Assembly: GCA_018063505.1 (NCBI GenBank)
Contig: JAGPBF010000017.1
Location: 1-36,024 of the forward strand
Direction of reading: 5' to 3'
DNA length: 36,024 nucleotides
DNA from: Rhodoferax sp.
GTDB taxonomy: Bacteria > Pseudomonadota > Gammaproteobacteria > Burkholderiales > Burkholderiaceae_C
The notes under the pieces were generated by a model that saw only the letters and a list, made by a program, of their open reading frames with translations, searched no databases and was not told where the DNA came from. Position numbers and translations under genes: made by a program. The stretch's first letter is position 1; the number at the start of each line of letters is the position of its first letter. This document shows positions 1-36,024 of this stretch, in pieces.

Positions 1-1
1 C

Positions 2-655
2 GGCGCGTTGCTGGTGGTGACCACGCTGCTGGCCTACTTGAGCCTGCGCTACATCCCGGTCGGTGAATTCACCGCCATCGTCATGGTGACGCCCTTGACC
101 GTGACCGTGTTGTCGGTGGTGCTGCTCAAGGAGCGTGTGGTGCCGCTGCAATGGCTGCTTGTCGTCGGCGGGTTTGTCGGCACGCTGGTGATCGTGCGAC
201 CGGGTGGCCATGACTTTGGCTGGGCGGTGTTGTTCCCGCTCGCCTGCATGGCCTGCAACTCGGCGTTCCAGCTGCTGACCGGGCGGCTGGCGCGGGTCGA
301 CAACGCGTCGACCACGCATTTCTTCAGCGGCTGGGTAGGGGCGTTGCTGCTGACGCTGGCCTTGCCGCTGATCTGGACCACGGTGGCGTCGCCCTGGTTA
401 TGGCTGCTGATGCTGACCATGGGAGTGCTCGCCGCCACCGGGCACTTCCTGCTGGCGCAGGCCTACCAGCATGCACCGGCGTCGACGCTGATGCCGTACC
501 TGTATTGCCAGGTCGGTTTCGCCGTACTGGCGGGGTGGGTGGCGTTTTCCCATCTGCCCGACGGCTGGACCTTGTCCGGCATCGGGCTGATCGTTGCCTG
601 CGGCGCGGGCAGCGCCTGGTTCACGGCACGGCGCAAGTCTCTGCCAGTGGCCTGA
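2..655 (+). CDS. EamA/DMT-family transporter, C-terminal part (5' end outside window)
   Basis: The reading frame is open from the first bases of the window, so the gene starts further left; the first in-frame start-like codon (TTG at 8) lies mid-helix and is not a plausible start. The visible 217 or so residues are a string of hydrophobic helices. The stretch GEFTAIVMVTPLTVTVLSVV followed by LLKERV is typical of the end of the first EamA repeat, and a second repeat of helices ends near GIGLIVACGAGSAW with a short basic tail. Full-length family members have about 290-300 residues and ten helices, so about a quarter is missing. DMT proteins export small metabolites or amino acids across the inner membrane; the substrate cannot be read from this fragment. 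The next gene starts 38 bases downstream on the same strand. Confidence 0.85.
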   Translation, partial: GALLVVTTLLAYLSLRYIPVGEFTAIVMVTPLTVTVLSVVLLKERVVPLQWLLVVGGFVGTLVIVRPGGHDFGWAVLFPLACMACNSAFQLLTGRLARVDNASTTHFFSGWVGALLLTLALPLIWTTVASPWLWLLMLTMGVLAATGHFLLAQAYQHAPASTLMPYLYCQVGFAVLAGWVAFSHLPDGWTLSGIGLIVACGAGSAWFTARRKSLPVA

Positions 656-692
656 CCCGGGCTGCGGAGCAGGGCGCCGTACACTGCGCGCC

Positions 693-1445
693 ATGCCTGT
701 GCAAGCCACACATCCGAGCCGCATCGACGCGATCGACACCTTGCGTGGCCTGGCGCTGGTGTGGATGACCGCCTACCATTTCTGCTTCGACCTGAACAAC
801 CTCGGCTGGGCGCGGCTGGACTTCTACCGCGACCCGGTCTGGACGCTGCAGCGCACGGTGATCCTGAGCCTGTTCCTTTTTTGCGCCGGCCTGGGCCAGG
901 CGGTGGCAGTGCAGCAGCAACTGAGCTGGCCGCGCTTCTGGCGGCGCTGGCTGCAGATCGCCGGATGCGCCTTGCTGGTCAGCGCCGGGTCCTGGTGGAT
1001 GTTCCCGAACAGCTACATCTATTTCGGCGTATTGCATGGCCTGGCACTGATGCTGGTGATCGCGCGTCTGACCGCCGCCTGGGCGCGCTGGCTTGCGCTG
1101 CTGGCACTGTGGGCGCTGGCAACCCCGTTTGTCGCGGCCGCCATGCTGGACGGATCGCCCTGGGCCGATCCACTCAATGCTCCGGCGCTGAACTGGCTCG
1201 GGTTGATCACGCGCAAGCCGGTGACCGAAGACTATGTTCCGCTGCTGCCCTGGCTGGGCGTGGTATGGCTGGGGGTGTGGGCCGGTTCAGCCCTGCTGCG
1301 CCTTGCCCCTGCGCTGCGCGACTGGCAAGCCGATGGCGTATGGGCGGTGCTGGCCTTGCTCGGCCGCCGGAGCCTGCTGTACTACATGCTGCATCAGCCG
1401 GTGATGATCGGCAGCCTGTGGCTGCTCAAGACACTGGCTGCATGA
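693..1445 (+). CDS. DUF1624 / heparan-alpha-glucosaminide N-acetyltransferase-like membrane protein
   Basis: A 250-residue integral membrane protein. The ATG at 693 is chosen because the signature IDAIDTLRGLALVWMTAYHF begins about ten residues later; upstream residues in the same frame are low-complexity and overlap the previous gene. The R-G-(L/I)-x(2)-(V/I/L)-x-M-x(2)-(Y/F)-H pattern is the hallmark of the HGSNAT_cat/DUF1624 family, relatives of the acyltransferase-3 group. About seven further helices follow, and the end (RRSLLYYMLHQPVMIG) carries the conserved late His of these transferases. Family members are thought to move acetyl groups across the membrane onto sugars, but the bacterial short forms are largely uncharacterised, so the substrate is unknown. 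Its stop codon overlaps a hairpin that probably ends the opposing operon. Confidence 0.8.
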   Translation: MPVQATHPSRIDAIDTLRGLALVWMTAYHFCFDLNNLGWARLDFYRDPVWTLQRTVILSLFLFCAGLGQAVAVQQQLSWPRFWRRWLQIAGCALLVSAGSWWMFPNSYIYFGVLHGLALMLVIARLTAAWARWLALLALWALATPFVAAAMLDGSPWADPLNAPALNWLGLITRKPVTEDYVPLLPWLGVVWLGVWAGSALLRLAPALRDWQADGVWAVLALLGRRSLLYYMLHQPVMIGSLWLLKTLAA

Positions 1446-1468
1446 AAAAACGCGGCCGTGGCCGCGTT
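1444..1468 (-). terminator. Intrinsic terminator of the selO-ppiC operon
   Basis: The 9-bp arms 1449-1457 and 1460-1468 are perfect inverted repeats (AACGCGGCC / GGCCGCGTT) around a 2-base centre, equivalent to an 8-bp stem with a 4-base loop. Read on the minus strand the hairpin is followed directly by a run of T (the complement of 1445-1450). This is a classical rho-independent layout for transcripts from the minus-strand ppiC gene. On the plus strand there is no T tract after the stem, so termination there would be weak at best. Confidence 0.7.
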
Positions 1469-1545
1469 GATCTGCATCCCCCGGCACTGCCTGGCGGCTG
1501 ACGCGCGCGCGCCTGGCCAGGCAATTACCCGATGGGCCGGGCTGT

Positions 1546-2331
1546 TTACTGGACCTTGGCCTTGGTCCGCAAGTCCTGCTGGAATGCCGCCAGTTTCTGC
1601 TGCTGCAACTGCTGCAGGATCTGCGGCTTGACCTCGTCGAATTTGGGCAGTTGTGCATCACGCACATCGTCGAGCCGGATCACGTGATAACCGAACTGCG
1701 ATTTGACCGGGGTGTCGGTGGTCTTGCCTTTTTCCAGTGCCACCATGGCCTTGGAGAATTCGGGCACATAACTGCCGGATGCGGCCCAGTCCAGATCACC
1801 ACCATTGGCACCTGAACCAGGATCCTTGGACGATTTCTTGGCGATCTCCTCGAACTTGCCATCTTTTTTCAGGTCGGCAATGATGGCCTTGGCTTCCGCC
1901 TCGGTCTCGACAAGAATATGGCGAGCCTTGTACTCCTTGCCACCGTTGGCCGCAACGAACTTGTCGTACTCGGCCTTGGCATCGGCATCGGTGATCGGGC
2001 TCTTCTTCTGGTAGTCGTTGAAAAGCTCGCGAATCAGGATCGACTGGCGCGCCAGGTCCAGCTGGAGCTTGAATTCGTCGGTGGCGTCCAGGCCACGCTT
2101 TTTCGCCTCCTGCATGAACACCTCGCGCATGATGATCTCTTCGCGCAACTGGTCCTGCATTTCCGGAGTGACCTTGCGGCCGGAGCTCTCGAGCTGGCGG
2201 GTCAGCGCGGCAACGCGCGATGCGGGAACCGCCTTGCCATTGACGATGGCGATGTTCTGCGCAAGCGCGGCGACGGGTGCCAGCGTCGTGAACGCTACGG
2301 CGAGCAAGGCTGCAATCAGGGATCTCTTCAT
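1546..2331 (-). CDS. Periplasmic parvulin-type peptidyl-prolyl cis-trans isomerase
   Basis: A 261-residue foldase. The start at 2331 is preceded by GAGAG seven bases upstream, and translation from there opens with a signal peptide (MKRSLIAALLAVAF, cleavage likely around AALA-Q near residue 24); the in-frame TTG 12 bases earlier is not needed. After a helical SurA_N-like region, residues 130-230 form a parvulin domain: YKARHILV, then GKFEEIAKKSSKDPGSGANG, then SQFGYHVIRLDD. The end is glutamine-rich and basic. Proteins of this PpiC/PrsA-like size isomerise proline bonds in exported proteins in the periplasm. It is the last gene of a five-gene minus-strand operon, 68 bases after bolA, and a terminator follows its stop. 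Confidence 0.9.
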   Translation of the reverse strand: MKRSLIAALLAVAFTTLAPVAALAQNIAIVNGKAVPASRVAALTRQLESSGRKVTPEMQDQLREEIIMREVFMQEAKKRGLDATDEFKLQLDLARQSILIRELFNDYQKKSPITDADAKAEYDKFVAANGGKEYKARHILVETEAEAKAIIADLKKDGKFEEIAKKSSKDPGSGANGGDLDWAASGSYVPEFSKAMVALEKGKTTDTPVKSQFGYHVIRLDDVRDAQLPKFDEVKPQILQQLQQQKLAAFQQDLRTKAKVQ

Positions 2332-2399
2332 GGTTACTCTCAACGGGTTCGGGGAGGGTGTCGCCCCATCCGGACCCGGACGGGGGAATATTCGGGCCT

Positions 2400-2666
2400 T
2401 TAACGGACCACTTCTATTGCCAGCGCATGCAGCCCCTGGTCAATAAAATCTTGCAGCGCATCATACACAAGCCGATGGCACTGTACACGGGTCAATTGTG
2501 TAAATTGCGGTGACGATACGCGTACCCGGAAATGCGTGCCCACGCCACTGTCGTTGGCGCCGGCATGACCGGCATGCTGGTAGCTTTCGTCAAGCACCTC
2601 GAGCATGGTGGGCGCGAGCCGACCACGCAGACATTGATCGATGGCGAAAGCGGTTGGCATTGTCAT
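2400..2666 (-). CDS. bolA: BolA family protein
   Basis: An 88-residue BolA-fold protein. Visible family marks are the N-terminal helix CLRGRLAPTMLEVLDES, a central H-x-G loop, FRVRVSSPQF for the strand pair, and RVQCHRLVYDALQDFIDQGLHALAI, which holds the conserved His of the helix-turn-helix-like region and the usual C-terminal H-A-L/I-x-I. BolA proteins pair with monothiol glutaredoxins in iron-sulfur cluster handling and affect envelope and cell-shape responses. The start is ATG at 2666, one base after the yciB stop (TAACATG), with AGCAGG upstream; a second in-frame ATG lies two codons later. Frame choice is secure because upstream residues in the same frame are an antisense-like read through yciB. 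Confidence 0.9.
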   Translation of the reverse strand: MTMPTAFAIDQCLRGRLAPTMLEVLDESYQHAGHAGANDSGVGTHFRVRVSSPQFTQLTRVQCHRLVYDALQDFIDQGLHALAIEVVR

Positions 2667-2667
2667 G

Positions 2668-3213
2668 TTATCGGCCTGCTTCGGATTCGCTGCCCTTGAG
2701 GTGGGGCGAAATGTAAAAACCCTGGCCGATGATGAACGCCAGCGGGAATACATAACCCCAGAGCTTGAAGTTGACCCAGGCCTCGGTGCTGAAATACATG
2801 GCGACATACGCGTTGACCGCGGCCATCAGGACCGAGTAGAGGATCCAGGCGATATTGAGGTGCATCCAGATCCGGTCCGGCAAGTCGAGCTGCGCGCCGA
2901 GCATCAGCTTGAGGAAGCTCTTCTTGAACACCCATACCGTCACGGTCAGGGCGATGGCGATCGCTGCGTACAACACCGTCGGCTTCCACTTGATGAAGCG
3001 CTCGTCGTGCAGGTACAGCGTCAGTGCACCAAACGCCAGAATCATGCCCAGCGTGATCTTCTGCATCGTCGTCACCTTGCGGTCGACGGCGTACATGATG
3101 GCGGTCTGCACCACGGTTGCTGCCATCAGCACGCCGGTGGCTGCGTAGATGTCGTAGAACTTGTAGGCGCCGAAAAACAGCAGGATGGGGAAAAAATCGA
3201 TCAGTATCTTCAT
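2668..3213 (-). CDS. yciB: Septation protein A / YciB-IspZ family inner membrane protein
   Basis: A 181-residue membrane protein starting [20 protein letters not shown], which is the family signature. Five hydrophobic segments follow, with the conserved [21 protein letters not shown] and [12 protein letters not shown] blocks. Length matches the usual 175-185 residues. YciB links envelope elongation and division machinery and influences membrane integrity; the old name IspZ reflects an intracellular septation phenotype in Shigella. The ATG overlaps the msrB stop in an ATGA arrangement, implying translational coupling, and its stop is one base before bolA. The longer upstream reading frame is discarded because it only repeats the msrB region in another frame. 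Confidence 0.93.
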
Positions 3214-3620
3214 TCGGGTTTGAATTCCAGCGAGGCCGAGTTCATGCAGTAGCGCAGTCCGGTGGGCGGCGGCCCATCGGGGAAAACATGGCCGAGATGG
3301 GCACCGCAATCCCGGCAGTGGACTTCGGTGCGCTTCATCCACAACAGCCCGTCGACCTTGGTGCCGATGGCGTCGACGTCGACCGGTTGGTAAAAGCTCG
3401 GCCATCCGGTGCCCGAATCATATTTGGTTTCCGAGGCGAACAGCCGCTTGCCGCAACAGATGCAGGCATAGGTGCCGGACCGCTTCTGCCCGGCCAGGCG
3501 ACCGGAGAACGCCGGCTCAGTGGCCTCGTGGCGCGTCACGGCGAACGCCATCGGCTCGGCGCCTTTGCCCTCGAGCAGCGCTTTCCACTGCGCGTCGGAT
3601 TTTTCGATTTTCCCGGACAT
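3210..3620 (-). CDS. msrB: Peptide-methionine (R)-S-oxide reductase MsrB
   Basis: A 136-residue cytosolic MsrB that reduces the R form of methionine sulfoxide in proteins. The zinc site is visible as Cys53 and Cys56 plus Cys102 and Cys105 ([13 protein letters not shown]). The catalytic cysteine is Cys125 in RYCMNSASL, and the substrate-pocket motif SGTGWPSF is at 69-76. No signal peptide is present, so this is the cytoplasmic form. It lies 20 bases downstream of selO; both families relate to redox stress, so co-expression makes sense. No strong Shine-Dalgarno is seen, so translation may depend partly on read-through from selO. The stop overlaps the yciB ATG. Confidence 0.95.
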
Positions 3621-3640
3621 GGTTGTGGTCGGATTCGGCT

Positions 3641-5140
3641 TCAGGACGAGCAGCTGATTTCAATGCCGGCCGCCCAGTCGGGTGGGAATCCGGCGTATTG
3701 GGCCAGATCCGGATGTTCGTCGAACGGGCTCTCCAGCAGTTGCAACAAGCGTGAGACTTCGGAAAAGTCCTTAAGTTTCGCGCTCATGATCGCCTGTTCA
3801 CCCAGATGGTTGCGCAGCACATACCGCGGGTTGGTCGCCAGCATGCTGCGACCGGCCTCGCCACGGTCTTGCTGCAGCAGGCGCTGCGCGTGGCGCGCCT
3901 GCCACTGGTCGAAAGCGTCACGGTCCAGAAACAGGTCGCGTACCGGCGTATTTGCCGTACCGGCGACACCTTCACTGAGCGAACGCCAGAAAATCGTGAA
4001 ATCGACCTTGTCTGCCGCCAGCAGCTTCAGAATCTCTTCGATCAGTGGCAGATCCTGCGGATCGGACCCGCTCAGTCCGAGTTTGGCCCGGAACCGTTGT
4101 TGCAAGGCCTGGGGAAACACTGTCTTGTAGGACTCGAGCGCCTGCACGGCCTGCTCCTGTTCGCCGATCAGCGGCAGCAAGGCCTGGCCCAGGCAATACA
4201 GGTTCCAGTAGGCGATGTTGGGTTGCCGGTTGTAGGCGTAGCGCCCCTGGTTGTCGGAATGGTTGCAGATATGGCCGGGGTCGAAGGCATCGAGGAACTG
4301 GAACGGGCCGTAGTCGATCGTCAGGCCCAGCATGCTCATGTTGTCGGTATTCATGACGCCATGGCAAAAGCCGACGGCCTGCCATGACGCGATCAGCGCA
4401 GCCGTGCGCTCGCTGACCGCTTGCAGCAAGGCGGCGTAAACCTGGCCGTCGGCGCCGGCGGTGGCGCGACACTGGGGGTAGAAGCGGTCGATGGTGTAGT
4501 CCGCCAGCTCGCGCAGGCGGTCGTGATCGCCGCTGTAGCTGAAGTGCTCGAAATGGCCAAAGCGCAGAAAACTCGGTGCCACCCGGGTGACCACGGCCGC
4601 GGTTTCCACGGTCTCACGCCGTACCGGGGCGTCAGAGCCGGTGACACACAAGGCCAGCGTGGTCGGAATGCCCAGGCCGGCCATCGCCTGCGAACACAGG
4701 AACTCGCGGATCGAACTGCGCAACACGGCCCGGCCGTCGCCCATGCGCGAATACGGCGTCAGCCCGGCGCCCTTGAGCTGCAGCTCGCGGCTCGAGCCAT
4801 CGGGCACGACGATTTCACCGAGCAACAACGCGCGGCCGTCGCCGAGCTGGCCCGCCCATTGGCCGAACTGATGGCCACTGTAGACACTGGCCAGCGGCTG
4901 CGAACCCGGCAACTCCATATTGCCGGTCCATGCCGCCAGCGCCTCGTCGGAGCGCATCCATTCGTCGGAAAACCCCAGTTGCTGCGCCACGGCGTTGCTG
5001 CGGCCGACCCAGTAAGGATCTGGCAAGGGCGTGGCCGCCATGCGGGTGAAGAACCCGGGATCGCGCGCGGCGAAGCTGTTGCGCCAGCGAAGTGCCGGCA
5101 TTGGGCCTTTGGCCTGGGGCAGGGATGTGCGCATGTCCAT
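3641..5140 (-). CDS. selO: SelO / YdiU protein adenylyltransferase (pseudokinase fold)
   Basis: A 499-residue SelO (formerly YdiU/UPF0061). Proteins of this family transfer AMP from ATP to Ser/Thr/Tyr of targets involved in redox balance. Family blocks are complete: [18 protein letters not shown] (88-104), [21 protein letters not shown] (122-142, with Lys123), and [14 protein letters not shown] then DYGPF (259-280), which hold the Asn267 and Asp276 metal ligands. The protein ends Ser-Cys-Ser-Ser; Cys497 sits at the antepenultimate position occupied by selenocysteine in animal SelO. An AGGA lies ten bases before ATG 5140. It is the first gene of the selO-msrB-yciB-bolA-ppiC operon and diverges from the acyl-CoA ligase gene across about 150 bases. 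Confidence 0.95.
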
Positions 5141-5289
5141 GCTGCGATTGTCCTGCAGTTGACAAGCCGGTACCGCCTGGCGGGGAATACAGGCCCGGGT
5201 CGGTGCGCCAATTGCGTAATACTAGGGGCCGTGCAGGTCCCGACGGGCCGTCTGCGCGCCACAACCATTCGAAGACAGGAGATTCGCCC
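5141..5289. promoter_or_regulatory. Divergent intergenic region selO / acyl-CoA ligase
   Basis: This 149-base gap must hold promoters for both directions. A perfect -35-like TTGACA is at 5159-5164 on the plus strand, but the best -10 partners at normal spacing (around 5183-5190, GGGAATAC) are poor. An AATACT-type -10 at 5218-5223 has no -35 at 17 bases. AGGAG with a 7-8 base spacer before ATG 5290 is a good ribosome site for the ligase. On the minus strand I see no convincing sigma-70 pair for selO. The exact start points cannot be set from the sequence alone. Confidence 0.3.
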
Positions 5290-6918
5290 ATGTTAGGCCT
5301 CATGCAGAACCATCCGATGATGATTTCGACGCTGATCGATTTCGCCGAACGCCACCATGGCGAGGGAGAGATCGTCTCGCGCCGCGTCGAGGGTGATATC
5401 CATCGCTGCAACTACGCGCAACTGGCCGGCCGCGCGCGCCAGGTGGCAAATGCGCTGGACCAGCTCAAGCTGGCGTTCAGCGACCGTGTGGCCACACTGG
5501 CCTGGAACGGGTACCGGCACCTGGAGCTGTATTTCGGCGTCAGCGGTTCGGGCCGGGTGCTGCATACACTCAACCCGCGCCTGCATCCGGACCAGATCGC
5601 CTGGATCGCCAATCATGCAGAAGACCAGGTCCTGTGTTTCGACATGAGCTTCCTGCCCATCATTGCTGCCATCCACAAGAAGCTGACCACGGTCAAGCAT
5701 TTCATCGCCTTGTGTGATGCCGACAAGTTGCCGGCCGACAGCGGCATCCCCGGGCTTGTCAGCTACGAGGCCTGGCTCGGCCAGCAGCCGGCGACCTATG
5801 TCTGGCCCGAGTTCGACGAGAACTCGGCCTCCAGCATGTGCTACACCAGCGGCACCACCGGCAACCCGAAAGCGGTGCTCTACAGCCACCGCTCGACGAT
5901 GCTCCATGCATTCGCCGGCGCCTTGCCCGACGCGCTGAACATGAGTGCCCGCGACTGTGTGTTGCCGGTGGTGCCGATGTTCCACGTCAACGCCTGGGGC
6001 CTGCCGTATTCGGCCGCGATGACCGGATGCAAGATGGTGTTTCCCGGGCCGGCGATGGACGGCAAGTCGATCTTCGAGCTGATTGAAAACGAGAAAGTCA
6101 CTTTTGCCGCTGGCGTGCCGACGGTCTGGCAGATGATGCTGGGGCACATGCAGGCCAACAATCTGCGCTTCTCCACGCTCAAGCGCACCGTGATCGGTGG
6201 CTCTGCCTGCCCGCCGGCCATGATCACCGCGTTCCACGACACCTATGGCGTCGAGGTGCTGCACGCATGGGGCATGACCGAGATGTCCCCATTGGGCACG
6301 GTCTGCACGCTCAAGAACAAGCACGACGCCCTGTCCGGCCCCGAGAAGATGAAGATCCGGCTCAAGCAGGGCCGCGGCATCTTCGGTGTCGACCTGAAGA
6401 TTGTCGACCCCGATGGCAAGGAGCAGCCGTGGGACGGCAAGGCGTACGGGGACCTGCTGGTCAAGGGTCCCTGGATCATCAGCGACTATTTCAAGTCGGA
6501 GGAAGGCTCTCCACTCGTCGACGGCTGGTTTCCGACCGGTGACGTCGCCACCATCGATCCGGACGGTTATATGCAGATCACCGACCGCAGCAAGGACGTG
6601 ATCAAGTCCGGCGGCGAGTGGATCAGTTCGATCGACGTCGAGAACATCGCGGTGGCACACCCCTCGGTGGCGATGGCCGCCTGCATCGGCATCAAGCATC
6701 CGAAATGGGATGAGCGCCCGATCATTGCCGTGGTCAAGAAGCCGGGACAGGAGGTCTCGCGCGAGGAACTGCTGGCGTTCTACGAAGGCAAGATCGCCAA
6801 GTGGCAGACTCCCGATGACGTTGTCTTCGTCGATGCGATTCCCTTGGGCGGAACCGGCAAGATGCAGAAGACCAAGCTGCGCGAGATACTCAAGGACTAC
6901 ACGCTGCCAGGAACCTGA
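5290..6918 (+). CDS. Acyl-CoA ligase (medium/long-chain, DmdB/FadD-like AMP-forming)
   Basis: A 542-residue adenylate-forming enzyme that makes an acyl-CoA from a carboxylic acid, ATP and CoA. Motif A3 is [10 protein letters not shown] at 185-194, A5 is [13 protein letters not shown] from 325, the hinge aspartate is Asp418 in [14 protein letters not shown], and the catalytic A10 lysine is Lys524 in [12 protein letters not shown]. The start [19 protein letters not shown] resembles the DmdB/medium-chain ligase group rather than FadD1. ATG 5290 has AGGAG upstream; the longer frame to 5092 overlaps selO and is rejected. It opens the plus-strand catabolic block and precedes the Liv transporter by 78 bases, so it probably activates an acid delivered by that transporter. 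Chain length cannot be read from sequence. Confidence 0.92.
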
Positions 6919-6996
6919 GCGCGCCAACTTGCGGCAACGGTTTGCGCCCGTGCGAGGCCCGGCGCCGCCATTGCCCCGGACGGCCGCAGCCTTCAC

Positions 6997-7944
6997 ATGG
7001 AGTTGTTCACGGTATCGCTGCTCAACGGCATCAGTTACGGACTGTTGCTGTTCATGTTGAGCGCCGGCCTCACGCTGATCTTCAGCATGATGGGCGTGCT
7101 CAACTTCGCCCATACCTCGTTCTACATGCTGGGTGCCTACCTGGGCTACAGCTTGGGCAACCGGTTCGGTTTCTGGCTGGCGCTGGTGCTCGCGCCGCTG
7201 GCCGTCGGCCTGCTGGGCGCTGCTTTCGAGCGGCTGGCGCTGCGCCGGGTGCACCGGCATGGCCATGTGGCCGAATTGCTGTTCACGTTCGGCCTGAGTT
7301 TCGTGGTGCTCGAACTGGTGCAACTGGTCTGGGGGCGCAGTTCGGTCGACTACCGGGTACCGCAGTTGCTCGAAGGCCCGATCGCGACCGTGTTCGGCAT
7401 CGCTTTTCCCGCCTACCGTGCCTTCATGATGCTGGTGTCGCTGGCCATGCTCGCTGCCTTGGCCTGGTTGCTGGCCCGAACCCGCACCGGTTTGCTGATC
7501 CGTGCCGCGTTGACGCACCCGCACATGGTTCAGGCGCTGGGCCATGACTTGCCGAAGATCCACATGGGCGTGTTCGGCGGTGGTTGTGCGCTGGCCGGAC
7601 TCGCTGGCGTCATCGGCGGCAATACCTATGTCACCGAACCCGGCATGGCACTGTCGGTGGGGGCGCTGGTCTTTGTCGTGGTGGTTGTCGGTGGCATCGG
7701 TTCGCTGGCCGGTGCGTTCGTTGCGTCCTTGCTGATCGGTGTTGTGCAGACCCTGGCCGTGGGCCTGGATGTTTCGCTGCTGTCCTTGCTCAACGCGCTG
7801 GGCCTGGCGAGCGCACTGGCGGCGGACACCGGTGGCGTGTGGGCCCTCAAACTCAGCCAGCTGGCGCCGGTGTTGCCGTACCTGATGATGGTGCTGATGC
7901 TGATGTTGCGACCACGGGGCCTCTTCGGTCCGCGGGAGGGCTAG
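6997..7944 (+). CDS. livH: Branched-chain-type ABC transporter permease LivH
   Basis: A 315-residue inner membrane permease. The opening MELFTVSLLNGISYGLLLFM and SAGLTLIFSMMGVLNFAHTSFYMLGAY are the diagnostic LivH segment; about eight helices follow, with GRLV-like motifs replaced by RTRTGLLIRAALTHPHMVQALGHD, the cytoplasmic loop that contacts the ATPases. The C-terminal MLRPRGLFGPREG tail is standard. LivH and LivM form the channel of high-affinity amide/branched amino acid or carboxylate importers. Only three bases separate its stop from the livM GTG. With the ligase and beta-oxidation genes around it, a carboxylic acid or amino-acid conjugate is at least as likely a substrate as leucine. 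Confidence 0.92.
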   Translation: MELFTVSLLNGISYGLLLFMLSAGLTLIFSMMGVLNFAHTSFYMLGAYLGYSLGNRFGFWLALVLAPLAVGLLGAAFERLALRRVHRHGHVAELLFTFGLSFVVLELVQLVWGRSSVDYRVPQLLEGPIATVFGIAFPAYRAFMMLVSLAMLAALAWLLARTRTGLLIRAALTHPHMVQALGHDLPKIHMGVFGGGCALAGLAGVIGGNTYVTEPGMALSVGALVFVVVVVGGIGSLAGAFVASLLIGVVQTLAVGLDVSLLSLLNALGLASALAADTGGVWALKLSQLAPVLPYLMMVLMLMLRPRGLFGPREG

Positions 7945-7947
7945 GCG

Positions 7948-9195
7948 GTGGCACCGATGGCGGGTTGCATCCCGGTCGATGCGGGCCCATCGGCCGTGTT
8001 GCAGCGAACCGGCTGGCTGCTGTTCGGACTCGCGTGGCTGATGGCGCCATGGTTTTTCGGCGACGGGCTGGGCCTGAGCCTGCTCAGCCAGATCGGCATC
8101 GCCACCATCGTCTGCCTGAGCTACAACATCCTGCTGGGGCAGGGCGGCATGCTCAGTTTCGGCCATGCGTTGTTCTCCGGCATGGGCGCTTTCCTGGCCA
8201 TGCATACCTTGCAACGGGTTGCCGGTGGCTGGCCGCTGCCAGTGAGCCTGATACCGGTGGTCGGCGGCTTGTCGGCCCTGTTGCTGGCGCTTGTGCTGGG
8301 CTGGGTGAGCACGCGCCGCTCGGCAACACCGTTTGCGATGATCACACTGGGCCTGGGCGAACTGGCCTGGACTGCTGCATTGATGTTCCCGGCGTTTTCC
8401 GGCGGCGAGTCCGGCCTGACCGGCGACCGCACCGCAGGCGCTGCCATCGGCCGCTGGTCGCTGGGGCCGGCATTGCATCTGTATTACCTGATTGCCGCCT
8501 ACACGCTGGTGTGCACCGCGTTGATGTACGGGTTCACCCGCACGCCGCTGGGGCGACTGCTCAACGCCACGCGCGACAACGCCGAGCGGGTGGCATTCAC
8601 CGGGCACGACCCGCACATGGTGCGTTACCTGGCCTTCGCGATCGCGGCGTTTTTTGCCGGGGTGTCCGGCGGCCTGGCCGCACTGCATTTCGAGGTGGTG
8701 ACGTCGGACGTTTTTGCTGGCCAGCGCTCTGGCGCCTACCTGCTGTTCACCGTGCTCGGTGGTACCGGATTCTTTGCCGGCCCGATCGTCGGCGCTGTCG
8801 TCATGGTGTTGTCGCTGGCGCTGCTCAGCGCGCTGACACCCGCCTGGCTGCTGTACCTGGGTCTGGGATTCATGCTGGCGGTGATCTACCTGCCCGGTGG
8901 TCTGGCCAGCCTGGCTACGCACCGGTTCCGGGCGCAGCTCGCGGCACGTCTGCACCATTCACCCGGCCACTGTCTGGCACTGGCCTTGGCATGGCTGTTG
9001 ATGCTGGCCGGCCTGTCGGCGCTGGTGGAGCTGGCCTACCAATGGCATCTGCGTTCCGCCATGGGCGATGGTCTGCAGTTCCTGGGCTTGTCGCTGAGTG
9101 CGGCATCGGCGACGAGCTGGTCCGGTGCCGCCCTAGTTGCGCTGGCCGGGGCGGTGTCCAGCCACTGGCTGGTTCGGCGGAGCCGGTCGGCGTGA
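7948..9195 (+). CDS. livM: ABC transporter permease LivM with C-terminal extension
   Basis: A 415-residue permease. The core (about residues 45-325) carries the LivM block SYNILLGQGGMLSFGHALFSGMGAF, the loop TPLGRLLNATRDNAERVAFTG and the end VIYLPGGLASL. After this usual end of the family there are about 85 more residues with two hydrophobic stretches (LALALAWLLMLAGLSALVEL and a final ALVALAGAVSSHWLVRR), making the protein longer than a standard LivM of 320-360 residues. GTG 7948 is chosen because GGGAGGG lies seven bases upstream; ATG 7957 is the alternative. The stop overlaps the livG start (GTGA). It works with LivH as the membrane channel. Confidence 0.9.
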   Translation: MAPMAGCIPVDAGPSAVLQRTGWLLFGLAWLMAPWFFGDGLGLSLLSQIGIATIVCLSYNILLGQGGMLSFGHALFSGMGAFLAMHTLQRVAGGWPLPVSLIPVVGGLSALLLALVLGWVSTRRSATPFAMITLGLGELAWTAALMFPAFSGGESGLTGDRTAGAAIGRWSLGPALHLYYLIAAYTLVCTALMYGFTRTPLGRLLNATRDNAERVAFTGHDPHMVRYLAFAIAAFFAGVSGGLAALHFEVVTSDVFAGQRSGAYLLFTVLGGTGFFAGPIVGAVVMVLSLALLSALTPAWLLYLGLGFMLAVIYLPGGLASLATHRFRAQLAARLHHSPGHCLALALAWLLMLAGLSALVELAYQWHLRSAMGDGLQFLGLSLSAASATSWSGAALVALAGAVSSHWLVRRSRSA

Positions 9196-9989
9196 AAACC
9201 GCGGCGCCCGAGGTGCTGCGCTTGCGCAAGCTCGGCAAGCACTACGGCAAGACCGTGGTTCTCAAAGGCGTGGACCTCTCCGTGGCGCAGGGTGAATCGC
9301 TGGCGATCATCGGCCCGAACGGCGCCGGAAAATCGACGCTGTTCAACCTGATCAGTGGCCGCAGCGCGCCCAGCGAGGGCGAGATCTGGCTCAAGGGCAA
9401 ACGCATCGATGGACTTGCGGCGCACCGGATCAACCGGCTGGGCCTGTCGCGCAGCTTTCAGGTCAGCCACGGCTTTGCGCGCCTGAGCGTGTTCGACAAC
9501 CTGCGCTGCGCCGCCTTGTGGAGCCAGGGCCAGCGCTACGTGTTCTGGCGGCCGCTCAGCGGCATGCGCGCGCTGGCGGTGCAGGCCGGCGAGATGATGG
9601 AACGCATCGGACTGCTGGGGCGCGCCCAGGTGCTGGCCGGCGAACTGAGTTATGCGGAGCAGCGGGCGCTGGAGATCGGCATCACCGTGATCGGAGGCGC
9701 CGATGTGGTGCTGCTGGACGAGCCGACCTCGGGCATGAGCCGCAGCGAGACGCTCCATTTCACCGCACTGATCCGTGCCCTGACGCTGGGACGGACCCTG
9801 CTGACGATCGAACACGACATGGACGTGGTGTTCGGTCTGGCTGACCGTATCGCGGTGCTGGCGCAGGGTGAAATTCTGTGCGTCGACACGCCGGCGGCAG
9901 TACGTGCCAATGCACGGGTGCAACAGGCATATCTCGGAGCGCTCGACCCGGCGCCCGCCATGGGCGCGTCAGGCGGCAGCACATGCTGA
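9192..9989 (+). CDS. livG: ABC transporter ATP-binding protein LivG
   Basis: A 265-residue cytoplasmic ATPase. Walker A is GPNGAGKST (41-49), the Q-loop lies in SRSFQVSHGF, the signature reads LSYAEQRALEIG, and Walker B is DVVLLDEPTSGMS with the switch His in TIEHDMDVVFGLADR. The LSYAEQ signature and the EHDMDVVF ending are LivG-type. It starts at GTG 9192 in a 4-base overlap with livM and ends inside livF with a 7-base overlap, so the four transporter genes are translationally coupled. The C-terminal residues after LGA (about 15) are poorly conserved and arise from the overlap region. It powers the LivHM channel. Confidence 0.93.
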   Translation: MKTAAPEVLRLRKLGKHYGKTVVLKGVDLSVAQGESLAIIGPNGAGKSTLFNLISGRSAPSEGEIWLKGKRIDGLAAHRINRLGLSRSFQVSHGFARLSVFDNLRCAALWSQGQRYVFWRPLSGMRALAVQAGEMMERIGLLGRAQVLAGELSYAEQRALEIGITVIGGADVVLLDEPTSGMSRSETLHFTALIRALTLGRTLLTIEHDMDVVFGLADRIAVLAQGEILCVDTPAAVRANARVQQAYLGALDPAPAMGASGGSTC

Positions 9990-10690
9990 CAATACGCGGC
10001 CTTGGCGCCGGTTACGGTGCACGCGAGGTGCTGCACGATGTGGATGTCGACGTTGCGCCGGGAGAAATCGTGGCCGTGCTCGGACGCAACGGATCGGGGC
10101 GTTCGACGCTGGCCAAGGCCATCGCCGGTCAACTGGCATGGCGTGGCACGATGCACTGGAACCAGCAGTCCCTGACGCAGCTGCAGAGTTTTGAGATCGC
10201 CCGACTGGGAATCGGCTACGTGCCCGAGAGCCGGGATGTGTTTGGCGGTCTGACGGTGCAGCAGAACCTGACACTGGGCATCAAGCCAGGCTTGGCCACC
10301 GCAGCAAGCACCGCAGCGTGGCGTGACGAGGATGTCTATCAACTGTTCCCGGCGCTGCGGGCCCGTCGGCATGTCGATGCCGCGGTATTGTCCGGTGGCG
10401 AGCAGCAGATGCTGGCGCTGGGTCGCTGCCTGATGGGTGCGCCTTCGATGGTCATTGTCGACGAGCCGACCGAGGGCTTGGCGCCGGCACTGGTGCAACA
10501 GGTGGCGGCATGCCTGCGCATGTTGCAGCGCCGCGGCGTGGCCGTGATGCTGATGGAACAGAAAATGGCGATTGCGCTGTCCATTGCCGACCGGGTCCTG
10601 GTGATGGGGCATGGCCGCATTGTTTTCAACGGCACACCAACGCAACTGCGCGGGCGCACCGCGCTTGTGCAGGAATGGTTGCAGGTGTGA
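9983..10690 (+). CDS. livF: ABC transporter ATP-binding protein LivF (Walker A Lys replaced by Arg)
   Basis: A 235-residue partner ATPase of LivG. LivF marks are VPESRDVFGGLTVQQNL, the signature LSGGEQQMLALGR, Walker B MVIVDEPTEGLAP and the switch segment MLMEQKMAIALSIADR. Walker A reads GRNGSGRSTLAK: Arg40 stands where nearly all P-loops have lysine. The codon is CGT at 10100-10102, clearly arginine. I recall other LivF proteins of Burkholderiales with GRSTT, so this may be a lineage trait rather than a defect. The ATG at 9983 overlaps livG by seven bases. No livK-type binding protein gene follows; the next gene is more than 140 bases away and has its own regulatory region. Confidence 0.92.
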   Translation: MLTIRGLGAGYGAREVLHDVDVDVAPGEIVAVLGRNGSGRSTLAKAIAGQLAWRGTMHWNQQSLTQLQSFEIARLGIGYVPESRDVFGGLTVQQNLTLGIKPGLATAASTAAWRDEDVYQLFPALRARRHVDAAVLSGGEQQMLALGRCLMGAPSMVIVDEPTEGLAPALVQQVAACLRMLQRRGVAVMLMEQKMAIALSIADRVLVMGHGRIVFNGTPTQLRGRTALVQEWLQV

Positions 10691-10719
10691 GGGTGCAATA
10701 GGCTGCAGGCGTTCTGGAT

Positions 10720-10737
10720 TTGTCCCGATGGGGACAA
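10720..10737. repeat. Inverted repeat after livF
   Basis: TTGTCCC (10720-10726) and GGGACAA (10731-10737) form a perfect 7-bp inverted repeat around GATG, 30 bases after the livF stop. No T tract follows, so an intrinsic terminator is not supported. It could be a weak transcript-end hairpin or a second protein site upstream of the -10-like element at 10768. No function can be assigned. Confidence 0.4.
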
Positions 10738-10767
10738 GCGGCAGGTCTGTGTTTCACGCATGGCCTC

Positions 10768-10773
10768 TACAAT
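10768..10773 (+). promoter_or_regulatory. Candidate -10 element upstream of hydratase/dehydrogenase gene
   Basis: TACAAT matches five of six bases of the sigma-70 -10 consensus. It lies 64 bases before the ATG at 10837. At 16-18 bases upstream there is no recognisable -35 hexamer (GTCTGT and its neighbours), so the promoter would be weak or activator-dependent. The AT-rich run that follows contrasts with the GC-rich surroundings, which supports a start site here and a separate transcript from livHMGF. Confidence 0.45.
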
Positions 10774-10783
10774 GATTTTAAAA

Positions 10784-10797
10784 AGAACGATCGTTCT
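10784..10797. promoter_or_regulatory. 14-bp perfect palindrome, probable TetR-type operator
   Basis: AGAACGATCGTTCT is a perfect palindrome. With one mismatched pair it extends to 22 bases (10780-10801) by A/T flanks. Its centre lies about 17 bases downstream of the -10-like TACAAT, where a bound repressor would block the start site. AACGATCGTT-type cores are common among operators of TetR-family repressors controlling fatty-acid or multidrug genes. No regulator gene occurs in the window, so the partner would be encoded elsewhere. I did not notice a second exact copy while reading. Confidence 0.5.
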
Positions 10798-10836
10798 ATT
10801 TTTACCGGACAACTCTCTTTTCCCGAGGATGCAGAC

Positions 10837-12936
10837 ATGACCGCCCAATACAAAGTCCACGGCAACGTGGCCGTCATCACCATGAGCAACCCGCCGGTCA
10901 ACGGCCTGGGATTTGCGACGCGCCGCGGCATCGTCAGCGGCCTGTCGCGGGCGCTGGCCAACAAGCGGGTCAAGGCCGTGGTGATCACCGGCGCCGGCAA
11001 GGCGTTCTCGGGCGGCGCCGACATCAAGGAATTCGGTTCACCCAAGGCGGTGCAGGAGCCGAACCTGCTGAGCGTCATCCTGGCGATCGAGAATGCCGAC
11101 AAGCCCGTCGTGGCCGCACTGCATTCGGTGGCGATGGGCGGCGGACTGGAACTGGCGCTGGGTTGCCACTACCGCATTGCTGCGCCGGGCTGCAAGATCG
11201 CACTGCCGGAAGTCAAGCTCGGCCTGATTCCCGGTGCCGGCGGCACGCAGCGCCTGCCACGGGTGCTCGGTGTCGAAGTGGCGCTGAACATGATCGTCAG
11301 TGGCGAGCCGCAAAACAGCGAATTGCTGGCCAGCCTGCCGGGCCAGAAGCTGTTCGACAAGATGGCGGTCTCCGGCGAGACGCTGCTCGACGAGGCGATC
11401 GCACTGGCCAGATCGGTGGCAGCCACCCGTCCGCTGCCGCTGGTGCGCAACCTGCCATGCAAACATCCGCTGGGCGACGCCTATTTCCAGTTCGCGCGCA
11501 ACATGGTCGGCGGCATGTCGAAGAACTACCCGGCGCCGCTCAAGTGCGTCGACGCGATCGAGATCGCCACCAAGCACAAGATCGACCAGGGTCTGCCGAT
11601 GGAGCGTGAGATCTTCACCAACCTGATGTTCACGCCAGAATGCAAGGCCCTGCGCCATCTGTTCGTGGCCGAGCGCGCCACCGCCAAGATCGCCGATGTG
11701 CCTGCCGACACACCCAGGCGCGATATCGGGTCGATCGCGGTCATCGGTGCCGGCACCATGGGTGGCGGTATCTCGATGAACTTCCTCAACGCCGGCATTG
11801 CGGTCAAGATGCTGGAGATGAAGCAGGAGGCGCTGGACCGCGGCATCGCGACAATCCGCAAAAACTACGAGTCGCAGGTCAAGCGCGGCAAGCTCAAGCA
11901 GGACAAGTACGAGCAACGCATGGCGCTGTTGTCGACAACGCTCGACTACAGCGACCTCAAGGACGCCGACATGGTGATCGAGGCGGTGTTCGAGGAGATG
12001 GGTGTCAAGGAGACGGTGTTCCGCAAGCTTGACGAGGTGATGAAACCCGGCGCCATTCTGGCCAGCAACACGTCGACGCTGGATCTGGACAAGATCGCCA
12101 GCTTCACGAAGCGCCCGCAGGACGTGATCGGCACGCACTTCTTCAGCCCGGCCAACGTGATGCGCCTGCTCGAGGTCGTGCGTGGCGAGAAGACAGGCAA
12201 GGACGTGCTGGCCACCGTGATGGCGCTGGGCAAGAAGATCAAGAAGACGACCGTGGTCTCGGGCGTTTGTGATGGTTTCATCGGCAACCGCATGATCGAG
12301 CAATACAGCCGCCAGGCCGGCTTCCTGCTCGACGAAGGTTGTACACCTGCGCAGGTCGACAAGGCCATCGAGAAATTCGGCTTCGCGATGGGTCCGTTCC
12401 GCATGGGCGACCTGGCCGGCAACGATATCGGCTGGGCGATCCGCAAGCGCCGGGCTACCGAGCGCGCCGACATGAAGTACAGCCGCACGGCCGACAAACT
12501 GTGCGAACTCGGCCGCTTTGGCCAGAAGACCGGTGCCGGTTGGTACGACTACCAGGCGGGCAAGCGCGACGCGATCCCCTCCGCACTGGTCGTCAGGATG
12601 ATCGAGGACCATCGCAAGGAGATGGGCATCACGCCGCGCAAGGTGTCCGACGAGGAGATCGTCCAGCGCCTGGTGTTCTCGCTGGTCAACGAGGGCGCGC
12701 GCATTCTGGAGGACGGCATTGCGTCCAAGGCCAGCGACATCGACATGGTCTACATCACCGGATACGGCTTCCCGATCTACCGTGGTGGCCCGATGTGTTA
12801 CGCCGACCAGGTCGGCCTGTTCAACGTGGTGCAGGCGATGCAGCGCTTTGGCCGCAACCCGATGGACGACGCCGAATTCTGGACACCAGCGCCGCTGCTG
12901 CAGAAGCTGGTGTCGCAGGGCAAGAACTTCAGCTGA
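10837..12936 (+). CDS. Enoyl-CoA hydratase / 3-hydroxyacyl-CoA dehydrogenase fusion (FadB/FadJ-like)
   Basis: A 699-residue bifunctional beta-oxidation enzyme. Residues 1-190 are a crotonase domain with the two catalytic glutamates, Glu105 in GGGLELALG and Glu125 in LPEVKLGL, and the oxyanion loop FSGGADIKEFG. From about 298 a Rossmann NAD site reads IAVIGAGTMGGG. His434 in GTHFFSPANVM is the dehydrogenase catalytic residue, and CDGFIGNRM follows. Two C-terminal helical domains end with YITGYGFPIYRGGPM. It hydrates trans-2-enoyl-CoA and oxidises the 3-hydroxyacyl-CoA with NAD. ATG 10837 is preceded by GAGGA seven bases upstream; the longer frame runs through the palindromic control region and is not real. 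The thiolase partner is two genes downstream. Confidence 0.95.
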   Translation: MTAQYKVHGNVAVITMSNPPVNGLGFATRRGIVSGLSRALANKRVKAVVITGAGKAFSGGADIKEFGSPKAVQEPNLLSVILAIENADKPVVAALHSVAMGGGLELALGCHYRIAAPGCKIALPEVKLGLIPGAGGTQRLPRVLGVEVALNMIVSGEPQNSELLASLPGQKLFDKMAVSGETLLDEAIALARSVAATRPLPLVRNLPCKHPLGDAYFQFARNMVGGMSKNYPAPLKCVDAIEIATKHKIDQGLPMEREIFTNLMFTPECKALRHLFVAERATAKIADVPADTPRRDIGSIAVIGAGTMGGGISMNFLNAGIAVKMLEMKQEALDRGIATIRKNYESQVKRGKLKQDKYEQRMALLSTTLDYSDLKDADMVIEAVFEEMGVKETVFRKLDEVMKPGAILASNTSTLDLDKIASFTKRPQDVIGTHFFSPANVMRLLEVVRGEKTGKDVLATVMALGKKIKKTTVVSGVCDGFIGNRMIEQYSRQAGFLLDEGCTPAQVDKAIEKFGFAMGPFRMGDLAGNDIGWAIRKRRATERADMKYSRTADKLCELGRFGQKTGAGWYDYQAGKRDAIPSALVVRMIEDHRKEMGITPRKVSDEEIVQRLVFSLVNEGARILEDGIASKASDIDMVYITGYGFPIYRGGPMCYADQVGLFNVVQAMQRFGRNPMDDAEFWTPAPLLQKLVSQGKNFS

Positions 12937-12972
12937 CGCATCGCACCCGGACGCGACGCAGAGAGATAACCC

Positions 12973-14475
12973 ATGATCAAGCGCCTGTTGCTCGGCTTGC
13001 TGGTTCTGCTGCTGTTGCTGGCCGCGGTGCTGGCGGCCAACACCTTGCGCAAGGGTTCGCGCCAGATCGATGTGGCGCCGATTGCCGAACTGCCGGTGGA
13101 CAAGCAGGCGGCTGCCGCACATCTGTCCGAGGCGGTACAGGCACGCACGATTTCCTCGCGCACCGATCCTGCGCAGAATGCCGATCAGTTCGCGCGCCTG
13201 CAGGCGATGCTGCAGGAACGGTATCCCAAGGCCCATGCAGTCCTCAAGCGCGAAATCATCAGCGACCTGAGCCTGCTGTACACCTGGCAAGGCAGCGATC
13301 CCAAGGCCAAACCCATCATGCTGATGGCGCACCAGGACGTGGTGCCGGTATCGCCAGGCACGGAAGACAAGTGGTCGGCCGAGCCGTTCGCCGGCACGAT
13401 CCGCGACGGTTTCGTCTGGGGCCGCGGTGCCTGGGACGACAAGGGCAACCTGATCGCGCAGATGGAAGCGGTCGAGCTGCTGGCGGCCAGTGGTTACCAG
13501 CCCGAGCGCACGGTCTATCTGGCGTTCGGCGCCGATGAAGAGGTGGCGGGCGAGCGCGGGGCCGCAAAAATCGCCGCCTTGCTCAAGGAACGTGGTGTGC
13601 GGCTCGATTTCGTCATCGATGAGGGCCTGCTGATCACCGAAGGCATCATGCCCGGTCTGGCCAAGCCAACGGCCATCATCGGCGTGGCCGAAAAAGGATA
13701 CCTGTCGGTACAGGTGACGATCGACGCCGTGCCAGGCCATTCGTCGATGCCGCCGCCAGAGGGAACCAGCGCGATCGCGATGATGGCCGCTGCGCTGCAG
13801 CAGATCGACCGCAATCCGATGCCGGCGAGCATCAGCGGCGTGGCAGACGAGATGTTCGCGACGATTGCGCCCGAGATGGCCGGTTTTTCGCGGGTTGCGC
13901 TGTCCAACCTGTGGTTGTTCGGCCCGGTCGTGCGCCGGCAGCTCGAGGCCGGTGCCAGCACCAATGCGATGTTGCGCACCACCACCGCGTTGACGGTTGC
14001 GCGTGCCGGTGATGCCGACAACGTTTTGCCCGGTCAGGCCCAGGCCGTGATCAACTACCGCATGTTGCCCGGTGACGATTCGGCCACGGTCATCGCGCGG
14101 CTGAAGGGTCAGATCGCGCAAAGCCTGGGGCATGAACGCTTCACGCTGCAGGCGTTGCCGGGCGCGTCGGAGGCCTCGCCGGTGGCGTCCAGCCAGTCCG
14201 AACCGTTTCTGCTGGTCAACCGGACCGTGCGCGAGGTGTTTCCCGGAACCCTGGTGACACCCGGCCTGATGCTGGGCGGCACCGACTCGCGTTTTTTCTC
14301 CGACGTCGCCGACCAGATTTTCAAGTTCTCGCCGGTACGCGCCAAATCCGAGGATCTGGCGCGATTCCATGGTACCAACGAACGCATCTCGCTCGACAAC
14401 CTGGCCGAGTTGATCCGCTTCTACCACCGCCTGTTGACCACGGGTGCCAAGGTATCCCGAACCCCTTCGAACTAG
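12973..14475 (+). CDS. PM20D1/CPS1-like M20 metallohydrolase with N-terminal membrane anchor
   Basis: A 500-residue M20 zinc hydrolase. Residues 3-23 are one long hydrophobic helix after a basic start (MIKRLLLG), giving a signal anchor with the enzyme on the periplasmic side. Di-zinc ligands are visible: His120 and Asp122 region in MAHQDVV, Asp155 in GRGAWDDKGN, Glu189-Glu190 in GADEEVAG, Asp216 in FVIDEG, and His466 in ARFHGTNERIS. The blocks WGRG.WDDK, IGVAEKGYLSV, PGHSSMPPP and RFHGTNERI match the carboxypeptidase S/PM20D1 branch more than aminoacylase or DapE. Mammalian PM20D1 makes and hydrolyses N-fatty-acyl amino acids. It lies between the hydratase and thiolase genes, 36 bases after the first and 9 before the second, so co-transcription with beta-oxidation is very likely. 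Substrate is unproven. Confidence 0.9.
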   Translation: MIKRLLLGLLVLLLLLAAVLAANTLRKGSRQIDVAPIAELPVDKQAAAAHLSEAVQARTISSRTDPAQNADQFARLQAMLQERYPKAHAVLKREIISDLSLLYTWQGSDPKAKPIMLMAHQDVVPVSPGTEDKWSAEPFAGTIRDGFVWGRGAWDDKGNLIAQMEAVELLAASGYQPERTVYLAFGADEEVAGERGAAKIAALLKERGVRLDFVIDEGLLITEGIMPGLAKPTAIIGVAEKGYLSVQVTIDAVPGHSSMPPPEGTSAIAMMAAALQQIDRNPMPASISGVADEMFATIAPEMAGFSRVALSNLWLFGPVVRRQLEAGASTNAMLRTTTALTVARAGDADNVLPGQAQAVINYRMLPGDDSATVIARLKGQIAQSLGHERFTLQALPGASEASPVASSQSEPFLLVNRTVREVFPGTLVTPGLMLGGTDSRFFSDVADQIFKFSPVRAKSEDLARFHGTNERISLDNLAELIRFYHRLLTTGAKVSRTPSN

Positions 14476-14484
14476 GAGTCTCCC

Positions 14485-15660
14485 ATGAGCAAAGCCGTCA
14501 TTGTTTCCACCGCGCGCACCCCACTGGCCAAGAGCTGGAAAGGTGCATTCAACATGACCCACGGGGCGACGCTGGGTGGCCATGCGGTCGAACATGCCAT
14601 CAAGCGCGCCGGCATCGAGGCCGGCGAGGTCGAGGATGTCATCATGGGCTGCGCCAATCCGGAGGGCGCCACCGGCGCCAACATCGCGCGCCAGATCGCC
14701 TTGCGCGCCGGCTGCCCGGTCACCGTATCGGGCATGACGGTGAACCGTTTCTGCTCGTCCGGCCTGCAGACGATCGCGCTGGCAGCGCAGCGCATCATCG
14801 CCGGCGAGGGCGACGTCTACGTTGCCGGCGGCGTCGAAAGCATCTCCTGCGTGCAGCAGGAAATGAACCGGCATATGCTGGCCGACCCCTGGCTGGTCAA
14901 GCACAAGCCCGAGATCTACTGGAACATGTTGCAGACCGCCGAGCAGGTGGCCAAGCGCTACAGCATCGGACGCGATGCGATGGATGAATACGGTGCTGCC
15001 AGCCAGCAAAAGGCCGCAGCCGCGCGCGCCGCAGGTCTGTTCGATGCCGAGATCGCGCCGATCACCGTCACCGCCGGCGTGGCCGACAAGATCATGGGCC
15101 TGATGAGCAAGGAAGTCACGGTCAGCCAGGACGAAGGCATCCGCGAAGGAACGACCAAGGAGGGCATCAGCGGCATCAAGCCGGCAATTCCTGGTGGCGT
15201 GATCAGCGCCGGCAATGCGAGCCAGTTTTCCGACGGGGGTGGCGCGGTGGTGGTGATGGACGAGACGCTGGCCCAGAAGAAGGGACTGCAGCCGCTCGGA
15301 CGTTTCCTGGGATTTGCCGTCGCCGGCTGCGAGCCCGACGAGATGGGCATCGGCCCGGTGTTCGCAATACCCAAGGTGCTCAAGCGCCTGGGCCTGACGG
15401 TTGCGGACATCGACTTGTGGGAACTCAACGAGGCGTTTGCGGTGCAGGTGCTGTATTGCCGTGACAAGCTCGGGATTCCGGCCGATCGGCTCAATGTCAA
15501 TGGCGGCGCGATCGCCGTCGGCCATCCGTATGGCGTGAGCGGCCAGCGCCTGACCGGCCATGCGCTGATCGAAGGCAAGCGGCGCGGCGCCAGGCGGGTC
15601 GTCGTGACGATGTGCATTGGTGGCGGCATGGGTGCCGCCGGCGTGTTCGAGGTCCTGTAG
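14485..15660 (+). CDS. Acetyl-CoA acyltransferase (thiolase, FadA-like)
   Basis: A 391-residue thiolase of full family length. The acyl-accepting nucleophile is Cys90 in [12 protein letters not shown], the general base is His347 in [17 protein letters not shown], and Cys377 lies in [23 protein letters not shown] carries the conserved N-E-A-F. The reaction is cleavage of 3-ketoacyl-CoA by CoA. The GHPYGVSG loop differs from the common GHPLGASG but keeps the catalytic His. AGGAG sits six to ten bases before ATG 14485. Placed with the hydratase/dehydrogenase fusion and an acyl-CoA dehydrogenase, it most probably acts in the degradative direction. Confidence 0.95.
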
Positions 15661-15689
15661 CACCGGACAGGCAAGGGGAGAACACCACC

Positions 15690-17525
15690 GTGGCATTGCG
15701 CGAAACGCTCGATTTCCTGCTGTACCAGTGGCTGGACACGGAAAAACTGTGCGAACGCGAACGGTTTGTGGACCATTCGCGCGAGACCTTCGATGCGGTG
15801 CTCGATACCTGCGAGCGTATCGCGCGCGAGAAGTACGCTCCGTTCAACCGCCTGGTCGACACCCAGGAGCCTTATGTCGACGGCGACAGGGTCGTGCTGC
15901 CGCAAGCCACCCATGACGCCCATGCGGCCTATGTGGCCTCGGGCATGCTGGGCGCAGCGCAGGACTATGCACTGGGTGGCATGCAGCTGCCCTATACCGT
16001 CAACGCCAGTGCCAATGCATTCTTCGCGCTGGCCTCGGTCAGTATCGGCAGCCACCTGCTGACGGTTGGCAATGCCAATCTGTTGCTGGTGCACGGCACG
16101 GCGATGCAGCAGCAGGTGTTTGCCGCCAACGCGTTGTCCGGCCGCTGGGCCGGCACCATGTGCCTGAGCGAGCCGCAGGCGGGCTCCAGCCTGTCGGACA
16201 TCACCACCCGGGCCGTGCCAGACGGCGACGATGGAGACGGCGATCCACTGGGTCCGCGGTATCGGCTGACCGGCAACAAGATGTGGATTTCCTCCGGCGA
16301 GCATGAACTGACCGAGAACATCGTGCACCTGGTGCTGGCCAAGATCCCGGGACCGGACGGCCGCCTGATTGCCGGCACCCGGGGGATCTCGCTGTTCATC
16401 GTGCCCAAGAAACTGGTCGATACCGAAGGCCGGTTGACCGGCGTGCGCAACGATGTTGCCCTGGCCGGCCTGAACCACAAGCTGGGCTGGCGCGGCACGA
16501 CCAATACGCTGCTGAACTTCGGCGAAGGGCGTTATCCGGTGCAGGACCGCGCCGGGGCCGTTGGTTACCTGGTCGGCAAACCGCATGAAGGCCTGCGCTG
16601 CATGTTCCACATGATGAACGAGGCGCGTATCGGGGTGGGCACGGCTGCGACGATGCTGGGCCTGGCCGGGTACTACGCATCGCTGGAATACGCCCGCAAC
16701 CGGCCGCAGGGTCGCCCGGTCGGTGCCGGCGGCAAGGATGTCGGACAGCCGCCGGTGCCGATCATCGAACACGCCGACGTCAAGCGCATGTTGCTGGCGC
16801 AGAAAGCATATTGCGAAGGTGCGCTGGCGCTGGAGCTGTATTGCGCCCGGCTGGTCGACGAAGACCATACGGGTGCTGCTCCCGCGGCACAGGAGGCCCG
16901 GCAATTGCTGGAGATCCTGACCCCGATCGCCAAGAGTTGGCCCAGCGAATGGTGCCTGGAGGCCAATTCACTGGCGATCCAGATCCACGGCGGTTATGGC
17001 TACACCCGGGATTTCCCGGTCGAGCAATACTGGCGTGACAACCGCCTGAACATGATCCACGAGGGTACGCACGGCATTCATGCCCTGGACTTGCTCGGAC
17101 GCAAGGTGCGCATGGACGGAGCTCGCCCGTTGGCACTGCTGCTGGCGCGGATCGACGCCACAGTGGCACAGGCGGCGGCGCTGCCGGAACTGGCCGAATC
17201 CGCACAGGCATTGTCGGCCGCCTGGCAACGCATCACGGTCGCCACAGATGCGGCCTGGTCTACCGGCGAACCAACCCAGGCGCTGGCCAATGCAGTGCCC
17301 TACCTGCAGGCGTTCGGCCATGCGGTGCTGGCCTGGATCTGGCTGGACGTGGCAGTGGCAGCGCTGCGGCTGCGGACAGGGCAACGCAGCGCGATGGCAC
17401 TGGCAGGCACAATCGGCTGCATGACTTATTTCTACCAATATGAACTCGGCAAGATCGACGCCTGGCTGGCGCCGGTCCGGCAACGCGACATGACCTGTGC
17501 CCAGCTGCCGCTGGAGGCCTTCTGA
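15690..17525 (+). CDS. Acyl-CoA dehydrogenase, long (FadE-type, C-terminal extension)
   Basis: A 611-residue flavin dehydrogenase. The FAD/substrate block is MCLSEPQAGSSLSDI followed by GNKMWISSGEHELTENI; the catalytic base is Glu458 in IHEGTHGIHALDLLGRKV. The extra ~130 residues at the end place it in the 590-610 residue group with an acyl-CoA dehydrogenase C-terminal domain, larger than the 380-residue short-chain enzymes. It introduces the trans-2 double bond of an acyl-CoA and passes electrons to ETF. The start is GTG 15690 with AGGGGAG ten bases upstream; the frame extending to 15612 overlaps the thiolase. Its stop overlaps the ATG of the next small gene (TGATG). Confidence 0.95.
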   Translation: MALRETLDFLLYQWLDTEKLCERERFVDHSRETFDAVLDTCERIAREKYAPFNRLVDTQEPYVDGDRVVLPQATHDAHAAYVASGMLGAAQDYALGGMQLPYTVNASANAFFALASVSIGSHLLTVGNANLLLVHGTAMQQQVFAANALSGRWAGTMCLSEPQAGSSLSDITTRAVPDGDDGDGDPLGPRYRLTGNKMWISSGEHELTENIVHLVLAKIPGPDGRLIAGTRGISLFIVPKKLVDTEGRLTGVRNDVALAGLNHKLGWRGTTNTLLNFGEGRYPVQDRAGAVGYLVGKPHEGLRCMFHMMNEARIGVGTAATMLGLAGYYASLEYARNRPQGRPVGAGGKDVGQPPVPIIEHADVKRMLLAQKAYCEGALALELYCARLVDEDHTGAAPAAQEARQLLEILTPIAKSWPSEWCLEANSLAIQIHGGYGYTRDFPVEQYWRDNRLNMIHEGTHGIHALDLLGRKVRMDGARPLALLLARIDATVAQAAALPELAESAQALSAAWQRITVATDAAWSTGEPTQALANAVPYLQAFGHAVLAWIWLDVAVAALRLRTGQRSAMALAGTIGCMTYFYQYELGKIDAWLAPVRQRDMTCAQLPLEAF

Positions 17526-17749
17526 TGTCGTTCTTCAAGAAATACAACGGCACCACCCATGCCGGACTGGCGCGTCTGGAGACCCTGATCTGGGTATTGA
17601 TCTACGGCGGACTGCTGTCCCTGCTGGTGGGTGTTTTCATGGGCCGCGCCGGCGATGACAACGGAGACCTGCTGATGGCCGGTGGGGGGGTTGCAGCGGC
17701 CGTCGGCGTGGTGCTGGTCTACCTGCGGGCCCACCTGCACGAAGATTGA
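17525..17749 (+). CDS. Small two-helix membrane protein of unknown function (74 aa)
   Basis: A 74-residue protein beginning MSFFKKYNGTTHAGLARLETLIW. Two hydrophobic segments are clear: about 22-42 (LIWVLIYGGLLSLLVGVFMG) and 53-68 (MAGGGVAAAVGVVLVYL), joined by a short acidic loop (RAGDDNGD). It ends RAHLHED. The start overlaps the stop of the acyl-CoA dehydrogenase by one base, so it is translated by coupling, and it precedes the SDR gene by 47 bases. I do not recognise a family with certainty. Position suggests an accessory membrane subunit for the transporter or dehydrogenase, but this is inference only. Confidence 0.8.
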   Translation: MSFFKKYNGTTHAGLARLETLIWVLIYGGLLSLLVGVFMGRAGDDNGDLLMAGGGVAAAVGVVLVYLRAHLHED

Positions 17750-17796
17750 CAGAAGGCCAGATCCGAACAACCGCAGAAAACAGGAGCACAACCACC

Positions 17797-18588
17797 TTGA
17801 CCCGTACCATTCAACAACTTTTCGACCTGACCGGACGCACCGCCCTGGTGACCGGGGGTTCGCGCGGCCTTGGTTTGCAGATGGCCCAGGCATTGGGCGA
17901 GGCTGGTGCGCGCATCATGCTCAGTTCGCGCAAGGCCGAAGATCTGGAGCAGGCCACAAGCCAATTGCAGGCTGCGGGTATCGACACGCGCTGGATTGCC
18001 GCAGACTGCGCCAATGAGGTGGATATCGTCCGCCTGACGGATCAGACGCTCGATCGCATGGGCCCGATCGACATCCTGGTGAACAATGCCGGCGCAGCCT
18101 GGGGCGCGCCGGCCGAAGACTATCCGTTGGCCGCCTGGGACAAGGTGATGAACCTCAACATCCGCGGCTATTTCCTGCTGTGCCAGCAGGTGGCAAAGAA
18201 GTCCATGATCGCGCGGCGCAGCGGCCACATCATCAACGTGGCCTCGATTGCCGGACTCGGTGGCAACCCGCCCGAGATCCAGACCATCGCCTACAACACG
18301 TCCAAGGGCGCGGTGGTCAACTTCACGCGGGCGCTGGCCGCGGAGTGGGGCAAGTACAACATCACGGTGAACGCGGTTTGCCCCGGCTTTTTCCCAAGCC
18401 GGATGACGGCCGGCACCTTGCGCGAGATTGGCGAAGATGCGATGGCTGCGCATGCGCCGCTGCGCCGACTCGGCGACGATGAAGACCTCAAGGGCATCAC
18501 GCTGCTGTATGGATCCGATGCCGGCAAACATATCACCGGCCAATGGCTGGCCGTGGACGGCGGCGTGTCGATCGTGACCGGGGGCTGA
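17797..18588 (+). CDS. SDR-family oxidoreductase (3-hydroxyacyl/gluconate-5-dehydrogenase-like)
   Basis: A 263-residue classical short-chain dehydrogenase. The cofactor site is TGGSRGLGLQ (19-28), NNAGAAWG follows, Ser lies in NVASIAG, and the catalytic pair is Tyr166 and Lys170 in AYNTSKGA. ITVNAVCPGFFPS and the end ITGQWLAVDGGVSI are standard. The start is most likely TTG at 17797: AGGAG is ten bases upstream and the typical LFDLTGRTALVTG core begins soon after. The frame is open to 17746, but that segment lacks a ribosome site of its own. In this context it may reduce or oxidise a hydroxyacyl-CoA intermediate. It ends 13 bases before the hotdog thioesterase. Confidence 0.9.
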   Translation: MTRTIQQLFDLTGRTALVTGGSRGLGLQMAQALGEAGARIMLSSRKAEDLEQATSQLQAAGIDTRWIAADCANEVDIVRLTDQTLDRMGPIDILVNNAGAAWGAPAEDYPLAAWDKVMNLNIRGYFLLCQQVAKKSMIARRSGHIINVASIAGLGGNPPEIQTIAYNTSKGAVVNFTRALAAEWGKYNITVNAVCPGFFPSRMTAGTLREIGEDAMAAHAPLRRLGDDEDLKGITLLYGSDAGKHITGQWLAVDGGVSIVTGG

Positions 18589-18601
18589 TGGCCATTTCGC
18601 C

Positions 18602-19027
18602 ATGGCGCAGGAAATTCACATCCCCTTTGCTGCGCACCTGCAGTTCGACACCCGCCAAAGCGCAGGTGGTACTGCGCAGATCGCCTACGAGGCACGTCCG
18701 GAACATCTCAATTCGTTCGGCATCGTGCACGGCGGCGCCGTCATGACGCTGCTGGACGTGGTGATGGCTTCGGCCGCGCGCTCGTTGCAGCCGGCAATGG
18801 GCATGATCACGATCGAACTCAAGACCAGTTTCATGCGTCCGGCTATTGGCGCTCTGGTCGCCCATGCAGAGGTGCTGCACCAGACCCGCAAGTTGGCCTT
18901 TGTTCAGGGCCATGTCGAAAACGCAGCGGGCCTGCTGTGTGCCCATGCGACCGGAACCTTCAAATATGCCCCCCGGCCGGCAATGCCTGCCGCTGCAACC
19001 CGGGGCGACGAAAACGCAAGCGATTGA
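18602..19027 (+). CDS. PaaI-like hotdog-fold acyl-CoA thioesterase
   Basis: A 141-residue hotdog protein. The diagnostic core is SFGIVHGGAVMTLLDVVMASAA, with Asp52 as the usual catalytic acid of the PaaI/YbgC-like group, followed by ELKTSFMRPAIG, the central strand. It would release CoA from acyl- or aryl-CoA compounds that block the pathway. The start is ATG 18602, 13 bases after the SDR stop; a nearby ATG at 18588 is in another frame and gives no protein. The final 15 residues are low complexity (PAMPAAATRGDENASD). Confidence 0.88.
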   Translation: MAQEIHIPFAAHLQFDTRQSAGGTAQIAYEARPEHLNSFGIVHGGAVMTLLDVVMASAARSLQPAMGMITIELKTSFMRPAIGALVAHAEVLHQTRKLAFVQGHVENAAGLLCAHATGTFKYAPRPAMPAAATRGDENASD

Positions 19028-19078
19028 CGCCGCCGTCGCCACCCCGCTGACCGTGCGCAATCTTGGCCGATCGCCAGT

Positions 19079-19107
19079 TTGCCACCGGTCATTCACCGGT
19101 TCACAAT
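19079..19107 (+). promoter_or_regulatory. Candidate promoter upstream of the MDR reductase gene
   Basis: TTGCCA (19079-19084) and CACAAT (19102-19107) are 17 bases apart, a good sigma-70 layout located 20 bases before ATG 19127. The spacer and -35 contain two direct copies of CACCGGT (19083-19089 and 19094-19100) 11 bases apart, one helical turn. They could be half-sites for a regulator or chance repeats in GC-rich DNA. The 99-base gap to the preceding gene is larger than elsewhere in the block, which fits an internal promoter. Confidence 0.4.
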
Positions 19108-19126
19108 TCAAGAAGGAAATCCCCAG

Positions 19127-20143
19127 ATGCCAACCAATCGACAAATCATTCTCGACAACCGTCCCGCCGGCGAAGCCACTGAGAGCAATTTCAAGCTGCG
19201 CACCGCCCAGACGCCCGAGTTGCAGGACGGCCAGGTTCTGGTGCGCAACCACTATCTCAGCCTGGATCCTTACATGCGCGGTCGCATGAACGACGGCAAG
19301 AGTTATGCCCAGCCGCAGGAGCTGGGCCAGGTCATGGGCGGCGGCACGGCCGGTGAGGTGGTGGGATCGCTTTCACCCAATTACGCCATTGGTGACAAGG
19401 TGACCGGCATGGGCGGCTGGCAGGAATACAGCGTGTTCGATGCCGGCAAGCCTGGCCAACTGCGCAAGGTCGATACCACCCATGTGCCGCTCAGCCATTA
19501 CCTGGGTGCCGTCGGCATGCCCGGTGTCACTGCATGGTACGGGCTGGTCCGCATCTGCGCCCCCAAAGCAGGTGAAACCGTGGTCTGCAGCGCGGCCACC
19601 GGCGCCGTCGGAAGTGCCTTTGCGGCGCTGGCCAAGGCCCGCGGATGCCGTGTCGTCGGCATAGCCGGTGGGCCCGACAAGTGTCTTTATGCCACCGAGG
19701 AGCTGGGGTACGACGCCTGCGTCGACTACAAGCTGCATGCGAATGCGCCATCGCTGTCCAAAGCCATCAAGCAGGCCTGTCCGGACGGAATCGACGGCTA
19801 CTTCGAGAACGTCGGCGGCATGGTGCTCAACGCGGTCTTGCCGCGCATGAATGCGTTCGGGCGGATCGCGGTGTGCGGCATGATCGCCGGATACGACGGT
19901 GCGCCGGTGCCGCTGGAGCATCCCCAGCTGATCCTGATGAGCCGGCTCACGGTGCAAGGTTTCATCGTTGGTGAGCACATGGATGCCTGGCCGCCGGCCT
20001 TGAAGGAACTGGCGGAATTGGTCGGCAGTGGCAAACTGCGCCCGCGCGAGTCGCTCGCCGATGGGCTGGCAGCCGCACCAGCAGCGTTCCTGGGCTTGCT
20101 CAAGGGCAGGAACTTCGGCAAACAGCTGGTCAAGCTGGTGTAG
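19127..20143 (+). CDS. NADP-dependent MDR-family oxidoreductase (CurA/YncB-like)
   Basis: A 338-residue zinc-free medium-chain reductase. Marks are HYLSLDPYMRGRMND near residue 45, GGGTAGEVVGS, and the nucleotide site ETVVCSAATGAVGSAFAALAKARGCRVVGIAGG, then DYFENVGGMVLNAV-like residues (here GYFENVGG). No structural zinc cysteines are present. The best studied relatives (CurA, plant double-bond reductases, leukotriene B4 dehydrogenase) reduce enone double bonds with NADPH. AAGGA lies nine bases upstream of ATG 19127. In a catabolic block it could remove double bonds from unsaturated acyl chains, but it may also act in detoxification. Confidence 0.9.
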   Translation: MPTNRQIILDNRPAGEATESNFKLRTAQTPELQDGQVLVRNHYLSLDPYMRGRMNDGKSYAQPQELGQVMGGGTAGEVVGSLSPNYAIGDKVTGMGGWQEYSVFDAGKPGQLRKVDTTHVPLSHYLGAVGMPGVTAWYGLVRICAPKAGETVVCSAATGAVGSAFAALAKARGCRVVGIAGGPDKCLYATEELGYDACVDYKLHANAPSLSKAIKQACPDGIDGYFENVGGMVLNAVLPRMNAFGRIAVCGMIAGYDGAPVPLEHPQLILMSRLTVQGFIVGEHMDAWPPALKELAELVGSGKLRPRESLADGLAAAPAAFLGLLKGRNFGKQLVKLV

Positions 20144-20174
20144 GCGCGCGCGCCCGCGCCTGGGGAGCGTCATC

Positions 20175-21815
20175 ATGGTCACACACGATGTTTTCAACCA
20201 GCCCGCTGCGCTGGCCGACTACAACCTGTTCGAAGGCAACCGCGGATTGCTTGGCGCGCTCAGGTTCAACGCGCCGAACCTCGATACCGCTGCCTTGTCG
20301 GAACTGGGCGCAGTTTGTGGCCGCGCCGACATGCAGGCACATGCCCGGCTGGCCAATGTAGCGACGCCACAATTGCACAGCCACGACCGCTTTGGCCGGC
20401 GCGTGGACCTGGTTGAATTCCACCCGTCCTACCACGTGCTGATGGCTGCGGCCGTGGGTGCAGGCCTGCATGCCGCACCCTGGACGGCCGCTGCCGCAAG
20501 CCACGCGCACCTGCAACGAGCCGCGGGTTTCATGGTGTTCACCGAGCTCGAGCCTTCGGTGTTGTGCCCGATCTCGATGACCTACGCCGTGTTGCCTGCG
20601 CTGCGTGGCAACGACGCGGTGCTGGCGGACTGGGGGCCGGGTCTTGGCAACCGCCACTACGACCCGCGCCCGCTGTTGTGGCGCGAGAAGACCGGTCTGA
20701 CCATGGGCATGGGCATGACCGAGAAGCAGGGCGGATCGGACGTGCGCGCAAACACCACGCGGGCCAGCGCCGACGGGTCCGACCCCTGGGGCGATCGCTA
20801 TCGGGTGACCGGCCACAAGTGGTTCATGTCGGCGCCGATGTGTGATGCCTTCCTGATCCTGGCCCAGACGCCCTCGGGCCTGTCCTGCCTGTTCCTGCCG
20901 CGGGTACTGCCCGACGGCAGCCGCAATGCGATTGCGATCATGCGGCTCAAGGACAAGCTCGGCAACAAGGCCAATGCCAGTTCGGAGGTCGAATTCGCCG
21001 AAGCCACGGCCTGGCTGGTGGGCCAGGAGGGCCGTGGCGTGGCGCAGATTCTGGAGATGGGTTCGATGACCCGGCTCGATTGCGCATTGGGCACCAGCGG
21101 CCTGATGCGTCAGGCGCTGAGCCTGGCGCTGAACCATACCGGCCAACGCCAGGCGTTTGGCAAACCGCTGATAGAGCAGCCACTGATGCGCAACGTGTTG
21201 GCAGACCTGGCGCTCGAGAGCGAGGCGGCCTGCGCACTGGCACTGCGCCTGGCCAGCGCCTTCGACCGGCCGCAGGACGCGCATGAACGGGTGATGGCGC
21301 GGCTGCTTACGCCGGTCGCCAAGTTCTGGATCTGCAAACGTGGCAGCCATTTTGCCCAGGAGGCGATGGAATGCCTGGGCGGCAACGGCTACGTGGAGGA
21401 GGGCGGCGAAGGCGTGATGGCCCGTGTCTACCGGGAAATGCCGCTCAATTCGATCTGGGAAGGTGCCGGCAACATCATGGCGCTGGACCTGCTGCGTGCC
21501 TTGCGCAAATCAGAGGCAGCAGCGGCACTGGCCACCGAATTTGCGCCAGTGCGTGGCGCAAACGCCGCGCTGGACCGGCTGTGCGACGCCTTGCTGCTGC
21601 GTATCGACGGCAAGGTCGGGGAGGGCCAGGCCCGACACCTGGCCCAGGATCTGGCCTTGGCGTTGCAGGCAAGCCTGCTGCGCCAGAGTGCAACCGATGC
21701 GGTGTTCGATGCCTTCTGCGCCTCGCGCATTGCAGGACACTGGGGCCAGGCCTTCGGTACGCTTGGTGCCGGCGCCGACCTGGACGCCATCATCACCCGT
21801 GCACAACCCCGATGA
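20175..21815 (+). CDS. AidB-like acyl-CoA dehydrogenase family protein
   Basis: A 546-residue flavoprotein close in length to E. coli AidB (541). It begins HDVFNQPAALADYNLFEGN, the characteristic AidB N-terminus. FAD-binding blocks are MGMTEKQGGSDVRANTT and GHKWFMSAPMCDAFLIL, and the glutamate that acts as base in dehydrogenases is kept at Glu429 in SIWEGAGNIMALDLLRAL. AidB of E. coli binds DNA and is induced by alkylation; many homologues sit in fatty-acid clusters instead and are probably metabolic. The start ATG 20175 follows GGGGAG; the frame extending to 20028 overlaps the reductase. It lies between a reductase and a GST in the same orientation. Confidence 0.9.
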   Translation: MVTHDVFNQPAALADYNLFEGNRGLLGALRFNAPNLDTAALSELGAVCGRADMQAHARLANVATPQLHSHDRFGRRVDLVEFHPSYHVLMAAAVGAGLHAAPWTAAAASHAHLQRAAGFMVFTELEPSVLCPISMTYAVLPALRGNDAVLADWGPGLGNRHYDPRPLLWREKTGLTMGMGMTEKQGGSDVRANTTRASADGSDPWGDRYRVTGHKWFMSAPMCDAFLILAQTPSGLSCLFLPRVLPDGSRNAIAIMRLKDKLGNKANASSEVEFAEATAWLVGQEGRGVAQILEMGSMTRLDCALGTSGLMRQALSLALNHTGQRQAFGKPLIEQPLMRNVLADLALESEAACALALRLASAFDRPQDAHERVMARLLTPVAKFWICKRGSHFAQEAMECLGGNGYVEEGGEGVMARVYREMPLNSIWEGAGNIMALDLLRALRKSEAAAALATEFAPVRGANAALDRLCDALLLRIDGKVGEGQARHLAQDLALALQASLLRQSATDAVFDAFCASRIAGHWGQAFGTLGAGADLDAIITRAQPR

Positions 21816-21861
21816 ACCGCATCATGGCGCACGACTTGCATTCGATCACTTCGGAGCCACC

Positions 21862-22797
21862 ATGCCTGCGTTGATACTCCACCACTATCCGTTGTCGCCG
21901 TTCGCCGAGAAAATCCGGCGTGTGCTGGCGTTCAAGCAACTGGCCTGGACATCGGTGACGATCCCGATGGTCATGCCCAAGCCGGATCTGACCGCCTTGA
22001 CCGGTGGTTACCGCAAGACGCCGGTGCTGCAGATCGGCGCTGACATCTATTGCGATACGGCGCTCATCTGCGACGTGCTCGAGCATATCGAGCCCGAGCC
22101 GACACTGTACCCGCCGCACCACAAGGGCCTGGCCCGTATCGTCGCGCAGTGGGCCGACACCAGCCTGTTCTGGTCGGCGATGGCGCACAGCATGCGTGCG
22201 CAAGGTGCAGCAGAGATCTTCGGCACGCAGGCGCCTGAAGTGGGCAAGTCTTTCGCGCAGGACCGCTCTGCCATGCGCGTGGCAGTGCCACGCGTCGGGG
22301 CCAACGATGCCGCCGGCGCCTGCCAGTCGTATCTGCGCCGCCTGGCCAACATGCTGGAGGAGCATCCGTACCTGCTCGGTGCGTTGCCTTGTGTTGCCGA
22401 TTTTGCGGCCTACCATCCGCTGTGGTTCATGCGCGTGCAGACGCCTGCGATGGCCCGGTTGCTCGACGCAACGCCGGCGGTGCTGGCCTGGATGGACCGC
22501 ATTGCGGCCATTGCAGCAGCACCGATCGTGGCAATCGACGCGGCACATGCGATCGCCATCGCCGCAGCGGCTGCTCCGCGGTCCGTCGATGGCCAGGCGT
22601 TCCAGGACGACCATGGCATCGCGCTGGGTTCGTCGGTGACGATCAGCGGTGACACCTTCGGACCGGAACCGACCGAAGGCGTGCTGGTTGCCGCGACCCG
22701 CATGCATTACACCTTGCGCCGCGTCGATACGCGCGCGGGAACGGTTCATGTGCATCTCCCGCGCATCGGAAATGTGCTGCGTCCGGTGCTTGCCTGA
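21862..22797 (+). CDS. Glutathione S-transferase family protein with extra C-terminal domain
   Basis: A 311-residue protein. Residues 1-80 are a thioredoxin-fold GST domain (LILHHYPLSPFAEKIRRVLAF, then GGYRKTPVLQIGADIYCDTALICDVLE), with cis-Pro in KTPVLQ. The middle helical part ends around DRIAAIAA. The last 75 or so residues form a separate beta-rich unit (GSSVTISGDTFGPEPTEG, then LRRVDTRAGTVHVHLPRIG). Canonical GSTs stop at 200-220 residues; I recall similar C-terminal units in some bacterial GST-like proteins, but their role is not known. The ATG at 21862 lies 46 bases after the AidB-like gene. A detoxification or isomerase step is possible. Confidence 0.85.
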   Translation: MPALILHHYPLSPFAEKIRRVLAFKQLAWTSVTIPMVMPKPDLTALTGGYRKTPVLQIGADIYCDTALICDVLEHIEPEPTLYPPHHKGLARIVAQWADTSLFWSAMAHSMRAQGAAEIFGTQAPEVGKSFAQDRSAMRVAVPRVGANDAAGACQSYLRRLANMLEEHPYLLGALPCVADFAAYHPLWFMRVQTPAMARLLDATPAVLAWMDRIAAIAAAPIVAIDAAHAIAIAAAAAPRSVDGQAFQDDHGIALGSSVTISGDTFGPEPTEGVLVAATRMHYTLRRVDTRAGTVHVHLPRIGNVLRPVLA

Positions 22798-22842
22798 TGG
22801 CTGGCGCCGGGCTGCAGGGCGGACAGAGCGAAGATCACCCGG

Positions 22843-23334
22843 ATGACCATGGCGGCTGACCTGGTGTGGAAACATGCACGTTTCGACGCCCTGTCGGTGC
22901 GCGAGTTATATGCCTTGCTGCAATTGCGCAGTGCGGTGTTTGTTGTCGAGCAGGATTGCCTGTTCCAGGACATGGACGACTCCGATGCCCAGGCCATGCA
23001 CCTGATGGCCTGGAGTGGCGACCGTTTGCTGGCCTATGCCCGTTGTTTTGGGCCCGGTGTCAAGTTCGGCGAAGCCAGCATCGGCCGTGTTGCCACCCAC
23101 ATTGCGGCGCGTGGGACGGGTCTGGGCCTGCTGCTGGTGCAAAAGGCGATCGGCCTGGTGTCGGCCACCTGGGGCACGCAGCCGATTCGGATCGGAGCCC
23201 AGGCGCGGCTCAGGAAGTTTTACCAGGGGCTCGGCTTCGACGATATGGGTATCCCGTATGTCGAAGACGGAATAGACCATCTGGAGATGGTCTGGCGCCC
23301 ACCAACCCAGGAGATGACGAGACATGCTCAATGA
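22843..23334 (+). CDS. elaA: ElaA-like GNAT acetyltransferase
   Basis: A 163-residue GNAT protein. The opening WKHARFDALSVRELYALLQLRSAVFVVEQ with CLFQDMDDSDAQAMHL is the ElaA signature, and the acetyl-CoA site is GRVATHIAARGTGLGLLLVQKA. A LRKFYQGLGF segment near the end completes the fold. Substrates of ElaA are not established. ATG 22843 is followed by a second in-frame ATG two codons later and either may be used. The last 11 bases overlap the start of the following SDR gene, so the two are coupled. Confidence 0.88.
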   Translation: MTMAADLVWKHARFDALSVRELYALLQLRSAVFVVEQDCLFQDMDDSDAQAMHLMAWSGDRLLAYARCFGPGVKFGEASIGRVATHIAARGTGLGLLLVQKAIGLVSATWGTQPIRIGAQARLRKFYQGLGFDDMGIPYVEDGIDHLEMVWRPPTQEMTRHAQ

Positions 23335-24238
23335 TTTCAAGGACAAGACCGCTGTTCTGACCGGTGCCGGCTCCGGTTTCGGTCTGGAGTGCGCCCGCCT
23401 GGGTGCAAAACTGGGCATGCGCCTGGTGCTGGTCGATGTGCAGCAGGATGCGCTGGACAAGGCAGCCCAGGAAATGCGGGAGGCTGGCGCCGAAGTGCTC
23501 GCGCGCCGTGTCGACGTGTCCAGCGCCGATGCGGTCGACGCGCTGGGGCACGAAGTTGCCGCGCGCTTTGGCGCACCGCATCTGGTATTCAACAACGCCG
23601 GCGTCGCCGCCGGCGGCCTGATCTGGGAGACCAGCGTCAGGGAGTGGGAATGGGTACTTGGGGTCAATGTGATGGGTGTTGCCCATGGGGTGCGGGTGTT
23701 TACGCCGATGATGCTGGCGGCAGCCCAGGCCGATCCGGCCTACCGTGGCCATATCGTCAACACGGCGAGCATGGCCGGACTGCTGGCGCCACCGAACATG
23801 GGGGTTTACAACGTGAGCAAACACGCTGTTGTCAGCCTGTCGGAAACCCTTTATCAGGATCTGGCGCTGGTGACCGACCAGATCGGCGCCAGTGTGCTGT
23901 GCCCGTTTTTTGTGCCCACCGGCATCAGCCAGAGCCATCGCAACCGGCCGGCTGAACTGCGTGAAGCCGCGGCCAAACCTACCCGCAGCCAGTTGATCGG
24001 GCAGGCCATGAGCGACAAGGCGGTTGGCGCGGGCAAGGTGTCGGCCGCCGATGTCGCGCAACTGGTGTTCAATGCCGCGGCAGCCAACCAGTTCTACATC
24101 TACAGCCATCCGAAGGCGATCCGATCAGTGCAGACCCGGCTCGAGGATATCGTCCAGGCGCGCAATCCGACCGATCCGTTTGCCGACAAACCTGAGCTCG
24201 GTGTGGAACTGCGCAAGGCGTTGCGCACCGGCAACTGA
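23324..24238 (+). CDS. SDR-family oxidoreductase (second)
   Basis: A 304-residue short-chain dehydrogenase, longer than the 250-residue norm because of a C-terminal part (AADVAQLVFNAAAANQFYIYSHPKAIR and onwards). The cofactor site is TGAGSGFGLE (13-22), NNAGVAAGG follows, and the active pair is Tyr162 and Lys166 in VYNVSKHA. The aspartate at the end of the second strand (VLVDVQQDA) predicts preference for NAD. AGGAG lies 11-15 bases before ATG 23324 inside elaA. This family often oxidises hydroxy groups on steroids, terpenoids or hydroxyacyl chains; the substrate here is unknown. It closes the plus-strand catabolic block. Confidence 0.9.
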   Translation: MLNDFKDKTAVLTGAGSGFGLECARLGAKLGMRLVLVDVQQDALDKAAQEMREAGAEVLARRVDVSSADAVDALGHEVAARFGAPHLVFNNAGVAAGGLIWETSVREWEWVLGVNVMGVAHGVRVFTPMMLAAAQADPAYRGHIVNTASMAGLLAPPNMGVYNVSKHAVVSLSETLYQDLALVTDQIGASVLCPFFVPTGISQSHRNRPAELREAAAKPTRSQLIGQAMSDKAVGAGKVSAADVAQLVFNAAAANQFYIYSHPKAIRSVQTRLEDIVQARNPTDPFADKPELGVELRKALRTGN

Positions 24239-24280
24239 ACCGCGCGCAAGCCCGCAGGCCCAGGCCGCGCCGGGCGCCGC

Positions 24281-27271
24281 TCAGTGCACCTGGTGGCGGG
24301 CGCCCATCTGGTCGAACAGGTCCACCTGGGCCCGGATGTCTTCGGGTTTGCCCAGAATATTGATGAAACGTATCAATTGCTCGTCGCGGATGAAGCTGGC
24401 CGAAGATTCGGCCGTCAACAGCACTTCGGGCGCCACCGGTTTGGAGACGATGTAGCCCTGGACGTAGTTGACACCGATTTCGGTCAGCGTCTGCACCGTG
24501 GCCGTGTCTTCTGCCCATTCGGCAATAGTCTGCATGCCCAGGTTGCTGGCCAGGTTGACGATGGCCTCGACGATTGCCACGTTGGCCGGGTGGTTGTTCA
24601 TGTTGACGATGAAACTTCCGTCGATCTTGAGCAGGTCGGCTGGCAGTTCCTTGAGGTACGAGAACGAGGTGTAACCGGCACCGAAGTCGTCCAGCGCCAC
24701 CTTGGCGCCAAAACTGCGCACGCGGTCAATGAAATGCCGGGTATTGCGCAAATCGTGCAAGGCGACACTTTCGGTGATTTCGATGCACAGATGACGGGCA
24801 ATGTCGGCGTTGGCGGCCAGCATGCCAAAGACGTCCTGCATGAACTTTTCGTCATTGAGCGAGGAGCCGCTCAGATTCATGCAGACAAAGCGGGTATTGG
24901 CCAAACGGCGCTGATGGGTGCTGAGCCAGGCCAGCGTCGTCGACAGCACCCAGCGGTCGATGACGGCCATGCGGCCGCTGTTTTCCGCGGCGGCAATCAG
25001 ACGGTCGGTCGGAACCTGGTTGCCGGCACTGTCCCGCATGCGTAAAAGCACCTCGAAGTTGAGCGACTCGTTTGGCGCCTTCAGCGACATGATGGGTTGC
25101 ATGTGAAGATAGAGACCGTCGGTGGCTGCACTGGTGGACAGCAGCTCCACCAGGCGCAATTCGGCCTCATGCTGGTGGAAGGCGTCAGCATCGTGTTCGT
25201 ATACGACCAAGCCGTCGTGATGGCCGCGCTTGGCTTCGCGACAGGCCCGGTCGGCAGTGGACATGGCATCCTTGATCGAGGTACCAGGCTTGACCTCGAT
25301 CAGCCCGATCGAACCGCGGACCGTGAAGGCCTTTTCGCCCACCCGGAACGGACTGCTGCCGATGCTGCGCACGATACCCTGGCAGACGAGCGCGGCCAGG
25401 GCCATCTTGGTATCGGGCAATACGATGGTGAACTCGTCGCCGCCGACCCTGCCGACCTTGATCGAACCCGACACCACGTCGGTGATGCGCTTGCACACCT
25501 GTTGCAGCACTTCGTCGCCGGCACTGTGCCCGAACAGGTCGTTGATCAGCTTGAAGCGGTCCAGGTCGAGGTACGCCAGCGCAAATGGCCTGCCTTTGGG
25601 CGACAACGCACTGGCCTCCTCGAAGGCGTTTTCGATACCGCGGCGGTTCAGCACCTTGGTCAGCGGATCGTTGTAGGCCAGGAAATTCAAGTCTTCCGCC
25701 GCGCGGGATTTTTCGGTGACATCCTGCAAGGAGCCTTCGATCCGGTCGTTGGACAGGGTGGCCTTGACCAGATAACGGCGCACCTCCTTGTCATCGTGGG
25801 TGCGTTTGCCCCTGATTTCGAGTTCGCCGTCGACCCGGCTATAGACGAAATGGTGCAGCTGGGTCCAGGCACCCTGATCAAAATATTGCTGCCAGCTGTT
25901 GTGACCCACAATCAGCACATTCTTGCCCAGCATACCGGCCAGGGCTGGATTGGCGCTGATGAAGCGGCCTTGCAGGTCCAGGCTGAACAGGCCGATCGGC
26001 ATGGCGTTGAAGTTGTGCTCGAGCTCGGCCTGCACGGTCAACCGCTGCTGGTGTTCCATGCGCATCTGCTCGGCAATGGCAAGCGCAGCCAGCAAGCTGG
26101 AGGTCAGGGCCACGGTCACGAAATTGATCGCAACGGCGAACTCCTTGATGCCCAGTGCAGCTGCAGCGATTTCGGTCAATACCGACAGAAAGGTCACGCC
26201 CAGCGATGCGCCGTACCACATGGCAACCCGCGAGCGGGTACGCCGCAGGATGTCGAGCAGGCTCAGCGTCATCAGAACCGACCAGGTTCCGGCGACCAGC
26301 CACATCACCGGAAGCCAGGCCTTGTAAGGCAGCATGATCGATACCACGAGGAACGGTAGGCACAACCACTGTGTGTAGCGCAAGGGTTTTTCGAAGCGTG
26401 TCTTGTGCAGGTCTTCGGCAAACAGGTTGCGGAACAGCGCCAGCGTCAGCAGACCGTAGATGGCAACCGTGACCGCCCGACCCGGCGCCAGCCATTCGGT
26501 CGGTAGCGAATGGCCCAGCCACTGAATGTCCCAGCCCGCCGAAATCGCACTCATGCGCAGGGTCACGACCAGCCAGGCGGCAAACAATACATACAGGATC
26601 TGCCGATTGATCCAGGCTGTCATCAGCACAAATACGGCAAGCACGATCAGCCCGCCATCGAGCAACCCGGAGTTGCGATGGAATTCCTGAACGGTGCGGC
26701 GCAAATCTTTCTCTGTCCATGCCGCGGCTGTCAGCCGGGCCGGGCCGACGAAATTGGCCTGGCACAGTGCGCTGCTCGTCGCGTCGTTCAGGTTCAACGC
26801 AAAGCCGGCCTTGGCCAGTACAAATGCGCCTTGCGCACCGGCACGGGTGGCTGTACCCAGGGGTTGCAGAGTCGCACGGTCCCAGCAACTGATCTGGGTG
26901 GCGTGCCGGGATGGAAATTCGATGACCAACGTGCCCTTGTCGGCTTGTGCCGGGCTGAAGGCGAACCAGATCGGGTTCTCCGACCGCTTGGTGTCGAAAT
27001 AGTCGACCAGCGGAGCGGATTGCAGCGCAGCCCTGGCCTGCTGCAGGGTCAGGGCTGCACCGCTTTCGGAAGCATCTTCAAAGGTCTGGAGCTTGACAGC
27101 AGACGCACTTCCAGTGGCGTATTGGTCTTGCCACAAGGAGACTGCAGCAATGGAGATCAATGCAATCCCCAGGGGAACCAGGTAGATCGACAAAACCCAG
27201 GCGAGTTTGTCCATGGCCACGCCTGCGCGGGCCCATAGCGCGTAATTCCACGGGGAGCGCCTGGCTTGCAT
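24281..27271 (-). CDS. 7TM-sensor, PAS, GGDEF and EAL protein (cyclic-di-GMP turnover)
   Basis: A protein of about 996 residues. An N-terminal helix is followed by a periplasmic domain of about 150 residues (two cysteines, in SCWDRAT and SALCQAN) and seven hydrophobic segments, a 7TMR-DISM-like architecture. A PAS domain lies near 420-530 (HNFNAMPIGLFSLDLQGRF). The GGDEF motif is intact at about 610-614 (GRVGGDEFTIVL), but the inhibitory RxxD site is SGSI. The EAL domain has EVLLR instead of EALLR (about 738), with EITES, DDFGAGYTSF and LLKIDGSF conserved, so phosphodiesterase activity is plausible. The start at 27271 (AAGGA upstream) is favoured; ATG 27214 is an alternative. A candidate promoter is at 27313-27340. 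It lies 127 bases after the FeeM-like gene. Confidence 0.9.
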   Translation of the reverse strand: MQARRSPWNYALWARAGVAMDKLAWVLSIYLVPLGIALISIAAVSLWQDQYATGSASAVKLQTFEDASESGAALTLQQARAALQSAPLVDYFDTKRSENPIWFAFSPAQADKGTLVIEFPSRHATQISCWDRATLQPLGTATRAGAQGAFVLAKAGFALNLNDATSSALCQANFVGPARLTAAAWTEKDLRRTVQEFHRNSGLLDGGLIVLAVFVLMTAWINRQILYVLFAAWLVVTLRMSAISAGWDIQWLGHSLPTEWLAPGRAVTVAIYGLLTLALFRNLFAEDLHKTRFEKPLRYTQWLCLPFLVVSIMLPYKAWLPVMWLVAGTWSVLMTLSLLDILRRTRSRVAMWYGASLGVTFLSVLTEIAAAALGIKEFAVAINFVTVALTSSLLAALAIAEQMRMEHQQRLTVQAELEHNFNAMPIGLFSLDLQGRFISANPALAGMLGKNVLIVGHNSWQQYFDQGAWTQLHHFVYSRVDGELEIRGKRTHDDKEVRRYLVKATLSNDRIEGSLQDVTEKSRAAEDLNFLAYNDPLTKVLNRRGIENAFEEASALSPKGRPFALAYLDLDRFKLINDLFGHSAGDEVLQQVCKRITDVVSGSIKVGRVGGDEFTIVLPDTKMALAALVCQGIVRSIGSSPFRVGEKAFTVRGSIGLIEVKPGTSIKDAMSTADRACREAKRGHHDGLVVYEHDADAFHQHEAELRLVELLSTSAATDGLYLHMQPIMSLKAPNESLNFEVLLRMRDSAGNQVPTDRLIAAAENSGRMAVIDRWVLSTTLAWLSTHQRRLANTRFVCMNLSGSSLNDEKFMQDVFGMLAANADIARHLCIEITESVALHDLRNTRHFIDRVRSFGAKVALDDFGAGYTSFSYLKELPADLLKIDGSFIVNMNNHPANVAIVEAIVNLASNLGMQTIAEWAEDTATVQTLTEIGVNYVQGYIVSKPVAPEVLLTAESSASFIRDEQLIRFINILGKPEDIRAQVDLFDQMGARHQVH

Positions 27272-27312
27272 GCATCCTTGACAACGCCGGAGATTTTCCA
27301 ACGACAGACGCG

Positions 27313-27340
27313 AGTCTACGCAAAGCGACCGCGGCGTCAA
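27313..27340 (-). promoter_or_regulatory. Candidate sigma-70 promoter of the GGDEF-EAL gene
   Basis: On the minus strand TTGACG (27340-27335) and TAGACT (27318-27313) are separated by 16 bases. Five of six and four of six bases match consensus. Transcription would begin near 27306, leaving a leader of about 35 bases before ATG 27271. This supports the chosen start and suggests the gene can be expressed separately from the FeeM-like gene upstream. Confidence 0.45.
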
Positions 27341-27398
27341 TCACCGCGGCCGGCAGATGCCAGGCCCTTGCCCCCAGGTGGGCAAAGTGTTGCGTGAA

Positions 27399-28196
27399 TC
27401 AGACGGGACGTCGGCCCAAGGGCGGAAAAGCACGCGACATGCTGGGGACCGGAAACAGTTCTCCCAGATCGGAGTCCCGATCGACACGAACATCGATGTC
27501 GGGGTGGTCGGTGTAACGCATGAACTTGAGCAGCGGGTGCCTGGCCTCGACCAGCCGCTGGTGCCCGGTATCGATCTCGAAACCCAACACCCGGTGCGGA
27601 ATGTTGTTGCCGTGGCGCATCGGGATGAAACCTTGCTCGGGAAACAGGTCCTCGAACATCATCTGGTCGTATTGGCGATCGAGCGGCGCGCGGGCTGCCA
27701 CGATGGCCCAGTCGATGCCATCCTGCTCGCAGTACTGCAAGGTGGCCTTGATCAGAACCATCTTGACCAGGCGTCCGATCGAGCCGCTGACAATGCCCAG
27801 GCGGCTGCCTTCAACCAGCGGTCGATCGCGCAACCAGCGCGGCAGGCTGACGCTTTGTTCGACCTTGAGTGGCTTGTAGGCATTGCTCTGAATACGCAAG
27901 GTACCCAGTGGCGTACCGTCGAGCCTGGATTCGGCGAGCAACACGATGACGCCGGGTTCGGTATCTGTTTCTTCTGCAATACGCAGCTTCTCGCCGAATT
28001 CCGGCATATGGCGGCCGTAGGCGTCGGCGCGGATGCTGACCGCCTTGGACAGCTCGGTCTCGTTGCTGACGATCCGCACCGTGAACGGCAGACGTTCCTG
28101 CGTCATCGCTGTGGCGAAAGTGTCTTCGCCGGTGGTGCTGTCAATCTGGACAGGCGCACGGTACGGCGGGGGAACAATGGTCGACAAACGGTTCAT
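27399..28196 (-). CDS. FeeM-like acyltransferase (N-acyl amino acid / autoinducer-synthase fold)
   Basis: A 265-residue protein with a GNAT/autoinducer-synthase-like core. After a variable N-terminus (about 45 residues) come FTVRIVSNETELSKAVSIRADAYGRHMP, GVIVLLAESRLDGTPLGTLRIQSN, the arginine-rich VEGSRLGIVSGSIGRLVKMVLIKA and YEQDGIDWAIVAARAPLDRQY-type residues, an order seen in FeeM and LuxI-like enzymes. These families move an acyl chain from acyl-ACP to an amino acid or S-adenosylmethionine. I cannot tell the acceptor from the sequence. ATG 28196 has AGGA seven bases upstream; the TTG/GTG-like extension to 28241 lacks a site. Upstream are tandem direct repeats. PEP-CTERM-associated acyltransferases are another possible identity. 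Confidence 0.65.
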   Translation of the reverse strand: MNRLSTIVPPPYRAPVQIDSTTGEDTFATAMTQERLPFTVRIVSNETELSKAVSIRADAYGRHMPEFGEKLRIAEETDTEPGVIVLLAESRLDGTPLGTLRIQSNAYKPLKVEQSVSLPRWLRDRPLVEGSRLGIVSGSIGRLVKMVLIKATLQYCEQDGIDWAIVAARAPLDRQYDQMMFEDLFPEQGFIPMRHGNNIPHRVLGFEIDTGHQRLVEARHPLLKFMRYTDHPDIDVRVDRDSDLGELFPVPSMSRAFPPLGRRPV

Positions 28197-28643
28197 GATG
28201 GGTTCCTGCTGGATATTGGTTTTGCACGGCTGAACAGGCAACGACGCCCTTGGGAACTACTTTAGGCGCCGCACCTTCGGCTGCGAAGTCGCCGTTTGTC
28301 TAAACCGTGTGTAGGAAGTCGCCTTACAAATTGAAGCAAATTGAAGCAAATCAGCGGACTTCCCGGCGTTCGGGCGGTGCGAACCTGGCGTTGGCGATGG
28401 CGTTGGGTATGTACCGGTGCGGCAATCCGGTCGGCCAGGGCCATGCCGGATGCGGCGACACCGACCAAAGCCAATGCCGACACGACCGTGCGTGCGAAGC
28501 GGGTTTTGCCGTGGACCTTGGTGAAAACCTCCAGCGCCAATACGAACGAGCCGGTGTGGCGGCTATGGCACACTCGCCGCCTCATGCTGATGGTCGTTTG
28601 GTCGGTCCGAGGGCAGCTAACTTACCGGGGAGAAAACGCAAAC
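28197..28643. other. 447-base intergenic region between the FeeM-like gene and tex
   Basis: This gap separates divergent genes. Near the FeeM-like gene it holds two copies of GAAGTCGCC (28285-28293 and 28315-28323) exactly 30 bases apart and a tandem TTGAAGCAAA (28331-28350). A weak pair TTGGTG (28518-28523) and TACGAA (28541-28546) with 17-base spacing could serve tex, whose ribosome site is GGGGAG at 28627-28632. A minus-strand frame 28585-28262 contains a signal-peptide-like stretch (TVVSALALVGVAASGMALAD), but it has no good start and its end looks non-coding, so I do not call a gene. No RNA gene is recognised. Confidence 0.5.
28285..28350. repeat. Direct repeats upstream of the FeeM-like gene
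   Basis: Two 9-base copies of GAAGTCGCC start at 28285 and 28315. A 10-base unit TTGAAGCAAA is tandemly repeated at 28331-28350. They lie 90-155 bases before ATG 28196, on the upstream side of a minus-strand gene, as expected of regulator half-sites on one face of the helix (30 bases is nearly three turns). No regulator gene is nearby and no matching known motif is recalled. Confidence 0.6.
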
Positions 28644-31043
28644 ATGTTCTCGATAGTCCAAACCATTGCCCAGGAGCTCGGTGTACGCGAAGCGCAGGTG
28701 CAGGCCGCCGTGGACTTGCTCGATGGTGGCGCAACGGTCCCGTTCGTGGCACGTTACCGCAAGGAAGCCACTGGCGGCCTGGATGACGTGGCATTGCGCG
28801 CGCTCGACAGCCGGCTGACCTATTTGCGCGAGTTGCACGATCGGCGCAAGGTCATCCTTGGGGCCATTGACGAGCAAGGCAAGCTGACGCCGGCATTGCG
28901 CCAGGCGCTGGCCGGTGCGCTGACCAAGCAGGAGCTCGAAGACCTCTATCTGCCATTCAAGCAAAAGCGCCGCACCAAGGGCGAGATGGCACGGGAAGCC
29001 GGACTCGAGCCGCTGGCCGACCGGTTGCTCGCCGATCCGACGCTGATTCCGATCGCGCAGGCCCAGGCCTTCGTGATCCCGACCGTGGCGCTGGCCGAAG
29101 GCGCCGACAAGCAACCGGATTTCTCCACCGTGCAACTGGTGCTCGACGGTGTTCGTGACATTCTGAGCGAACGCTGGGCCGAGCAGAGCGTGCTGGTGCA
29201 AAGCCTGCGCGCCTGGTTGTGGGACAACGGGGAACTCAAAAGCAGCCTGCGCAGCGGCAAGGACGAAAACCATGCCGACATTGCGAAGTTCCGCGACTAT
29301 TTCGACTATCAGGAGCCCATCGCCAAGGTTCCTTCCCACCGCGCGCTGGCGGTATTTCGGGGACGCGCCCAGGAGGTTCTCGACGTGCAACTGGCCCTGC
29401 CGCAGGCGGCATCCGCGCCAACGACCGGGTCGACCAGTGCCAACCCCTTGGCCGAGGCGAGGATCGCCCAGTTCGTGGGCTGGCGTCACCAAGGCCGTGG
29501 TGCCGATGATTTCCTGGCCAGGTGTGTCGGCTGGACCTGGCGGGTCAAGCTCAGCCTGTCGACCGAACGCGATCTTTTCGCGCGGCTGCGCGAAGCGGCT
29601 GAAGCGACGGCAATCAAGGTGTTTGCCGACAACCTGCGTGACCTGCTGCTGGCAGCGCCGGCCGGCCCACGTGTGGTACTGGGTCTTGATCCGGGCATCC
29701 GTACCGGTGTCAAGGTCGCGGTGGTGGACCGCAATGGCAAGCTGGTCGAGACCGCCACCGTATACCCGCACGAACCGCGCAAGGACTGGGACGGCTCCTT
29801 GCACATCCTGCGCCAGTTGTGCCTGCGCCATGGCGTCAGCCTGATCGCGATCGGCAATGGCACGGCCAGCCGGGAGACCGACAAGCTGGCGGCAGACCTG
29901 ATCGGTCAGCTCACGCGCGCCGCGCAAGTGGCGCAGCAGGACGACAGGTTGCAGATTCCCGAAAAGGTGGTGGTCAGTGAAGCCGGCGCGTCGGTGTATT
30001 CGGCCAGCGAATTTGCGTCACAGGAAATGCCCGACGTCGACGTCAGCCTGCGCGGAGCCGCCAGCATTGCCCGACGGCTGCAGGACCCGTTGGCCGAACT
30101 GGTCAAGATCGATCCGAAATCGATCGGTGTCGGCCAGTACCAGCATGACGTGAACCAGGGCGAACTGGCACGTTGCCTGGACGCAGTGGTCGAGGACTGC
30201 GTCAATGCGGTCGGCGTCGATCTCAACACCGCCAGTGCGCCGCTGCTGCGCCGGGTGTCGGGGCTCTCGCCGGGGGTGGCGGCATCGGTGGTGCGCTGGC
30301 GCGATGCCAATGGCAGCTTTCGCAGTCGCCAGCAATTGCTGCAGGTGACCGGCCTGGGCGCCAAGACGTTCGAGCAAAGTGCCGGATTCCTGCGTATCCG
30401 TGGTGGCGACAACCCGCTGGACATGACCGGGGTGCATCCGGAAACCTATCCGCTGGTCGAGAAGATTCTGGCCAGGGCTGCACTGCCGATCGGTGAACTG
30501 ATGGGGCGCGGCGCAACGCTGGCAGGATTGCGGCCGGAGATGTTTGCCGATGCCGATTTCGGCGTGATGACGGTCAAGGACATTCTGCTGGAACTGGAAA
30601 AGCCGGGGCGCGACCCGCGCCCGGATTTCCGTGCCGCGAAACTCAACGATGGCGTGCAGGACATCGGCGATCTTCGCGAAGGCATGGTGCTGGAGGGCAC
30701 CGTGAGCAACGTCGCGGCATTCGGCGCTTTTGTCGATCTTGGCGTGCACCAGGACGGTTTGATCCATGTCAGCCAGCTCAGTGACCGCTTCATCACCGAT
30801 GCCCGCGAAATCGTCAAGACCGGCGCCATCGTCAAGGTGCGGGTGCTCGAGGTGGACCTGGCGCGCAAGCGGATCGCGCTGACGATGAAGCCTGCCAGCG
30901 CAAGCGCCGGGCCGGCGCGGCGCGATGCGATGGGCAAGGGCGCGGGCGGCGGCCGCGAGCCGGCGCGCAGCAATTTCCGGCCACCGCAGCAACCCGTGGC
31001 AGCCACTGCGATGGCATCGGCATTTTCCAGATTGAAGCCCTGA
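28644..31043 (+). CDS. tex: Tex, RNA-binding transcription accessory protein
   Basis: A 799-residue Tex. It starts MFSIVQTIAQELGVREAQVQ, the normal N-terminus, with GGGGAG upstream; the frame open to 28341 adds 101 non-conserved residues and is rejected. Domains in order: N-terminal helical region with FVARYRKEATGGLDD; YqgF/RNase H-like domain from about 348 (VVLGLDPGIRTGVKVAVVD); helix-hairpin-helix domain at about 530-590 (GLSPGVAASVVRWRDANG); S1 domain at about 680-750 (GMVLEGTVSNVAAFGAFVDLG); then a 50-residue basic, glycine- and alanine-rich tail. Tex binds nucleic acids and elongating RNA polymerase and affects virulence and stress responses. The tail makes it longer than E. coli Tex (773). 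Confidence 0.97.
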   Translation: MFSIVQTIAQELGVREAQVQAAVDLLDGGATVPFVARYRKEATGGLDDVALRALDSRLTYLRELHDRRKVILGAIDEQGKLTPALRQALAGALTKQELEDLYLPFKQKRRTKGEMAREAGLEPLADRLLADPTLIPIAQAQAFVIPTVALAEGADKQPDFSTVQLVLDGVRDILSERWAEQSVLVQSLRAWLWDNGELKSSLRSGKDENHADIAKFRDYFDYQEPIAKVPSHRALAVFRGRAQEVLDVQLALPQAASAPTTGSTSANPLAEARIAQFVGWRHQGRGADDFLARCVGWTWRVKLSLSTERDLFARLREAAEATAIKVFADNLRDLLLAAPAGPRVVLGLDPGIRTGVKVAVVDRNGKLVETATVYPHEPRKDWDGSLHILRQLCLRHGVSLIAIGNGTASRETDKLAADLIGQLTRAAQVAQQDDRLQIPEKVVVSEAGASVYSASEFASQEMPDVDVSLRGAASIARRLQDPLAELVKIDPKSIGVGQYQHDVNQGELARCLDAVVEDCVNAVGVDLNTASAPLLRRVSGLSPGVAASVVRWRDANGSFRSRQQLLQVTGLGAKTFEQSAGFLRIRGGDNPLDMTGVHPETYPLVEKILARAALPIGELMGRGATLAGLRPEMFADADFGVMTVKDILLELEKPGRDPRPDFRAAKLNDGVQDIGDLREGMVLEGTVSNVAAFGAFVDLGVHQDGLIHVSQLSDRFITDAREIVKTGAIVKVRVLEVDLARKRIALTMKPASASAGPARRDAMGKGAGGGREPARSNFRPPQQPVAATAMASAFSRLKP

Positions 31044-31107
31044 CTGGGGCTGACATCGCGCGCCGCAGGGCCGGGAAACAGCCGCTGGCGGGCCGACGTG
31101 CCGGACT

Positions 31108-31129
31108 TGCGCTGCGCGCAAACGATAAT
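31108..31129 (+). promoter_or_regulatory. Possible -10 and inverted repeat before the HDOD gene
   Basis: GATAAT at 31124-31129 matches five of six -10 bases and is preceded by a 6-bp inverted repeat TTGCGC-TGC-GCGCAA (31108-31122). No -35 is seen at the usual distance. The start codon lies 37 bases downstream. This fits a regulated promoter between tex and the HDOD gene, but the sequence evidence is modest. Confidence 0.3.
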
Positions 31130-31166
31130 CGGGACTTCGTTGGTTTGCCCTCTGGGCCCTTGCCCC

Positions 31167-31979
31167 ATGTTGTTGCACGCGTTGTTGGCGTCCGAATTTG
31201 TTCTGCCCAGTATTCCCAGGGTGGTGGCATTGCTGCTCAGCGAACTCGAGCGCGAACAGCCCGATCTGAAGAAGATTTCGCAGCTGATCAGCACCGATCC
31301 GGCCTTGACTGTGCGCCTGCTGCAAGTCTCCAATTCCGCCTCGTTCCAGTTGTCCGGTCAGCTGCGCAGCGTGCCGGAGTCGCTGGCGGTCGTGGGACTG
31401 GGCCATGTGCGTGCCATGGCCCAGGCGGCGGCCGCCAAGGCATCGCTCAAGGCGGTACCGGGCATTCGCCAGCAACAGTACTGGGACTACTGCCTGGATG
31501 TGGCAAAGGTCTCCCGTTCACTGGCCGGTGTCGTGCGCCAGAACCAGCAGGCCGCATTTACCGCAGGCCTGATCCATCTCGTCGGCGAACTGGCCATGCG
31601 CATGGCCATGCCCGAACCCATGGCGGCGCTTGACGTGCTGGTGCCCGCCATGGACCCGCGCCGAGCCCGCGCCGAGCGGCGCCAGTTCGATTACGACTAC
31701 ACCCAGGTCGGCGCCGGGCTGGCGCGCCAATGGGCATTTCCCGAGGCCATCGTTGACGCGATCGCGCATCAGGACGCACCGTTCCTGAACGATGCCTACG
31801 AGCCGCTCGCCGGTGTGATTCACCTTGCGGCCTGGCGTGCCCGCGCCAAGATGGCCGGCCTGAACCAGCGTGAGATGGCGGTGAGTTTTCCGGGCCCGGT
31901 CGGTGAGGTGCTGTCACTGGACATCGACATGGTGTTGCAGCAGGATCCGATCGACTGGAACGGCCAGCGCGCGGCCTGA
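31167..31979 (+). CDS. HDOD-domain signal protein
   Basis: A 270-residue protein consisting almost wholly of one HDOD domain. Marks are FVLPSIPRVVALLLSELEREQPDLKKISQLISTDPALTVRLLQVSNSASF and GLGHVRAMA, with the later AGLIHLVGELAMR in place of a full HD motif, as usual for HDOD. It has no receiver, GGDEF or kinase domain attached. HDOD proteins act in regulation, often in chemotaxis, type IV pili, competence or biofilm control, by protein contact rather than hydrolysis. The start is ATG 31167 before LLHALLASEF; the frame upstream to 31098 crosses the candidate promoter. It is followed 15 bases later by the patatin-like gene. Confidence 0.88.
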   Translation: MLLHALLASEFVLPSIPRVVALLLSELEREQPDLKKISQLISTDPALTVRLLQVSNSASFQLSGQLRSVPESLAVVGLGHVRAMAQAAAAKASLKAVPGIRQQQYWDYCLDVAKVSRSLAGVVRQNQQAAFTAGLIHLVGELAMRMAMPEPMAALDVLVPAMDPRRARAERRQFDYDYTQVGAGLARQWAFPEAIVDAIAHQDAPFLNDAYEPLAGVIHLAAWRARAKMAGLNQREMAVSFPGPVGEVLSLDIDMVLQQDPIDWNGQRAA

Positions 31980-31994
31980 AACCGGGTGCTGGCG

Positions 31995-33086
31995 ATGCGC
32001 GCATTGCGCCTGTATGCGGGTCCGGCGGCGATGGCGCGGATTGCCCGCGAAGGACTGCAGAGTGCCGACATCGGCACGATCGCCGGCGCCGCGGGTGGCC
32101 CCAAGGGCCTGATACTGGGCCCGCTCGACCGATTTCTGTTTGGCCAGTGGTTGCCCCAGAGCGATCAAGCGGTGGACCTGGTAGGAGCCTCGATCGGGGC
32201 CTGGCGCATGGCAACTGCCTGTCTGGACGAATCCGTCGCCCGATTCGAGCAACTGGAACACGACTACATCCACCAGGACTATGCGCTGTCCCCCGGGCAG
32301 GCACGTCCGACACCGGAGATGGTCAGCGAAACCTTCGGCCGCAATCTGCACGCCTTTTATGGCCCGCGTGCTGCCCAGGTGCTGTCGCATCCGCGCTACC
32401 GGCTGCATGTGGTCACCGCACGCGGGCGCCATCTGCTCGGTCGCGAACATCGATTGCGCACGCCACTGGGGTATCTGGGCGCGTTCCTGACCAACAGCGT
32501 GCACCGCAAGGCGATGGGGGCCTGGCTGGAGCGGGTGGTGTTTTCGACTGCTGGCGCGGCCTTGCCGTTCGACTGCAGCGACTACAGGACCCGGCAGGTG
32601 CGCTTGAGCGAAGCCAATTTCCATCCGGCACTGCAGGCGAGCTGTTCGATTCCATTCATGCTGCGTGCGGTGCAGCATATTCCGGGGGCGCCAGCGGGGG
32701 CGTACTGGGACGGCGGCATCACCGACTACCACCTGCACCTCAATTACGCGGGCGCGCCGCTGCTGAATCCGGGGCGCCCGCCGCTGGTGCTGTATCCGCA
32801 TTTCCAGCGTGCCGTGGTGCCCGGCTGGCTCGACAAGGGCTTGCGCTGGCGCCACGAACCGACCCGTTTTCTGGACAATCTGCTGCTGCTGGCGCCCGAT
32901 CCGCAGTGGGTGCAGGCGCTGCCCAACGGCAAGCTGCCGGACCGCAATGACTTCATGCACTTTGGCCGCGACCTTGCCGGTCGCGTCAAGGCCTGGACCA
33001 CCGCCGCCAGCGCCAGCAAGCAGCTGGCCGACGAGTTCGCGCACTGGTTGCGGGCGCCGGACATGCGTTACATCACGCCCTTGTGA
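31995..33086 (+). CDS. Patatin-like phospholipase
   Basis: A 363-residue acyl hydrolase. The oxyanion loop is GAAGGPKG (31-38), the nucleophile elbow is GASIG with Ser66, and the catalytic aspartate is Asp239 in YWDGGITDYH, giving the Ser-Asp dyad of patatins. No signal peptide is seen, so it acts in the cytoplasm or is exported by another route. Expected activity is release of fatty acids from lipids; the substrate is not known. ATG 31995 is used; an in-frame GTG at 31986 is an alternative, and neither has a strong ribosome site. The gene is probably coupled to the HDOD gene before it. Confidence 0.9.
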   Translation: MRALRLYAGPAAMARIAREGLQSADIGTIAGAAGGPKGLILGPLDRFLFGQWLPQSDQAVDLVGASIGAWRMATACLDESVARFEQLEHDYIHQDYALSPGQARPTPEMVSETFGRNLHAFYGPRAAQVLSHPRYRLHVVTARGRHLLGREHRLRTPLGYLGAFLTNSVHRKAMGAWLERVVFSTAGAALPFDCSDYRTRQVRLSEANFHPALQASCSIPFMLRAVQHIPGAPAGAYWDGGITDYHLHLNYAGAPLLNPGRPPLVLYPHFQRAVVPGWLDKGLRWRHEPTRFLDNLLLLAPDPQWVQALPNGKLPDRNDFMHFGRDLAGRVKAWTTAASASKQLADEFAHWLRAPDMRYITPL

Positions 33087-33193
33087 CACCTGCGGGTCGC
33101 TCCCCGGTTGAATTGCACCGCAATGCGCAGCACGATACTTGGTGGATGAAAATGGACCTGTCGCGTGCGTGTGGTGACCTGCGCAGCGGCGAC

Positions 33194-33205
33194 AATACCG
33201 GTATT
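33194..33205. promoter_or_regulatory. 12-bp perfect palindrome before trhO
   Basis: AATACCGGTATT is a perfect palindrome, 32 bases before ATG 33237. A possible promoter, TTGCAC (33113-33118) with GATACT (33134-33139), has a short 15-base spacer and lies upstream. The palindrome would then sit in the leader, where it could bind a dimeric repressor or form an RNA hairpin. Function is unknown. Confidence 0.35.
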
Positions 33206-33236
33206 CCCTGTTGATACCGTTTGCCGGTCCGTCCCC

Positions 33237-34208
33237 ATGCCGCGTTTCCTGACCGCTGCCCTCTATAAATTTGTCGAACTGCCTGACTTCGCCGAACTGC
33301 AGGCACCTTTGCTGGATCTTTGCCGCCAGCACGGGGTCAAGGGCACCTTGTTGCTGGCCAGCGAGGGGATCAACGGCACGATTGCAGGCGCGCCGGCCGA
33401 TGTGGGCGCGGTATTGGCCTGGCTGCGCAGCGATTCCCGGTTCTCGGATCTGGAGCACAAGGAGTCATGGGCCATTGATGCGCCGTTCCACCGCATGAAG
33501 GTGCGGCTCAAATCCGAGATTGTCAGCATGCATGTCGAGGGGCTCAATCCGGCGCGCATGGCAGGCACCTATGTGAAACCCGAGGACTGGAATGCGCTGA
33601 TCAGCGAGCCGGACGTGGTCGTCATCGATGCGCGCAACGACTACGAAGTGTCCATCGGCAGCTTTGCCGGGGCCCATGATCCCAGGACTCACAGTTTCTC
33701 TGAACTACCGGCCTGGCTGGAGGAGCATACCGGGCCGGGTCGCATGCTCGACACGACTGGCGGGCGCAAGCCGCGGGTGGCGATGTTCTGCACCGGCGGC
33801 ATCCGCTGCGAGAAATCCACCGCCTTGTTGCGCTCGCGCGGTTTCGAGGAGGTCTACCACCTGCAGGGCGGCATCCTGAAATACCTGGAAACCGTGGCGC
33901 CCGCGGACAGCTTGTGGCAAGGGCAGTGTTTCGTGTTCGACGAGCGGGTGTCGGTTGGCCATGGGCTCGAACCCGGGGGCCTCAGTCTGTGCCGGTCCTG
34001 CCGACGCCCGTTGGGCGAGCAGGACAAGTTGTCCCCGCTGTACCAGGAAGGTGTGTCCTGCGCCGCCTGTCACGAGAGCCGGGACGACGCGAAGAAGGCG
34101 GCATTGGCCGAACGGCAGCGACAGGTCACACTGGCCAAGGCACGGGGGCTGGCCCACATCGCCGCCGAAATGCCGGTGCGTGCGCGTGCACCGCAGGCCA
34201 CCGACTGA
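33237..34208 (+). CDS. trhO: tRNA uridine(34) hydroxylase TrhO (YceA-like rhodanese)
   Basis: A 323-residue TrhO. The N-terminal acylphosphatase-like domain shows GVKGTLLLASEGINGTIAG (33-51) and WAIDAPFHRMKVRLKSEIV; the rhodanese domain carries the active cysteine Cys185 in FCTGGIRCEKST. A C-terminal pair of CxxC motifs (LCRSCRRPL, CAACHES) looks like a small zinc ribbon. TrhO makes 5-hydroxyuridine at tRNA wobble position 34 using oxygen, in parallel with the prephenate-dependent TrhP route. ATG 33237 begins the conserved PRFLTAALYKF; the frame extending to 33165 is not conserved in style. Confidence 0.95.
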   Translation: MPRFLTAALYKFVELPDFAELQAPLLDLCRQHGVKGTLLLASEGINGTIAGAPADVGAVLAWLRSDSRFSDLEHKESWAIDAPFHRMKVRLKSEIVSMHVEGLNPARMAGTYVKPEDWNALISEPDVVVIDARNDYEVSIGSFAGAHDPRTHSFSELPAWLEEHTGPGRMLDTTGGRKPRVAMFCTGGIRCEKSTALLRSRGFEEVYHLQGGILKYLETVAPADSLWQGQCFVFDERVSVGHGLEPGGLSLCRSCRRPLGEQDKLSPLYQEGVSCAACHESRDDAKKAALAERQRQVTLAKARGLAHIAAEMPVRARAPQATD

Positions 34209-34239
34209 CGGTTGCGCAGGTCTTGACGGTCCTCTGGCG

Positions 34240-34977
34240 GTGAACCCTTCTGTATCTGAAGATTGCTGCGCCGCTGAAATTCCTTTGCTCGAGGACCCGG
34301 TGGGACACTTGCAGCGCCGGATCGCGATGGCAAGGACCCAAGGCGCGGGCCGCCTGGTCGTTGGCCTGGCAGGTTTCCCCGGCGCGGGCAAGAGCACCCG
34401 GGCGCAGGAGCTGGTCGATGCACTCAACCAGCGTCTTGGAACCGGCGCCGCCATGGTCGCGGGCATGGACGGCTTTCACCTGACACGTGCCCAGCTTGCC
34501 GCTTTTGCCGATCCGGCGGCCGCGTTGGCACGCCGCGGCGCACCCTGGACCTTCGATCCGCTGGCGCTGGCGCGGCGCTTGCAGCAGATTCGTGCGATGG
34601 TTTTGCCCGCCGCTGGTGCTGGCGCGGCCGTGGCCGTGGCCAGCGTCGCATGGCCGGGCTTTGCCCACGGTGTGGGAGACCCCGTGGCCGATGCGATCGG
34701 GATTGCAGCATCGGTGCAACTGGTGCTGGTCGAGGGCCTGTATCTGCTGCACCGCGATGATGGCTGGGACTTGTCGGCACAGCTCGACGAGTGCTGGTTC
34801 CTGGATGTGCCACTCGATCTGGCCATGGAGCGCATCACGCTGCGCCATATGGCCAGCCGGGGCCTTGATCGCCGCCAGGCCCTGGCCAGGGTCGACGCAA
34901 ATGACCGTCTCAATGCGCGGATCGTGGCAGCCGGCCGGCACCGGGCGCACTGGCGGCTGGCCGACACACCGCGCTGA
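34240..34977 (+). CDS. P-loop nucleoside/uridine kinase-like protein
   Basis: A kinase of about 245 residues. Walker A is VVGLAGFPGAGKST, followed by MVAGMDGFHLTRAQL, RRGAPWTFDPLALARRL, a DPV-A region near GVGDPVADAI, VLVEGLYLLH and LDVPLDLAMERITLRHM with an R-x(2)-D-N-R-like LARVDANDRLNARIV. This order matches the bacterial uridine kinase/phosphoribulokinase-like group (FrcK/YggC-like). A sugar or nucleoside kinase role is likely, but substrate is unknown. The start is uncertain: GTG 34240 (VNPSVSEDCC) is chosen because LLEDPVGHLQRRIAMA looks genuine; ATG 34327 or TTG 34285 are alternatives. It begins 31 bases after trhO. Confidence 0.82.
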   Translation: MNPSVSEDCCAAEIPLLEDPVGHLQRRIAMARTQGAGRLVVGLAGFPGAGKSTRAQELVDALNQRLGTGAAMVAGMDGFHLTRAQLAAFADPAAALARRGAPWTFDPLALARRLQQIRAMVLPAAGAGAAVAVASVAWPGFAHGVGDPVADAIGIAASVQLVLVEGLYLLHRDDGWDLSAQLDECWFLDVPLDLAMERITLRHMASRGLDRRQALARVDANDRLNARIVAAGRHRAHWRLADTPR

Positions 34978-35029
34978 CCCCGGCGCCGGAACACCGTCTC
35001 CCACCTGGACGGCTCCGTCGGGCCGGTGG

Positions 35030-36024
35030 CTACATCGACTGCAGCAGCATCGTGCGGTAATCCTCGCGGGTGGCGAGCCGGGGATTGGTCTTGTGGCAAT
35101 GGTCGGCCATGGCGCCATCGATGATGGCCTCGTACTGGCTTTCCTGAACCCCCATCGAGGCCAGACCGGTTGGCAGGCCCAGGCGCTGGCCCATGTCCTT
35201 GATGGCGGGTCCGATGTCGCCTGGCGAGGCCAGGCCCATGGCCCTGGCCATGCGTTCGAGGCGCTTTTCCTTCTGGATCGACTCGGCGCTGGTGTTGAAC
35301 GCGATCACGGCCGGCAGAAATACCGCGTTGAGTGTGCCGTGGTGCAAACCGGGATCGATGCCGCCCAGGCTGTGGCTGAGCGAATGTACGCAGCCAAGGC
35401 CTTTCTGGAACGCCATCGCCCCCTGCATCGATGCACTCATCATGTTCAGCCGCGCATCGCGGTCGCTGCCGTCGCGGGTGGCGCGTTCGATATGCGCCCA
35501 GGCGCGCTCCAGCCCGTCGAGCGCGATGCCGTCGGCCGGCGGGTTGAAGGCCGGAGCCATGAAGGTCTCCATGCAATGGGCGATCGCATCCATGCCGGTG
35601 GCTGCGGTCATTCGCGGCCCCAGGCCCAGGGTAAGTTCCGGGTCGCAGATGGCGGCGCGCGGCACCAGATGCCAGGAGTGGAAACCGAGCTTGCGTCCAT
35701 CGTCCAGGATCAGGATCGCGCCACGCGCGACCTCGCTGCCAGTGCCGCTGGTGGTTGGCACCGCAATCAGCGGAACGCAACGCTCCGTGATGCGTGCCGA
35801 GCCACCTTCAATGGTGGCGTAGGTCTTGAGCGCGCCATCGTGGCGCGCCGCAATCGCCACGCCTTTGGCGCAGTCGATGGCAGATCCACCACCCAGTGCT
35901 ATCAGGCCGTCACAGTGCTTGTCGTGGAATACGTTGGTTGCTGCCCGCACGGCGGCTTCGTTGGGGTTGGACGGCGTCTCGTCGTAGACAGCCGCATCCA
36001 TGTTGGGCAACATGTCGAGCGCCT
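35030..36024 (-). CDS. Iron-containing alcohol dehydrogenase (N-terminus outside window)
   Basis: About 330 residues of a group III alcohol dehydrogenase; the frame runs off the right edge and the missing part is about 50 residues. The nucleotide site GLIALGGGSAIDCAKG, PTTSGTGSEV and the metal-binding pattern are complete: Asp and His in GMDAIAHCME, and His residues in GCVHSLSHSLGG and LHHGTLN. The end is typical (CHKTNPRLATREDYRTMLLQS). Members oxidise or reduce alcohols or hydroxyacids with NAD. It converges with the kinase gene across 52 bases that contain CCGGCGCCGG (34980-34989) but no T tract. No link to neighbouring genes is evident. Confidence 0.93.
   Translation of the reverse strand, partial: ALDMLPNMDAAVYDETPSNPNEAAVRAATNVFHDKHCDGLIALGGGSAIDCAKGVAIAARHDGALKTYATIEGGSARITERCVPLIAVPTTSGTGSEVARGAILILDDGRKLGFHSWHLVPRAAICDPELTLGLGPRMTAATGMDAIAHCMETFMAPAFNPPADGIALDGLERAWAHIERATRDGSDRDARLNMMSASMQGAMAFQKGLGCVHSLSHSLGGIDPGLHHGTLNAVFLPAVIAFNTSAESIQKEKRLERMARAMGLASPGDIGPAIKDMGQRLGLPTGLASMGVQESQYEAIIDGAMADHCHKTNPRLATREDYRTMLLQSM

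Follow-up and report, generated by a model that had tools for sequence, protein, structure and literature searches.

A recurrent, optional M20-family hydrolase gene in a beta-oxidation operon of Burkholderiales

Introduction

Cupriavidus necator has two fad operons, H16_A0459-A0464 and H16_A1526-A1531, and in the available portions of the reports both rose on trioleate (PMC4230905, PMC3734047). On C2-C6 acids the rise described for the A1526-A1531 operon was only slight (PMC4230905, PMC12285253), and in the accessible part of a proteome study the A1526-A1531 products mostly showed no rise on free fatty acids and fell later (PMC4870535). Two M20 enzymes are relevant to what follows. MsAA, an M20A aminoacylase from Mycolicibacterium smegmatis, accepts some lauroyl and palmitoyl amino acids according to the excerpted report (PMC10122368). 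PM20D1, the mammalian N-fatty-acyl amino acid synthase/hydrolase of M20A, is described as bidirectional in the part of the source available (PMC7145423).

Here we describe a Rhodoferax locus in which an M20 gene sits inside a beta-oxidation operon. The first-pass annotation knew of no described bacterial operon serving lipoamino acid breakdown. The host operon is in fact of a described type: the accessible text on C. necator H16_A1526-A1531 places a FadB1 with the same hydratase-dehydrogenase (ECH-3HCDH) domain order, a thiolase and an acyl-CoA dehydrogenase in one operon (PMC3734047, PMC4230905), a match that rests on the order of domains and the genes present and not on sequence comparison. 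That text mentions no M20 gene, and the relative Ralstonia has a nicotinamidase at the corresponding place. What stands of the claim concerns the hydrolase, as a search of open-licence literature, with most subscription journals outside its coverage, found no report of an M20 gene in this operon type. The host operon is thus ordinary and common and looks like the known C. necator fad operon; the new part is a recurrent, optional hydrolase.

Results

The window (the whole stretch of DNA analysed, 36,024 nucleotides of contig JAGPBF010000017.1, assembly GCA_018063505.1) carries a run of genes on its + strand. First stands an AMP-binding acyl-CoA ligase (5302..6918, the start lying between 5290 and 5302) that matches PF00501 and scores 1002.5 bits against a cut-off of 822 with NF005426, '3-(methylthio)propionyl-CoA ligase'. 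Liv-type transporter genes follow: the permeases LivH (6997..7944, PF02653) and LivM (7957..9195, PF02653, start from the gene call) and the ATPases LivG (9192..9989, PF00005 and PF12399) and LivF (9983..10690, PF00005, start from the gene call). Next come a FadB-type enoyl-CoA hydratase/3-hydroxyacyl-CoA dehydrogenase with its ECH domain first (10837..12936; PF00378 at 8-195, PF02737 at 299-474), the M20 gene (12973..14475), an acetyl-CoA C-acyltransferase (thiolase; 14485..15660, NF005494, 784.7 bits against a cut-off of 615) and an acyl-CoA dehydrogenase assigned by domain match, with a PF12806 C-terminal domain (15690..17525, start from the gene call). Beyond a 74-codon ORF the run continues with a short-chain dehydrogenase (17797..18588, start from the gene call; NF006070, 436.3 bits against 279), a 4HBT-fold thioesterase (18602..19027, PF03061), a zinc-type alcohol dehydrogenase/curcumin-reductase-like protein (19127..20143; PF16884 and PF00107, with NF058644 at 392.2 bits, under its cut-off of 440) and an AidB-like acyl-CoA dehydrogenase (20175..21815; NF008594, 566.3 bits against 545). 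The run is probably one transcript. A scan for sigma-70-like promoters in 5100-18700 found none against 2.1 expected in shuffles, a result that is weakly informative in such a genome.

The 74-codon ORF (17525-17749), between the acyl-CoA dehydrogenase and the short-chain dehydrogenase, is without a Pfam match and has relatives in 20 other loci. Upstream of the operon, on the other strand (1546-5140), lie genes for a PpiC-type rotamase, septation protein A, a SelR (MsrB) domain protein and SelO; relatives of three genes of this stretch also flank the operon in two other loci (L042, L071).

The M20 gene is an intact ORF with an ATG start on the + strand and encodes 500 amino acids. The three blocks quoted in the first-pass annotation (IGVAEKGYLSV, PGHSSMPPP, RFHGTNERIS), whose likeness to PM20D1 serves as a lead, are all present, and the spacing it gave is exact: 36 bases separate the gene from the end of FadB (12936) and 9 bases from the thiolase start (14485). 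Its assignment to the M20 hydrolases is borne out by Pfam and NCBIfam families and a conserved active site. Both Pfam domains exceed their gathering scores, Peptidase_M20 (PF01546) at 119.2 bits (3e-34) and M20_dimer (PF07687) at 63.1 bits (2.7e-17), and NF006113 (PRK08262, 'M20 family peptidase') matches over the full length at 827.9 bits against a cut-off of 503. On this score the protein is a member of NF006113, a family whose model name carries no substrate or pathway. The cut-offs of aminoacylase-1 (TIGR01880, 134.6 against 338.6 bits), DapE (TIGR01246, 79.6 against 361.8) and ArgE (TIGR01892, 85.2 against 297.7) were not reached.

An AlphaFold2 model (mean pLDDT 92.6) has a helix at residues 2-26. 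The membrane anchor claimed earlier agrees with this predicted hydrophobic N-terminal helix, which may stay as an anchor or be cleaved, and a comparably hydrophobic N-terminal stretch occurs in 125 of 130 M20 sequences of at least 470 amino acids (window included). Among solved structures, DapE enzymes (target TM-score up to 0.85) and dipeptidases come closest in fold. PDB sequence matches listed for the protein are to DapE, aminoacylase-1, dipeptidases, other M20/M28 enzymes and a few weak unrelated entries; none bears the name PM20D1 or CPS1 among the 38 listed in one search and the 7 in another.

In an alignment of 134 M20 sequences (window included) H120, D122, D155, E189, E190 and E217 are invariant (134/134), and H256 is kept in 133/134 and H466 in 133/133. 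The DEG at residues 216-218 aligns with the DEG of human aminoacylase-1 (1q7l), and the last metal ligand is therefore Glu (E217) as in that enzyme, which fits the aminoacylase/carboxypeptidase type of M20. The Glu of this motif sets specificity in M20 enzymes, and M20 dipeptidases have Asp instead at the last metal ligand. Taken together, the modelled fold and the predicted active site support a working amidohydrolase or peptidase with no named substrate. The protein could be a carboxypeptidase or dipeptidase of general use that scavenges nutrients in the periplasm, placed in a gap that tolerates inserts and gives steady expression, with no metabolic link to its neighbours. Such a role, which would suit the dipeptidases that stand with DapE among the nearest folds and is at odds with the aminoacylase-type Glu, is possible but on balance doubtful given the genomic evidence below.

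Linkage to beta-oxidation genes was surveyed in 200 genomes of the same family, with M20 relatives counted at E <= 1e-60. The gene is carried by 45 of the 200, at 46 places. Neighbours were scored against 150 listed FadB matches and 150 listed thiolase matches, drawn from 163 and 169 matching genomes respectively; among the matches listed, 25 M20 places lie between FadB and thiolase, 5 adjoin thiolase only, 1 FadB only and 15 neither. When larger regions are read, two genomes (G084, G107) gain FadB or thiolase as a neighbour and a third (G094) gains both. The revised tally is 28 of 46 places adjoining both genes and 4 adjoining thiolase only, 32 of 46 in all, with 14 elsewhere. The 32 linked places span 28 genus codes in one family. 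Conserved linkage to fadB and fadA beyond close relatives, which the first-pass annotation had named as the check on its idea, is thus present, and a separate clade shows the gene in another beta-oxidation setting (below). The M20 gene is optional, since 105 of the 150 listed FadB places have a thiolase within 300 bases downstream and nothing between. The remaining listed FadB places include 15/150 with no listed thiolase downstream and 5/150 with another insert.

For a phylogenetic view we used a wider set of loci. A contig scan kept 80 of 125 loci. Gene calling found M20 in 160 of the 170 named loci; seven of the other ten had been chosen as M20-less and three (L194, L195, L197) were dropped because the gene caller had probably missed their M20. 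The resulting 136 loci include 54 of the FadB/thiolase type. At least one contig is present twice among the 136 (as L109 and L120), and some Ralstonia loci are near-copies. On a tree of 134 rows (two sequences shorter than 380 amino acids were left out), built by a quick method and with long branches, the operonic label changes 8 times, at least 6 of these by well-supported branches, against 41.9 changes in shuffles. Judged from this tree, one large clade has long had the operonic arrangement, which was left or entered several times, the number of moves being rough. Across 45 operonic loci M20 and FadB distances correlate (Mantel r 0.53, as high in 0 of 2000 permutations), as do those of FadB and thiolase (r 0.70) and of thiolase and M20 (r 0.41). 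The M20-FadB correlation is as expected of joint inheritance, and shared species history alone could give the same. Beta-oxidation-like genes make up 129 of 190 neighbours of operonic M20 genes; because these loci had been chosen for that neighbourhood, we do not use the count as evidence.

A second context was found in a separate M20 clade of seven loci (L090, L091, L094, L095, L096, L098, L100), five of them titled Rhodocyclaceae, set apart by a branch with support 99. An enoyl-CoA hydratase lies directly downstream of M20 in all seven, with a 4-base overlap in five. Upstream genes vary. In three loci (L090, L091, L095) these are a thioesterase and a FadJ-like gene; in L096 M20 is preceded by a dehydrogenase-first FadB (843 amino acids) and a different thiolase, and followed by the separate hydratase; L094 and L100 retain the end of an L096-like thiolase, and the L098 contig begins with the M20 gene. 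Within two places of M20, 14 of 24 genes in this clade are beta-oxidation-like against 4 of 295 for 75 other M20 loci, in a comparison to whose beta-oxidation panel two of the seven loci had contributed genes, which match themselves. The L090 and L096 genomes carry a window-type FadB and thiolase together elsewhere, 109 and 144 bases apart and without M20. Since the clade loci have different neighbours and the window-type pair lies elsewhere, M20 is tied to beta-oxidation genes in two settings. This argues against a scavenging peptidase, as hitchhiking in one gap does not explain a hydratase downstream in seven of seven loci. Relatives of the clade-type hydratase (50-53% identity) were found elsewhere in 3 of 300 genomes of the order, and none of the three had an adjoining M20 or panel genes within 8-12 kb, a result that tells little either way. 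FadB and thiolase also stand together without M20 in two Acidovorax genomes, with gaps of 41 and 47.

Linkage across the wider M20 family was considered and rejected. The 75 other M20 loci are at background level, with beta-oxidation-like genes at 4/295 within two places, 8/379 at three to five and 13/399 at six or more. These non-enriched loci include Ralstonia and Acidovorax relatives at 61-67% identity, and their neighbourhoods count in favour of a scavenging peptidase. A search of the phylum found the M20 family in 26 of 398 genomes, 5 above the cut-off. There are 15 plasmid records of M20 relatives; in the three examined (Ruegeria, Vibrio, Hymenobacter) no beta-oxidation gene adjoins, and the Ruegeria plasmid has a thiolase gene and a FadB-type gene on the other strand, about 3 kb from M20.

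Other features of these loci were recorded. Close M20 relatives outside the operon occur in Ralstonia and kin (L051, L052, L053, L055, L057-L060, L062, L064, L104), several Ralstonia loci being near TauD-type or two-component genes. In Acidovorax (L065, L081, L082, L084, L086-L089) M20 lies near a gene cluster, one tested member of which (in L065) is lgt. Four of these M20 genes (L065, L084, L087, L089) are called at 751-763 codons, about 250 above the others, which is probably a start-call artefact of an open upstream frame.

The FadB/thiolase gap is a repeated insertion place in this operon type. It holds a nicotinamidase in Ralstonia (L250 3617-4249, L251 3624-4256, with a similar gap in a third genome), an HD-domain protein in four genomes (L135 4236-4817, L136 3196-3786, L137 2914-3522, L138 3357-3950) and, in L139 (2800-5714), several genes, one of them photolyase-related and on the opposite strand. 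With unrelated genes in the same gap, position alone is weak proof, and an inserted gene may have no part in beta-oxidation. The nicotinamidase and HD-domain inserts are what a scavenging peptidase lodged in a tolerant site would lead one to expect.

The transporter had been proposed to import the M20 product. The comparison took loci in which 6 kb or more of DNA precedes FadB, namely 29 of the 54 M20 loci and, as controls, the top 40 of a list of 105 M20-less operons. LivHMGF lies upstream of FadB in 23/29 operons with M20 and 33/40 without, and the ligase in 17/29 and 30/40; control DNA extends up to about 11 kb upstream against about 8 kb for M20 loci, which favours the controls for distant genes. 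On the LivHMGF counts a special link between transporter and M20 is rejected, and the importer proposal loses its particular tie to the hydrolase. LivHMGF and the ligase belong to the operon, not to M20. One locus (L035) has a Liv-type binding-protein gene between ligase and LivH (2606-3844). This gene is missing in the window, where the space is 78 bases (6919-6996), and the best match in the window's own genome (90.7% complete) is 40% identical and on another contig.

The ligase score raises the chance that M20 would cut N-acyl amino acids with short, aromatic or branched acyl groups, or another N-acylated metabolite, and that the operon would handle that acid and not long-chain fatty acids. 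On a conjugative Paraburkholderia fungorum plasmid (L240 3149-10317) a 74%-identical FadB with its thiolase stands downstream of paaABCD and a gene for a 2Fe-2S protein, a gene order that looks like recruitment to the breakdown of phenylacetate; such enzymes therefore need not mean long-chain fatty acids. The preference of MsAA for acetyl amino acids (PMC10122368, excerpted) points the same way, as does a piperine amidohydrolase of a different superfamily beside a beta-oxidation-like pathway (PMC12753220, in the portion available). Against this, the apparent C. necator counterpart, matched by domain order and gene content, is described in the available text as up on trioleate and only slightly so on C2-C6 acids (PMC4230905, PMC12285253), and we regard a short or aromatic substrate as improbable.

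M20 might instead turn over N-acyl amino acid lipids made by the cell, for example the N-acyl-ornithine core of ornithine lipids, or synthesise as PM20D1 can (bidirectional in the accessible text of PMC7145423), with beta-oxidation recycling the acid. The window's genome has three matches to PF13444, the acyltransferase family that holds OlsB. The same family occurs in 175 of 200 genomes and shows no association with M20 (39/45 carriers and 136/155 others, by hand comparison of the lists). As an indicator of an ornithine-lipid source it was set aside as too common to inform, and we give action on own lipids little credence.

Discussion

We propose, with a probability of about 0.45, that the M20 protein is an optional periplasmic amidohydrolase that would free an acyl acid for the operon. 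The enzyme would be a two-metal amidohydrolase whose N-terminal helix most likely fixes it to the inner membrane, on the outer side. Its likeliest substrate is an N-acyl amino acid or something closely similar, which would reach the periplasm and have its amide bond cut there by the anchored enzyme. The freed acid would enter the cell and be activated to its CoA ester by the ligase, and the acyl-CoA would then pass through the operon's acyl-CoA dehydrogenase, FadB and thiolase. The periplasmic orientation is inferred, as are cleavage as an amidase and not as a peptidase, an acyl group of medium or long chain, and the feeding of the operon.

The points counted for this proposal can be summarised as (i) fold and family; (ii) an active site like that of MsAA; (iii) the aminoacylase-type Glu; (iv) the linkage; (v) the FadB-M20 distance correlation; (vi) the trioleate response of the C. 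necator operons. Counted against it are (i) the commonness of M20-less operons; (ii) the unenriched other M20 loci; (iii) a gap with unrelated genes; (iv) the free-fatty-acid proteome; (v) the nearest folds, DapE and dipeptidases. Use of the gap by unrelated genes is the strongest argument for hitchhiking and is why our confidence is below one half.

A PM20D1-like function is plausible for the predicted protein, and its linkage suggests that these bacteria may feed on fatty acids tied to amino acids. A broader proposal, that Burkholderiales and Rhodocyclaceae have a dedicated N-fatty-acyl amino acid catabolism, with a periplasmic PM20D1-like hydrolase in two different fad operons, co-expressed each time with the enzymes that degrade the freed fatty acid, is speculative and we think it rather unlikely to hold in full. 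N-acyl amino acids are animal signals, kin of bacterial quorum signals and membrane lipids, and industrial surfactants. A conserved hydrolase encoded with beta-oxidation enzymes would point to the way in which common bacteria of soil and water dispose of them, and would offer a testable substrate for a family whose annotation stops at 'M20 family peptidase'; the linkage makes a specific assay possible.

The locus can be set against described systems. By analogy, the two M20 contexts recall the two C. necator fad operons. The L096 set recalls the FadB', thiolase A0462 and hydratase A0464 of H16_A0459-A0464 as given in the available text, by architecture and not by sequence, although the whole set occurs only in L096 of the seven clade loci. 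PipM, in the piperine hydrolase cluster of Rhodococcus ruber, is likewise a metal amidohydrolase accompanied by a beta-oxidation-like pathway that burns the freed acid; in the part of the report available it differs in belonging to the amidohydrolase superfamily, lacking a signal peptide and cutting a tertiary amide (PMC12753220). MsAA has the same catalytic and metal residues at similar spacing, but is 450 amino acids long and prefers acetyl amino acids, and the excerpted report mentions no link to a fad operon (PMC10122368). Mammalian PM20D1 is also an M20 metallohydrolase; it is secreted according to the accessible text (PMC7145423). Under the broader proposal, the locus would encode the bacterial equivalent of the mammalian PM20D1 system, with a purely catabolic role.
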